DNA of 51,781 bases, taken from Actinomycetota bacterium. Lineage in GTDB: Bacteria > Actinomycetota > Acidimicrobiia > Acidimicrobiales > AC-14. The stretch is from assembly GCA_040754375.1 (NCBI GenBank), contig JBFMCT010000023.1:1-51781 (forward strand), in the 5' to 3' direction. A model generated the notes under the pieces. It made no database searches. It worked only from the letters and a program-made list of their open reading frames with translations, and had not been told where the DNA came from. Position 1 is the stretch's first letter. Every line of letters begins with the position of its first letter. This document shows positions 1-51,781 of the stretch, piece after piece. Made by a program: the position numbers and the translations under genes.

Positions 1-186
1 GCCAGCGAGCCGGGCGTGATGGGGGAGCACGGCCCAGCCGTGCGCCGGGGGCGCAGCCCCCGAGAGAACGAGGCGCGCCAGCGCCGCCCGACCGTGCGAG
101 CGCCAGCGAGCCGGGCGTGATGGGGGAGCACGGCCCAGCCGTGCGCCGGGGGCGCAGCCCCCGAGTAAACCCGGCGCGCCAGCGCC
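1..186. repeat. Two-copy tandem repeat, period 101 bp
   Basis: Bases 1-64 recur exactly at 102-165, and the following 21 bases recur with a few differences (65-85 against 166-186). Each copy contains a perfect stem-loop, CGGGGGC-gca-GCCCCCG, at 46-62 and 147-163, which could act as a transcription terminator for a gene upstream of the window. The left boundary is cut by the window edge, so more copies may exist. I see no coding capacity in it. Confidence 0.85.
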
Positions 187-196
187 GAGCATGGCC

Positions 197-227
197 TTGA
201 CTTGGAGCTGGCTCCAACCCTTACCGT
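197..227 (+). promoter_or_regulatory. MerR-type promoter with dyad operator
   Basis: A -35 box TTGACT (197-202) is separated from a -10-like TACCGT (222-227) by 19 bp, the over-long spacer typical of promoters activated by MerR-family proteins. Between them lies a perfect 16-bp dyad, TTGGAGCTGGCTCCAA (202-217). The GTG start of the MerR gene lies 7 bases after the -10 box, so the transcript would be leaderless. The arrangement implies autoregulation. Confidence 0.75.
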
Positions 228-233
228 GGGCCG

Positions 234-788
234 GTGGCCCTGAGCGTGTCCCAGCTCGCCGACCAGGCCGGGATCAGCCCCGACACGGTCCGGTACTACG
301 GCCGCCTCGGCCTGCTCCCCGAGACGGGCCGGACGGCTGCGGGCCACCGCTACTACGACGACTCGGCCCTCGAGCGCGTCCGGTTCATCAAGGGTGCCCA
401 GTGGTTCGAGCTCAGCCTCGGGGACATCCGCGAGCTCTTGGCCGTGCTCGAGGACGGCAACTGCCCATGCGGGCACACCCGGGAGGTCGTGTTGCGGCGT
501 ATCGCGGCCATTGACGAGCAGCGTGCCCGCCTGGACGAGATCCGCGCCGCGCTGTGCCGGCTGCTGGGCCACGACCCGGCGGCTCCCCTGACCAACGGCC
601 ACCGCAGAGAGGACCGACAAGACATGACCGACACTTTGACGGCCACCACTGAGGCCCAGGGCGACCCCGGGTGCGGCTGCTGCCGGCCGGCCGAGCCGCC
701 GACCGTCGAGCAGGAGGTGGCCGAGCTCCAGGCCCGCAAGCAGGCGGTCGAGCGCCGCCTGGCCGGTCTCCAGGGGGCGCGGCGATGA
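234..788 (+). CDS. MerR-family transcriptional regulator, metal-sensor-like
   Basis: The 184-residue protein opens with the MerR winged-helix domain (VSQLADQAGISPDTVRYYGR at about 5-24, then RLGLLPETGR and GHRYYDD) followed by a dimerisation coiled coil. A CPCGH motif lies at about 81-85, and the C-terminal extension carries a second cysteine cluster (GCGCC). Cysteines in these places suggest binding of a thiophilic metal or another soft ligand, but the ligand is inferred, not shown. The GTG start is chosen because it fits the DNA-binding domain and sits just after the -10 box of a MerR-type promoter. An MFS exporter follows after 52 bases in the same direction and is the likely regulated partner. 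Confidence 0.88.
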   Translation: MALSVSQLADQAGISPDTVRYYGRLGLLPETGRTAAGHRYYDDSALERVRFIKGAQWFELSLGDIRELLAVLEDGNCPCGHTREVVLRRIAAIDEQRARLDEIRAALCRLLGHDPAAPLTNGHRREDRQDMTDTLTATTEAQGDPGCGCCRPAEPPTVEQEVAELQARKQAVERRLAGLQGARR

Positions 789-840
789 CACTGCCAGCCG
801 CCGGCTGAGCAGCACCCGCCTGTCGCCGGTCCCGCAGTAG

Positions 841-2085
841 TTGAGCTCGCCGCTACGCCGGGCTCTCGCCTCGCGCCCGTTCCGGCGCCTGCTGCTGGCC
901 CGCACCCTGAGCCGCTGGGGCGACATCTTCCGGTCGGTGGCCCTGGTGGTGCTCGTGTTCCGCCTCACGGGCTCGGGCCTCGATGTGGGCGTGGTCACGA
1001 TCGTCCAGATCGTGCCCCTCATCCTGTTCGGCTTCGTCGCCGGGGCGGTGGTGGACCGACTGCCCCGGGCGCGGGTCATGGTGGCGTCCGACGTCGGCCG
1101 GGGCCTGCTCGCCCTGGCCCTGGTGGCGGTCCACGACCGGCTGTGGGCCGTCTACGTCATCGCCTTCGGGCTGGCCGCCCTCTCGACGTTCTTCAGCCCG
1201 GCGGCCGTCAGCCTTGTCCCCGCCCTGGTCGAGCGGGAGGAGGACCTGGTCGGGGCCAACGCCGTGCTGACCTCCTCGGCCGTCCTGTCCCAGATCGTCC
1301 TGGCTCCCGTAGCCGGGGCGATGGTCGCCATCGCCGGCCCAGGGCCGGCCTTCGCGTTCAACGCCGTCACGTTCTTCCTGTCGGCCGCCCTGCTCGCCCG
1401 TCTCCGGGCCCCACGGCCGCCGCAGCGGGTGGCGGCCCGCAGCTACCGCCAGGACGTGGCCGAGGGCCTGGCGCTGATCCGCTCCAGCCCCCTGCTGCGC
1501 TCCCTGGCCGAGGTGCAGGCCCTGGCCGCGCTCTCGGCCGGCGCCACCAGCGCCCTGCTGGTCGTGTTGGCCGAGCGCCACCTGGGGGCCGGCCCCGAGC
1601 GCTACGGGATGCTCCTGACGGCCATCGCCGTGGGCCAGGGCGTCGGCCCGCTCGTTCTCCAGCGCCTGTTCACCGACGTGCGCCGCCCTGTGCTGCTGTT
1701 CGGGCCGTTCGTCGTGCGGGGTGCGGTCGACGTCGTGCTGGCCCTGTCGGCCAGCTTCGGTCTGGCCCTGGGGGCACTGGCCGTCTACGGGCTGATGACC
1801 AACACCGGGGGGGTCACGTTCAACACGCTCCTGCAGCAGGCCGTGCCCGACGAGGCCCGGGGCCGGGCCTTCGCCTTCTTCGACGTGGTGTGGCAGGTGG
1901 GACGGCTGGCCAGCGTCGGCCTCGGTGCGGTGCTGGTCGAGGGCCTGGGGGTGCGGGGCGTCTACCTGCTGGGCGGAGGCCTGCTGCTGTGCGCCGGGGG
2001 CCTGGGCTTCGCCCTCGTGCCCGCGACCCGTATGCGGCCCCCCGACGTCCCGGGCGGGCTCGCCCCGGGGCCGGCCGGCGCCTGA
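841..2085 (+). CDS. MFS transporter, EntS/MFS_3-like exporter
   Basis: The 414-residue protein has about twelve hydrophobic segments and the MFS loop signature after the second helix (GAVVDRLPRARVMVASD, about 62-78). It begins with LRRALASRPFRRLLLARTLS, the amphipathic N-terminus common in the MFS_3 exporter group that includes enterobactin exporters. The TTG at 841 follows an in-frame TAG directly, so it is the first start available. The gene lies 52 bases behind the MerR regulator and probably shares its transcript. The substrate cannot be told from sequence; a toxic metal complex, siderophore or drug are all possible. Confidence 0.85.
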   Translation: MSSPLRRALASRPFRRLLLARTLSRWGDIFRSVALVVLVFRLTGSGLDVGVVTIVQIVPLILFGFVAGAVVDRLPRARVMVASDVGRGLLALALVAVHDRLWAVYVIAFGLAALSTFFSPAAVSLVPALVEREEDLVGANAVLTSSAVLSQIVLAPVAGAMVAIAGPGPAFAFNAVTFFLSAALLARLRAPRPPQRVAARSYRQDVAEGLALIRSSPLLRSLAEVQALAALSAGATSALLVVLAERHLGAGPERYGMLLTAIAVGQGVGPLVLQRLFTDVRRPVLLFGPFVVRGAVDVVLALSASFGLALGALAVYGLMTNTGGVTFNTLLQQAVPDEARGRAFAFFDVVWQVGRLASVGLGAVLVEGLGVRGVYLLGGGLLLCAGGLGFALVPATRMRPPDVPGGLAPGPAGA

Positions 2086-2345
2086 GGCCCACGGCGCGGC
2101 CCAGGCGGAGCCGGAGCCGGGCCGGGGGAGATGTGACCAGCAGGTTCGGTGTTGTGCGGGCGTGCTTGCGGTCTCTAACACGAGTGGTATGTCCTCGGGC
2201 CGACGAGCCGACGAGCCCCATCTGCTTCCAAAGCTAACGATGGCCTCGCACCGCTGGGAGGGAGCCCGCCGGAGCGGGTGTCGGGTAAGGTTGCGCGTAC
2301 AGATCCGGCCTTTGAACCCTTGTACGGAAGGACCTGTGCCCTCAA

Positions 2346-4118
2346 GTGCCTGATCCCCGCCCCGAACCGCAGCCCGACCTGTACTTCGGCATAGTACGGG
2401 CCATCGGTACTGACCTCGCCCCGATAGAGAACGGCCTCTCGCGCAAGCTACTCGAAGCCCAGTTCGTCCCGAAGAGGATCAAGCTGAGCGAGGAGATCGC
2501 GAAGCAACGGCTGGTCCAGGGTCTGGTCGACCGGTCCACCAACCAATATCGGCGCTACGACGCCTTGATGACGGCCGGAGACCTGCTGCGTTCCTGTACG
2601 GGCAGGCCCGAGGCAGTGGGAGTGCTTGCCTTGGAGGAGATCAAGGCGAAGCGCCAGCACCTAAGGGCGGTCGCCGAGGAGAGAGGGGACCGAGGGGTTG
2701 CTTTCATCCTCAGCTCGTTGATGCACCCAGCCGAGGTGCGTTCGCTTCGCGACGTGTATGGGCCACGGCTCTTCGTAATCTCGGCCTACTCGCACACCGC
2801 TACGCGACGTAGCCGTCTCCGCGACTCCCTCACGGCCGCGGCCGTCGAGATGAACCGTGACGTAGACGAACTGGTCGAGGCGTTGATGGCCCGTGATCGG
2901 GGCCGGGGCTACGACGAATCAGAGCTGTTGAGCCGGGTGATCGACGTGGCTGAACACAAGATCTTGAGCATCGACAAGACCTTCGACCTGGGGGACTTCT
3001 TCGTGGACGCAGATGCCCCTGCCAGCCAAATCGAAGGCGACATCGAGCGGCTGCTCTCGTTGGTGCTCAGCAGCCCCAAGCACACGCCGACGAAGTCCGA
3101 GATGGGCATGGCTCATGCCTACAGCGCGAGGCTCCGTTCCTCGTCTCTGTCGCGCCAGGTGGGAGCGGCGATCTGCGATGACGACGGCAATCTGTTGGTC
3201 ACAGGCACCAATGAGGTCCCGAAGGCAGGCGGCGGGCAGTACTGGGTCGACGGTCCCAAACCCCCAAAGCGGGACATCGAGCTAGGACATGACACCAGTG
3301 ACCGCACCCGTCGCGAGATCTTCACCGACATCGTCTGCCGCTTGCTCGCGGACCCTTCGTGGCTGATTGAAGCCATACGAGGCGCCTCGCCCGCAAGCGG
3401 CACGGCCAGCGCTGAGCACGAGGAGGGCACCACTTCCAGTGGCGACAGCGCAGTGGACGAGAGTGTTCGCGACCTAATCCTGAAGGTGGATCTCGACCTG
3501 GCAGTGGATTCTGCGCTGTCGACTAGGTCCATCCGAGGGGCACTGCTCTTCGACATTGTCGAGTATGGTCGCGCTGCGCACGCAGAGATGGCTGCGATCT
3601 GCCACGCGGCCCTCCGTGGCGTCTCCATCCGGAACGCGACGCTCTACTGCACTACGTTCCCATGCCATATCTGCGCCTCGCTCATCGTTGCAGCTGGCAT
3701 TCGTGAGGTGGTCTACATAGAGCCCTATCCCAAGAGCAGAGTCCCCGAGATGTTCCCAGACTCGATCGCCTTGGCACATCAGGAGACGGCGATGGAAGGC
3801 CGAGTGGTATTTGCCCCGTTTATGGGCGTATCTCCGCTCAGGCACGCCGACCTATTCTCGTGGGCGGCCAAGAAGCTCGATGACGTACAGCCGACGGTCG
3901 AGAAGGTCCTGACCGGAGAGATCAGTGAGTGGACCGTGGCAACCGGCAGTGTCCGCCATACCTTGCGAATGGGTAGGGCCGACCTTGCTGGGGACCAGCA
4001 GAGGGCTGTCGAGGATCATGAGGGACTGATGATCGACGAGTTCCGGAACCAAGTTGCCGCAGTCGAAGAGCAGTACGTCACAATGATCCGGGACAAGCGA
4101 GGTCCGGGTGAGCTCTAA
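2346..4118 (+). CDS. Anti-phage dCTP deaminase (AvcD/DCD-type)
   Basis: The 590-residue protein has two parts. The N-terminus (GIVRAIGTDLAPIE, about 14-27) resembles the nucleotide-binding P-loop-like domain of AvcD-type defence proteins. The C-terminus is a zinc-dependent deoxycytidylate deaminase: HAE at 412-414 supplies the zinc histidine and catalytic glutamate, and PCHIC at 439-443 supplies the two zinc cysteines. Family members convert dCTP/dCMP to uracil nucleotides on phage infection and so starve phage DNA synthesis (established for Vibrio AvcD and E. coli DCD). The length matches two-domain defence proteins rather than the ~150-180 aa housekeeping dCMP deaminase. The GTG start has GGAAGGA some 15 bases upstream, which is rather far. 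It is monocistronic, with 260 bases of non-coding DNA ahead of it where an inhibitory RNA such as AvcI could lie. Confidence 0.85.
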   Translation: MPDPRPEPQPDLYFGIVRAIGTDLAPIENGLSRKLLEAQFVPKRIKLSEEIAKQRLVQGLVDRSTNQYRRYDALMTAGDLLRSCTGRPEAVGVLALEEIKAKRQHLRAVAEERGDRGVAFILSSLMHPAEVRSLRDVYGPRLFVISAYSHTATRRSRLRDSLTAAAVEMNRDVDELVEALMARDRGRGYDESELLSRVIDVAEHKILSIDKTFDLGDFFVDADAPASQIEGDIERLLSLVLSSPKHTPTKSEMGMAHAYSARLRSSSLSRQVGAAICDDDGNLLVTGTNEVPKAGGGQYWVDGPKPPKRDIELGHDTSDRTRREIFTDIVCRLLADPSWLIEAIRGASPASGTASAEHEEGTTSSGDSAVDESVRDLILKVDLDLAVDSALSTRSIRGALLFDIVEYGRAAHAEMAAICHAALRGVSIRNATLYCTTFPCHICASLIVAAGIREVVYIEPYPKSRVPEMFPDSIALAHQETAMEGRVVFAPFMGVSPLRHADLFSWAAKKLDDVQPTVEKVLTGEISEWTVATGSVRHTLRMGRADLAGDQQRAVEDHEGLMIDEFRNQVAAVEEQYVTMIRDKRGPGEL

Positions 4119-4336
4119 TCTGGCTCGGTTTCGGGACGTACCTTCGCAGAACGCTCGAAAATCTCCAGGGCCGTCCCAGTCCGCCAGGTAAGCGCATTCC
4201 GATCGTAGTTCGTAAACTCGCGCGGGACTGCGAACCTGCGGCGCTCCGGGGTGGCCTTCGGAGTCGGTCCACTTGGCTCTTCATTAGTATCCGACGATTC
4301 GGCATTACGAGAATCTGCACTGTTGGTATCGCTCAT
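4115..4336 (-). CDS. Small acidic, Ser/Asp-rich protein of unknown function
   Basis: This 73-residue reading frame starts at an ATG with an AAGGGG-like ribosome site about ten bases ahead; an ATG ten codons further upstream (4366) is an alternative. The first 25 residues are rich in Ser, Asp, Asn and Glu and look disordered, followed by a basic ERRRFAVPREF segment. I recognise no domain. Its stop codon overlaps the stop of the convergent dCTP deaminase gene (shared CTAA), so the two genes meet end to end. It may be unrelated to the deaminase or a small partner; it could also be a chance frame. Confidence 0.4.
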   Translation of the reverse strand: MSDTNSADSRNAESSDTNEEPSGPTPKATPERRRFAVPREFTNYDRNALTWRTGTALEIFERSAKVRPETEPD

Positions 4337-4366
4337 CTCGGTTGCCCCTTGCGTCGTAACTGCCAT

Positions 4367-4893
4367 CCTGTCAACCCCATTCCTAGTCTGGGTAGAGCGC
4401 CGAGATCAACGGTTTGGAGTGGTTTCGCCCTAATCCGAGCTAGCCCAGCGGGTATCCACATTTGCACGTGCCTCAGTCCACTAGTAATCCAGAGCCTTTC
4501 CACCCCCACCCCCCCTGGACACCGAGATCGATGCGCGTTGGCATGGCCGGTCAACCAATCTTGACGGCCTCTTCTGAGCGACCGAGATGATCGAGCCGAG
4601 ACGGCGGGTGCGTCCCGAAGGACCTGGCGAACACGTGTTCGATAATGGCCGAGCCACGCCGGGCGGTCAAGTTGGGGGTAGCTGCAAGGGGCCGGGGCCC
4701 GCGTCGGGCTGCCTACCGGCCCTGCCCCGGTGTCGGGCCTCCTCGGATCCGCTCTGCTTTCACCCGACCAAGCCGCTTTGGCCGGGGAAGGCCTGGCGGG
4801 TGGGCCCTGGCGCCGGGCCGGGCCCGGCCAGGCCGGGCCGGGCGGCTGTGGGCCCGGGCCCGGGGGCGGGCGGGAAATAGGATCCCCGACGGC
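4367..4893. other. Non-coding, very GC-rich spacer
   Basis: I find no convincing gene in these 527 bases. The left half has a C-rich run (CCACCCCCACCCCCCCTGG near 4500). The right half, about 4780-4875, is built of degenerate CCGGGCC/GGGCCCGG units. The forward frame of the next glycosyltransferase is open back to 4645, but the translation there is Gly/Pro/Ala/Arg-rich low complexity, so I place that gene's start at 4894. Confidence 0.5.
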
Positions 4894-6024
4894 GTGCGAG
4901 TCCTCCATGTGCAGAAGGCCAGTGGGGTCAACGGGGCCGAGCGCCATCTGCTCACGCTGCTGCCCGCTCTGGCCCGGCGGGGGTTCGACGTGGCTGCCTG
5001 GGTCATGGTGAACGACGACGGGCCGTCCTACGTGCGCCAGTTGCGGGCCGCAGGGGCGGAGGTCACCTCGGTGGCCGCCGGCCCCGACGCCAACCCGGTG
5101 GCGGCCGCCCGCCTGGTCGCGCAGGTGCGCCGGCACCGGCCCGACCTGCTGCATAGCCACCTGGTCCATGGCGACGTCTACGGCACGGCTGTGGCCCGGG
5201 TCACCGGGGTGCCGCTGGTGTCGTCGGTGCACGGCTGCCCGGCGTTCCTGCGCCGCCCCCCGCTGCGGGCCGTGGGCCGGGCCGTGGCCCGCAACGCGGC
5301 CCATCGCATCGCCATATCGACGGCCGTGGCCAGCTTCCTCGACGAGCTCGGCCTGGCCCTCCCTGGCCGGCTCACCGTCATCCCCTACGGCATCGACCAG
5401 GCCCGATGGGCCCCCCAGGAGGGGGAGGTGGAGGCCGCCCGCCGCTCCTACGGGGTCGGGCCCGACGAGGTGGTGGTGGGGGTCGCCTCCCGCCTGATCG
5501 CCCACAAGGGCCACGACGTGCTCGTCGACGCCATGGCCCTGGTACGGGCCGAGCACCCCCACGCCCGGCTCATGGTGGCCGGGACCGGCCCCCTGGAGGC
5601 CGCCCTGGTGGCCCAGGCCCGGGATCGCTTGGGCGACGGTGCCCGCTTCCTGGGCTTCGTCGACGACGTCCGCACGTTCATGCTGGCCTGCGACGTGATC
5701 GCCTTCCCCACCGCCCCCGAGTTCGGGGAGGGCTTCGGCCTGGCCGCCCTGGAGGCCATGGCCGCCGCCCGCCCGGTGGTGGGCACCCCTTTCGGGGCCA
5801 TCGCCGACCTGGTGGTCGACGGCGAGTGCGGCCTGATCGTGCCCCCGAACGAACCCCCGGCCCTGGCCCGGGCCCTGGCCTCGCTGGTGGCCGACGGCCC
5901 CCGGCGGGCCGCCATGGGGGAAGCGGCAACGGCCCGGGCCGCCACCCGCTTCAGCCTCGAGGCCATGGTCGACGCCACCGCCGAGGTCTACCGAGAGGTG
6001 GGCCCGTCCCGAACCGGTGTGTGA
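4894..6024 (+). CDS. GT4-family glycosyltransferase
   Basis: The 376-residue product is a GT-B glycosyltransferase. It starts directly with the first Rossmann strand and glycine loop (MRVLHVQKASGVNGAERHLL). The donor-binding half carries VVVGVASRLIAHKGHDVLVDA and the E-x7-E motif EFGEGFGLAALEAM typical of GT4 retaining enzymes. The GTG at 4894 is preferred over upstream in-frame starts because those add only low-complexity sequence. It would transfer a sugar from a nucleotide donor to a lipid-linked glycan at the cytoplasmic face. It faces another glycosyltransferase across a strong inverted repeat. Donor and acceptor are unknown. Confidence 0.9.
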   Translation: MRVLHVQKASGVNGAERHLLTLLPALARRGFDVAAWVMVNDDGPSYVRQLRAAGAEVTSVAAGPDANPVAAARLVAQVRRHRPDLLHSHLVHGDVYGTAVARVTGVPLVSSVHGCPAFLRRPPLRAVGRAVARNAAHRIAISTAVASFLDELGLALPGRLTVIPYGIDQARWAPQEGEVEAARRSYGVGPDEVVVGVASRLIAHKGHDVLVDAMALVRAEHPHARLMVAGTGPLEAALVAQARDRLGDGARFLGFVDDVRTFMLACDVIAFPTAPEFGEGFGLAALEAMAAARPVVGTPFGAIADLVVDGECGLIVPPNEPPALARALASLVADGPRRAAMGEAATARAATRFSLEAMVDATAEVYREVGPSRTGV

Positions 6025-6059
6025 AACGCGCCAGCAACGACGCGTTTCGTACACCGGTT
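6012..6059. terminator. Long inverted repeat between convergent genes
   Basis: Two 19-base arms (6012-6030 and 6041-6059) pair with only two mismatches around a 10-base loop. There is no T-run, as is common in high-GC actinobacteria. The left arm includes the stop of the forward glycosyltransferase gene. The position suits a bidirectional terminator, serving that gene and the reverse-strand gene ending at 6115. Confidence 0.7.
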
Positions 6060-6114
6060 GGGCGGCGGGCGGCGGGCCGGCGGCCAGGGCTCAGGCCCCA
6101 CCTCAGGCCAGGGC

Positions 6115-7251
6115 TCAGGCCAGGTAGGCGTCGAGCACGTCGCGCTGGTAGCGGGCCGCCAGCGTGTCCCACTCCAGCGAGGGCGCGAAGGCGGCGGCGG
6201 CCGCCGCGTAGTCCGCCCGGGCCCCGGCGTCGCCCACCAGGTGGGCCAGGGCGCCGACGAACTCATCGGGCCCGCCCACCAGCACGCCCGCCCCCGACTC
6301 CCGCACCAGGGAGGTGACCTGGTAGTCGTAGGCGACTACGGGCACGCCCAAGCCGACCATCTCGGTCACCTTGACGGCCTGGGGGACGCCGTGGTCGGCC
6401 GTGCGGGGGTAGAGCCCGATGTCGAAGTTGGCCACGTGGGCCAGGGCCTCGCCCTGGGGGAGGCGTCCGAAGAGCACGACGTCGTCGCGTCCCGCGCCGC
6501 GGCGGCGCACCCGCTCGCTGGCCTGGCCCACCAGCCACAGCCGGGCCTGGGGGGCCCGTTCGCGCACCCGGTCCCACAGGTCGAGGAGGTGGTCGACGTT
6601 GTAGAGGGGGTTGGCGCCGTCGTGGTCGCCGGCGGCCAGCAGCCAGGCCGACTGGTAGCCGACCACCACCTCGCCGGGCCGCTTGAGGGCGGCCACCCGG
6701 GCCCGGGCATCAGCGGTGACCGAGGCGGCCGCCACCCCCTGGGGCACGACGTGGTGGGGCGCCCTCACCCCCATCTGGCGGTAGCGCTCGGCCGCCCATT
6801 CGGCGGTGACCACGAAGGCCCGCACGTTGGGGCGGCGCAGCGACTCGGCCTCGGCCTCGGTGAACAGGGGGTCGTCGACATCGACCACCACCGGGCCGCG
6901 CACGTGGCGCACCTGTTCGTGGTCGGTGCTGAAGGTGAACACGTAGTGGCGGGCGGCCAGGGCGAACACGGCCCGGTGGCGGGCCTCGCGGCTGGCCCGG
7001 TGGGCGCGGTACTGCACGGCCCGCGCCCAGCGGTTGTCCGAGCAGGTCACCACGTAGGGGTCGAGGCGCTCGAACCGGGGCAGGAGGGCGCTGTAGCGGG
7101 GGTTGGAATGTCCCCGGAACCACAGGTTGTGGTAGAAGATCCGGCCAACGGCCTGGTCTGGGGGCCGGAGCAGGTGCCGCAGAGGGGCGCCGGTGAGCCC
7201 ACCCGCAGGCGGGGTCTTCCCGCTTGGCCGGGTCTGGGTGGCGGGGGCCAT
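6115..7251 (-). CDS. Glycosyltransferase, GT4-like (GT-B fold)
   Basis: The 378-residue protein has the layout of a GT-B glycosyltransferase: an N-terminal acceptor half, a middle segment VVVGYQSAWLLAAGDHDGANPLYN, and a C-terminal half with LFGRLPQGEALAHVANFDIGLYPR and KVTEMVGLGVPVVAYDYQVTSLV, which corresponds to the donor-binding region. The frame stays open for 900 bases upstream, but that is antisense to the BY-kinase gene, so I use the ATG at 7251, 54 bases from the divergent kinase start. An alternative is a start within the first 40 codons. It probably adds a sugar in the exopolysaccharide pathway. Confidence 0.8.
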   Translation of the reverse strand: MAPATQTRPSGKTPPAGGLTGAPLRHLLRPPDQAVGRIFYHNLWFRGHSNPRYSALLPRFERLDPYVVTCSDNRWARAVQYRAHRASREARHRAVFALAARHYVFTFSTDHEQVRHVRGPVVVDVDDPLFTEAEAESLRRPNVRAFVVTAEWAAERYRQMGVRAPHHVVPQGVAAASVTADARARVAALKRPGEVVVGYQSAWLLAAGDHDGANPLYNVDHLLDLWDRVRERAPQARLWLVGQASERVRRRGAGRDDVVLFGRLPQGEALAHVANFDIGLYPRTADHGVPQAVKVTEMVGLGVPVVAYDYQVTSLVRESGAGVLVGGPDEFVGALAHLVGDAGARADYAAAAAAFAPSLEWDTLAARYQRDVLDAYLA

Positions 7252-7305
7252 GGCGGTCGACGGTACTGGTGCAAGGCCGGCGACGCGGTCGTCTAGTCTC
7301 GCGGC

Positions 7306-9060
7306 GTGGCAGACGAGACTTCCCGTCTGTTCCAGTTGGAGTTCCGCGACTACTTCGAGATCATCCGGCGACGGAAGCTGACCGTCATCGGGGCCATCGT
7401 CGTCGTCTTCGTCACGGGGCTCTTCCTGTCTGTGCGCGAGCAGAAGATCTACCGCGCCTCGGCCGAGGTCCTGATCAACTCGGTCTCGTCCGCCGGGGCC
7501 GACGTGCAGCCCGACCTCGATACCGAGTCGAGGCTGGTCCAGAGCGAGGCCGTCAGGGCGCGGGCCAACGAGGAGGTGCCCGGGGTCGGTTCGGTGTCGG
7601 TCAGCATCATCGGCACCAAGATCGTGCGGGTGTCTGCCGAGGATGCCGTGCCCTCCCGGGCTGTCGAGACGGTCAATGCCTACGTCAAGGCCTACACCGA
7701 GTACCGCCAGGAGCAAGAGGTCGACCGCCTGCTGCGGGCCGCCGAGGAGACCGACGCCCGCATCGCCGACCTCGACCGCCAGGTGCGGGAGCTGTCGGAC
7801 CAGCTCGACGAGCGCCTGGCCGACGTGCAGGCCCGCTACGCGCCCGTGTTCGGCGAGACGGCCGCCGAGGCCGGGGCCCGCCAGCTCGCCCTGGCCCGCG
7901 AGACGGCCGCCGTGGAGGCCGAGCTGCGCCCCCGGCGGGACACCTTCCAGCGCCAGCAGCTCCTGCTGGAGGGCAACCTCCAAGAGCTGCTGGCCCGCAG
8001 CCAGAGGGCGGGCGAGGGCGTCCAGGTGCTGGCCTCGCCCACCGAGCCCACCGAGCCCATCCGCCCCAAGCCCGTGGAGGACGGGGTCAAGGCCTTCGGC
8101 ATGGGCCTGGTCCTGGGTCTCTGCCTGGCCTTTCTGTTCGAGTACTTCGACGACTCGGTCCAGTCCCGCGAAGACCTCCAGCGGGCCGTGGGCCACCAGA
8201 AAGCCGTCCTGGGGGTCATCCCCACGGCCCAGGCGTGGAAGGACGCGTCCCGTTCCGAGCTGGTGTCGATAACCGACCCCAAATCACCCACGGCCGAGGC
8301 GTACCGCGCCCTGCGGACCTCTGTGCACTTCGCCGGGCTCGAGGAGAAGCTGGCCGTGCTGTCGATCACCAGCCCCTCGCCCGGCGAAGGCAAGACCACG
8401 ACCCTGGCCAACCTGGCCGTGGTCCTGGCCGAGTCCGGCCGGCGGGTGGTGATCTTGGACTGCGACCTGCGCCGCCCCCGGGTCCACACCTTCTTCGGGC
8501 TGTCCAACGAGATCGGGTTCACGTCGGTGATGATCGGTGAGGCCCCGCTGTCGGTGGCCCTCCAGAAGGTGCCCGACGTGAGCCGGCTCTACCTGCTGGC
8601 GTCGGGGCCCATCCCCCCCAACCCGTCCGAGCTGCTGGCGTCCAGCCGGTTCGCGGACGTGTTGCGCCTGCTCAAGGCCGACGGCACGGTGCTGCTCATC
8701 GACACCCCACCGCTGCTGCCCGTGACCGACGCGGCCGTGATCGCCCCCCACTGCGACCGCACGCTCCTGGTGGTGGCGGCCGGCAAGAGCACCAAGAAGC
8801 ACGTGCGTAACGCCGTCGAGCTGCTCGAACAGGTCGATGCCCCCTTCGCCGGGGTGGTGCTCAACAAGGCCGACAACACCAAGCGCGACGGTTACTACCG
8901 CTACTACTACGCCACCGACGACGATTACCTGGCCGGCGACGGAGCCGGCCGCAACGGCGCGGCGCCGGCCCGCAACAGCTCGGCCAACGGTGCCCGCCAG
9001 CCGCCGGCCAACGGGGCCGCCCGCCGCCCGGCCAAAGCCAAGGCCCCCCGCCGCCGCTGA
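7306..9060 (+). CDS. Wzz-domain/bacterial tyrosine kinase fusion (CpsD/Wzc-like)
   Basis: The 584-residue protein has an N-terminal Wzz chain-length domain with a membrane helix at about 28-46, a periplasmic coiled-coil region (about 140-240), a second helix (about 265-285), and a cytoplasmic BY-kinase domain. Walker A is SPGEGKTT (358-365) and Walker A' is VVILDCDLRRP (from 381). A tyrosine-rich stretch (DGYYRYYYATDDDYL) near the C-terminus is the usual autophosphorylation cluster, followed by an unusual Asn/Ala/Pro/Lys-rich tail. Such proteins control polymer length and export by cycles of autophosphorylation. The GTG start is 7 bases after a -10-like TAGTCT (7294-7299), which suggests a leaderless transcript. 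Confidence 0.93.
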   Translation: MADETSRLFQLEFRDYFEIIRRRKLTVIGAIVVVFVTGLFLSVREQKIYRASAEVLINSVSSAGADVQPDLDTESRLVQSEAVRARANEEVPGVGSVSVSIIGTKIVRVSAEDAVPSRAVETVNAYVKAYTEYRQEQEVDRLLRAAEETDARIADLDRQVRELSDQLDERLADVQARYAPVFGETAAEAGARQLALARETAAVEAELRPRRDTFQRQQLLLEGNLQELLARSQRAGEGVQVLASPTEPTEPIRPKPVEDGVKAFGMGLVLGLCLAFLFEYFDDSVQSREDLQRAVGHQKAVLGVIPTAQAWKDASRSELVSITDPKSPTAEAYRALRTSVHFAGLEEKLAVLSITSPSPGEGKTTTLANLAVVLAESGRRVVILDCDLRRPRVHTFFGLSNEIGFTSVMIGEAPLSVALQKVPDVSRLYLLASGPIPPNPSELLASSRFADVLRLLKADGTVLLIDTPPLLPVTDAAVIAPHCDRTLLVVAAGKSTKKHVRNAVELLEQVDAPFAGVVLNKADNTKRDGYYRYYYATDDDYLAGDGAGRNGAAPARNSSANGARQPPANGAARRPAKAKAPRRR

Positions 9061-9120
9061 GCCCCAACCTCGGTCCTGGGGGGCCTCTCCGACGTGTGCC
9101 AGCGCCACGGGCGCCAGCGG

Positions 9121-9345
9121 TCAGGGACGAGTAGGCGGGCTAACCAGATCGCCGCGATGACACGCTGCTGGCTGGCGTACTCCCGCAGGATGCCTGTCCT
9201 TGGTGACGAGGGCATGGCCCCCAAACGCCGCTGTGGCATAGATCATGCGGTCGGCGGGGTCCCGTGGAACCCGGCAAGGGACACCGCTTCCACGGCGATC
9301 GAGGGTGTCAGCCTGCGAGCTTGGCTCAAGGTTAACCATGGTCAA
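9121..9345 (-). pseudogene. Remnant of a VapC-type PIN-domain toxin
   Basis: The reverse strand encodes DPADRMIYATAAFGGHALVTKD, which matches the C-terminal half of VapC PIN toxins, where the aspartates of DPxDR and TxD bind metal. The expected continuation, ILREYASQQRVIAAIW, lies in the next frame, so a frameshift falls near 9205-9212. The N-terminal half with the first catalytic aspartate is not recognisable, and no antitoxin gene is adjacent. I read it as a decayed toxin gene. The spacer around it (9061-9377) holds nothing else I can identify. Confidence 0.6.
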
Positions 9346-9377
9346 CGACCATGGTCAGCCCAGCGGTGTCGGCGGTG

Positions 9378-10310
9378 TCAGCCGGCCCGGGATGCGAACC
9401 AGGCCACCGTGCGGGCCATGCCGTCGTCCATCTCGATGGTGGCCCGGTAGCCCAGGGCCTGGGCCGCGGCCGTGGGGTCGCCCCAGGTGTGGCGCACGTC
9501 GCCCGCCCGGGGCTCGGTGTGCACGGGGGTGACGTCGGCCCCCAGCACCCGGGCCACGGTGTGGAGGATGTCGAGCACGCTGTGGGTGGCCGCCCCGGCG
9601 ATGTTGTAGGCCTGGCCCGAGCAGGCGGCCGCCGGCGCGGCCGAGGCAGCCAGGTTGGCGGCCACCACGTCGTCGATGTAGGTGAACGACCGTGACTGGA
9701 GCCCGTCGCCGTGCACGATGGGCGCCTCCCCGGTGCGCACCGCCTCGATGAACAGGGGGACCACGGCCGCGTAAGCCGAGTCGGGCCGCTGGCGGGGGCC
9801 GTAGACGTTGAAGTAGCGCAGCGAGGCCGTCTCCAGCCCGTAGAGCTCGGCGAACACCCGGCAGTAGTGCTCGCCCGCCAGCTTGGTCACGGCGTAGGGC
9901 GAGCGGGGGGCCAGGGGTGTCGACTCGGGCGTGGGCAGCACGGTGGCGCCCCCGTAGACGCTGCTGGAGGACGAGTAGACCACCCGCCGGGCACCGGCGT
10001 CGAGGGCCGCCTTGAGCACCAGCAGGGTGCCGTGGGTGTTGGCCCGGTCGGTCGACACCGGGTCGTTGACCGACCGCAGCACGGCCCGGTGGGCAGCCAG
10101 GTGGAACACGTGGTCCACGCCCTCCATGGCCTTGCCCACCACCTCGGCGTCGGCCACGTCCCCCTCGACCAACTCGGCCCCTTCGGGGATGTTCTCCCGG
10201 TAGCCCGTCGACAGGTCGTCGAGCACCCTCACCTCGTGGCCGGCCTCGACGAGGGACGTGGCAAGGGACGATCCGATGAAGCCGGCTCCGCCGGTGACCA
10301 GGGCTCTCAT
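9378..10310 (-). CDS. NAD-dependent UDP-sugar 4-epimerase (WbpP/GalE-like)
   Basis: This 310-residue protein belongs to the extended short-chain dehydrogenases. The NAD-binding loop is TGGAGFIGS (6-14), the active site has SSSSSVYG (113-120) and Y139-x3-K143, and RYFNVYGPRQRP follows as in UDP-hexose and UDP-HexNAc 4-epimerases. It would interconvert UDP-GlcNAc/GalNAc or UDP-Glc/Gal, giving donors for the glycosyltransferases of the locus. The start is the ATG just before the Rossmann strand; the frame is open further upstream without domain support. It is divergent from the dehydratase gene at 10497, with 186 bases between them for both promoters. Confidence 0.88.
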   Translation of the reverse strand: MRALVTGGAGFIGSSLATSLVEAGHEVRVLDDLSTGYRENIPEGAELVEGDVADAEVVGKAMEGVDHVFHLAAHRAVLRSVNDPVSTDRANTHGTLLVLKAALDAGARRVVYSSSSSVYGGATVLPTPESTPLAPRSPYAVTKLAGEHYCRVFAELYGLETASLRYFNVYGPRQRPDSAYAAVVPLFIEAVRTGEAPIVHGDGLQSRSFTYIDDVVAANLAASAAPAAACSGQAYNIAGAATHSVLDILHTVARVLGADVTPVHTEPRAGDVRHTWGDPTAAAQALGYRATIEMDDGMARTVAWFASRAG

Positions 10311-10496
10311 GGCTCGCGACCGTAGCGGGCAAGCGACCGTCGGTGCAGATTTCCACATTGGACGGTCGAACACACAGGTCGGCGGTGTACCGGGATTCCT
10401 ACCACGCGGACCATTCACGGGCAGCCTATTCCGGAGCCTCCAACTCGCTGTTACACTGCCTCCGGCACTCGGTGGACGATCGGTGGGGGCGGGTCC

Positions 10497-12314
10497 ATGT
10501 TGCGTTCTGGTCACAACCGGCGGATGCGCCAGACGGCGCAGGTGGCTCACGACGCCGTGTGCTGGGCCCTCGCCCTCGTGGTGGCAGCCACCCTGCGCTT
10601 CGACTTCAGGCTCAACCTCGTCGACTTCCGCTCTCTGGTGCGCCTGCTCCCGGTGCTGTTCGGAGCCCAGATCGTGGCCGGATTGTTGTTCGGGCTCTAC
10701 CGCGGCCGGTGGCGTTTCGGTGGTTTCGAAGAAGTCTTGGCCCTGGCCAAGGTCGTCGCCGTCACTTCAGGCGTCGCCTATATCGCCAACATCGCTATAG
10801 GTCCTCAGCCTCTACCGAGAAGTGTCCCGCCGGCGGCCGGCATCATTGCCTTGGTGCTGATGGCCGCCGGCCGCTACCTGCGCCGGTCGGTCCACGAGCA
10901 CCGGCGTCGGCCGTGCGCCGACGAATGCCAGCGCCTGCTCGTCTTCGGGGCGGGCGAAGCGGGCTCGCAGATCATCCGGTCGCTCCTGTGCAAGCCCGAC
11001 GGCCGCTTCCTGCCCGTGGCCCTTCTCGACGACGACCCGGCCAAGAAGAACCTGCGGATCATGCGGGTGCCGGTGGTCGGTGACCGCCACCAGATCGCCC
11101 AGGCGGCCAAGATCCTCGACGCATCGGTGCTGCTCATCGCCATTCCCAGCGCCGGTTCGCACCTGGTGACCGAGATCAGCGAGCTGGCCCTGGCTGCAGG
11201 CCTGGCCGTGAAGGTCCTGCCTTCGGTCGACGAGCTGGTGGACCAGGAGGCGGGGCCGGCCGACATCCGCGACATCACCCCTGCCGACTTGCTCGGCCGC
11301 CACGAGGTCCACACCGACATCGCGGCCATCGCCGGCTACCTGACCGGCAAGCGGGTGCTGGTGACCGGGGCCGGCGGTTCGATCGGTTCTGAACTGTGCC
11401 GCCAGATCGACAAGTTCGCCCCCGCCGAGCTGGTCATGGTCGACCGTGACGAGTCGGCCCTGCACGCCCTTCAACTGTCGATGACGGGCCGGGCCCTTCT
11501 CGATTCCCCCGAGCTCGTGCTGGCCGACCTGCGCGACCACGCCGAAGTCAGGCGGCTGGTCGTCAGGCGCAAGCCCGATGTGATCTTCCACGCGGCCGCC
11601 CTCAAGCACCTGGCCATGCTCGAGCGCCACCCGGCCGAGGCCGTGAAGACCAACGTGTGGGCCACCCTCAACCTGCTGGAGGCAGCCGTGGAAGCCGGCG
11701 TGGGCCGGTTCGTCAATATCTCGACCGACAAGGCCGCCGACCCCGAGAGCGTGCTTGGTTTCAGTAAGCGCATCACCGAGCGGCTTACTTCTCATATGTC
11801 AGCCCAGAGCCCGACTGTGTGCCTCAGTGTACGGTTCGGCAACGTGCTCGGCAGCCGGGGGTCGGTGCTCACCACCTTCCAGGCCCAGATCGACCGAGGA
11901 GGGCCCATTACCGTCACCCACCCCGACGTCACCCGCTACTTCATGACCGTCGAGGAGGCTGTGCAACTCGTCATCCAGGCCGGGGCCATCGGCTCCGACG
12001 GCGAGGTCATGGTGCTCGACATGGGCAAGCCCGTGCGCATCGCCGAGGTGGCCAACGTCCTGGCCGCCCGCTCCCCCCGCCCCATCCCCGTCCAGTTCAC
12101 CGGCCTGCGCCCCGGCGAGAAGCTCCACGAGGTTCTGTTCGCGGAGGGCGAAGACGGCTCGTGCCGCCATCACCCCCTCATCTCCCACGTCCCCGCCCCG
12201 CCCCTGCACCCCGAGCTGGTCCGCGAGATCGACACCACGACGACCGTCGGCCACCTCACCGCCGTCCTCTGCGACGTCTGCTTCCGCGACGTCCGGGCTC
12301 CCCGCCTAGGGTGA
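10497..12314 (+). CDS. Membrane UDP-sugar 4,6-dehydratase (PglF/CapD/FlaA1-like)
   Basis: The 605-residue protein is built like PglF/CapD/WbpM: four N-terminal membrane segments (to about residue 125), a CoA-binding-like Rossmann module (RLLVFGAGEAG), and a C-terminal dehydratase domain with TGAGGSIGSE (290-299). The active site carries STDKA and the motif FSKRITE, where most SDR enzymes have Y-x3-K; this family lacks the tyrosine. The reaction would be UDP-GlcNAc to its 4-keto-6-deoxy derivative, the first step to di-N-acetyl-bacillosamine, QuiNAc or FucNAc-type sugars. Its stop overlaps a GTG start of the lasso B1 gene (GTGA at 12311-12314), so it may head the lasso operon. Confidence 0.92.
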   Translation: MLRSGHNRRMRQTAQVAHDAVCWALALVVAATLRFDFRLNLVDFRSLVRLLPVLFGAQIVAGLLFGLYRGRWRFGGFEEVLALAKVVAVTSGVAYIANIAIGPQPLPRSVPPAAGIIALVLMAAGRYLRRSVHEHRRRPCADECQRLLVFGAGEAGSQIIRSLLCKPDGRFLPVALLDDDPAKKNLRIMRVPVVGDRHQIAQAAKILDASVLLIAIPSAGSHLVTEISELALAAGLAVKVLPSVDELVDQEAGPADIRDITPADLLGRHEVHTDIAAIAGYLTGKRVLVTGAGGSIGSELCRQIDKFAPAELVMVDRDESALHALQLSMTGRALLDSPELVLADLRDHAEVRRLVVRRKPDVIFHAAALKHLAMLERHPAEAVKTNVWATLNLLEAAVEAGVGRFVNISTDKAADPESVLGFSKRITERLTSHMSAQSPTVCLSVRFGNVLGSRGSVLTTFQAQIDRGGPITVTHPDVTRYFMTVEEAVQLVIQAGAIGSDGEVMVLDMGKPVRIAEVANVLAARSPRPIPVQFTGLRPGEKLHEVLFAEGEDGSCRHHPLISHVPAPPLHPELVREIDTTTTVGHLTAVLCDVCFRDVRAPRLG

Positions 12315-12625
12315 GCGCGAGCTTCGGCTGCGATCCCATGGAGACCATGCGCGTTAGCGATCATTGCGAATGGCGGGCCATCGAGGGCGAGGTTGTGGTT
12401 CTCGACCTGCGCACGGAGCTCTACCTCAGCTTCAACGACACGGGTGCCGCGCTGTGGCGCGGCCTGGCCGCAGGGGCGACTGGCGACGAGCTGGTCGAGC
12501 GCCTCGTGACGGCATACGAGGTTGAGGAGTCGGCAGCGCGCACTGACGTGGTCGCATTTCTGGGCGAGCTGGTCGCGCTGGGTCTGGTGGAAAGTGTCGA
12601 GCCTGATGCCGATCCGCATGGTTGA
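12311..12625 (+). CDS. Lasso peptide B1 protein (PqqD-like RiPP recognition element)
   Basis: The product (104 residues from GTG 12311, 95 from ATG 12338, 92 from ATG 12347) is a PqqD-like RiPP recognition element. The core is EWRAIEGEVVVLDLRTELYL-SFNDTGAALWRGL followed by helices with TGDELVERLVTAYEV and FLGELVALGLVE. In lasso clusters this small protein binds the precursor's leader peptide and presents it to the B2 protease. I list the GTG because it overlaps the upstream stop by four bases, as at other junctions here, although the ATG at 12347 has a GGAG just ahead. It overlaps the B2 gene by 20 bases. Confidence 0.88.
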   Translation: MSASFGCDPMETMRVSDHCEWRAIEGEVVVLDLRTELYLSFNDTGAALWRGLAAGATGDELVERLVTAYEVEESAARTDVVAFLGELVALGLVESVEPDADPHG

Positions 12626-12980
12626 CCGCCCTCGCCTGCGGTCGGCCTGGTGGGCGGCCGGCGCCCTGCGGGGCCTGCGTCGCCCGAGCAGCGCGCTGTG
12701 CGCGTTGCCGCCACCACCGCCGGATCTCGACGACGACGCGCAGTGGGGCGTCCGAGTAATGCTGCGTCTCGGCCGGGCCACCTGCCTGGAACGTTCCCGC
12801 ATCTTGCAGGCATGGGAGGTGGCTCACGGACGTTTGTGTGATGTAGTGATCGGCGTCAGCCGCCCGTCCGACGGCTTCAAGGCCCACGCCTGGCTGGCGC
12901 GGCGAACTTCCTCCGCACCGCCCGTCGGCCCGTTCGAAGAGCTGGCCCGGCTGCCCGGCACGGACACGCCTCCTCGGTGA
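12606..12980 (+). CDS. Lasso peptide B2 protein (transglutaminase-like leader peptidase)
   Basis: The 124-residue protein matches the lasso B2 family: the nucleophile region ATCLERSRILQAW places Cys60, and VVIGVSRPSDGFKAHAWL places His94. These enzymes cut the leader from the precursor. The usual third catalytic acid, an aspartate roughly twelve residues after the histidine in McjB, is not visible, because the protein reads RRTSSAPPVGP there. The segment is therefore divergent and may use another residue. An ATG at 12618 is a possible alternative start. The gene overlaps B1 by 20 bases and ends in a GTGA overlap with the cyclase gene. Confidence 0.85.
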   Translation: MPIRMVDRPRLRSAWWAAGALRGLRRPSSALCALPPPPPDLDDDAQWGVRVMLRLGRATCLERSRILQAWEVAHGRLCDVVIGVSRPSDGFKAHAWLARRTSSAPPVGPFEELARLPGTDTPPR

Positions 12981-14743
12981 CGCTTCCCCCCCTCGCCAAC
13001 CTCTTCGCCTTCTCCTCGCCCGACCGAAGGCTACGGGGCGAGGTCGAGGCCGACCTCATTGCCGCCCGGTCGTTCGCCGAGGTGTGGCGCCCCCACCCCC
13101 AGTGGGTGGTGGCCGAGGCACCCCTGCCCGAGTCACCGCCCACGGTGGAGGCGGCGAGGCGGGCCGGGCTCGTGTTCGTGGAAGGCCGCGACCGCCTCAT
13201 CAGCAGGGCCCGGCCCGAGGACGACACCGCCGGCCTCCTCGACGTCTTGGCCGCCGGCCCCGGCCGGCTTGCCACCCTGCCCGGCGACTTCGGCCTCGTC
13301 CACTTCCGGGACGACGGGTCGGCTGTCGTGGTGCGGTCGTGCGCGGGGCGTGTGCCCCTGTACGTGTGGGCCGATGGCGCGGAGGTAGCCATCGCCACCC
13401 TGCAACGGGACCTGGTCGCCCACCTACCCGGTGAGATCAGGATCGACCCTCTCTCGCATGCCACGTGGATGAGTTGCAGGGGCTTCACCCCCGACAACCG
13501 GACGTTCGTGGCGGGGGCGACGATCGTGCCCTCCGGCCACCGGGCCGTGGTGGCCCCGGCGGCTCCCGTTCGTCCGGAGCGCTACTGGGACCCGAGACCC
13601 GAGCGGCCGGTCAGCAGCTCCGCCCGGATCGTCACCGACCACGCCGCCCGGCTGCGGGAGCTACTGGTGGGCAATCTCGCCTTGGAGCTCGATCGCGGGG
13701 GTCGCAACCTCTTGAGCGCCAGCGGGGGAGTGGACTCATCGGCGATCGGGGCCCTCGCCGCCGGGCCGGCGGGGCGCCCGATCAACGTGGCGGTCAGCCT
13801 GGTCCCTCGTCCCGGGCCCAAGCTGGAACATGAGCACAGCTACATCACCCCACTGCTCGATCACCTCAACGTCGCCCGGCGCTACGAGTTCGGGGCATAC
13901 CCGGGGGCCATCGACGGCTTGCAGCGGGACGCATCGCCGTCGTTCTTCCCCAAGTTCCATCCCGTCTTGTGCGTGCTCGACCGCGTGGTAAACGAGACGG
14001 GGGTGCTGACCTATGTAGGTGGGGAATTCTGCGACGACCTGTTCGGGGCGCCGGTGCTGCACGACTGGAACGTCTCGGCGCCACCCTGGCAGGCCCTGGC
14101 GAGGACGGGTCGCGACCTGCATGGCCGGGCCTCGCTGCTCCGCTGGTGCAGGGACCGGGCCGCTGGCGTGCTCGGATGGAGGCTGACGGACCTACCGGAC
14201 CGTCTGCCCGAACCGGTCAACTCTGAGCTCCAGGCCGAGTACGAGCAGTGGCGGCGTGGCCAACGCCGCTATCCCACCGGGGCTCATCGAGCGCGCCGCA
14301 ACCTGATGGAGCGGTTCCCCTGTGGCGTGAGCTGGTTGGAGATGAACTGGGAGATCAGCTCGTCCTACGGTGTGCGCCGGGTGCTTCCCTTCGTGACCCG
14401 GGACATGCTCGAACTGGCTGCTGCCTGCCACCCACAGGAGGTCCTGGCCGACGGTCCCAAGACGCTGTTGCGCCGCGGCCTGCGGGACGACGTGCCCCAC
14501 CGGAACCTCTACCGGCCCGACAAGGGGGCGTTCCTGCGGGGAGAGCCGCGCCCGCCAAGGTCGAGCCCGACCGGCTTTCCCTCAGAGGCCGCCGCGATCT
14601 TGGACAAGTCCTGGCTTGCTCGATCCCGCTCATGCGAGCGATCCGTGGCGTGGGCCCTCCTCTTACTGCTACGATCCCTCAGCGAGTTTGGGCGGCAACG
14701 GTCGCAGCGGCCGGGCCTTTCGTACAGCACGGAGGCAACGTGA
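12977..14743 (+). CDS. Lasso peptide macrolactam synthetase (C protein, asparagine synthetase homologue)
   Basis: The 588-residue protein has the two domains of asparagine synthetase B: a glutamine-amidotransferase-like N-terminus without the catalytic Cys2 (it begins MTLPPLANL), and an ATP-pyrophosphatase domain with SGGVDSS at 249-255. Loss of Cys2 is typical of lasso cyclases, which adenylate an Asp/Glu side chain of the core and join it to the new N-terminus. The start is a GTG overlapping the B2 stop (GTGA, 12977-12980), and its own stop overlaps the GTG of the precursor gene (14740-14743). Both junctions imply translational coupling. Confidence 0.92.
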   Translation: MTLPPLANLFAFSSPDRRLRGEVEADLIAARSFAEVWRPHPQWVVAEAPLPESPPTVEAARRAGLVFVEGRDRLISRARPEDDTAGLLDVLAAGPGRLATLPGDFGLVHFRDDGSAVVVRSCAGRVPLYVWADGAEVAIATLQRDLVAHLPGEIRIDPLSHATWMSCRGFTPDNRTFVAGATIVPSGHRAVVAPAAPVRPERYWDPRPERPVSSSARIVTDHAARLRELLVGNLALELDRGGRNLLSASGGVDSSAIGALAAGPAGRPINVAVSLVPRPGPKLEHEHSYITPLLDHLNVARRYEFGAYPGAIDGLQRDASPSFFPKFHPVLCVLDRVVNETGVLTYVGGEFCDDLFGAPVLHDWNVSAPPWQALARTGRDLHGRASLLRWCRDRAAGVLGWRLTDLPDRLPEPVNSELQAEYEQWRRGQRRYPTGAHRARRNLMERFPCGVSWLEMNWEISSSYGVRRVLPFVTRDMLELAAACHPQEVLADGPKTLLRRGLRDDVPHRNLYRPDKGAFLRGEPRPPRSSPTGFPSEAAAILDKSWLARSRSCERSVAWALLLLLRSLSEFGRQRSQRPGLSYSTEAT

Positions 14744-14883
14744 AGGACGGGACGAAGGCGAAGTGTCGGGCGCCGTACGAGAGGCCAGCCATCCGGGAGT
14801 TGGGCACCCTAAGTGACTTAACCCTTGGAGCAGCGGATGGTCCGCCTGGGGTCGACCTCGTTGTCTTAAGCGCCGGCCTTTAG
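14740..14883 (+). CDS. Lasso peptide precursor (A), 47 residues
   Basis: The frame begins with a GTG that overlaps the cyclase stop by four bases and has GGAGG at 14731-14735. Residues 13-28 fit the lasso leader pattern Y-x2-P-x-L/I-x3-G-x5-T: Y13, P16, I18, G22, T28. The C-terminal part reads G30 then AADGPPGVDLVVLSAGL (31-47). If Thr is at position -2 as in lariatin, the core starts at G30 and the acid residues fall at 4 and 10, outside the usual ring sizes of 7-9. If cleavage is one residue later, A31 and D39 give a 9-membered ring. S44 is the only hydroxyl residue after the leader and is the candidate site for kinase action. It is short and easily missed. Confidence 0.85.
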   Translation: MKDGTKAKCRAPYERPAIRELGTLSDLTLGAADGPPGVDLVVLSAGL

Positions 14884-14892
14884 TCAAGTCAA

Positions 14893-14931
14893 GCTAGCCG
14901 ACGAGGAAGGCGAAGTAACGATCAGGCTAGC
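14893..14931 (+). promoter_or_regulatory. Stem-loop behind the lasso precursor gene
   Basis: GCTAGCC (14893-14899) pairs perfectly with GGCTAGC (14925-14931), 10 bases after the precursor stop. The loop holds a strong ribosome-binding-like GAGGAAGG (14903-14910). Such a hairpin could protect the precursor mRNA end or partly terminate transcription, so that precursor exceeds the enzymes, and could mask the ribosome site of the next gene. The role is inferred from position only. Confidence 0.5.
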
Positions 14932-14944
14932 GGTCCGGGTTCTC

Positions 14945-15838
14945 TTGCTGGACCGCGCTGCGGGGAGGGTAACGGCCACCTTACGATCCGAAAGCATACC
15001 CAGCGTGCTTCTCAAGGGCGTGAGCACCCAGCGGTTGCTGTACCCCGGTGGGTTCCGTCCTTATGGCGATGTCGACCTCCTCGTATCGCCTTATGACTGG
15101 ACGAAGTCGATCAGTTGCCTCAAGCGTTTGGGTTTCGATGACGTGTTTAGACCGCCGAACGAAGAGAAGCACTCCAGGCCCTTCCGACGCGCCGACGGCG
15201 TCGTAGTCGACCTGCATCGGTCCCTCGTGACCGCGTCGTGCAGCCCCGAGGAGTGCTGGGTGGTGCTCTCGGGACGGACCACGACGCAGACGTGCGGTGG
15301 AGAGGCGGTGGCGATGCTCGACCCGCCGGCGCTGGTGGCCGTCGTCGCCCTCCACGCCGCCCAGCACGGGCATGCCGAACCCAAGCCCATCGCCGATCTC
15401 ATCCGGGCGGTCAGCCGGATGGGCGAGGACGTGTGGCAGGAGGCAGCCGAAGTGGCTGCTCGCTTGGGCGCGGCCGAGACGATGGCTGCCGGCCTCCGTA
15501 TGGTGCCGGGCGGTGATGCCATGGCTGCCCGCCTGGGCCTGCCAGGGCAACTGAGCGCCGCCGTCCGCCTCCGTGCCGCCTCAGCTCCGTCGGCGTCCGT
15601 CGAGCTGGCTCGGATCGTGGCGGCCAGCGACCGGGAGGAGCGCCGCCGCCTCCTGCGGCCTGTTCTGATGCCCACCGACGTGGAGCTCAGGCGGCGGGCC
15701 TGGGCGCGCCGGGTCGCACCGTGGCCCGGCGGGCGCGTCCTGGCCAGGCTGGTGTGGTGGGCACGCCTGTCGGTGGAGGTCCCTGGGGCGGCAGCGTGGT
15801 GGTGGCGTCACCGAAGGGACGGGCCGGCCACTCCGTGA
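14945..15838 (+). CDS. Nucleotidyltransferase-like protein (NTP_transf_5) of the lasso cluster
   Basis: The 297-residue protein carries the pol-beta-type nucleotidyltransferase signature PSVLLKG followed by RPYGDVDLLV (about 40-49), as in the NTP_transf_5 family. Relatives sit in lasso clusters beside HprK-like kinases; in the pseudomycoidin system such a protein was linked to adding sugars onto the phosphorylated peptide. The N-terminus is shorter than usual. The start is doubtful: the frame has no ATG or GTG near it, TTG 14945 lacks a ribosome site, and GAGGAAGG at 14903-14910 instead precedes GTA 14915 and ATC 14921 in the same open frame. Its stop overlaps the kinase start (GTGA at 15835-15838). 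Confidence 0.8.
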   Translation: MLDRAAGRVTATLRSESIPSVLLKGVSTQRLLYPGGFRPYGDVDLLVSPYDWTKSISCLKRLGFDDVFRPPNEEKHSRPFRRADGVVVDLHRSLVTASCSPEECWVVLSGRTTTQTCGGEAVAMLDPPALVAVVALHAAQHGHAEPKPIADLIRAVSRMGEDVWQEAAEVAARLGAAETMAAGLRMVPGGDAMAARLGLPGQLSAAVRLRAASAPSASVELARIVAASDREERRRLLRPVLMPTDVELRRRAWARRVAPWPGGRVLARLVWWARLSVEVPGAAAWWWRHRRDGPATP

Positions 15839-16698
15839 AGGCGGCGTACGGGCTGGTGATCGCCGGACCGGTCGTGTCTCCCGGCCTGGCGGCTTTGGTT
15901 CCCGACACCGAGCGGGTGCCACCGGGCTGGCCCACGGTGACCCTTCACCACCGGCAGGGCTCAGGCGCTGAGCCTCCTACGGCGGTCACGACCTCCCACG
16001 CCGTCCTCGCCTCCCCGGCCGGTCGGCACCTGGTGTTCGACCGGCGGACCATGACGGCCACCGTCGTCGCTCCGCAGTGCCCCGACGACTACGTGCTCGC
16101 GCACCCGTGCCTGGCTGGAGTCGGCATGGTGGTGGCGTGCTGGCTGGGACGATCGGCCCTGCACGGCGGGGCGTTCCTGGGCACGACCGGGGCGTGGGGT
16201 GTCCTGGGCGGCGTCAAAGCCGGTAAGAGCACAACCCTCGCCGCCCTGCACCATCGTGGTCGTACTGTTCTGGCCGACGACCTGCTGATCGTCGATGCTG
16301 GCCTCGTGCTGGCCGGGCCCCGCGTGCTTTCGCTCCGCCTCGACGCGGCGGAGCGGCTGGCCCCCGACGCTGCGAGGGTCGGCATCGGGGGGGAGCTCCG
16401 CGCCCGCCTCAGGCTTCGTCCCGCCCCGGTGGCCACTCCGCTGAGCGGGCTGCTGCTGGTCGAGCTGCACGAGGGCCACCCGCATGTGAAGACGGCGCCC
16501 ATCCCGCCGTCCGAGAGGTTCGACGTGCTGGCCACCCACCTGGCGCAGCGCTACGTGATGCCATCCGCCCTGGGTCTCCTCGAACTGGCGACGGTCCCGA
16601 TGTGGCGTGTGACCGCCCCCCGAAGCTGGTCGGCGATCGATCGGCTGGTGGGCGCCATTGACGAGATCGCCGACGGGCACGGCGTCGATGCCGCCTGA
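15835..16698 (+). CDS. HprK-like kinase 1 of the lasso cluster
   Basis: The 287-residue protein resembles the C-terminal half of HPr kinase. The P-loop is GGVKAGKST (125-133), followed by the VLADDLLIVD segment that corresponds to the conserved Asp-Asp of HprK. A Walker-type region preceded by a conserved histidine (GRSALHGGAF) is also typical. Lasso-associated kinases of this family phosphorylate a serine of the precursor, the C-terminal one in paeninodin. The GTG start overlaps the nucleotidyltransferase stop by four bases and is preferred to the open frame upstream. A second copy lies beyond the ABC transporter gene. Confidence 0.85.
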   Translation: MKAAYGLVIAGPVVSPGLAALVPDTERVPPGWPTVTLHHRQGSGAEPPTAVTTSHAVLASPAGRHLVFDRRTMTATVVAPQCPDDYVLAHPCLAGVGMVVACWLGRSALHGGAFLGTTGAWGVLGGVKAGKSTTLAALHHRGRTVLADDLLIVDAGLVLAGPRVLSLRLDAAERLAPDAARVGIGGELRARLRLRPAPVATPLSGLLLVELHEGHPHVKTAPIPPSERFDVLATHLAQRYVMPSALGLLELATVPMWRVTAPRSWSAIDRLVGAIDEIADGHGVDAA

Positions 16699-16719
16699 CA
16701 GGTCGATGCCGCCTGACAG
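16684..16719 (+). repeat. 18-bp tandem duplication over the exporter start
   Basis: The 18-base unit GTCGATGCCGCCTGACAG occurs at 16684-16701 and 16702-16719, and GTCGATG begins a third time at 16720. The first unit contains the stop of kinase 1 and the first ATG of the ABC gene. The duplication produces three in-frame ATGs (16688, 16706, 16724) for the exporter; the second and third follow GACAGGTCG. Confidence 0.9.
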
Positions 16720-18505
16720 GTCGATGACGTCGACGGCCCGCCCGGGCCGGCTGGGCATGATCAGGTCGATCGTGGCCGGAGTCCGCATGGTGTGGCGGGC
16801 GGCGCCCCGTGAGTTCGTGGTCCTGGCCGTAGCGCAGGTGGTGGCCGGCATGGCCGTGCTGGCCGAGATCCTCGTGGCCCGCAGGGCGCTGACCGAGCTG
16901 CTGGAAGCCGAGCGGCGGGGGGTGGGGCTAGGCGACGCGCTGCCGTGGATCGTGGCCGTCCTAGTGCTCCACAGCCTCGTGCTCGTGGGCCTGGCCGTAC
17001 AGTCCGAGCGCCAGCGGCTGGTAGCCGAGAAGACGGCTCGGCGGGCCACCGGCATGGTGCTCGACGTGGCCGGTCGCGTGAGCCAGGCCGCCTACGACTC
17101 CCCCGCCTTCTACGACCGCCTCGAGCGGGCTCGGGCCAGCGCCCTGGTGCGCCCCATGCAGTTCGCCGTCGGGCTGGTGTCAGCAATGGCGGGCGCGGCG
17201 ATCACGGGAGGCGTAGCCATCGCCCTCCTGCTGATCGAGCCCCTGCTCGTGGCGGTCGGCCTGGTCTCGCTCCCCGTCGTCCTGCTCGTCGCCCGCCGCA
17301 ACACCGGCGACACCTACGCGCTGGCTCTGCGCATCACCGCCGACGACCGCCGCCGGCTCCACCTGGAGGACGTGCTGAGCAGCGTCCAGTACAGCAAGGA
17401 GGTGCGGGCCTACGGGCTGGTGGGCTACGTGCGCAGCGCCTATGAGGAGCTCTATCGCCGGCGCATCGGGGCCATCACCGAGCTGGTGGCCCGCCGGATG
17501 TGGAGAGCGTGCCTTTCGGCGGGGATGGCTGTTCTCGGCCTGATCGGGGCCGCCGTCGCCGTGCGCTGGCTGGTCCAGTTGGGCCGCCTCGACCTGGCGG
17601 CCGCGGGCGCCGCCCTCCTCGGGCTCATCCTGCTGTCCCAACGGGTCAACGGGCTGGCCACCGGGGTCGGCGGGCTGATGGAGGCGGCGGTGTTCCTCGA
17701 CGACATCCGGGCGCTCGACGCCGAGTGGCCGCCGGGGCCTGAACCCGAGGGCAGCCTCCCGGTCCTCGACCGGCTCAGGTTGGACGGCGTGACGTTCACG
17801 TACCCCGGCTGCGAGAAGCCGGTTGTGCGTGATGTCTCCCTGGAGATCTGTCGCGGCGAGGTCATCGGCCTCGTCGGCGAGAACGGCTCCGGCAAGACCA
17901 CGCTGGTGAAGCTGCTGTGCGGGCTCTACTCCCCGTCGACCGGGGCGGTCGAGTGGAACGGCGCGGCGGTGAGCCCGGGCGACACCCCCCTGCTGCGGGA
18001 TCGCACCGCCGTGCTGTTTCAGGACTACGCCCGCTACCAGCTCTCAAGCTCCCTCAACATCGGCACGGGGCGGGTCGAGCGGGTCGACGACCATAACGGG
18101 ATCCACCAGGCGGCTGAGCGGGCCGGGGCGGCCGGCATAGTGGCGGCGCTGCCGGCCGGCTACGACACCGTGCTCAGCCGGGCCTTCGAGGCGGGAGCGG
18201 AGCTGTCGGCCGGGCAGTGGCAGCGGGTGGCGCTGGCCCGGGCCCTGTTCCGCGACGCCGATCTGGTGATCCTCGACGAGCCGACCGCCTCCCTCGACGC
18301 CCGGGCGGAGCAGCAGCTCTACGGCGAGATCCGGGAGATGGCGGCCCACCGGGCCGTCGTCCTGGTGAGCCACCGGGCCGAGAGCCTTCTGAGCACCGAC
18401 AGGATCTACGTGATGCACGAGGGCCGGCTGGTCGAGTCGGGCACCCACGTGGAGCTGACGAAGGCGGCCGGGCCCTTCACCGCGCTATTCGGTCCGGGTT
18501 CGTAG
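16688..18505 (+). CDS. Lasso peptide ABC exporter (D protein)
   Basis: The 605-residue protein fuses a six-helix ABC exporter membrane domain (about 40-330) with a nucleotide-binding domain: Walker A GENGSGKTT (397-405), signature LSAGQ (506-510), Walker B LVILDEP (526-532). In lasso clusters this half-transporter dimerises to export the mature peptide and often gives self-immunity. The N-terminus is ambiguous because a duplicated 18-base unit gives three in-frame ATGs, so MPPDRS occurs twice before MTSTARPG; 16724 gives the shortest form. The first ATG overlaps the kinase 1 stop, and kinase 2 follows after four bases. Confidence 0.9.
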   Translation: MPPDRSMPPDRSMTSTARPGRLGMIRSIVAGVRMVWRAAPREFVVLAVAQVVAGMAVLAEILVARRALTELLEAERRGVGLGDALPWIVAVLVLHSLVLVGLAVQSERQRLVAEKTARRATGMVLDVAGRVSQAAYDSPAFYDRLERARASALVRPMQFAVGLVSAMAGAAITGGVAIALLLIEPLLVAVGLVSLPVVLLVARRNTGDTYALALRITADDRRRLHLEDVLSSVQYSKEVRAYGLVGYVRSAYEELYRRRIGAITELVARRMWRACLSAGMAVLGLIGAAVAVRWLVQLGRLDLAAAGAALLGLILLSQRVNGLATGVGGLMEAAVFLDDIRALDAEWPPGPEPEGSLPVLDRLRLDGVTFTYPGCEKPVVRDVSLEICRGEVIGLVGENGSGKTTLVKLLCGLYSPSTGAVEWNGAAVSPGDTPLLRDRTAVLFQDYARYQLSSSLNIGTGRVERVDDHNGIHQAAERAGAAGIVAALPAGYDTVLSRAFEAGAELSAGQWQRVALARALFRDADLVILDEPTASLDARAEQQLYGEIREMAAHRAVVLVSHRAESLLSTDRIYVMHEGRLVESGTHVELTKAAGPFTALFGPGS

Positions 18506-18509
18506 CCTC

Positions 18510-19349
18510 GTGTTTCCGTGGGCGGCCTATGGGCTCCGTCTCGGTGGTCCCGTCCTCGTCCCGCCGCTGACCGACCAGCTCCTCCGGGTCGGTGAGGGAT
18601 CGGCAAGCTGGCCCCCGGTGAGCATCGAGACGACGGTCGTGAACGGGCAACCGCCGGCCTTCGCCTCGACCAGCGAGCGGCTGTGCCGGCCCTTCCTCTA
18701 CGGCACCCACTACGTGGTGGACCGAGTCTCCGGCCGGGCCACGTTCGCCGGCGACGTCGCACCGGGCGGCGACGTGGTCGTTCATCCCGGTCTCGTCGGG
18801 GTGGCAGCTGCCTATGCCCTGTGGCTTGGGCGGGCAGCGTTCCATGCCGGAGGGTTCATCTCGCGAGAAGGGGCTTGGGCGATCGTTGGAGCCAAGGGAG
18901 AAGGGAAGACGACCCTATTGGCAGCCCTGGCGGGCCGTGGGGCGGCCATCCTCGCCGACGACCTCCTGGTCCTAGACGGGCTCACCGCCCTGGCCGGTCC
19001 TCGGACCCTCGACCTCCGCCCGGATGCGGCGGCGCTGGTGGGCCAGGCCCAGGTGACGACCCGGGTCCGCAACGGGGAGCGGGGTCGCCTGCACGTCGAC
19101 GTGGTGCCCCTGGCCGTTCCCTTCCGGGGGTGGGTCGAACTGCGCGCGGGACCGGTCGTGGCCCTCGATCCGGTGCCCCCCGCAGAGCGCGTCAGCCTTA
19201 TGGCGCCCCATGCGTTGAGGCCGCTAGGCCCCGCCCGGGCGGCGACGTTGCTCCACCTGGCTAGCCGGCCCGCCTGGCGGCTGCAGCGCCCCAAGCGCCC
19301 CGAGGCGCTCGCCGAGTGCGTCGATATGCTGGAGACGCTGCTTCGATGA
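18510..19349 (+). CDS. HprK-like kinase 2 of the lasso cluster
   Basis: The 279-residue protein is a distant paralogue of kinase 1, with P-loop GAKGEGKTT (127-135), the preceding GRAAFHAGGF histidine motif and ILADDLLVLD. Both kinases share the overall plan, but identity looks low outside the motifs, so this is not a recent duplication. Two such kinases in one lasso operon are unusual; one may act on the peptide and the other on a sugar or act as a non-catalytic partner. The GTG starts four bases after the exporter stop, and the gene ends in an ATGA overlap with the glycosyltransferase gene. Confidence 0.83.
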   Translation: MFPWAAYGLRLGGPVLVPPLTDQLLRVGEGSASWPPVSIETTVVNGQPPAFASTSERLCRPFLYGTHYVVDRVSGRATFAGDVAPGGDVVVHPGLVGVAAAYALWLGRAAFHAGGFISREGAWAIVGAKGEGKTTLLAALAGRGAAILADDLLVLDGLTALAGPRTLDLRPDAAALVGQAQVTTRVRNGERGRLHVDVVPLAVPFRGWVELRAGPVVALDPVPPAERVSLMAPHALRPLGPARAATLLHLASRPAWRLQRPKRPEALAECVDMLETLLR

Positions 19350-20329
19350 GACGGCTATCGGTGGTGACCCCCACCTTCGACCGGCCCGCTGAGGTGGCCG
19401 GGATGCTGGCCAATCTGGCGGCGCAGACGGCCCTCCCCGACGAGCTGATCCTCGTTGATGGTTCGCCTCCCGGCGATCTGCGCACCGAGGGCGCCGTTAG
19501 GGACGCTGAGGACCTGCCCTTCCCGGTGACCTATCTGCGGGCCACGGGGGGCGCCGCCCTTCAGCGCAATGTCGGTATCGACATGGCATCCGGAGAATTC
19601 GTGGCCCTGATCGACGACGACGTCAGGCTCGCGCCGGCCTTCTTCGAGCGAATCCTGGCGGCGTTCGCGCAGGATTCCGAGGGCGACACCGGGTGCATCG
19701 CCGGATGCCTCCTCAATCCGCCTCGTGACCAGCTCCGCCGGTTCCGGTGGGCCATCCACAAGTGGCTCGGCACCAGGCGAGGGCAGTTGGCTGGCACCTT
19801 CGACTGGGGCAGCGGTCACATCTTCTCGAGGATTTGTGAGGACCCCGGGGAAGAGCTGCGGCGGGTCGACGTCGTCGGTAGCGGTTGCGCGGTCTGGCGA
19901 CGCGCCGTCTTCGACCAGGGTTACCGCTTCTCGCCCTACTTCCATACGTACTCGTACAACGAGGACTTCCATCTCGCGCTCCGCGCCGGGCACCAATGGC
20001 GGATCTTCGATCTGGGCGCGGCACGCTTCGAGCACCTCCAAGCCCGTGCTGGTCGCCCGCCGGCGTGGGACGGGATGGCTCATCAGGTAATCAATAGTCG
20101 ATTCCTGTTTGTCGACCTAGTTCCTGCTCGCACAACCAGCCAGGAAGCGCGGTTCTGGGGCCGGCACGGGGTCGATCTCGTCGGTCGTCTCTTCCTTGCC
20201 ATGGCCAGGCCGACCGGTGACGCGTGGCGTGAAGCGTCTGGCCATGCGGCGGGCATGATACGGGCGTACCGGCGCTGGCCGGGGAGAAGGGCTACGTCCA
20301 GTCCCTCGGACCGTAGCGACGAAATCTGA
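19346..20329 (+). CDS. Family 2 glycosyltransferase coupled to the lasso operon
   Basis: The 327-residue protein is a GT-A enzyme: SVVTPTFDRPAEVAGMLANL at the start, LILVDGSP, and the metal-binding ALIDDDVRLAP; the acceptor half contains VVGSGCAVWRRAVF and YNEDFHLALRAG (the general-base ED). The ATG overlaps the kinase 2 stop (ATGA, 19346-19349), so it belongs to the same translation chain as the lasso genes. It could glycosylate the lasso peptide, perhaps with the deoxy-sugar made by the dehydratase at the other end of the operon, or it could be the first gene of the polysaccharide set. I cannot decide from sequence. Confidence 0.85.
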   Translation: MRRLSVVTPTFDRPAEVAGMLANLAAQTALPDELILVDGSPPGDLRTEGAVRDAEDLPFPVTYLRATGGAALQRNVGIDMASGEFVALIDDDVRLAPAFFERILAAFAQDSEGDTGCIAGCLLNPPRDQLRRFRWAIHKWLGTRRGQLAGTFDWGSGHIFSRICEDPGEELRRVDVVGSGCAVWRRAVFDQGYRFSPYFHTYSYNEDFHLALRAGHQWRIFDLGAARFEHLQARAGRPPAWDGMAHQVINSRFLFVDLVPARTTSQEARFWGRHGVDLVGRLFLAMARPTGDAWREASGHAAGMIRAYRRWPGRRATSSPSDRSDEI

Positions 20330-20575
20330 TCCGGGCCGCTCACCGATGCCTGACGGGTACTAGAAGTCCTACGCGCGTAGCCGCTGGGGGTGCGTCTGGG
20401 AGCCGTCGAGCTCCTCCGCTCGCCGGATTAGCTGACTAGGGCGTGCGCGAACACAACGAGGCGACGTGCGTCACTACTCTGGGGGCCTTTGACCTGACCC
20501 TCGACACTAGGCGATTGGAGATCAGACCAGTACCATCGACTGTGTCAATGGCTGGTCTGGGCGATGGGATGGTAG

Positions 20576-21544
20576 ATGGCACGACACAAAGTAGCGATCA
20601 CGACGGCGACCTTCGCAAGCCCTGCAGAGCCACCGCACCAGCAGTTACTCGCAGCGGACCTTGAGGTCGCCGTCAACCCCTTCGGTCGCAAGCTGACCGA
20701 GCTGGAGAGTCGGGAGTTCCTCCAAGACGCCGTCGGTGTGATCGCCGGCACGAGCCCGCTCTCAGCGTCGGTCCTGGCCGGCACGCCCGACTTGCGGGTT
20801 ATCTCCCGGTGCGGCGTCGGTATCGACAACGTCGATCTCGACGCCGCACGACAGGCGGGCGTGTCCGTCTACATCGCCCCCGGGGCGCTGCCCCAGTCGG
20901 TGGCCGAGCTGACGGTCGGGTTGATGATCGACGTCCTGCGGCGCGTCAGTGAAGCCGACCACCAGCTCCGGGCCGGGACCTGGGCCCCTTTGATGGGTCG
21001 GCTTCTCGGTGGTAAGACGGTGGGAATCGTCGGCCTTGGGCGCGTCGGCCGCCGGCTCGCCCCCCTTCTCCACGCGTTCGGCTGCGACCTGGTCGCGTGC
21101 GACCCGCTGCCACCGACGGTAGAGTTCCTTGACGCCCACGGAGTCAGGCTCTCGTCGCTGGATTCGCTCCTCTCAGAGTCCGATATTGTCACCCTCCACA
21201 TCCCCTACACGCTGGATCTGCACCACTTGCTCGACGAACGTCGCTTGGGGCTCATGCGGCCCGACTCCCTGCTGATCAATACGGCGCGGGGTGAGCTCGT
21301 TGACGAGGAGGCCCTCGTCGCGGCTCTCGACTCCGGACGCCTCGCAGGCGCCGCGTGCGACACCTTCCACCAAGAGCCGTACGGAGGACCACTGCTCAAC
21401 GCCCGCAACTGCGTCCTGACCTGCCACATGGGTTCCTACGCTGTCGAGTGCCGGCTTGCCATGGAGCAGGAGGCCGTCGACAATCTCCTGCGAGGCCTAG
21501 CGGCAGCCGGAGTGTCCCCCGGCCCAATGGCGACCACCACTTGA
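20576..21544 (+). CDS. D-2-hydroxyacid dehydrogenase (phosphoglycerate dehydrogenase-like)
   Basis: The 322-residue protein has the NAD loop GLGRVGRRLAPLL in the middle and the catalytic set of the D-isomer 2-hydroxyacid dehydrogenases: Arg in INTARGELVDE, Glu in HQEPYGGP, and a histidine in CHMGSY. It would reduce a 2-keto acid or oxidise a 2-hydroxy acid. Its tight spacing with an epimerase (10 bases) and closeness to a CMP-sugar cytidylyltransferase suggest a role in making an acidic or branched sugar precursor rather than serine. The 246 bases upstream contain no gene I recognise and probably hold its promoter. Confidence 0.85.
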   Translation: MARHKVAITTATFASPAEPPHQQLLAADLEVAVNPFGRKLTELESREFLQDAVGVIAGTSPLSASVLAGTPDLRVISRCGVGIDNVDLDAARQAGVSVYIAPGALPQSVAELTVGLMIDVLRRVSEADHQLRAGTWAPLMGRLLGGKTVGIVGLGRVGRRLAPLLHAFGCDLVACDPLPPTVEFLDAHGVRLSSLDSLLSESDIVTLHIPYTLDLHHLLDERRLGLMRPDSLLINTARGELVDEEALVAALDSGRLAGAACDTFHQEPYGGPLLNARNCVLTCHMGSYAVECRLAMEQEAVDNLLRGLAAAGVSPGPMATTT

Positions 21545-21554
21545 GCGACTCCCC

Positions 21555-22445
21555 ATGAGAGCGGTCGTCTTCGGTGGGGCCGGCTTCCTGGGGAGCCACG
21601 TCTGCGATGCGTTGTCCGACGCCGGGCACGATGTCATAGTGTTTGATACGCGAGAATCGCCCTACCTTCGGCCCGAACAGACTGCCGTGGTTGGCGACAT
21701 CATGGACGAGGGCCTGATCGATGATGTTATGACGGACTGTGAGGTTGCGTACAACTTCGCCGGCATCGCCGACATCGATGAGGCCAAGGCGCGACCCGTC
21801 GACACGATCCGTCTGAATGTCCTCGGCAATACCCTCATAGCTGAGGCGGCGTGCCGCAACGCCGTCCGGCGGTTCCTTTTCGCTAGTTCTGTCTACGTCT
21901 ACAGCCAGGCGGGATCCTTCTACCGCTCAAGCAAGCAGGCGTCCGAGATGGTCGTCGAGAGCTATCAGCGCGTCCGGGGGCTTGAGTACACAATTCTCCG
22001 CTTCGGTTCGCTCTACGGGCCCCGCTCCGACACCCGCAACGGCATCTACCGGGTCCTCCACGGGGCCATGGTGAACCGCAGCATCGAGTACGCTGGCGAC
22101 GGCGAGGAAGTGCGTGAGTACATTCACGTTCGAGACGCCGCCCGCCTCAGCGTGGAGGCACTCGGTGACGAGTTTGCCAACGAGGTTCTCGTTCTGACCG
22201 GTCACCACCCCATGAAGGTGCGAGACCTGCTGCGGATGGTGCAGGAGATGGTGGGTGATGACACCCCCGTCCGCTACCGAGGGGCCGTCTCGGGCGAGCA
22301 CTACGACGTCACGCCCTACTCGTTCCGTCCCCGGGTCGCCAAGAAGGTGGTTGCCAATCCCTACCTCGACCTCGGCCAGGGACTCTTGGAGATCCTCGGC
22401 GAGATCCATGACAGCCTCGCGAGGAACGTAACGCGCGCCTACTGA
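21555..22445 (+). CDS. NAD-dependent epimerase/dehydratase (extended SDR)
   Basis: The 296-residue protein begins with VVFGGAGFLGSHV, has FASSVYVYS and the active-site Y-x3-K in FYRSSKQASE, and continues with LRFGSLYGPRSDTRNG. This is the plan of nucleotide-sugar epimerases and dehydratases. It is cotranscribed with the 2-hydroxyacid dehydrogenase (10-base gap) and is convergent with the cytidylyltransferase gene. The substrate is unknown; a UDP- or CMP-linked sugar for the surface polymer is likely. Confidence 0.85.
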   Translation: MRAVVFGGAGFLGSHVCDALSDAGHDVIVFDTRESPYLRPEQTAVVGDIMDEGLIDDVMTDCEVAYNFAGIADIDEAKARPVDTIRLNVLGNTLIAEAACRNAVRRFLFASSVYVYSQAGSFYRSSKQASEMVVESYQRVRGLEYTILRFGSLYGPRSDTRNGIYRVLHGAMVNRSIEYAGDGEEVREYIHVRDAARLSVEALGDEFANEVLVLTGHHPMKVRDLLRMVQEMVGDDTPVRYRGAVSGEHYDVTPYSFRPRVAKKVVANPYLDLGQGLLEILGEIHDSLARNVTRAY

Positions 22446-22466
22446 GCGCACTAGTCGGTGGCCTCG

Positions 22467-23243
22467 CTACGGCTCGCCGGCGCTGTCGGTGTTCTCGTTG
22501 TCGGCGCCGTAGCCGTTCCGCCTTAGCCACTCCTCGGCCATCGGGAGCTGCCAGTCGTAATCCACGTCCAGTCCCCCGGTCTGGATCAGCGGGTAAATCC
22601 TTCTCCCCATCCACTTCTGCGGCAGCATCCCCTCTGACATCCGCTCGAGGCACTGGGGCCGGACCACCGAAACCCCCATGTCCGCGAACCAGACGTCGCC
22701 CTGCGAGTCGCGGTCGCAGTTGAGACTTGCGGGATCGCCGAAGGTCTCGAAGGGAACGAAGGGCTGCAGCAGCCCATCCTCGCCGATCCTCCGTGCGCGT
22801 AGTGGGCTCCACATGTTGTAGCGGGACACGGAGACCGCGGAGTCGAGACCGGCATCGCCACGCAGCACGTCGATGCCCGCGTCGATGAGATCGGGCGAGA
22901 CGGTCGGCGCGTTGCAGAAGAGCAACACCATGAACTCAAGCGTGTTGCCCTCTCCCTCCAGCCGGTCTTGGATCACCCGGTAGCCGTGCAGGAAAGCGTC
23001 CTCGCCGAGCGCCTCGTGAGTCGAAAGCTCGGTCGGTCTGTCAATGACCTCCGCACCGTTCTCCTCGGCAACAGCTCGGATGCTGGGCGAGTCTGTAGAG
23101 ACGTAGATGCGGTCGACGTGGCGCGACCTCCGTGCAGCCAGGATCGGGTAGGCCATCATCGGTCGTGCGAGCAGGGGATAGACGTTCTTGCCAGGAAACC
23201 CCCGGCTGCCGTCCCGACCAAGCATCAGCGCGCAGATCGCCAC
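22467..23243 (-). CDS. CMP-sugar cytidylyltransferase (NeuA/PseF-like)
   Basis: The 258-residue protein carries the nucleotide-binding start ALMLGRDGSRGFPGKNVYPL, matching the A-x-x-G-S-K-G-I-P-x-K-N motif of acylneuraminate cytidylyltransferases, then IYVSTDSPSIRAVAEENGAEV. Family members activate sialic, pseudaminic, legionaminic or Kdo-type acids with CTP. No NeuB-type synthase is present in the window, so the acid sugar must be made elsewhere or the substrate differs. The gene precedes a glycosyltransferase's reading direction partner by 37 bases, in a two-gene reverse operon. The closing 20 residues are acidic and poorly conserved in appearance. Confidence 0.8.
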   Translation of the reverse strand: MAICALMLGRDGSRGFPGKNVYPLLARPMMAYPILAARRSRHVDRIYVSTDSPSIRAVAEENGAEVIDRPTELSTHEALGEDAFLHGYRVIQDRLEGEGNTLEFMVLLFCNAPTVSPDLIDAGIDVLRGDAGLDSAVSVSRYNMWSPLRARRIGEDGLLQPFVPFETFGDPASLNCDRDSQGDVWFADMGVSVVRPQCLERMSEGMLPQKWMGRRIYPLIQTGGLDVDYDWQLPMAEEWLRRNGYGADNENTDSAGEP

Positions 23244-23280
23244 ACCATCACCTCGCCTTTCGTCATCCGACCCCGTCCGG

Positions 23281-24405
23281 CTACCCGTCCATGAGTGCCG
23301 AGATGTAGCGGCCCAACGAGCGATCGAGATGGAACCTCTGCGCGTTCGTCAACGCGTTCGCGCCCAGCGACTCTCGTAGCTCCCGGTCCCCGAGAACACG
23401 CTCGATTGCGCCAGCCAGTAGCGGGATATCGCCAACCGGGCACAGAAGGCCGTCAACCCCGTCAGTCACGATCTCGCTCGGCCCCGACGGGCAATCGGTC
23501 GACACAACCGCCGCGCCACAGGCCATCGCTTGAATCAGGGCACCCGGCAACCCTTCGTGTCTGGATGAGAGGACGAAGCAGCTACTTCGGGCCATGAACT
23601 TGAAGGGATTGGTCTGGTAGCCCGCCAACCAGACGGCCGAATACACCCCCAGCTCCCTCGCGAGCATCTCCAGACGGCGCCGCTCCTTACCCTCGCCCAG
23701 GATCACAAGCCTTGCGTAGGGAATCGACACCTGGATTCGGGCGAAGGCCCGAATCAACGAGGCGAAGTCCTTCTGCGGGACCAGACGCCCGCAGCCGAGG
23801 ATCACCTGCGTCTCTGCGGCGAACCAGGGATGGTCGACCGGCTCGGCTGCCAAGCTCGAGACATCCGGAGTGACGACGGGGTTGTACACGACCCGAACGC
23901 GCTCCGGGGCGACTCGCACATGGTCAACCAATTCGCGGGCGACACCCTCCGAGACGGCCGTGACAACCTCGGCCCGTGCGTAGGTGAGCCGCTTCAGCTG
24001 GGTCAGCACCCAGTTCTTCACGCGATACTCGGCGCGAATCATCGAGTTCCGCTCCGACAGGACCACCCGGTAGGAGCCCCTGAACAGGGCTCGGGCCGCG
24101 ATCGCGACGATATTGGTGCCATTCGACATCGAGAACACGACATCCGGCTGCAGCCGTTGGACGAGCCGCCCAAGCGGAACCACCGCCCGCCACAGCCTGA
24201 TCTCACCCAGAGAATGGACGGCGACGTCTCCGGGCACGGCAGTCATGAAATGTCCGTCAGTGCGCAGAACAGCGAGATCGACAGCGAATCGGTCTCGAGG
24301 AAGCTCTCGAAGAAGGGTACTGGCAACGCGGTCATTGCCGCCTTCACCCATCCTTGTTCGGACCATCAGGAGCCGTTGCTGGCTGCTCACCCCACCCTGT
24401 CGCAT
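23281..24405 (-). CDS. GT4-family glycosyltransferase
   Basis: The protein (374 residues from the ATG at 24405) is a GT-B glycosyltransferase: the N-terminal loop MGEGGNDRVASTLL, VLSERNSMIR, the donor half with LGCGRLVPQKDFASLIRAFA and the E-x7-E-like SSRHEGLPGALIQAMACGAAVV. The frame is open to an ATG at 24459, but that adds a non-conserved head; ATG 24366 is also possible. The gene lies upstream of the cytidylyltransferase in the same reverse operon and is divergent from the gene at 24619. It probably adds one residue of the polymer repeat unit. Confidence 0.87.
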   Translation of the reverse strand: MRQGGVSSQQRLLMVRTRMGEGGNDRVASTLLRELPRDRFAVDLAVLRTDGHFMTAVPGDVAVHSLGEIRLWRAVVPLGRLVQRLQPDVVFSMSNGTNIVAIAARALFRGSYRVVLSERNSMIRAEYRVKNWVLTQLKRLTYARAEVVTAVSEGVARELVDHVRVAPERVRVVYNPVVTPDVSSLAAEPVDHPWFAAETQVILGCGRLVPQKDFASLIRAFARIQVSIPYARLVILGEGKERRRLEMLARELGVYSAVWLAGYQTNPFKFMARSSCFVLSSRHEGLPGALIQAMACGAAVVSTDCPSGPSEIVTDGVDGLLCPVGDIPLLAGAIERVLGDRELRESLGANALTNAQRFHLDRSLGRYISALMDG

Positions 24406-24618
24406 CGTAGCGACGACAGTATCATGGGCATGGACCGACTCCCACGGCAACCAAGACATGTTGAGACCAGTCTTGATATCACGTCGCTGTGCTAGCGTGC
24501 GACCAGTCCGCCCAAGGCGGGATGGGAAGGGGGGATAGACTGTGGACTTCCAGCCGAGCCAGAACCGTAGAGTGATGACACCAACGGCGCGATCCGTGTG
24601 CGCGAAGGATCCGGGCTA

Positions 24619-25809
24619 ATGGCCTCAATCGATTTTGTCATTTCTAACCCCCGGCACCATTGGGCCATGATGAAGCCGGTCGCAGCTCGGCTTGCCACCG
24701 CCGGCCACCACTGCCGATTCGTATCCCTTTGCGAGCTTCGTGGGGAGGTGACACCCGATGACACGGTCAATGGCCTTCACCTTGTGAAGGTTGGCGAGCC
24801 TTCGGATCGCACTCGGGCGAGTGTGATAGGACTCACCAACCCGACCGGTTGGCCACGGGATGCAGCGCGTACTGTCGCGTGGCATCTCCGGATCAAGCCA
24901 GCGATTACCAGGATCCTGGACGACACTCGACCCCACGTGGTCGTCGTTCCCAACGACATCGCCTACCCCCTCCGACAGTACGTCGAGACGCTCAGTATCA
25001 GGCGAATCCCATGGGTACTTATGCAAGAGGGAATTCTGCTCCCTCTGCCTCCATCGCGAGTAGCCTTCTACGGATCACGGGGAGCGAGCGCGATCGCGGC
25101 CTGGGGTGACGCGTACCTACCATACTTCTCGCAGGTCGGCGCCCCTCCGGCCAGCATTCACGCCGTTGGAAGTCCCCGCTACGACTCCTATGCACGAGAC
25201 ATCTACGCTCCCGCCGCAGTTGAGCTCCGCGTCCGCCACGCAGCGAACTGCACCACGCTCCTTGCGTTCCTCACCACTCCGGTCGACAAGCCAGGTGGGC
25301 ACTGCACCACTGACGAGAAGCTCGCGTCCGTAGCGCAGCTCCTCGCAGGGCTCGTCCCCGTCGCTGACCGACGGGGCCTCCGCCTTCTCATCAAGCCCCA
25401 CCGGGGAGAGGACGTTCGAGGATACGAACGAGTCCTCAACGAGTCGGGCTTGAGATCCAGGTCGCGGCTAGTCCTCGATGTCGACCCCCACGCCCTCATG
25501 ACAGCGGCCGACGCCGTCCTCGTGAACGGATCAACGAGCGGACTGGAAGCGTTGATGCTCGGGGCCCGTCTCGGCGTGGTCCCAGTCCCCCGCTCCGGTT
25601 ACGTTCACGACTTCCTCGAAGCCAGAGTAGCGACCGCTATAGACCCAAGTAGAGATCCGGCGGCAGATCTGGAGGACCTGATGTACGCGGAACAGGAGCC
25701 CGACGCTCTTGCGGGATACCTCAATCACCACTTGGCCAATCGGGGCACCGCCGGCGATGCCGTTGCAGCACTGGTCGACGAGACGACCAGGCTTTGCATC
25801 CCGCACTAG
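24619..25809 (+). CDS. GT-B-like transferase, capsule/teichoic-type
   Basis: The 396-residue protein has a GT-B look: an N-terminal segment SNPRHHWAMMKPVAARLATAG, a central LLIKPHRGED, and near the C-terminus the turn DAVLVNGSTSGLEALMLGARL, which resembles the nucleotide-binding part of CDP-glycerol glycerophosphotransferases, polysialyltransferase-like and UDP-GlcNAc 2-epimerase-fold proteins. I cannot name the reaction. GAAGGA at 24604-24609 supports the ATG at 24619 over the GTG at 24598. An IS30-like element is inserted 10 bases after its stop. It is divergent from the GT4 gene, so the spacer 24406-24618 should hold both promoters. Confidence 0.7.
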   Translation: MASIDFVISNPRHHWAMMKPVAARLATAGHHCRFVSLCELRGEVTPDDTVNGLHLVKVGEPSDRTRASVIGLTNPTGWPRDAARTVAWHLRIKPAITRILDDTRPHVVVVPNDIAYPLRQYVETLSIRRIPWVLMQEGILLPLPPSRVAFYGSRGASAIAAWGDAYLPYFSQVGAPPASIHAVGSPRYDSYARDIYAPAAVELRVRHAANCTTLLAFLTTPVDKPGGHCTTDEKLASVAQLLAGLVPVADRRGLRLLIKPHRGEDVRGYERVLNESGLRSRSRLVLDVDPHALMTAADAVLVNGSTSGLEALMLGARLGVVPVPRSGYVHDFLEARVATAIDPSRDPAADLEDLMYAEQEPDALAGYLNHHLANRGTAGDAVAALVDETTRLCIPH

Positions 25810-25819
25810 CCATACCACC

Positions 25820-26934
25820 GCGAGTTCAAGGGGTGACAGCTACACGTAGCTGAGGTCCACCGGTCGGAGCGTGATGGCGGCAAGGCTGCCGCTGTCGACA
25901 CACGACCCGACCGGTGGAGGCCGCCAGGATGCCAGCAGCACCGTTGACCCTGCCCGCGCGCGAGGAGATCCGCGCCGGGATCGAGCGTGACGAACCCGTG
26001 GCGGTGATCGCCGCCCGACTGGGCCGGCACCGCTCGACGGTGAGCGCCGAACCTGCGCCGCAACGGAGGCCCGTGCGGGTACCGCGCAGCGGCCGCCCAG
26101 AGTCGAGCCGACCGCCAGCGCTGCCGACCGAAGGAACCGGCACTGGTGGCCGCCCCCGAGTTGGGCGCTCACGTCGAGGCTCGGCTGCGGGCGAAGGACT
26201 CCCCCATGACCATCGCCAGGGAGCTGGCCGCCGGCCTCCACCCCGTGGCCGGCACGGTCAGCCACGAGACCATGTACCAGGCCGTCTACGGTCACGGCTC
26301 TCGGGGCCTGCCGGCCGGGCTGCACACCGGGCGGCACCGCCGTCGCCGGTGCCGCAAGCACCGTCGTGGCGGTGAAGAAGCCCAGGTCACCCGGCGTGGG
26401 TCCTTCGGGGCGTTCAGCCCGATCAGCGCCCGCCCGCCAGCAGCAGCCGGGCGGGAAGAGGTCGGCCACCTGGCGGGCGACCTGATCATCGGGGCCCGCA
26501 ACGCCTCGGCGATCATCACCGTGTTCGACCGGGCCAGCCGCTACCTGTGGCTGGCCGACCTGCCCGAGGCCACGGGGCCGAGGCGACCCTGGCCGGGCTC
26601 GTCGAGCTCATCGAGCGGTTGCCGGAGGCGCTGCGGCGCACTCTCACCTGGGACCAGGGCCGCGAGATGGCCGGCCATGCCCGGCTGGCCGAGTTGGTCT
26701 GGATCGACGTCTACTTCGCCGACCCGCATTCGCCCTGGCAGCGCCCGACCAACGAGAACGGCAACGGCCTGCTGCGCCGCTACGTCGGCAAGGGCACCAA
26801 CCTCGCCGTCTACAGCCCCGCCGACCTCCGATTCATCGAGCACCGCATCAACACGATGCCTCGCCGCAGCCTCCGCTGGTCAACGGCCGCCAGCGTCTAC
26901 GATGCCGCTGTCGCGATGACCGGTTGAACTCGCC
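25820..26934 (+). mobile_element. IS30-family insertion sequence, degenerate
   Basis: A 1,115-bp element is bounded by a perfect 10-base inverted repeat: GCGAGTTCAA at 25820-25829 and TTGAACTCGC at 26925-26934. The five bases CCACC occur directly outside both ends (25815-25819 and 26935-26939) and may be a target duplication, though IS30 elements usually make 2-3 bases. Size and transposase agree with IS30. The end repeats look short and the inner match decays, so they may extend further imperfectly. Confidence 0.75.
25914..26927 (+). pseudogene. IS30-type transposase, two frameshifts
   Basis: Three frames together give a full transposase. The N-terminal helix-turn-helix (AVIAARLGRHRSTVS) is in the first frame, which shifts near 26044. 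The middle (RRNGGPCGYRA, DSPMTIARELAAG, HETMYQAVY, and GDLIIGARNASAIITVFDRAS with the first DDE aspartate) is in the second and shifts near 26578. The last part (WDQGREMAGH with the second aspartate, TNENGNGLLRRYVGKGT with the glutamate) returns to the first frame. The catalytic residues survive, but the gene cannot make an intact protein without two frameshift events. Confidence 0.85.
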
Positions 26935-27052
26935 CACCCTTGGCGGTATGGCTAGATACTCCCGGAGAGGAGAGCTGCTGCTTAGTCGGAGAATCCGTAG
27001 TCGAAATCAAGGACGCCTATGAGCCGCCGTTGATGGCCACCCGCGTCGTCTG

Positions 27053-27940
27053 TCAAAGGTATCCCAGCCTACACAGCACCTCACGAGACGACGGGTCGAT
27101 AGCCGGGGCAGAATCAAGGACCGGGGGCCTTGGTCCCCTCCTCACCTGCTTCAAGAGCCCGCCATCTACACCCTCGTCATCGAGGCCTACGTAATTGAGA
27201 ATGCCGCGTACAATATGGACTGGATCTACAAGGAGTTCTTCGTAAACAACACGAAGAACCTCTAGTCCCGATATTCTAGCCTCATCAACTGAGGATACCT
27301 GCCGTGCCCAATGTCGTAATAGAAGGGCCTCTAACTCGCGCTCAGTATTGGTGATATTCCAACGGGCATACCGACCGGCGTAACGTTCAATCTTCGCACG
27401 CTCCTTTCGAGCGTATGAGCGGGACACATCGAGTCCGTTACGCACCACTTCCACGATGCGTACTCCAGGCAACATCGATACGACCCTATTAAGGATACCA
27501 CAGACCATCACGCTCTTGGTCAGTATCCGCCTATGCTTACTGAGAAGGCAGAATGCACCCAGGACGCTAGGAATGAGTGGCGACGGGTTCGACAAGGCGA
27601 GGAACCTGTTCTCATCGAGCCAGAACGGAGGAACATCCACATCCGCTCGATGCCACGGATAGAGGCCGGGGTGCCATAGCTCGTTCGCCTCGCCGGGGAA
27701 CATCGCCACATGACTATGCGACCCGACGAGCCCGGCAACGAGCGTAGTGCCGCTTCGTCCGCAACCGATAATCAAGATCGGTGGCGGCAGTAGACTCCTC
27801 TCGGAGAATCGTGGCGCAGATCTAGCGATACTACGTGCCATCCGGGCCCGCACCATGTCCGCCCTGGCGCCACGCAGGGGCCCGCCAAATGGACGACGGA
27901 CGCCAGCACCGTGGCGGTCGACCGAGGACCCTCCGGTCAT
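27053..27940 (-). CDS. Sulfotransferase family protein
   Basis: The protein (295 residues from 27940) carries the PAPS 5'-phosphosulfate loop IIGCGRSGTTLVAGLVGSH and a 3'-phosphate-binding-like stretch EVVRNGLDVSRSYARKER. It would transfer sulfate from PAPS to a hydroxyl or amine, most likely on the surface glycan. The start is unclear: the first 33 residues are not conserved in character, and ATG 27841 or 27856 may be real. It is isolated between two broken insertion sequences, so it could have come in with them, and its base composition looks less GC-rich than the flanking 0-24 kb. Confidence 0.83.
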   Translation of the reverse strand: MTGGSSVDRHGAGVRRPFGGPLRGARADMVRARMARSIARSAPRFSERSLLPPPILIIGCGRSGTTLVAGLVGSHSHVAMFPGEANELWHPGLYPWHRADVDVPPFWLDENRFLALSNPSPLIPSVLGAFCLLSKHRRILTKSVMVCGILNRVVSMLPGVRIVEVVRNGLDVSRSYARKERAKIERYAGRYARWNITNTERELEALLLRHWARQVSSVDEARISGLEVLRVVYEELLVDPVHIVRGILNYVGLDDEGVDGGLLKQVRRGPRPPVLDSAPAIDPSSREVLCRLGYL

Positions 27941-28421
27941 CGGGGCCTCCCTCCCGACGTCCCGCCGATGGCTTGCGGGCTAAGCACGCGATCGCCCATA
28001 GTATCGCCAAACCCAGGTTGGAACCTGGCGAAGCTGGCGAGCACATGCGTCCTTCGCCCAAGACCGGGGGCCATGCCACTCACCCTCCGTTCGCGACCGT
28101 CTCCTGTTCCAGGATCCAGTAGCCGATGCTATCGAGTAATCTGCGTTCAGGATTGAGACGGCGGGCCTTCGCAGTCGGGAGCGGGCGCGCTCCGGAAGCC
28201 ATCTTCTCGCCGTGCCTATCACAGCTGATCTTACCTTACGCGTGCGCGCCCCAACGATACGACCCGGATTGCACGAGGGAGACGGCTACGCCCGTTCGCG
28301 TTATAGTATGGACGTCCGATCCACCTGTCCCAACTGGTTTGCATCTGACTTCACGATAGAGATCGGCCTCGGAGTAGTCAGCATCCGCGGGTCCCCACGA
28401 CCCGTGGAGGACGATCTGACC
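27941..28421. other. Spacer without recognisable genes
   Basis: I see no supported gene in these 481 bases. Short frames exist on both strands but show no domain and no ribosome site of note. The stretch ends at the start of an IS3-like element and may include that element's unrecognised left end. Confidence 0.4.
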
Positions 28422-28767
28422 ATGTCCGATCCCGAGGGAGGAACCGACCGCGCCGGCCGGCGCGCCAAGCACTTCTTGAGCGCCTTGCTAGAAGTACGAG
28501 ATCTTCCTGCAGCTCGTCCGCCACGAGGTGACGATGAACGAGGCGGCGGAGCGCTGGCAGGTCGACCGCAACGCCATCTCCCGTACCCGGGTGGTGGCCA
28601 AGGAAGGAGCCCTGGAGGCACTGGCCAACTCCCGGCCCGGGGCGCGGACCAAAGAGCGCGACTTCGAACTGGGGTCGGCCCGAGCCGACGCCGCCCGCCT
28701 GGGCGAGGCGCTCAAGGACCTGGCCGTCAAGCTCATGCTGGTAAAGGGAGAAGGGCGCTGGGGCTGA
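28422..28767 (+). pseudogene. IS3-type transposase orfA, frameshifted
   Basis: The ATG at 28422 opens MSDPEGGTDRAGRRAKHFLS, then a frameshift near 28490 moves the rest (KYEIFLQLVRHEVTMNEAAE, RWQVDRNAISRTRVVAKEGA) to another frame. This is the helix-turn-helix OrfA that binds element ends; the final residues (LAVKLMLVKGEGRWG, then TGA) are the family's usual ending. orfB sequence follows directly. Confidence 0.75.
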
Positions 28768-29121
28768 TTGGCTTGGGTCCCCGCCCGCGTCGATGCGGCC
28801 ACCAAGGCGGCGCTGCTGGATCTCCTGGACCGGGCCACCGCCGAGGGTTGGAGCTGGCGGGGAGCGTGCCGGGAGCTCGAGCTGGGGCGAGGTCCGAGCC
28901 CACCGTTGGGCCGCCCGGCGGGCCGACGTCGAGTTCGAGGACGGCCGCCCCGGCGGCTCGCCCGTGCACGGCCTGTTGGAGGAGGAGGAGGCGGAGATCG
29001 TGGCCATCTACCACGAGTGGGCTGAGGTCGACCGCTCCCATCGCAAGCTGGCCCACCGGGGCTCCTACCTGGACGGGTGTGGGTGTCGCCGTCGACGGTG
29101 CGGCGCGTCCTGGCTGCTCAG

Positions 29122-29307
29122 GGTGAGCTGGCCCTCCCCGCCGTCGCGGACCAGCCCGCACGCCGTCGCCGCCTCGACGTAGCGGCGGACCGTCTTGCGG
29201 TCCAACGCCGACAGCCGGGCGACCTTCCGCTGGCCGTCGCCCCGCAACCACAACCGCAGCACCTCTCGGATCTCGTGCACTCGAACCTCCCTGAAGCTCA
29301 TCGCCAC
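29122..29307 (-). pseudogene. IS21-type istA transposase, N-terminal fragment
   Basis: About 62 residues are recognisable: MAMSFREVRVHEIREVLRLW, LDRKTVRRYVEAA and GLVRDGGEGQLT, the helix-turn-helix head of IS21 IstA. Homology ends at about 29122, exactly where the forward IS3 orfB homology also ends, so this is the junction between the two elements. The rest of istA and all of istB are absent. ATG 29301 is an alternative start. Confidence 0.7.
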
Positions 29308-29379
29308 CTGCCTTGGCCGCTTGTCGGTCAGGTGGCGACTCCAACCTCAGCGGCGCCGGCGCGGGTGGGATGCTCCCGG

Positions 29380-29460
29380 GTGGTCCCATCACTGGCGAAA
29401 GGGTGGTCCCATGCTGCTGGCGAAACTCACCTCAAAGTGGTCCCATGCAGCTGGCGGGCG
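29380..29460. repeat. Three copies of an IS21 terminal repeat
   Basis: GTGGTCCCAT occurs at 29380-29389, 29403-29412 and 29437-29446, each followed by a CTGGCG core. IS21 elements carry several such short repeats at each end for transposase binding. They lie just upstream of the istA fragment, as expected for one end of the element. Confidence 0.7.
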
Positions 29461-30010
29461 ACAGCGTTCCGGCCGTAGCTTCGACCTGCGCGACGGAGAG
29501 GTCCGTTGCCTGGCCCAGGGCGGAGGGTGAGGGACCGGGCGCAGCCCCGGCGGCGAGCTCGTTGTCTGTCAGGCCCCCTTCGGGCGAGGTCGAGCGTCCG
29601 ATTGAGCCCTCCCTGGCTGCGGTCGGAGATCTCCATGCCGCTCAGCGCGGCGAAGGAATGACCGGCACCCGGTTACCGCCGGCGCTGCCCCGACCATCCC
29701 GCCTGGTCACTGGAGCCGATCCGCTACGCGTCCCTGCACCCCGTCCCCCGACGGCAGGGGCAACCACGAAGCCCTGGCGGGCTTCGACCCCCATTGTCCT
29801 CGGGCACTGGACCGGGCCGTCAAGGCTTCCCCTTCGGGCGGCCTGCGGCCGGCCTTGGCCGCCCTCGACGTCACGGCGAGTCGTCCGGGCCTTGCCGGCG
29901 CGCGCCCTCTGGCATGGCCGACGTTCCCGAACCGGCGCCCTCCGGGGGGAGAACGTGCGAACTCTTCGAGTCCGCGCCTCTTGACCTGGGGCGCTCCTTT
30001 AGGAATGACA
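29461..30010. other. Unassigned insert between IS fragments
   Basis: This stretch separates the IS21 terminal repeats from the resumed IS3 orfB. Several reading frames cross it, none with a motif I recognise and all with low-complexity Arg/Pro-rich translation. It may be the remains of another element or of flanking DNA moved in by IS21. Confidence 0.4.
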
Positions 30011-30554
30011 GACAGGGGGGTGGCGGTGACGGCCATCGAGGACCTGGTGAGCCGCAAGTGGGTCGCCAACATCGTCTCGGCCGAGGAGACCTCCACCCAG
30101 GTCCAGGTGGTCTTCGCCGAGGCCCTGGCTGCCGAGGGGCTCCTGGCCGCGGTGGAGGCCCGCCAGGACGAGGTCGTCGATCCCGGCGTCGATCGACCCG
30201 GGAGTTCATGACCCTCTGGGCCATCCACCAGCACTTCGCCCGGCCCGGCACCCCGACCGACCAGGCCTGGATCGAGTCGTTCTTCGGCCACCTCAAGTAC
30301 GAGTTCACGCACCTGCTGAAGATCGTCGACCCCGCTGTCCTGCGGGCGGAGCTGGAGGTGATCCGCACCGCCTATACGGTGTTCGGCTCCATACCGGCAT
30401 TGGCTACGTCACCCTGAACGACGAGCACGAGGGACGAGGGGCACCCATCCGCAGAGCCCGGGAGGCCGGCCTCGAAACCGCCCGTCTGCGCCGCCTCACC
30501 TACCATCGCCAGCACCCCCCGAACCCCAACCGACAAAGGACCCCGCGATGCTGA

Positions 30555-31157
30555 CTGATCGAATTGGGATCTCTATCTCGAACTCAGAAACACCTCACCC
30601 CCCGGCTAAGCGTGTGAGCGCATCATTCTCTCGACTGCACGCGGAACCTGTACTGCTTCTGGGTAAGGTAGGGTACGTTCAATGGCGGTCACTCAGCTGC
30701 ACGCTCAACTTCGCCACGCCCTTCATCGTCCTGATAGTAGAACCACGCGAGTGATTGAGCATGTCTCCGTGAAGGGCCAGTCGGGCGGACCCCTAATGCA
30801 GGCATGGCACCGCCCGAGGTCCAGGCTATGGCTACGAGTACGAACAACCCGGGCGAGTCCCCCGCTTCGGAACCACCGCATTGAACCAGAGGAGTACGCG
30901 TGTGTTGGATGCCTAGTGACTGTTCTGGGAGGATCGTGTGGTAGTAGAACGAGCTAATCAGCTTCAGGGTATTAGCAGGTCTGGGTACATAAGACGTCGC
31001 ATCACGGACACTGACTCCGAACGCTTACCTAAGTTACAAATCCGCGTCGGGACCGGGCGTCGCCGTCCGGGGACAACTCCTGTCAGACTCGGGCCGATCG
31101 TCCAGTGAAGGCAAGTGCTGGTTGCAACAGGGACTCGGACACCGAGGAGTCGTCCCC
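30555..31157. other. Spacer before the flippase gene
   Basis: I see no supported gene in these 603 bases. Composition is less GC-rich than the window's left arm. GAGGAG at 31144-31149 is the ribosome site of the flippase gene, and its promoter presumably lies here. Confidence 0.45.
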
Positions 31158-32654
31158 ATGAGCGATCAACCGCCGCACAGCCTGAGCATCCGGACGCTAC
31201 GCGGCGCAGCCTGGCTGTTCGCGAGCAGCTGGGTGCGAGCTATACTTAGCATCGCGATCGTTGCCGTCCTTAGCCGGATACTAACTCCGCTACAATTCGG
31301 AGTCGTTGGTGCGGCGCTAGTCGTGATCGGACTGGCGGAGCGGCTTGCTGAAGCGGGGCTGAACCACGCACTCGTCCAGGTCAAGGACCTCACACAGGCC
31401 CATGTGAGGACCGCATTTACTCTCACGATGACAGTGTCAGCAATCTTCGGCGCGGCCACCGCTATCAGTGCGGAACCCATCGGAAGATTCTTTGGAATCG
31501 AGGAGCTCCCGCCCGTCCTGCGGGTCATGGCGCTCCTATTCCCCCTTGACGCGATAGCCGGAACTTCTAAGCGACTGCTGCAGCGCGAGATGAGGTTCAG
31601 GCACTATGGTGCGGCTGATGTGCTTTCGACAGCACTCGGCTTCGGTCTCGTGGGGATCGTCTCGGCCGTTCTTGGAGCCGGAGTGTGGAGTCTCGTGTTC
31701 GCACACTTCGGACAGACATTTGTGATGGCAACCTACTGCATTATAGCGCAACCGCACAGCCTTAGACTACAAATCGACCGCGGGGCACTACGAGACTTGG
31801 TCCGGGTGGGTGGCGGCTTTGCTCTAACCGAGATATTTACGTACTGCGCCCGACGCGGCGACAACTTAATGGTGGGTAAGCTACTCGGCGCTAGCGCCCT
31901 CGGACTCTACGGGCGCGCGTACGCGTTGATGGACCAAGCTAACCAGCTTATCGCGAGCGTGGTGCAAACGGCGATGTTCCCGGCAGCATCCCGGGTCCAA
32001 CAGGATGTCGAGCGGCTTCGTCTGGGTTATGTACGAGGCCTCGCCATCACGTTCGTTATCTTCATCCCATCGGGCGCCGTTGCTGCGCTACTGGCTCCAG
32101 AGATCATTGGAGTGCTACTAGGGAGTCAGTGGTCGCCTGCTATAGGACCCTTCCAGATACTAGCCGCCGGAATGTCTCTTCGAGCTGGATTCAAGCTCAG
32201 CAGCACCATTCTCCAGGCTAAGGGCGCGGTCTACAGGATGGCACGCTTGGAGTTCGTGTACGCCATGGTCGTCATCGGTGGCGCAGCGATCGGGTCCCAG
32301 TGGGGTGTTAGTGGCGTAGCCACATCGACCCTGGTCGGCGTCGCAGTCTCATTCTTCCTCACAGCTGGCCTTGCGATGAAGGTCTGTGGCATTCGACGGC
32401 GTGACCTCATAGGGATATCTACACCGGGGGTGAGGCTGGCACTAGCATCGGTAGCTGTAGTCGCACCACCGACCCTGCTCTGTCGCCACTATGCGTTGCC
32501 GCAGATCCTTACGCTCGGGGTTGCAATGGCGCTACTGGCGATCATGTTGCTGGCCCTTGCGAGGCGCTATGGACGCCAACTGTTTGGCGAGCACGGCGTG
32601 TGGCTCATCCAGTCAATCAGTATTCCGCTGTCCCGCCGCTTCCTCCCACGCTGA
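31158..32654 (+). CDS. Wzx/WzxC-type polysaccharide flippase
   Basis: The 498-residue protein is strongly hydrophobic with about 12-14 membrane segments, and begins SLSIRTLRGAAWLFASSWVR, the usual opening of MATE/WzxC-type polysaccharide transporters; it also has the family's segment FGVVGAALVVIGLAERLAEA-GLNHALVQ. It would flip the lipid-linked repeat unit across the cytoplasmic membrane. The ATG at 31158 has GAGGAG eight bases ahead and is chosen over the upstream in-frame start at 31122. Its 3' end overlaps the convergent methyltransferase gene by 42 bases. Confidence 0.9.
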   Translation: MSDQPPHSLSIRTLRGAAWLFASSWVRAILSIAIVAVLSRILTPLQFGVVGAALVVIGLAERLAEAGLNHALVQVKDLTQAHVRTAFTLTMTVSAIFGAATAISAEPIGRFFGIEELPPVLRVMALLFPLDAIAGTSKRLLQREMRFRHYGAADVLSTALGFGLVGIVSAVLGAGVWSLVFAHFGQTFVMATYCIIAQPHSLRLQIDRGALRDLVRVGGGFALTEIFTYCARRGDNLMVGKLLGASALGLYGRAYALMDQANQLIASVVQTAMFPAASRVQQDVERLRLGYVRGLAITFVIFIPSGAVAALLAPEIIGVLLGSQWSPAIGPFQILAAGMSLRAGFKLSSTILQAKGAVYRMARLEFVYAMVVIGGAAIGSQWGVSGVATSTLVGVAVSFFLTAGLAMKVCGIRRRDLIGISTPGVRLALASVAVVAPPTLLCRHYALPQILTLGVAMALLAIMLLALARRYGRQLFGEHGVWLIQSISIPLSRRFLPR

Positions 32655-33389
32655 CGCAGGCAAGAAGGACTTCCGGTCCTGAGCCCGTACGGCCTCGCGT
32701 GCAATCCGTCGAATTGCGGCGTATGCACGGTATCCGGGACCGCCAATCCCAATGTGCTGACCGCCCTTGTCAAGGCGGCATGCGTGAGGGAAGCGATCCT
32801 TCCAGAGGTTGGGATCACGTACGGCTAGGGCAGCGAGGTACACAGCTGAGTATGCGTAGGGAGACTCGCCTTCATGGATCACCGTAAACCCGTTGTCGGA
32901 GAACATTCTCCGAAGCGCTTGGGGTGTGAATCGCCAGTAGTCTCCGTACTCTTGCCCGTGCTCTGGTTGAGCAAATGGGACGACCACTAGCACGGCATCA
33001 CGACTTAGATCGCAAAGATTCCGAATCGCGATGAGATGGTGGTATGCGTGCTCTAGTGTGCTGTGGTTAAGAACGAGGTCGAACTTCCGGTGTAGCTCGG
33101 CTGGCAGCGGCTCTTCAAGGTCAATTACATAATCAGTGTCGTGGCTATGCCCGCGACGCCCGCCGAGGTTGGAGCGGCGATACGCGACGGCATTCGGAAA
33201 GTAGTCCCTATACTTGCCACCGTCCTTATCCGAATCCTCCCACGCAGATACATTGAGGACTTGACCATACGCTAGCGGCCCAACCGCCTTTAGGAACTCG
33301 TTGGACCACAAGCGTGCGCGCCTATCCGTAGGACGTGCGGCGTATATTCGCATGGATCGCTTGATCCCTGCTGGCGACCAAGCGCTCAT
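32613..33389 (-). CDS. SAM-dependent methyltransferase (type 11-like)
   Basis: The 258-residue protein has a class I methyltransferase shape with an unusual first motif (QVLNVSAWEDSD) and later FDLVLNHSTLEHAYHHL, the acidic post-motif typical of type 11 enzymes, then a segment resembling YGDYWRFTPQALRRMF of sugar and lipid methyltransferases. The ATG at 33389 overlaps the sulfotransferase stop (ATGA) and has GGAAAGG upstream, better than the in-frame ATG at 33407. It is the last gene of the reverse operon that starts at 39594, and probably O-methylates the polymer or its end. Confidence 0.78.
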   Translation of the reverse strand: MSAWSPAGIKRSMRIYAARPTDRRARLWSNEFLKAVGPLAYGQVLNVSAWEDSDKDGGKYRDYFPNAVAYRRSNLGGRRGHSHDTDYVIDLEEPLPAELHRKFDLVLNHSTLEHAYHHLIAIRNLCDLSRDAVLVVVPFAQPEHGQEYGDYWRFTPQALRRMFSDNGFTVIHEGESPYAYSAVYLAALAVRDPNLWKDRFPHACRLDKGGQHIGIGGPGYRAYAAIRRIAREAVRAQDRKSFLPASAWEEAAGQRNTD

Positions 33390-34330
33390 CCGTGAACACC
33401 TTTCCATCTCAATGCCTCCAGCGTCGCTCGTGTGTGCTCCGTCTCCGATTCGAACTCGCGTTGTTCTCGGCTATTCCATTCAGGTGCCATGGTGCTCCGA
33501 CGGCTACGGCCGGGGGGCCGTCGACGCAACGCCTGGAGATCGTGTGGCTTGACCACGGGCGCTACTGAGAGGAAGGTGCAAAGACGTTCTTGACCATCCT
33601 GGTCAACACTCGCGATGTCAAGAACCATCGACTCGCCGGGAGACTGCCTCATGTCAGCTAGCGCCCTGCGGTAATACGCTGCCCACAGCCATGCCAGCCG
33701 GCCGACGATTGTCAGAGTAGCCCATCTCCGATACTCCTCGTCCCCACTCGGCGTAAGCCGGCTGAATACGTGGCTCGTGCGCCGGTAGGGAGCTTGGAAG
33801 CCTGGGGCGAGCCGCGTGTCGAGCCGCACATGGCGCTCGGAGTACCACCCCTTCGCCTGATGCGACCTCACCACGGCAGCGGGATCACGGTAGACAAGGA
33901 CGAACCGAGCGTCGAAGCAATGCGACAATACTGTAGTGAGTGGTGTCAGCAGTGGGTTTGCCTCAAAATACACTCGCCCCTGGCTCGCTGCTCCATAAAT
34001 CCGCTCGGCCCTGGCCTCAGCTAGCAGCCCGTGGTCCACCGGCAGGTGGTGCCACGCTGCCCAACAATCAAAGGCATCAGCAACTGGATCGAAGCTGTGG
34101 TCGAGATGGAACGAGGCAACTCGCGGGTGCGTCGCGAGCAATGCTGCTAGAAAATGGGTACCGCTTCGACCCATCCCGAGAGCGAAGCAAGGTGATGGCC
34201 GTATGGGGAGTTGAGCCAGGCGGTCGAGAGCGTCGCTGCGGGGGCTGTGCGGCTGGATCATGGATCCTGTCCCGCGGTGAAGCACTGTGTCAAGAGCGTG
34301 CGTGATTGATCGGACGACGGCTCTCTTCAC
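33386..34330 (-). CDS. Sulfotransferase family protein
   Basis: The 314-residue protein contains the PAPS-binding loop ALGMGRSGTHFLAALLATHP (about 50-69) and a second motif FVLVYRDPAAVVRSHQAKGW. It would sulfate the surface glycan. The ATG overlaps the deacetylase stop by four bases and its own stop overlaps the methyltransferase start. It differs clearly from the sulfotransferase at 27053 (length and motif spacing), so the two probably modify different positions. Confidence 0.87.
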   Translation of the reverse strand: MKRAVVRSITHALDTVLHRGTGSMIQPHSPRSDALDRLAQLPIRPSPCFALGMGRSGTHFLAALLATHPRVASFHLDHSFDPVADAFDCWAAWHHLPVDHGLLAEARAERIYGAASQGRVYFEANPLLTPLTTVLSHCFDARFVLVYRDPAAVVRSHQAKGWYSERHVRLDTRLAPGFQAPYRRTSHVFSRLTPSGDEEYRRWATLTIVGRLAWLWAAYYRRALADMRQSPGESMVLDIASVDQDGQERLCTFLSVAPVVKPHDLQALRRRPPGRSRRSTMAPEWNSREQREFESETEHTRATLEALRWKGVHG

Positions 34331-35271
34331 AGTGCGATCAGGCGGTCTCTGCTGGATGGCATGAAGCGGTAAAGGCGTTGTGGCCCCGCCAGCGGAAGTG
34401 CTCGTGTGGTTCGGGTCCCGTGGCTCTGGAGGATCCCGGTGTGCCCCGAGGATATCGCAAGCCTATAGGTCGACTCTCGGAAGGTGTGGTCGCCCCCGAA
34501 GGGAATAGCCAAGAGACTCGATGTGAGAAGTCCGCTTCCGAGCAAGTCCTCTCGTCCTCCTGAAATCTCCAGCTCAACGACGTGGTCCGGCACGGACGAT
34601 AGCATGTAGTGGTGACGAGTATGACTTCCAAAGCGAAGTAGGCCACGGGTATCGAGGGAGCGATAGATGTCTGCGGTGGGGTAATCGGCTCTGGAACTTG
34701 AAAGTGCATGTTCGTAGGCGAATCGAACACAGGCCTCAGCAATCTCATCGCTCGCTATACGGCGGGGATCCTTCGTGTCTTGTATCAGGTACTCTGCTCG
34801 TACTGCGGGATTGCGAAGGAAGGTTGTGAACAGCGCGCTTAGCCCGGCGTTCCGCACTTGGTGGATCGTGTGGCGCCAGTACGACCCGCCGCGCAGTAGA
34901 CCACCGATCAGGAAGGACGTCGCAGGAATATGCCGTCGCATGAGTATGGGCAGTGCGTGATCGAGAACGCTTCGGTGGCCATCGTCGAATGTAACTGCGG
35001 CCAACCCGCGCACCTCCTTCGCTGCGGCGTAGCGCGCATACAGCTCATCTACGTGAATTATCTCATAGCTCCGTTGGAGAAGCGCCATGTGGTGGTCGAA
35101 CGTCTCAGGAGTGACGGCGTGAATTCCCGTCTCGTACGGAGCTGGTTCTACCCTGTGGTAGAGGAGGATTAGAGGCTCGCGCCGCAGCCAGGCGGCGACA
35201 GGACTGAACCACGGCGCCCCGTACCTGCGGACGACGGTCCGGAGCCTACGGACGTATCGACGCGATGTCAC
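34327..35271 (-). CDS. Polysaccharide deacetylase (NodB/CE4-like)
   Basis: The 314-residue protein has the CE4 motifs LILLYHRV, AVTFDDGHRS (the Asp pair that binds metal and acts as base) and FGSHTRHHYMLS, which supplies the two metal histidines. It would remove N- or O-acetyl groups from a glycan. It lacks a clear signal peptide, so it may act on lipid-linked intermediates in the cytoplasm or rely on a non-classical N-terminus (RREPLILLYH region). The GTG at 35271 overlaps the stop of the upstream glycosyltransferase (GTGA); a longer in-frame start would run into that gene. Confidence 0.85.
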   Translation of the reverse strand: MTSRRYVRRLRTVVRRYGAPWFSPVAAWLRREPLILLYHRVEPAPYETGIHAVTPETFDHHMALLQRSYEIIHVDELYARYAAAKEVRGLAAVTFDDGHRSVLDHALPILMRRHIPATSFLIGGLLRGGSYWRHTIHQVRNAGLSALFTTFLRNPAVRAEYLIQDTKDPRRIASDEIAEACVRFAYEHALSSSRADYPTADIYRSLDTRGLLRFGSHTRHHYMLSSVPDHVVELEISGGREDLLGSGLLTSSLLAIPFGGDHTFRESTYRLAISSGHTGILQSHGTRTTRALPLAGPQRLYRFMPSSRDRLIAL

Positions 35272-36380
35272 GGCGACGCCCGATTCGCACCGCACTGGAG
35301 ACCGGCCAAGCACCGCTCCGCCCGAAGCTCCCAGGTGTGACGCTCCGTAAGTCGTTGTCGGGCATTGCGACCGACATGCCATGCCGACTCAGGTGACTCC
35401 ATTAACGACTTTAGCGCGGCGATCCAAGCGGCCGGGTCATCGGGGGGTGCGAAGAAGGCTGTATCGCCATCCGTGAGGACCTCGTGCAGTACCGGATGAT
35501 CGGACGCTAGTATGGGGCGGCCGGTCGCCATGTACTCGAATAGCTTGAGAGGGCTCATCCAGGCGCTCGTGTCATTATGACCTTGAGCGGTCTCCACGTT
35601 GCGACCGTACGGCATCAGGACGACGTCACTCCAGCGGTAGTGCTGGGCGACAGCACTTGGCGGCACCTGCCCGTGGAACGCCACATTTGGGGGAGTGGAC
35701 GGTGCGGTGTCGCGACGGCCTCCGACAAGGCGGAACGTCATCTCGGGAGTCGCGCTGGCCACGTCGAGGATGAGGTCGATACCGCGGCCTCGATAGAAGC
35801 TGCCGACGTAGAGAGCGTTACGTACTTCGCGACCCTGGGCCGGTACGGGCACTTGAGCCACGAGCCGAGCCGGCGCCGCGCTGGGCTCGACCTGAACCTC
35901 TTTGCTGACAGGATACCGCCGGTCACGCCACAAGCGGTGAAGCGCCTCAGAGATGAATATCATTCGTAGAAGGCGATCCGACTCAACGAGGCGCTCCAAG
36001 ACGCGACGTACAGCATTTGTCGGCGGATTGTGAAGTTCGAGGACCACCGGTAGGCCAATAGCCACTGCGGCAAGTGCGGTGAATGGGTGGCGAGAGTACA
36101 CTAAGTCAACCGCTCCATGGTGCATCAGGAGATGCGAGACCACCTGCGCAGTATAGGCAAACTCCCGTCCGCGAGTAGCGGGTACCGGTAGCCGCAGGAT
36201 CCGGAGTCCATCACCGATCATGTAGTAGTGTGTGATGCTCGAGCCAGTGGCGCTTGCGCGTTTCGCAGTAAGTTGCACCGAGTGCCCGCTTGTGACGAAA
36301 GCGTCCGCTTGGTTCACAGCGGCAACGCTGGAGGCTCGCACGCCTGGCACAGAAGCCTCTGAGATGTAGAGAATACGCAC
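35268..36380 (-). CDS. GT4-family glycosyltransferase
   Basis: The 370-residue protein starts MRILYISEASVPGVRASSVA, continues with VDLVYSRHPFTALAAVAIGLP, and in the donor half has ALYVGSFYRGRGIDLILDVA and SPLKLFEYMATGRPILASDHPVL, the E-x-M-A-x-G-x-P motif of GT4 enzymes. It would extend the lipid-linked repeat unit. It follows the HAD gene by 32 bases and overlaps the deacetylase gene, within the reverse operon from 39594. Confidence 0.88.
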   Translation of the reverse strand: MRILYISEASVPGVRASSVAAVNQADAFVTSGHSVQLTAKRASATGSSITHYYMIGDGLRILRLPVPATRGREFAYTAQVVSHLLMHHGAVDLVYSRHPFTALAAVAIGLPVVLELHNPPTNAVRRVLERLVESDRLLRMIFISEALHRLWRDRRYPVSKEVQVEPSAAPARLVAQVPVPAQGREVRNALYVGSFYRGRGIDLILDVASATPEMTFRLVGGRRDTAPSTPPNVAFHGQVPPSAVAQHYRWSDVVLMPYGRNVETAQGHNDTSAWMSPLKLFEYMATGRPILASDHPVLHEVLTDGDTAFFAPPDDPAAWIAALKSLMESPESAWHVGRNARQRLTERHTWELRAERCLAGLQCGANRASP

Positions 36381-36412
36381 GTGATGTCGGCAGGCAGGGT
36401 CGATGGAGATGG

Positions 36413-37129
36413 CTAGATCTGGGATACAGCTGAGGGCAGGCCGTGCAGGTCAGTGATAACACCGAGACAGGGTGTCCCGTGGAGTGGACTGGCTCCTTCA
36501 GTCGCGATGCGTGCGACGAAATGGACCCCGTTCTCAGTTGCTGCTCTCCAATCACTTAGGGCGTCGCCCACCATGACACATCGCCCTGGGTCGAGATCGT
36601 GGAGATCAAGGAGGTGTGATATCCAGGTGCCTTTAGGAGTGGGTGAGCCGTGTACGCTCTTGAAGTAGACATCCAGTCCTAGGGTCGAGACGATGTACTC
36701 AATCTCAGCCTGGGGTGTCGCAGAAACGACGAAGCATGGCGCCGAGCTGGAATATGCTTGCAGGAAGGCGTCGGCTCCGGGTACGAGGGGCGAGCGGAGA
36801 ACACGAGCGACGACAAGCTGTTCGAATCGCTGACAGAGCTCGGCCATTGTGGCCTCGGTCAGCTCCTGGTCGAGGAGGTGCTCGTAGACCCAGCGGAACT
36901 TCTCGTACCGCGAGAGCCCGAGGTTGGCTACGTGGTACTGCACGACAGCCTCTGTGATACATAGAGGATGATCAGCGAACAGCTCACGGAATGCGTCCGT
37001 CTTCACCTCGACGGATTCTAGGATGACGCCGTCGAAGTCAAGGAACAGCGCCGCGAGGTTGAGGCGAGGGTGGTGAACTGGCGCCTGGCCCTGGACGGAG
37101 CCTCTCTGGGTTGAGCTGTCGTCTAGCAA
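36413..37129 (-). CDS. HAD-superfamily hydrolase/phosphatase
   Basis: The 238-residue protein has HAD motif I FLDFDGVILES (DxD), motif II VVSATP, and motif IV VMVGDALSDWRAA, with a four-helix cap between them. It would dephosphorylate a small sugar phosphate, or act as a phosphoglucomutase-like enzyme. The TTG start lies directly after the TAG stop of the PIG-L gene (TAGTTG), which is consistent with coupling, but the first 25 residues are not conserved in character, so the start may be later. Confidence 0.82.
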   Translation of the reverse strand: MLDDSSTQRGSVQGQAPVHHPRLNLAALFLDFDGVILESVEVKTDAFRELFADHPLCITEAVVQYHVANLGLSRYEKFRWVYEHLLDQELTEATMAELCQRFEQLVVARVLRSPLVPGADAFLQAYSSSAPCFVVSATPQAEIEYIVSTLGLDVYFKSVHGSPTPKGTWISHLLDLHDLDPGRCVMVGDALSDWRAATENGVHFVARIATEGASPLHGTPCLGVITDLHGLPSAVSQI

Positions 37130-37834
37130 CTATCCACCCCCGTTGTTGAACAGATCGGGTGGTGCCGTCATACGGATAAGCTGGAAAGCCTCTCCGAATC
37201 CGACTCCGATCTGGCTCCCGCGGAACAGTGCAAGGGCCCGCAGGGCCTCCACGGAACGGGCAGCAGGATACCCTTGCAGCTGGCTCTCGTACATTCGCAT
37301 GGCCTCGATCTTAGGCTCAATATGTGCGGTGATGTCCACGACCCACGATGGGGTGAAGTTCGGCTCGATATGTGGTGCCGTCCAGTGTGTCTCGGAAACC
37401 GTTTCGTAAGCGGCGAGGACCGAGATACCCCGCCCGGGGCCGACCGGGCGGCATGCGACCATGCAGGCATCGAATACCACCCGGTGATCCACATGGCGGT
37501 CGACATATGGTACCAGGACAACCTGGGGTTGGAAGTCCTTGAGTACAGTGAGGATCCGCGCGTTCACCTCTGCCACCGGAGCCTCCCTGAGCAAGACAGC
37601 GGGGTAGTCGAGGAAGATGGACGACTTGACTCCGACGATGCCGTGCGCGCGGCGCGCCTCGGCCACTGTTCGCCGGTGGATATCCGCCGGGTAGAGGGGG
37701 GGCATGTGGGCGGCGACAGTGAGCACTATCGCCTCGCCTCCGGCACCAGCGAAGCGTGCGATCGACCCCCCGGCGCCCAGGATCTCGTCATCGGGGTGAG
37801 GGGCGACAACGAGGAGCCGGCCAGGGGCACTCAT
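37130..37834 (-). CDS. PIG-L/LmbE-type N-deacetylase
   Basis: The 234-residue protein begins APGRLLVVAPHPDDEILGAG, with the zinc motif PHPDDE, and has YVDRHVDHRVVFDAC later, supplying the other histidine and acid. PIG-L enzymes deacetylate GlcNAc-linked lipids or small molecules such as GlcNAc-inositol. The ATG overlaps the carbamoyltransferase stop (ATGA at 37831-37834). Together with the carbamoyltransferase it suggests deacetylation of a sugar that is then carbamoylated, or modification of the same residue. Confidence 0.87.
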   Translation of the reverse strand: MSAPGRLLVVAPHPDDEILGAGGSIARFAGAGGEAIVLTVAAHMPPLYPADIHRRTVAEARRAHGIVGVKSSIFLDYPAVLLREAPVAEVNARILTVLKDFQPQVVLVPYVDRHVDHRVVFDACMVACRPVGPGRGISVLAAYETVSETHWTAPHIEPNFTPSWVVDITAHIEPKIEAMRMYESQLQGYPAARSVEALRALALFRGSQIGVGFGEAFQLIRMTAPPDLFNNGGG

Positions 37835-39594
37835 CCCTGACTGAGCCCGGGCTTGCGGATGACGAAGTCGCCGGCGGCGAGGACTTCGAGCCCGGTGGCC
37901 CAGAAAGTGCGGAGGGCGTCGGAGAACGTGCACACGATCGGCTCACCCTTCACATTGAAGGAGGTGTTGAGGAGCACCGGCACCCCGGTGATGTCGCCGA
38001 AGCGGGTCAATAGACGGTGGTATAGCGGGGACACGCGCTCGTGGACGAACTGCACGCGGGATGTGCCGTCGACGTGGACCACCGCAGGCGCATCGCTGGC
38101 GAGGCGGCTGTTGGCGGGGAAGGCGATTATCATGAAGGGCGCGTCGGTGTACCGATCGAAGTAGTCAACTGCCGCTTCCGCTGGCATCGATGGGCAGAAT
38201 GGTCGCCAGTACTCGCGGAACTTGATGATGGCGTTGACCTTGTCCCGGTTGGCGACATTGCGCGGGTCCGCGAGGATGCTGCGGTTGCCGAGTGCACGGG
38301 GCCCGGCCTCCATCCGCCCCTGGAACCATCCGACTATCCGGCCCTTGGCAAGTTCCATCGCCACCGTCGTACACACATCAGGTGCGCGCTCGTAAGTGAG
38401 GCGGGCCAACTGGAGGGTGTGCTCGATCTGCTGGTTCGTCTCCTCGTGCCCCAGCGCCAGGGTCTCGAGGCGCTCCGGGTGGGCGCCCGTCGCCTGGTAA
38501 CAGGCAGCGAGTGCCGCCCCGACAGCGGCGCCGCCGTCGCTGCATAGCGGCATCGGGAAGATGTCGTCGATTTCGGGATTGCTGAAGAGCCGGCTGTTCA
38601 TCTTCACGTTCAGGCCGACGCCACCGCCGATGCACACGTTGCGGACCCCCGTCTCCTTGATCGCCCATCGCACCAGGCGCTCGACGGTTACCTCGAGGAT
38701 CTCCTGAACCGCGTACGCGACAGCCTCATGCCAGGGCGTGATGTCCTCGTGAGGAAGGCGCGGCGGGCGACCGAGTAGGTCGACCAGGCCGTCGGTGAAC
38801 CGGTCGGAGTAGCTGTGAGGGCCGTAGTGAATGAACGTGGGCTCCACCTCGAACTCGACGCCGTCGGGCGCCACCCGCACCACCTCCTCGATCCTGGTGC
38901 GGAGTTGGTGGTCGGGACGCCCGTAGGCTGCGAGTCCCATGACCTTGTACTCACCGTCATAGGCCTGGAACCCGAGGTACTCCGTGAACGCGGCGTAGAC
39001 CCAACCCAGTGAGTGCGGCATGAACACTTCCCGCAGGGGGCTGAGCCGGTCGCCGTCCTTCAGCCACAGAACAGTCGTGTGCTGGTCACCGGACCCGTCG
39101 ATGGTCAAGCACACTGCTTGGTCGAACGGGGACTGCATGGCTGCGTGGAACGCGTGCGTGTAGTGGTGTGGTACGGCAACCAGTGGCGGGAAGGCAACGT
39201 CGCCGAACGACCTCCGCCAGTGGAACTCGTGGTACTGCTGGAGGGACTCCTGGTTGAACTTCCTGAGGACCGACTGCTGCCACGCCACCGTGCGGTCATC
39301 CACTGGGAAACGCTCCCCGAGTGAGTCGAAGAACGACGCCATCGTCCCGTCGCTGTATGCGGGAAGGTTCCAATTGATCCCCACGCCCGCGACATCGCTG
39401 ATTGATGCGCCGGCCTGTGCCAGGCAGTGCCTCAGCGCCCGAAGGGGATAGAGGTAGGGTGCATGTTTGAAGCGGTTGTGCCGCTCCTCCTCCGAGTAGG
39501 CCAGCACCTTACCGTGCCGGACCGCCGCCACCGCGGGGTCGAGGTGACCCTCGAAGATCCCGAGGAAGACCGGGGACCTGTCGGATGTGCTCAT
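37831..39594 (-). CDS. Carbamoyltransferase, NodU/TobZ/CmcH family
   Basis: The 587-residue protein has the N-terminal Kae1-like half, with AVPHHYTHAFHAAMQSPF (metal histidines) and LTIDGSGDQHTTVLWL, followed by the segment NVCIGGGVGLNVKMNSRLF, WFQGRMEAGPRALGNRSILA, and the C-terminal carbamoylation half ending in TGVPVLLNTSFNVKGEPIV. The family moves the carbamoyl group of carbamoyl phosphate onto a sugar hydroxyl via an adenylate. CAGGAG lies upstream of the ATG. It is the first gene of a seven-gene reverse operon and is divergent from the Wzy-type gene, with 185 bases between. Confidence 0.92.
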   Translation of the reverse strand: MSTSDRSPVFLGIFEGHLDPAVAAVRHGKVLAYSEEERHNRFKHAPYLYPLRALRHCLAQAGASISDVAGVGINWNLPAYSDGTMASFFDSLGERFPVDDRTVAWQQSVLRKFNQESLQQYHEFHWRRSFGDVAFPPLVAVPHHYTHAFHAAMQSPFDQAVCLTIDGSGDQHTTVLWLKDGDRLSPLREVFMPHSLGWVYAAFTEYLGFQAYDGEYKVMGLAAYGRPDHQLRTRIEEVVRVAPDGVEFEVEPTFIHYGPHSYSDRFTDGLVDLLGRPPRLPHEDITPWHEAVAYAVQEILEVTVERLVRWAIKETGVRNVCIGGGVGLNVKMNSRLFSNPEIDDIFPMPLCSDGGAAVGAALAACYQATGAHPERLETLALGHEETNQQIEHTLQLARLTYERAPDVCTTVAMELAKGRIVGWFQGRMEAGPRALGNRSILADPRNVANRDKVNAIIKFREYWRPFCPSMPAEAAVDYFDRYTDAPFMIIAFPANSRLASDAPAVVHVDGTSRVQFVHERVSPLYHRLLTRFGDITGVPVLLNTSFNVKGEPIVCTFSDALRTFWATGLEVLAAGDFVIRKPGLSQG

Positions 39595-39779
39595 AAGTGT
39601 GGGCTCCTGGTAGTTCGACCGCCCGCCTCACCTGCTGCCCACGAACTCGCTGTCCCTGAGAGTCCGCGACACCCGGGTGCTGGGCCGCCTCCGATCGAGC
39701 GCTCACGATACTAGGGTCTGGTCGAGACGGCCGTTGGCCGAGTCGGCCCGCTGCCAAGGGTTGTGGCCAAAGGGAGAAG

Positions 39780-41000
39780 ATGGCATACGGCGCATGTCCA
39801 GTCCACAGGGCCCCTCCGGTCCACGATCGCGCCCGGCCTAGTCGGGTGCCGATCACCGTGATCGACGTGCTCGTGGTGGCCGCGGCCATCGGGACCGCTT
39901 TTCAGAAGCCGACGTTCCCGGGTAATTTGTCGATCGTCGACCCAGTGTTCGTTCTAGTAAACTTAGTGGCGTTTCGCTACGTCCTGATCAGGGCGAATCC
40001 TGGTAGCGAGCTACTTCGGCGTCTGCTTCCCTGGCTGTGGTTGCTGTGTGTGTCCACGATCGTGACCATGATCCGTGTCGGCATACCGTTTTGGCTCGTC
40101 TCAACGTTCGCTCGCGAGATTCTCGCCGTCATTACGTTTGCAGGTCTCGTGGCGGTGCTCGCCGGCCGGCCTCGAACGATCGATCGGGCCCGCATCGCCT
40201 TTCTCGCGGCCGTCGCGTTCGTGGCGCTTACGAACATCTTTGAGATCGGAGGGCGGGCCGGAGAACGACAAGCCGGGCTCACGGTCCGGAACGTGAACTA
40301 CGCCGCTCATCTACTCGCGATGGGCCTACTCGTCCTCGGGACGGCCCGGAACCTCCGGCGGTCCCTCCGCTGGCCCTTGGCTGGCGTCTACCTGTTGGCA
40401 CTTGTCCGCACGGGATCGTTCGGAGCGCTTCTCAGTCTGCTTGCGGCCACGGTTTACGTGGTTTGGCGAGCGACATCACATTTCCGCGGCCAGGGGCGGG
40501 TGTTGGTCCGGATCGTCTCGCTCGCCGCGCTGCTGGCAGTCGGAGCGTGGGGTGTGAGCAGTATCAGGTTGGCGGAGTTCGATGTGGGATCGGGAGTCGA
40601 CTCCAACCGGCTCACTCGCAGCGAGTCGTCGCGTATCGATACGTGGCGCTATGGCCTCGAACAGCTTCGCTCCCACCCGTACGGGATCGGCCCGGGAGGC
40701 TATGAGTTCCTCCCAGAGAAGGCAGGGACTAGCGACGAGATGCATAGCGATCCCTTGGCGTTCCTGGTTGAGCATGGTCCGCTTGGGCTCGTGGCCTTCT
40801 TGGGCATCGCCTATGTCCTCTGGCGGGCAGCGCCACCGGCGAGCGCGTCCCGGGTCGTACTGGTGGCGTTCGCGGCCGGCGGTCTTGTGCGCCAGACGTT
40901 CACTTTCCGCTACATCTGGATCGCGCTGGCCATCGTGCTCGCCAGCGACCTTCTGGACCGGCGCCAGCCAGCTCAAGATCCAGTCATGAAGGCCGGTTGA
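39780..41000 (+). CDS. O-antigen polymerase/ligase-like membrane protein (Wzy/WaaL-type)
   Basis: The 406-residue protein has about ten to eleven membrane helices and a long outer loop (about 275-325) with SESSRIDTWRYGLEQLRSHP and GIGPGGYEFLPEK, the pattern of the Wzy_C/O-antigen ligase family, where a loop H or R acts in glycan transfer. It would polymerise the lipid-linked units or attach the finished chain. Start is uncertain: ATG 39780 follows GGGAGA closely; GTG 39846 would begin at the first helix. It ends with a 17-base overlap with the convergent glycosyltransferase gene. Confidence 0.82.
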   Translation: MAYGACPVHRAPPVHDRARPSRVPITVIDVLVVAAAIGTAFQKPTFPGNLSIVDPVFVLVNLVAFRYVLIRANPGSELLRRLLPWLWLLCVSTIVTMIRVGIPFWLVSTFAREILAVITFAGLVAVLAGRPRTIDRARIAFLAAVAFVALTNIFEIGGRAGERQAGLTVRNVNYAAHLLAMGLLVLGTARNLRRSLRWPLAGVYLLALVRTGSFGALLSLLAATVYVVWRATSHFRGQGRVLVRIVSLAALLAVGAWGVSSIRLAEFDVGSGVDSNRLTRSESSRIDTWRYGLEQLRSHPYGIGPGGYEFLPEKAGTSDEMHSDPLAFLVEHGPLGLVAFLGIAYVLWRAAPPASASRVVLVAFAAGGLVRQTFTFRYIWIALAIVLASDLLDRRQPAQDPVMKAG

Positions 41001-42210
41001 GAAGCAGCCTGCCAGTCTCCGCCCGGCCCGAGAAGTTGTCGATCCGACGGTTTCGGGTGCGCCGCCCGCCCTTCTTCGCGACGCGCGCGTAGACATCTAG
41101 CGATCGCGTGGCGACCCCACGCTGGTCGAACGCATCGAGGCTCCGCCGGCGGGCAGCCTCGCCCAGGCGGGCCCGGAGCCCAGGATCTTCGAGCAGTAGC
41201 GATAACGCAGCCTCCAGGTCGTCTGCCGAGCGGGGCCGCACGAGCAGGAGGTCCCGAAAGGGACGGCCGATCTCCCGGCATCCCTTGATGTCAGTGAGGA
41301 CGATCGGTCGGCCAACCGCCGCGGCCTCCATGGACGCTCGCGACAGACCCTCTCTTGCGAATGACGGATGGACGAACACGTCAAGCGCCGAGAGCACGTC
41401 GACCATGTCTTCCCGCAGGCCGACGAATCGCACCGCCTCCGATCTCACGTCGACGGCGTCTGGATGGCCCTCGTCGGAGGCACCGACCCACGCGAAGCGG
41501 GCCCGGTAAGCCAGTCGCTCGGCTACCTCTGCGAACACTAGGACCCCCTTGGACTCCAACACCCTTCCCACGGCGCCTACCAGGATCTCGTCCTCGCCGA
41601 TCCCCCACTCCTCCCGCACCCGGGTGCGGCCTTCCTCGTCGAAACGAAACCGGGTGAGGTCTACGCCATTGCCGACGTAGGCGCGCCTCTGCGGCGGGAC
41701 CGCCCATCGGAGGGCCCGCTCGTCATCCGCGTTCTGGTAGAGCTCGAAGTCGGAGAGCTGCGCTGCCAGAGCTTCGACGAGCGTTACGCCGCACCGCAGG
41801 AGAAGCGGATCTTCCTCGCGGGCCCAGAGCCCGTGGCATGTGTTCACGATAACGGGCACGCGGGCAACCCGGCCGACGACACGGCCGAGGACGCCGGCCT
41901 TCGGCATGTGGGTGTGCAGCACATCGAGATCGAGCTGCCGGAGCGCCCGGTAAAGCTCCTTGGCGGCCCTGGTGTCAGCCCCGAGGTCCCACGACCGGGA
42001 CAGGCTCGGGACATGGACCGGCTCAACGCCGAGCGATCTCAAATGTGGTGCCCACGTGCCGGGCGCCGAGAGCGCGAACACCTCGGCGCCCGACGCGAGA
42101 TCGACCTCCAACTCGGTGCGCAGGAGCAGGAACAGGCTGAAATCGGCCGAGGCGAGATGGCCGATGCGCAGCGGTCGCTCCGTAAGGGTCGCGGTTGCTG
42201 GCACCCTCAC
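40984..42210 (-). CDS. GT4-family glycosyltransferase
   Basis: The 408-residue protein is a GT-B enzyme: LRIGHLASADFSLFLLLRTE, VLHTHMPKAGVLGRVVGRVA, then VGAVGRVLESKGVLVFAEVA and PSFAREGLSRASMEAAAVGR, the E-x7-E motif of GT4. It has the plan of GT4 enzymes such as undecaprenyl-linked N-acetylhexosaminyltransferases. The GTG at 42210 overlaps the aminotransferase stop (GTGA); GTG 42213 lies one codon earlier. It is the final gene of the reverse operon beginning at 46537. Confidence 0.88.
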   Translation of the reverse strand: MRVPATATLTERPLRIGHLASADFSLFLLLRTELEVDLASGAEVFALSAPGTWAPHLRSLGVEPVHVPSLSRSWDLGADTRAAKELYRALRQLDLDVLHTHMPKAGVLGRVVGRVARVPVIVNTCHGLWAREEDPLLLRCGVTLVEALAAQLSDFELYQNADDERALRWAVPPQRRAYVGNGVDLTRFRFDEEGRTRVREEWGIGEDEILVGAVGRVLESKGVLVFAEVAERLAYRARFAWVGASDEGHPDAVDVRSEAVRFVGLREDMVDVLSALDVFVHPSFAREGLSRASMEAAAVGRPIVLTDIKGCREIGRPFRDLLLVRPRSADDLEAALSLLLEDPGLRARLGEAARRRSLDAFDQRGVATRSLDVYARVAKKGGRRTRNRRIDNFSGRAETGRLLLNRPS

Positions 42211-43370
42211 CACTGGGGGCTAATCGTCCGCGCTGCGATCTGCGCGATCCGTTCGAGGTCGTCGGTGCTCACCCTTGCGTGGAAGGGGATCGAGAGGATC
42301 CGGCTGCACAGGTCCTCAGTGACGAGGAACCGCTCGCCGCGGTCGAAGATGGGCTGGCGGTGGACTGGTGGGAAGTAGACCTTGCTCTCGATGCCCTCGG
42401 CACCGAGCGCCACCATGAGCCGGTCGCGGTCGTCCTTCCGGTCGAGCAGGAGGGTGTAGAGCATGAAGGTGTGGTCGCGGTCCTCACGGGTCACGGGCGT
42501 GCGCACACCGGCGACCGCGGCGAGCCGACGCTCCATCCATGCCGCGTTCTGGCGCTTCGCAGCCAGAACGTTGTCGAGCTTCCCAAGCTGCGCCCGCCCC
42601 ATCGCTCCGTGGACTTCGGACATCCGCCAGTTGTAGCCGACCCGGTCGTAGACGTACTGCGAGATCTGCCCGTGATTGCGGAGGAGGCGGACGGCTCGGT
42701 CCAGTTCCGGGTCGTCGGTCGTGATCATCCCGCCCTCGCCCATCGTCACGTTCTTGTTGGGCGCGAAGCTGAACATGGCGGCGTGTCCCAGACTCCCCAC
42801 CGAGCGCCCGCGGTAGGTGCCGCCGTGGGCCTGGGCAGCGTCCTCGATCAGTACGGCTCCGGCCCGTTCGGACACAGCCGCGAGCTCGGCCACAGAAGCA
42901 GCCTGGCCCGCGTAGTGAACGGCCAGGATGGCTCTCGTACGGGCCGTGACGGCGGCCTCGGCTGACGCTGGGTCCAGCGTGAAGGTCTCAGGCTCGACTT
43001 CGGCGAACACCGGCGTGGCCCCGGCGTGCACGATCGACGTGGCGGAGGAGACAAAGGTCATGGCGGGGACGATGACCTCGTCGCCCCGGCCGATGCCGAG
43101 GGCCAGGTAGATGGCGGTGAGAGCGTCGGTGCCGTTGGCAAGCGCCACGGCGTGGCGGGTCCCGTGTCGCTCGGCGAACTCACGCTCGAAGGCCTCCACC
43201 TCGGGGCCGTTGTTGAGCACCCCTGACCGCAGGGCCCGGTCGATCGCCTTCAGCTCCTCGTCACCCGCCAGCGGGTAGGTCATGCGGAGCCACGGCTCGG
43301 GCATTGGTTCACCGGGCGGAGGCGGCAGCACGTCGTCCAGCTCCCGATCCCCCGCAGTCGCGGGGGTCAC
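42207..43370 (-). CDS. DegT/DnrJ/EryC1/StrS sugar aminotransferase
   Basis: The 387-residue protein carries ALANGTDALTAIYLALGIGR, DEVIVPAMTFVSSATSIVHA, VLIEDAAQAHGGTYRG, and the PLP lysine in FSFAPNKNVTMGEGGMITT. It would aminate a keto-sugar nucleotide, such as the 4-keto product of the dehydratase at 10497. The GTG start overlaps the carbamoyltransferase stop (GTGA at 43367-43370). The coding sequence right after the start forms a perfect CCCCCGC/GCGGGGG hairpin (43349-43366), which could limit translation. The first 20 residues are Pro-rich and may be disordered. Confidence 0.92.
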   Translation of the reverse strand: MTPATAGDRELDDVLPPPPGEPMPEPWLRMTYPLAGDEELKAIDRALRSGVLNNGPEVEAFEREFAERHGTRHAVALANGTDALTAIYLALGIGRGDEVIVPAMTFVSSATSIVHAGATPVFAEVEPETFTLDPASAEAAVTARTRAILAVHYAGQAASVAELAAVSERAGAVLIEDAAQAHGGTYRGRSVGSLGHAAMFSFAPNKNVTMGEGGMITTDDPELDRAVRLLRNHGQISQYVYDRVGYNWRMSEVHGAMGRAQLGKLDNVLAAKRQNAAWMERRLAAVAGVRTPVTREDRDHTFMLYTLLLDRKDDRDRLMVALGAEGIESKVYFPPVHRQPIFDRGERFLVTEDLCSRILSIPFHARVSTDDLERIAQIAARTISPQW

Positions 43371-45070
43371 TTGGCGACCCGGACGTTACCGAGGTACAGG
43401 ACATCAAGCCCGCATGTGAAGAATGTGCGGATGGCATCCTCGGGCGAGCACACTATGGGCTCGCCGTTGAGGTTGAAGCTTGTGTTGAGGACCAGCGGGA
43501 CGCCGGTCGCCTCAGCGAAACACTCGATCATCCTGTGGTAGCGGGGAGCGGCGCCGGCGTCGACCGTCTGTAAGCGGCCAGTGCCGTCAACGTGGACGAC
43601 GGCAGGGACTTCGGACGCCTTCTCCGGTCGGAACCGCAGGACCTTCTCCATGTAGGGGACCCGGGTGCCGGGCACGCAGTCGAAGTACTCATGGACCCGT
43701 TCGGCCAGGATGGCGGGCGCGAACGGCCGGAACGCCTCCCGGAACTTGATTGCAGAGTTCACGACTTCCTTGCCGTCGCTCCGCCTGGGGTCGAGCAGGA
43801 TGGAGCGCCCGCCGAGCGCCCGCTGACCGAACTCCATCGGCCCCTGGAACCACCCCAGGATCCGGCCGGCCACGAGGTCGTCGGCCGCGGATTGACCTGG
43901 GTCATTCACCACCCGGGTGTTGGGCAGCCCGTAGCGCCGGACGGTCTCTAGGCACTGCTCGTCGGTGTAGGAGACGCCCCAGAAGTTGTGCTGCGGGAGA
44001 TCCGTCACCCGGTCCTTCGTGCGAAGGGCACTGAGGTACAGCGCGGCGCCCAGCGACGTGCCCGAGTCGTCCGGGCAACTCGAGATGAAGACTTCCTCAA
44101 AGGGGGTGACCGCGGTGATCTTGCCGTTGAACACGCTGTTCATGAAGCAGCCGCCGGATACACTCAGCTGTGGTACGCCGGTGCGCGCGTGGAGCCGGGT
44201 CAGGATGCGGGTGAGGATCTCCTCGAAGACCGCCTGGGTCGCCGCCGCGATCTGCTCGTGGTGCGCGACGAGGTCCTCACCTCGGAGCCGGGGCGGGCCA
44301 AATCTCCGTACGAACTTGTCGGAGAACATCCGGGCGTCGTGAAAGTTGTAGAACTCGAAGTACTCGAGGTCGAGCTCGAATGTGCCGTCGTCGGCGACGC
44401 GAACCAGATCGGCGAACGCCTCGCGGTAGGGGTTCTCGCCCTCGGCGAAGGCAGCTAGCGCCATCACCTTCCACTCGTCGGAATCGGGCCGAAAGCCCAG
44501 GTACTGCGTGACGGCACCGTAGAGAAGCCCGAGCGAGTGTGGGAAGAGCACCTCCTCGAGGCGTTCCACCTCGACCCCGTTAGCCATGGCCAGCAGGCAC
44601 GTCTGCTTCTCCCCCCGCCCGTCCATTACGAGGACCGCACTCCGATCGAACGGACTTAGGTGAAAGCCCGCTCCGATGTGGGCGTCGTAGTGGTCGATGA
44701 AGGTGATGGGTGGACAGTCGACGAACGTGTTCGACAGCGTCATCGGACCGTCGGCGCGTGTCCCCAGGAACTGGAACAGCTGGCTTGGTACTTGGAACAG
44801 GTGCTCGACCCTTGCTCGGCGCGTGGTGAGGTACCCAGGGGGCGGTGTCTCCATCTCGATGGCTGGGTTCCACCCGATGGCGATCTCGTCGAAGTCGCTT
44901 AGCTCCAACCCGGCTTCCTGTAGGCAGCGGCGGATGGCGAGCACGGGGAACCCCCGGCTCTGTTTGCTGCGATCGAGCCGCTCCTCGGGGATGGCGACTT
45001 GGACGACACCGTCCACCACGATCGCGGCCGAGCAGATGAAGACATCGTGGCAGATCCCGAGGATCCTCAC
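43367..45070 (-). CDS. Carbamoyltransferase, NodU/TobZ/CmcH family (second copy)
   Basis: The 567-residue protein has the same plan as the gene at 37831: FIDHYDAHIGAGFHLSPFDR, LVMDGRGEKQTCLLAM, SVSGGCFMNSVFNGKI, ILGWFQGPMEFGQRALGGRS, and VPLVLNTSFNLNGEPIVCSP. It would O-carbamoylate a sugar residue with carbamoyl phosphate. Sequence outside the motifs differs strongly from the first copy, so the two are old paralogues likely to have different substrates. The GTG start lies 46 bases after the sugar transferase stop. Confidence 0.92.
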   Translation of the reverse strand: MRILGICHDVFICSAAIVVDGVVQVAIPEERLDRSKQSRGFPVLAIRRCLQEAGLELSDFDEIAIGWNPAIEMETPPPGYLTTRRARVEHLFQVPSQLFQFLGTRADGPMTLSNTFVDCPPITFIDHYDAHIGAGFHLSPFDRSAVLVMDGRGEKQTCLLAMANGVEVERLEEVLFPHSLGLLYGAVTQYLGFRPDSDEWKVMALAAFAEGENPYREAFADLVRVADDGTFELDLEYFEFYNFHDARMFSDKFVRRFGPPRLRGEDLVAHHEQIAAATQAVFEEILTRILTRLHARTGVPQLSVSGGCFMNSVFNGKITAVTPFEEVFISSCPDDSGTSLGAALYLSALRTKDRVTDLPQHNFWGVSYTDEQCLETVRRYGLPNTRVVNDPGQSAADDLVAGRILGWFQGPMEFGQRALGGRSILLDPRRSDGKEVVNSAIKFREAFRPFAPAILAERVHEYFDCVPGTRVPYMEKVLRFRPEKASEVPAVVHVDGTGRLQTVDAGAAPRYHRMIECFAEATGVPLVLNTSFNLNGEPIVCSPEDAIRTFFTCGLDVLYLGNVRVAK

Positions 45071-45116
45071 GAGTGCACCTCCGCTCCCTGCCGCACCGCC
45101 GGTAAAAGCCGATGGA

Positions 45117-45743
45117 TCACTGGCTCACCTCGTTCCCCTGGAAGTCGGGCATGGTCGCATGCCCGGGAGCCGTGACGCCGACCCGCTGCAGCACGCACTG
45201 CGGCGTGCGACACAGGATGCGAAGGTCGAGCCACAAGCTCCAGTTGTCTACGTACCACACATCGAGGCTGAACTTCTCGTCCCAGCTGACTGCATTGCGC
45301 CCGTTGATCTGCGCCCAGCCGGTGATACCCGGGAGGACGTCGTGGCGGCGGGCTTGCTCCGGCGAGTATCGCTCCAGGTACTCGCGCCGGAGGGGCCGGG
45401 GCCCGACCAGGCTCATCTCGCCGCAGAGCACGTTCCAGAACTGTGGCAACTCGTCGATTGCCAGCGACCTCATCATCCGGCCCAGGCCGGTTATCCGGTC
45501 ACTGTCCGGGAGGAGGTGCCCGGAGGCATCGGTGACGTTCTCCATGGTCCGGAACTTCACCATTGTGAACAGCGTGCCGTGTTGGCCGGGGCGGGTTTGG
45601 CGGAACAGGACGGGGCTTCCCATTGACAGCCGGATGGCCAGAGCGGCCATGGCCAGAAGGGGGCTGGCCAAGGCGAGAACGGCGGCGCTGACCGAAACGT
45701 CCACGGCCCTCTTCACCACTCGCCGCCACCCCACCTGCCTCAC
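45117..45743 (-). CDS. Initiating phosphoglycosyl transferase (PglC-like bacterial sugar transferase)
   Basis: The 208-residue protein is a monotopic phosphoglycosyl transferase: a hydrophobic re-entrant helix KRAVDVSVSAAVLALASPLL, then FRQTRPGQHG, VKFRTM, and the catalytic DE in LAIDELPQFWNVLCGEMS-LVGPRP, plus PGITGWAQINGR. It transfers a sugar-1-phosphate (commonly a HexNAc or bacillosamine-type sugar) from UDP-sugar onto undecaprenyl phosphate and so starts the repeat unit. The start GTG overlaps the methyltransferase stop. It lacks the four-helix N-terminal domain of WbaP/WcaJ. Confidence 0.93.
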   Translation of the reverse strand: MRQVGWRRVVKRAVDVSVSAAVLALASPLLAMAALAIRLSMGSPVLFRQTRPGQHGTLFTMVKFRTMENVTDASGHLLPDSDRITGLGRMMRSLAIDELPQFWNVLCGEMSLVGPRPLRREYLERYSPEQARRHDVLPGITGWAQINGRNAVSWDEKFSLDVWYVDNWSLWLDLRILCRTPQCVLQRVGVTAPGHATMPDFQGNEVSQ

Positions 45744-46537
45744 CCCGCCGTGCTCCCCGACCCGACCGGTCTGGCGATGGTCGCGTTGAGCAACGCACCA
45801 GCGTGGCTCGTCGAGAGTTGCTCCACCACCACGCCGGCAGTCTCGGCCCAGCCCCGCACGTCGGCCTCGGTGTGGAACGTGACCACGGGGTTCAGCAGTT
45901 GGTCGGCGAAGTAGTTGCGGGCTTCACCGTAGGAGGGCGGCCGGACGCGCCGGTGGGTCACCAGCCGCCCCACCCAGAAGTAGAGCCAGAAGGCAGGCAT
46001 GAGCAGGCCGCGGTTGACCACCCGGTCGAAGCCCGGGCGACCGTCGGCCCAGCGGGGCAGGCGGGCGGCAGTGCGGTAGAGGGCGTGGTAGTACGAGCTC
46101 CGGCGGTAGACGGTGACGATCCCGCGACCGCCGGGACGTAGGAGGCGCGTAACCTCGCGGAACGCTGCCCAGGCGTCCCCGGTGTGGTGGAGGCACCCGG
46201 TGGCGACCACGATGTCGGCGCAGGCGGACCGGAATGGGAGGCCGAGGGCGTTGCCCTGGACGACCCGGACCCGGTCGGCGCTGGCCTCTGCTACAGACCG
46301 GGCCAGGCGTACGGACACGTCGCTGATGTCGACGCCGACGCTGATGCGGGCACGCTGGGCGAGAGCCGCGAGAAGGTTGCCGGGTCCGCACCCGACATCG
46401 ATGGCGATCTGCCCCGATGCGGAGCGGAGGAACGATCCCGTTGGTCCCGGGGCGTTGGCGTACGTATGCGCCTGCGCCAACCCCACCTCGTAAGGGTGAC
46501 GGTTGTAGTGATCCCGCGCGGTGGGGGTGGCTCGCAC
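45740..46537 (-). CDS. SAM-dependent methyltransferase
   Basis: The 265-residue protein has class I motif I AIDVGCGPGNLLAALA, then GVDISDVSVRLA, and post-motif DIVVATGCLHHTGDAWAAF with LLRPGGRG, as in type 11 enzymes. The extra C-terminal 90 residues resemble a small lipid- or glycan-linked methyltransferase. GTG 46537 begins just before the sequence ATPTARDHYNRHPYEVGL; longer in-frame starts add non-conserved residues. It is the first gene of the five-gene reverse operon (methyltransferase, sugar transferase, carbamoyltransferase, aminotransferase, glycosyltransferase). Confidence 0.82.
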   Translation of the reverse strand: MRATPTARDHYNRHPYEVGLAQAHTYANAPGPTGSFLRSASGQIAIDVGCGPGNLLAALAQRARISVGVDISDVSVRLARSVAEASADRVRVVQGNALGLPFRSACADIVVATGCLHHTGDAWAAFREVTRLLRPGGRGIVTVYRRSSYYHALYRTAARLPRWADGRPGFDRVVNRGLLMPAFWLYFWVGRLVTHRRVRPPSYGEARNYFADQLLNPVVTFHTEADVRGWAETAGVVVEQLSTSHAGALLNATIARPVGSGSTAG

Positions 46538-47221
46538 TAGCAGCGCTACGCTCTGGCCATCTGCTGGGCGACGGTCTCTCGCAAGGGCGCGGGTCGGACT
46601 GTTGCCGCGTGGGGGGCCTTCACATTCCCGAACGTATCCGGCCGAGCAAGGACAGCTTGACGATGCCGGGGCGCGGCGAGATGGGATATGAGCAGTTGTG
46701 AGAGGCGGCGGTCTGTCTCGTTCTCCCGAAGCGGGACCGCTTCCAGCTTGTCGCCGTCTCGCAGGGCGTAGTGGGTCGTGACCGCGCTCGGATGTAGAAA
46801 CCAGGAGGCGGGACACTTCGGCGATGTACCCCTGGTCGCCCCTACCCCCGCTGTGGGTCCAGAACAGTCTTCCATCGACGATGTCGGCGAAGCGTAGGGC
46901 GCCGACGCTCGCCCCTGAGACCGAGACTGTATCCGCCGCCCCTTGTCCATTTGCCGCGAGGTTAGTTCGAAACGCGTCCCGCGTCGCGGAGTGGCGGTCA
47001 GTCGGGCTGTTTGCTCTCCCAGAACACGGCGACTGAAGGCCAGGCAGCCTGCCTACATCTGACGTTCATCGGTGATGGGTCGTGGCGTTGTGGGCGCTTC
47101 GTCCTCGGCTACACGGGGTTTCGCTGTTGCCAAGAAGTTCGACGTGGCGCCGCGAACTTGGTCGGAGAGTGTGAGGCGCGTGCGCGGCCCGAAGCTGGCG
47201 GAGGGGCTAAGGTCTGCACCA
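46538..47221. other. Divergent spacer with a possible broken gene
   Basis: No intact gene is evident in these 684 bases. On the reverse strand two overlapping frames (about 46950 to 46544) read DGRLFWTHSGGRGDQGYIAE and, after a shift near 46790, ALRDGDKLEAVPLREN; the pair loosely resembles an RNA-binding OB fold such as the N-terminus of Rho. That resemblance is weak. A -10-like TAAGGT (47208-47213) lies 8 bases before the GTG of the next gene. Confidence 0.35.
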
Positions 47222-48802
47222 GTGGAAGCGGACGGCAGCGGCTCTGACATTGAGCTGCGCGAGTACTTGCGTGTGCTTCGGCACCGGGCGTGGATACTCG
47301 TTCTCCTAGCGGTAATCGCCGTGGCGAGTTCGGTGGCTCTGTCCAGATCACAGACCCCGATGTACGCGGCCACCGCTGAACTGCGATTGCAGCCGCGTGG
47401 ATCCGAGCAACTGTTCGACTCGCAGGTCGGGCCGCGCTTCGACGCGACCCGGGCCATTCAGACCGAGATCCGCGTGATTGAGAGCCGGCCCGTAAGGGAA
47501 CGCGTCCGGCGGGATCTACCTGATGCTCCCGCAGTGTCGGCCTCGGCAGTGAGCCAGACCGACATTGTGCTGTTGAGGGTCGAGAGCGCCGATCCTGGGT
47601 TGGCGGCGGCGGCCGCCAATGCCTATGCCCAGGGCTACATCGACCATCGGCGGGAGGCCGAGGTTGCGGACCTGGCCTCGGCCATTACGGAGCTCGAGAA
47701 GAGCATTGCCGAACTTGACACCCAGATTGCAGGCGCTCCCGAGTCGAGCCGCCTGGCGCTCGGCAATGCTCGCAACGCCCTCTTGGAGACGCGCCAGGAC
47801 CTCATCCTGAGCTCCCGGGTCAAGACTGGCGGCGCTCAGATCGTGCAGGATGCGGTGGTGCCGTCGGGGCCCTTCAGCCCCCAACCAATCCGCACTGCGG
47901 CAGTCGCGCTTGTGCTCGGGCTGTTGCTGGGCGTCGGTCTGGTCTTCTTGCTCGATTACCTCGACGACACGATCAAGACCAAGGATGACCTTGAGCGAGC
48001 CTCGGGTCTTCCGGTGATCGGCCTCATTCCGGAGGTGGCTGGTACACGGCGGGACCAGCCCACCGTGCAGTCGCTCGATGATCCGTCATCATCGGCGGCG
48101 GAGGCATACCGGACCATGCGGACGTCGGTGCAGTTCATGGGCTTCGACAAGCCCGTGAAGGTGATCCAGGTGACATCTCCTAGCTCAGCCGAGGGCAAGA
48201 CAACCACGATCGCCAATCTGGGGGTGGCGTTGGCCCGGGCCGGCCGGCAGGTGACGGTGATGTGTTGCGACCTTCGTCGGCCCCGGCTTCACAAGTTCTT
48301 CGAGATGGACAACGACGTCGGTTTCACGTCGGTGTTGCTCCGAGAAACCACTCTGGCCAGTGCCTTGCAGCCAGTGGACGAACTTCCGCGCTTGACGGTG
48401 CTGGCATCGGGGCCGGTGCCTCCCAACCCATCGGAGCTGTTGGCCTCCAAGTCGGCGACCGAGATGATCAGTCCCCTCACTGTGGAGGAGCGGCTCGTGC
48501 TGGTCGACTCGCCCCCCGTGTTGCCGGTGACCGATGCCCTGGTGATCTCCCGCTGGGCGGACGTGACGCTCCTGGTGTGTTCAGCCGGCGTAACACGGCG
48601 TGGGGAAGTCCAACGGGCGGTCGAGCTGCTACAGCGGGTGGGTGCTCCGGTGGTGGGAGCTGTGTTGAACGGGGTGAAGAAGAAGGCCGGTTACGGCTAC
48701 GACTACCGCTATCACTACCGGCCACACGAGCTCAGCTCAAATGGTGTGGGCGAGCATCAAACGTCTCGCAGGGAGCGACGGAGGGAGCGCCGAGCGGGCT
48801 GA
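47222..48802 (+). CDS. Wzz-domain/bacterial tyrosine kinase fusion (second copy)
   Basis: The protein (526 residues from GTG 47222) has a Wzz domain (EYLRVLRHRAWILVLLAVIA helix, later RTAAVALVLGLLLGVGLVFL helix) and a BY-kinase domain with Walker A TSPSSAEGKTT (318-328) and CCDLRRPRLHKFF as Walker A'. The C-terminus has YGYDYRYHY, the tyrosine cluster for autophosphorylation. It should regulate chain length and export of a surface polymer, like the copy at 7306. The frame is open to 47072, but those 50 residues look non-coding, and GTG 47222 follows a -10-like box. It is convergent with the small gene at 49004. Confidence 0.92.
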   Translation: MEADGSGSDIELREYLRVLRHRAWILVLLAVIAVASSVALSRSQTPMYAATAELRLQPRGSEQLFDSQVGPRFDATRAIQTEIRVIESRPVRERVRRDLPDAPAVSASAVSQTDIVLLRVESADPGLAAAAANAYAQGYIDHRREAEVADLASAITELEKSIAELDTQIAGAPESSRLALGNARNALLETRQDLILSSRVKTGGAQIVQDAVVPSGPFSPQPIRTAAVALVLGLLLGVGLVFLLDYLDDTIKTKDDLERASGLPVIGLIPEVAGTRRDQPTVQSLDDPSSSAAEAYRTMRTSVQFMGFDKPVKVIQVTSPSSAEGKTTTIANLGVALARAGRQVTVMCCDLRRPRLHKFFEMDNDVGFTSVLLRETTLASALQPVDELPRLTVLASGPVPPNPSELLASKSATEMISPLTVEERLVLVDSPPVLPVTDALVISRWADVTLLVCSAGVTRRGEVQRAVELLQRVGAPVVGAVLNGVKKKAGYGYDYRYHYRPHELSSNGVGEHQTSRRERRRERRAG

Positions 48803-48955
48803 GCTGGTCCCGGCCCCCAAGCGAGCCCAGGGGCGACGGAAGTGAACGGAGGCGAGTACAGCCCGATTCAGATTCCCCGGGCGTGTCAGCCAGAGCGTCG
48901 CCAGCAGGGAGCTCCGCCAGTTCGATAAGTAAAGAGCCGTCCTCTGGTAACGCGT

Positions 48956-48981
48956 AGCGGCCCCGCCGGGGCGGGGCCGCT
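48956..48981. terminator. Hairpin between convergent genes
   Basis: A perfect 12-bp stem (48956-48967 with 48970-48981) of almost pure G and C closes on a 2-base centre. It lies between the forward BY-kinase gene and the reverse small gene ending at 49004, so it can end both transcripts. No T-run follows. Confidence 0.75.
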
Positions 48982-49003
48982 GGAAACCGGGATGTTTGCT
49001 CAG

Positions 49004-49366
49004 CTAGCCGGATATGCAGCCGAAGGCGATGCGTAGGGCGTTGATCACTGGGCCGATGAAGGCGGCGAAGGGGCCGCTGGCCAGGGCGGCCAGGATCGGG
49101 CAGACGATGGCCTGGATGTTGATCTGGGGGGCCAGGGCGGCGCCGAAGCCGAGGGTCTCACCCAGCGTGGAACCCAGGCTGTCGAGAGGCACGGTGGCGT
49201 CGTGGGCGATGGCCGGGTGGTCGGCCGTGACGCCCGAGTCGGCACTGCGGGCCAGAGTGATGCCGCCCATGACCAGCGCGACGGCCGCCAGCACGGTCAC
49301 CAGCCGCCACTGACGGCGAGGCTTGGTGGCCTCTAAGGGTCGTGTGGCCTGGATAAGGTCTTCCAT
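49004..49366 (-). CDS. Small membrane/exported protein of unknown function
   Basis: The 120-residue product has one clear membrane segment (RLVTVLAAVALVMGGITLA, about 21-39) and two hydrophobic stretches near the C-terminus (IQAIVCPILAALASGPFAAF, about 83-102), with two cysteines (PIL-adjacent and GCISG). The middle part is Ala/Asp/Thr-rich. I recognise no family. The ATG is a good start by position. It is divergent from the DUF4012 gene, so it has its own promoter in 49367-49511. It may be a small envelope protein of the polymer system. Confidence 0.6.
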   Translation of the reverse strand: MEDLIQATRPLEATKPRRQWRLVTVLAAVALVMGGITLARSADSGVTADHPAIAHDATVPLDSLGSTLGETLGFGAALAPQINIQAIVCPILAALASGPFAAFIGPVINALRIAFGCISG

Positions 49367-49511
49367 GATGGTCTCCGATCGCCGACCGCCTGCCGGGCAC
49401 TGTAATTCGCTGCGGGCCGGAGAGCCAGCATTCCCTCCCCGCCTGCCTTTGGCTGCACTCTACCCTGATCGGGCCTGCCTGGGAACCCCCCAAAGACGGC
49501 CGGCACGCTGA

Positions 49512-51353
49512 GTGGCGCGACGGTCACGGAGCCGGCGGGGGGCCCGCCGGGCGGTGTTGCTCCTGGCCTTGGTGGCGGTCGTGGGGATCGGGGCCTTCGC
49601 GGCGGTTACGACGGCGGCCGCCGCCCGGGAGGCCCAGCACGCCAAGGCCTCTTTGCTGCGGGCCGAGGCCCGGCTGTCGGCCCGTGACCTGGGGCCGGCG
49701 CGCGACGAGCTGACGGCAGCCGACGGCCGCTTGCGGGAGATGAAGGCCCACCTCGACCGGCTGGGTCCCCTGACACCGCTGGCCAAGCTGGTGCCGGTCG
49801 TGCGCTCCCAGGTGATCGCGGTGGAGACGATTCAGTCGTCGGGGGTCGTCCTGACCTCGGCCGGCCTCGACCTGGCCGACGCGGCCGAGGGGCTGCTGGA
49901 GACCCGGGCCGGGGAAAGCCCCATCTCGGGGGCACTGGTGCGGCTGCGGGAGGTCAACGCCTCGCTGGCCCGGGGGGCGGCCAGCGTGCGCACCGCGGCC
50001 GCCCAATTGGAGGACCTGGAGGGGCGCTGGCTGATCGGCCCGGTGGCCGACGCCCGCGACGTGCTGGCCGGGCGAATGCCGGACCTTGAGCGCCAGGTCA
50101 CGTCGGCCGCTGAGGGCCTCGACGCCCTCATCTGGTTCGCAGGCGGGGAGGGCGACCGCCGCTACCTGTTCCTCAGCCAGAACCCCGACGAGATCCGTCC
50201 CACGGGCGGGTTCATCGGCACCTACGGCCTCATCTCCATGGGCCCGGGGGCGTTCGCCCTCGACCGGTTCGAGCCCATCCACGTCTTCCTCCAGCGCCAC
50301 CCCACGGCCGTGGTGCCCGCCGCCGAGGCGGGGTCGCCCTTCCGTTTCGTCAACCCGCCCCGGGCCATGAGCCTGGCCAACGTCAACAGCACCCCCGACT
50401 TCGCGGCCGCCGGGCGGCGGGCCGTCGATCTGTGGAACGGCGCCGGCGAGCCGGCCGTCGACGGCGCCTTCTCGGTCACGCCCGCCTTCATGGCCCGCAT
50501 CCTCGAGGTGCTGGGGCCCGTCGACGTGCCCGACTACGGCGAGCGGGTGACGGCCGCCAACATCATCGAGCGCTTCGACTTCTACACCGACGAGCTCGAA
50601 GACCTGGCCATCACCAACGTCGAGCGCAAAGGCTTCGTGGCTTCGCTGGCCGAGGTCGTGATGGACCGGCTGCTGGCCGCCCCGGCCAACCGCTGGCAGG
50701 CCCTGGGCGACGCTATGGCCGCCGGCTTCGACGCCCGGGAGGCCATGGCGTGGTCGACCGACGAGGTGGTGGCCCAGGCCCTGGCCAACCGCAACTGGGA
50801 CGGCACCCTGCCCGAGGTCGAGGGCGACTTCTTCTACAACGGGGAGTGGTCCTACGCGGCCAAGTTCAACCGGGGCATCCGGCGGACGTTCGACCATCAC
50901 GTCCAGCTCCGCGACGACGGTTCGGCCCGGATCACGACGACGATGGTCGTGGCCAACACCCGCGAGCGCTCGCCCTTCAACCCCGGCACCCTGAGCTACG
51001 TCACCTTGTACGGGCCGGCGGGGGCGGTGCTCGACCCGGCCGCCTCCGACCCCCCGGTGTCCGAGGAACCGGCCGTGGCCGGCCACCCGGGGTGGGGCTG
51101 GTTCGTCAACGCCCCCCCGCTGGGCCGCGTCACCCTGCGGGCCACATGGACGGCCGAGGACATCACCCGCCCCGGCCCGGGCGGCACCCGGGACTACTCG
51201 CTCACCTTCCTGGGGGTGCCCGACCACACCGGCGACGTGCTCAACCTGCGGGTCGAGCCCCCCCCGGGGTGGAGGTGGCAAGGCGACCCCCCGCCCGCCC
51301 AGTTCTCCCTCGACGACGACGTCCGGGGCTCGTGGCGCCTGGTCAGGGGCTGA
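49512..51353 (+). CDS. DUF4012 family membrane-anchored protein
   Basis: The 613-residue protein has an N-terminal basic cluster and one membrane helix (ARRAVLLLALVAVVGIGAFA), a coiled-coil-like region (about 40-190), and then the DUF4012 core YLFLSQNPDEIRPTGGFIGT and LANVNSTPDFAAAGRRAVDL. The rest, with VTLYGPAGAVLDPAASDPPV, looks beta-rich. DUF4012 proteins occur beside exopolysaccharide genes in actinobacteria and are thought to act outside the membrane, but the activity is not established. GTG 49512 fits the basic-plus-hydrophobic N-terminus. It is transcribed alone. Confidence 0.85.
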   Translation: MARRSRSRRGARRAVLLLALVAVVGIGAFAAVTTAAAAREAQHAKASLLRAEARLSARDLGPARDELTAADGRLREMKAHLDRLGPLTPLAKLVPVVRSQVIAVETIQSSGVVLTSAGLDLADAAEGLLETRAGESPISGALVRLREVNASLARGAASVRTAAAQLEDLEGRWLIGPVADARDVLAGRMPDLERQVTSAAEGLDALIWFAGGEGDRRYLFLSQNPDEIRPTGGFIGTYGLISMGPGAFALDRFEPIHVFLQRHPTAVVPAAEAGSPFRFVNPPRAMSLANVNSTPDFAAAGRRAVDLWNGAGEPAVDGAFSVTPAFMARILEVLGPVDVPDYGERVTAANIIERFDFYTDELEDLAITNVERKGFVASLAEVVMDRLLAAPANRWQALGDAMAAGFDAREAMAWSTDEVVAQALANRNWDGTLPEVEGDFFYNGEWSYAAKFNRGIRRTFDHHVQLRDDGSARITTTMVVANTRERSPFNPGTLSYVTLYGPAGAVLDPAASDPPVSEEPAVAGHPGWGWFVNAPPLGRVTLRATWTAEDITRPGPGGTRDYSLTFLGVPDHTGDVLNLRVEPPPGWRWQGDPPPAQFSLDDDVRGSWRLVRG

Positions 51354-51384
51354 CACCGACGGCCCGCGGGCTGGCTCGACGTAG

Positions 51385-51412
51385 TTGTACTGGGGTCACA
51401 CTCCGGTTTGAT
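51385..51412 (+). promoter_or_regulatory. Candidate leaderless promoter
   Basis: TTGTAC (51385-51390) and TTTGAT (51407-51412) are 16 bp apart and resemble a housekeeping -35/-10 pair. The ATG at 51419 follows the -10 box by 6 bases, so the transcript would start at or near the start codon. Confidence 0.5.
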
Positions 51413-51418
51413 GAACGG

Positions 51419-51710
51419 ATGAACACGACGACGCAGCGCCTCACGATCACCGTCGACGCCGACCTGATCGAGGCCGGCCACCGCGCTGTGGAGCCCGGAC
51501 GGGCCGCTTCGATCAGCGGCTGGGTGAGCCGGGCACTGCGGGAAATGGTCCACCGGGACCGCAAGCCGGCCCTCTTGGCTTCGGCCGTGGCCGGCTAAGA
51601 GGACGAGCTCGGCGAGATCACCGAGCCGAGGTCGCCGCTCAGAGACACGTCGACCGCCGCCAGGGGACGGTCGTCCGAGGCCCGGGCCCGGCTGGGGCCG
51701 GGCTCGGCTG
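51419..51710 (+). pseudogene. Ribbon-helix-helix antitoxin (VapB-like), broken
   Basis: The intact frame gives 59 residues: TQRLTITVDADLIEAGHRAV, a ribbon-helix-helix DNA-binding start, then SISGWVSRALREMVHRDRK. It ends at TAA (51596-51598) where relatives usually have a tyrosine codon; the next bases continue in frame as EDELGEIT, and after a one-base shift near 51624 as AEVAAQRHVDRRQGTVVRG, which is the usual tail that neutralises a PIN toxin. The protein is therefore probably truncated by a nonsense change and a frameshift. No toxin gene is visible before the window ends. Confidence 0.65.
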
Positions 51711-51781
51711 GGCCGGGCTCGGGCCGCCCGCCTCGGCTGGGCCGGGCTCGGGCCGCCCGCCTCGGCTGGGCCGGGCTCGGG
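51711..51781. repeat. 29-bp tandem repeat at the window edge
   Basis: A 29-base unit begins at 51711 and 51740 and restarts at 51769, cut by the window end. It is made of GGGCTCGG and GCCGCCCGCC words, all G and C apart from two Ts per unit. It falls in the tail of the broken antitoxin frame, where a multiple of 29 would shift the frame. The bases before it (about 51685-51710) are degenerate versions of the same words. Confidence 0.9.

Follow-up and report, generated by a model that had tools for sequence, protein, structure and literature searches.

The window (the whole 51,781-nucleotide stretch of DNA analysed) carries nine genes on one strand, recognised by ORF translation and by Pfam and NCBIfam profiles, in the order B1, B2, C, A, NTP_transf_5 (NT), K1, ABC, K2 and GT2. 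They are preceded by a polysaccharide gene that is probably a neighbour outside the lasso pathway:

10497..12314, + strand, polysaccharide gene of the UDP-sugar dehydratase type (Polysacc_synt_2, Pfam 320 bits)
12311..12625, + strand, B1, RiPP recognition element (RRE) of the PqqD type (PqqD, 58.4 bits; cut-off 23.4)
12618..12980, + strand, B2, leader peptidase (NCBIfam lasso_biosyn_B2, 37.2 bits; cut-off 33)
12977..14743, + strand, C, lasso cyclase of the asparagine-synthetase type (Asn_synthase, 33.1 bits; cut-off 21)
14740..14883, + strand, A, precursor (lasso_leader_L3, NF033521, 23.2 bits; cut-off 19)
14945..15838, + strand, NT, PsmN-like nucleotidyltransferase (NTP_transf_5, 88.7 bits; cut-off 31.2)
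15835..16698, + strand, K1, HprK-like kinase (H110, G130-K131-S132, D148-D149)
16688..18505, + strand, ABC, exporter with permease and ATPase (ABC_tran, 108.4 bits; cut-off 25)
18510..19349, + strand, K2, HprK-like kinase, paralogue of K1 (H112, G132-K133-T134, D150-D151)
19346..20329, + strand, GT2, glycosyltransferase family 2 (Glycos_transf_2, 61.3 bits; cut-off 23.3)

This run had been proposed in the preliminary description, and translation together with the profiles bore out its order and strand at nearly identical coordinates. The junctions also agreed as regards the GTGA overlaps of B2/C, C/A and NT/K1, the ATGA overlap of K2/GT2 and the 11-base overlap of K1/ABC, whereas the 4 bases at ABC/K2, which had been listed with the overlaps, form a gap. 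Additionally, B1 and B2 overlap by 8 bases, and A and NT are 61 bases apart. Another GTGA (12311-12314) gives a 4-base overlap between the upstream polysaccharide gene and B1 if B1 begins at its first GTG, alternative ATG starts being located at 12338 and 12347. At both operon ends, no sigma-70-type promoter or intrinsic terminator was found above chance. The association of an RRE, a Cys protease and an Asn-synthetase-type cyclase is that of a lasso cluster, and the NTP_transf_5 protein is the mark of the pseudomycoidin type. Cys56 and His90 of B2 were identical in 22 of 22 aligned rows (19 different ones, given 3 repeats), and C, with 588 aa, is full-length and retains the SGGVDS motif. As for NT, the TTG at 14945 is the first in-frame ATG, GTG or TTG, and about 50 N-terminal positions of the family model had no match; its N-terminus thus looks short relative to that model.

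The precursor A is composed of the leader YERPAIRELGTLSDLT-L and the core GAADGPPGVDLVVLSAGL. The leader presents canonical spacing (Y-17, P-14, T-2), in agreement with the lasso pattern Y..P.L/I...G....T-2. Assuming cleavage after T-L, D4 and D10 are the only acids of the core, with no Asp or Glu at positions 7-9, where the macrolactam acid of a lasso cluster would be expected; structurally characterised lasso rings have 7, 8 and 9 residues in the accessible part of the source (PMC13352647). Since the first usable acid is Asp10, either a ten-residue ring or a displaced cleavage site would have to be assumed, a cut after Gly giving a nine-residue ring, and the product may be no standard lasso. 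The core hydroxyls are limited to one Ser (Ser15 of 18), with no Thr or Tyr, and the end reads S-A-G-L, which puts Ser15 three residues before the C-terminal position that carries the Ser in the paeninodin type. Phosphorylation at two core sites, which would call for at least two core hydroxyls, is excluded by this composition.

Neither K1 nor K2 reached any Pfam or NCBIfam cut-off, and their identity as kinases relies on the motif, a weak profile match and the predicted fold. Both preserve the His, the P-loop GK[ST] and the DD pair of HprK-like enzymes; a profile comparison gave a weak match to 3tqf, an Hpr(Ser) kinase (E 0.0036 over 50 residues), and fold searches with the predicted models (pLDDT 85 and 77) retrieved PEPCK and HprK/P chains for both. 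Moreover, the residues important in BsfK are retained in K1 and K2, except for the middle P-loop Gly, whose loss BsfK tolerates according to the accessible text (PMC10368454). Judged by their sequences, K1 and K2 are paralogues duplicated within this lineage as sampled: they are 37% identical and appear as sister rows in an 84-row tree (support 93/92, slightly below the starred level), which rules out a second kinase unrelated to the first. Searches of the operon's own assembly turned up two kinases of this sort but a single lasso leader, a single B2 and a single NT, which leaves the pair with one known precursor; a kinase pair serving two precursors was rejected for lack of a second lasso leader in this genome, although a divergent leader could escape the search. 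With one Ser for two kinases, a relay, an extension to polyphosphate or a mixed oligomer is suggested. Of the phospho-glyco double tailoring first suggested, the two intact kinases and the GT2 in the run are supported, whereas one reading of it, phosphorylation at two core sites, is not. The more general proposal, a lasso-type operon with phospho-/glyco-tailoring genes in an actinobacterium, is supported by the gene families, the intact kinase motifs and the placement of GT2.

The relatives were surveyed in 100 regions, mainly those of the best NT matches, many of which end at contig edges and some of which overlap, L046 and L196 being the same place. The gene calls came from HMMs made for this analysis, with minimum scores below which weak B2, C and kinase genes can fall, and the GT2 HMM was seeded from the GT2 of the window itself. 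NT and the HprK-like kinase often travel together: a kinase was found within 7 kb in 75 of the 111 NT hits, 68 of them with B1 as well. B2 accompanied 13 NT hits, excluding L201, whose B2 lies just beyond the 7 kb limit, and two NT loci without B2 (L157 and L167) carry two kinases each. The absence of GT2 and one kinase from the operon in close relatives had been named beforehand as evidence against the proposal, and this applies in part, though not decisively: among the nearest relatives surveyed, K2 and GT2 are missing from the one-kinase lasso runs of two loci of the same family (L050 in G003, L201 in G002) and of the locus with the closest cyclase, 33% (L203 in G340), none of them of the same genus, from which no relative was found in these searches. 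A search of genome contigs with K1/K2 alone retrieved no relatives, and the contig search with A4 yielded four loci (L205-L208), apparently the same as L040, L038, L039 and L042. One further genome (G266) has two kinases 30 kb apart, and these HMMs detected no NT, B2 or cyclase in either kinase region.

That only one kinase acts on the peptide, the other being a structural partner or having a different substrate such as a sugar, lipid carrier or regulator, is possible though rather doubtful; it would suit the single Ser and the long K1 and K2 branches after duplication (0.89 and 1.04), but the catalytic set is intact in both, and the loci of most members of their clade also encode PqqD or lasso proteins. 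A chance somewhat short of even is given to GT2 being a polysaccharide gene that merely trails the lasso genes, with the lasso part stopping at K2. In fact, polysaccharide genes bracket the operon (Wzz/ParA-type at 7306-9060, Polysacc_synt_2, an epimerase, CTP_transf_3, GT4 and a flippase at 31122-32654), and because the operon lies inside this locus, with the same type of 4-base overlap at its upstream end, onto B1, GT2 may belong to either. The GC content of GT2 (0.666) is like that of the next polysaccharide genes (0.671 in the downstream dehydrogenase; K2 has 0.724), which is weak evidence for a polysaccharide role. Besides, its best 15 BLAST matches among the GT2s of NT/kinase loci were just 25-32% identical over 90-136 residues, giving no support to orthology with them. 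Conversely, GT2 is tied to K2 by the ATGA overlap and separated from the downstream genes by an intergenic gap of 246 bases, GT2 genes are common beside NT and kinase sets lacking B2 (19 NT hits in 17 loci), and L217, described below, also has one in its locus.

The core composition allows another reading, considered unlikely, in which C forms a different bond or no bond at all. The peptide would then be a phospho-glycopeptide, linear or cyclised in some other way, with kinship to the LPP (linear polyphosphorylated peptides) family. Apart from the missing acid at 7-9, this reading is favoured by kin of the same kinase clade that are odd too, since the L036 core has no acid at 7-9, the first core acid of L041 is at 11, their cyclases are short (400 and 423 aa) and no cyclase was found in L048; this core comparison is based on few leader-bearing loci because the pattern-based leader search gave no hit in several lasso-like loci, L155, L189 and L200 included. 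LPP clusters also share RRE, HprK, NT and ABC, as far as the accessible text goes (PMC13381572). However, C is complete with its motif, B2 is present, the leader spacing is canonical and a canonical G1-D9 core is found in L203, the locus with the nearest cyclase. Misassembly of the draft genome or a mixed contig is very improbable: the assembly is in 105 contigs and the NT start is unusual, but the nine reading frames are unbroken and tightly overlapping, and the assembly is 97% complete with 1.5% contamination.

Clusters of similar make-up are already known, and they are compared here within the accessible parts of the cited sources. The pseudomycoidin cluster (psm) of Bacillus pseudomycoides combines lasso genes with an HprK-like kinase and a nucleotidyltransferase that adds hexoses to phospho-Ser (PMC9266682, PMC8498205); PsmK phosphorylates the C-terminal Ser and PsmN then glycosylates (PMC9266682). 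Unlike the present operon, this Firmicute system has one kinase and a C-terminal Ser, with no GT2 mentioned in those parts. In paeninodin (pade, Paenibacillus), an HprK-like kinase likewise acts on the lasso precursor, but it is a single one, the Ser is C-terminal and neither NT nor GT2 is mentioned there (PMC9266682). The bsf cluster of Bradymonas shares lasso genes, a discrete B1 that aids the kinase, and a nucleotidyltransferase, and differs in its one kinase, its target Ser3 and the Ile at -2 (PMC10368454). The LPP clusters resemble this locus in RRE, HprK-like kinase, NTP transferase, MsbA-like exporter and polysaccharide neighbourhood, but possess one kinase, a signal-peptidase-like protease in place of B2 and no cyclase, whereas C and B2 are both present here; their HprK-like LppK places several phosphates onto one Ser, and for LppN, likewise an NTP_transf_5-type NT, no activity was observed in its heterologous host (PMC13381572). 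Ser15, fourth from the end, thus differs from the C-terminal Ser targeted by PadeK and PsmK and from residue 3 targeted by BsfK and LppK.

The preliminary description regarded two kinases plus a coupled GT2 as undescribed. No lasso operon with two HprK kinases appeared in the literature among the matches listed, and a literature search on HPr-rel-A systems found nothing. Lasso clusters of Butyrivibrio fibrisolvens had nevertheless been reported with a nucleotidyltransferase, an HPr kinase, GT family 2 and EpsH adjoining the lasso genes, so that NT, kinase and GT2 together are not new; these are in silico clusters from a Firmicute, two kinases not being stated in the accessible text (PMC7533575). 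The uniqueness of several kinases with a GT2 is ruled out by L217 (G511, same phylum), which combines three HprK-like kinases and NT with two cyclases, B2, two leaders and a GT2 that shares 4 bases with a B1-like gene, but whose cyclases are short (394 and 408 aa), with two precursors and both strands in use. A glycosylated mature lasso peptide with iterative sugars on one residue has reportedly been described (Sun 2025, by its title).

The preferred reading, tentative and near an even chance, is a one-precursor lasso operon of the paeninodin/pseudomycoidin kind; its enzymatic steps, their order and the membership of GT2 are what we infer, beside the observed gene content, order, overlaps, motifs, paralogy, single Ser and single detected leader. 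B1 would bind the leader and pass the precursor to B2 and C, the former cleaving after T-L and the latter closing the macrolactam. The kinases would modify Ser15, the sole core hydroxyl, most likely sharing this site, one adding the first phosphate and the other extending it or changing the donor; alternatively, they may form a mixed oligomer. NT would then place a hexose unit on this phosphate, the activity reported for PsmN, GT2 may extend this sugar, and ABC would export the product into a surface-polysaccharide environment. This pathway is weakened by the core lacking an acid at 7-9, the atypical position of Ser15, the apparently short NT and the inactivity of LppN in its host, as well as by the relatives' lasso runs and the polysaccharide-like GC of GT2. 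A bolder version, which is improbable, has a ten-residue ring (Gly1-Asp10) with the tail Ser as a built-up anchor, bearing a phosphate or short chain from the kinases and a glycan from NT and GT2, the product being intended for the surface polysaccharide rather than as a free antibiotic.

The oddest trait of this operon is its sister kinases, for both of which just one candidate target residue appears to be available. The Asp10 core poses the question of whether natural lasso rings can go beyond nine residues. Moreover, NTP_transf_5 proteins often accompany HprK-like peptide kinases, yet in the accessible sources activity is reported for PsmN only, LppN being silent. With one Ser, two kinases, NT and GT2, the operon constitutes a clean test case, in which the effect of each deletion would show up as a shift in the mass carried by a single residue.

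The nine genes of the preliminary description were recovered in the reported order, on one strand and with their overlaps, with small corrections only. B1, B2, C, A (the precursor), NT (an NTP_transf_5 nucleotidyltransferase), ABC and GT2 (a family 2 glycosyltransferase) each passed a curated cut-off in Pfam/NCBIfam profile scans, which dismisses chance matches for these seven genes; in the same scans the HprK-like kinases K1 and K2 reached no curated family cut-off. A Shine-Dalgarno-like GAGGAAGG was found upstream of NT (window 14884-14945), with no ATG, GTG or TTG in the NT frame between it and the TTG at 14945, and about 50 N-terminal positions of the family model were left unmatched. The window corresponds to contig 23 of a draft assembly of 3.5 Mb, and the operon is set in a polysaccharide locus, as revealed by a domain scan of part of the window's genes.

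The lasso operon (plus strand) and its scanned neighbours
4645-6024, GT4-type glycosyltransferase, before the operon
7306-9060, Wzz/ParA-type gene, before the operon
10497-12314, Polysacc_synt_2 gene, directly before B1
12311-12625, B1
12618-12980, B2
12977-14743, C
14740-14883, A
14945-15838, NT
15835-16698, K1
16688-18505, ABC
18510-19349, K2
19346-20329, GT2
After the operon: 2-hydroxyacid dehydrogenase, epimerase, CTP_transf_3, second GT4-type glycosyltransferase, sulfotransferase, flippase, polysaccharide deacetylase and carbamoyltransferase

Such short overlaps between genes had been read as signs of coupling. The upstream polysaccharide gene overlaps the first possible start of B1 by the same GTGA, so overlap alone cannot place GT2 with the peptide. 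Within the class, the NT family (PF14907) occurred in 109 of 395 genomes (97 over the cut-off), and 111 NT matches in 105 loci were fetched. A kinase was placed within 7 kb of NT in 75 of the 111 matches, together with B1 in 68. B2 was present at 13 matches, 11 of them with a kinase: a single one at ten matches, and two in the window. Loci L157 and L167 carried NT and two kinases without B2. GT2, kinase and NT were combined without B2 at 19 NT matches in 17 loci, and with B2 in three loci only, namely L106, L203 and the window; in L106 and L203 the GT2 was 6-7 kb off, outside the lasso run. A Wzz/AAA_31 polysaccharide-type gene adjoined the kinases in three loci scanned (L040, L042, L046). The chance that GT2 acts on the lasso peptide falls slightly short of even. 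PqqD-kinase-GT2-NT sets, with lasso B2 or C undetected, recurred in L163, L154, L119, L131, L188, L195, L108 and L110, apparently forming a phospho-glyco peptide system distinct from the lasso one.

Both kinases preserve the invariant residues of a 16-row kinase alignment, including H112, G132-K133 and D150-D151 (K2 numbering), and the matching residues are important in BsfK, a kinase from another cluster (excerpt of PMC10368454). The alignment profile gave a single weak match among PDB sequences, to the Hpr(Ser) kinase 3tqf (E 0.0036). Fold searches with the predicted structures (pLDDT 85 for K1, 77 for K2) placed PEPCK at the top and HprK/P chains lower in the list; these two families have a common fold. 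K1 and K2, 37% identical end to end, were the only kinases found by the search of the source genome, which held one lasso leader, one B2, one NT and two PqqD proteins. They formed sister rows with long ends in an 84-row tree (93/92, just below the starred level of the tree tool), and would thus represent an old duplication inside this lineage as sampled. An independent tandem pair (100/100) was observed in L048 (9583-12303), adjoining B1, B2 and three leaders, with no cyclase found at that locus; a tryptophan-halogenase-like gene lies upstream of this pair. The odds that both K1 and K2 act on this peptide are about even.

Assuming canonical leader spacing (Y-17, P-14, I-12, G-8, T-2), the core is GAADGPPGVDLVVLSAGL, with acids at 4 and 10, a single Ser at 15, and no Thr, Tyr or Cys. 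Since Ser15 is the only hydroxyl residue, two separate phosphorylation sites in the core are excluded. Characterized rings have the acid at 7-9, and fusilassin tolerated engineering to ring sizes of 7-10 (excerpt of PMC13352647). Positions 7-9 of this core hold no Asp or Glu, and the first usable acid is Asp10, implying either a putative ring of ten residues or leader cleavage displaced one residue further on, which would make the ring Ala1-Asp9. Either form is truly unusual where the cyclase is full-length. Among the B2 and cyclase loci where a leader was found, with positions counted by eye from T-2, the acid was in the normal position in five (L106, L197 and L203, D9; L201 and L050, D8); it was absent from 7-9 in L036 and first appeared at 11 in L041, both with short cyclases.

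Other precursors were unusual in their own ways. The L201 core (14266-14418, minus strand) would start with Asn (NGVGSGID..., acid at 8), as in metanodin, reported as the first lasso peptide with Asn1 (excerpt of PMC12670498). L050 fuses a lasso leader and core (10964-11404, plus strand; FGGTVDADG..., acid at 8) to a Peptidase_S74 (endosialidase chaperone) domain, which could be a self-cleaving C-terminal follower; the gene adjoins NT, B2, kinase and C, and a second S74 copy (10615-10911) has no leader. Leader peptides in L107 (10606-10758) and L116 (11656-11793) stop 3-4 residues past T-2/R-1 (FSVV, FSF), beside B1, B2, kinase and NT and with no cyclase found, their products possibly being tiny phosphopeptides. 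L043 carries seven leader peptides in tandem (6912-7661), several of whose cores contain DGS and are very short; nearby are a kinase, B1, B2 and a cyclase of 385 aa devoid of the glutaminase-like half, with a lipid A acyltransferase-like gene in between.

In a phylum sample of 396 genomes, 20 gave a kinase match with an E value of 1e-8 or lower, and the single-contig genome G511 presented two weak matches 7 kb apart. By the HMMs made here, this locus (L217) comprises three HprK-like kinases, NT, two short cyclases, two GT2, B2 and as many as three B1-like genes; a pattern search found two lasso leaders. Its leaders, cyclases, kinases, NT and GT2 fall within about 15 kb. Pfam confirmed NT and Transglut_core3, as well as the two Asn_synthase and the two Glycos_transf_2 proteins. 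Weak matches to Hpr_kinase_C, below cut-off, came from two kinases (E 0.0005 and 0.002), the third matched no Pfam family, and neither did the one B1-like gene scanned. By ORF-tool starts, that B1-like gene is overlapped by a GT2 by 4 bases and overlaps a kinase by 8.

Excerpts of published work describe related systems. In pseudomycoidin, a kinase and then NT yield a phospho- and glyco-lasso peptide (PMC9266682; PMC8498205); BsfK targets Ser3 and its cluster also carries NT (PMC10368454); and the substrate of the kinase PadeK is the precursor (PMC9266682). Butyrivibrio lasso clusters combine NT, HPr kinase, GT2 and EpsH, the shares given being 85% for kinases and 36% for glycosyltransferases (PMC7533575). 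The linear polyphosphorylated peptides combine RRE, HprK, NT and exporter in a polysaccharide neighbourhood, with several phosphates on one Ser, and their nucleotidyltransferase LppN is described as inactive in its host, and a requirement for a partner is suspected (PMC13381572); by analogy, GT2 might be such a partner here. Among the literature matches listed, mostly from outside subscription journals, no paper described a pair of HprK kinases within a single lasso operon.

Gene content, motifs, paralogy and the single Ser are directly established, and the pathway steps beyond them are predicted. In the most likely order, B1 would capture the leader, B2 would cleave, C would close the ring, K1/K2 would phosphorylate Ser15 (before or after closure by C), NT would transfer a hexose, GT2 would possibly elongate the sugar and ABC would export the product. 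The operon had been presented as a combination not described before, and it is less new than that, because NT, kinase and GT2 have already been published together and loci with several kinases are seen repeatedly (L217, L048). The operon belongs genuinely to the phospho-glyco lasso kind, as a slightly atypical case, and is in one respect, its Asp10 core, odder than the preliminary description had noticed.
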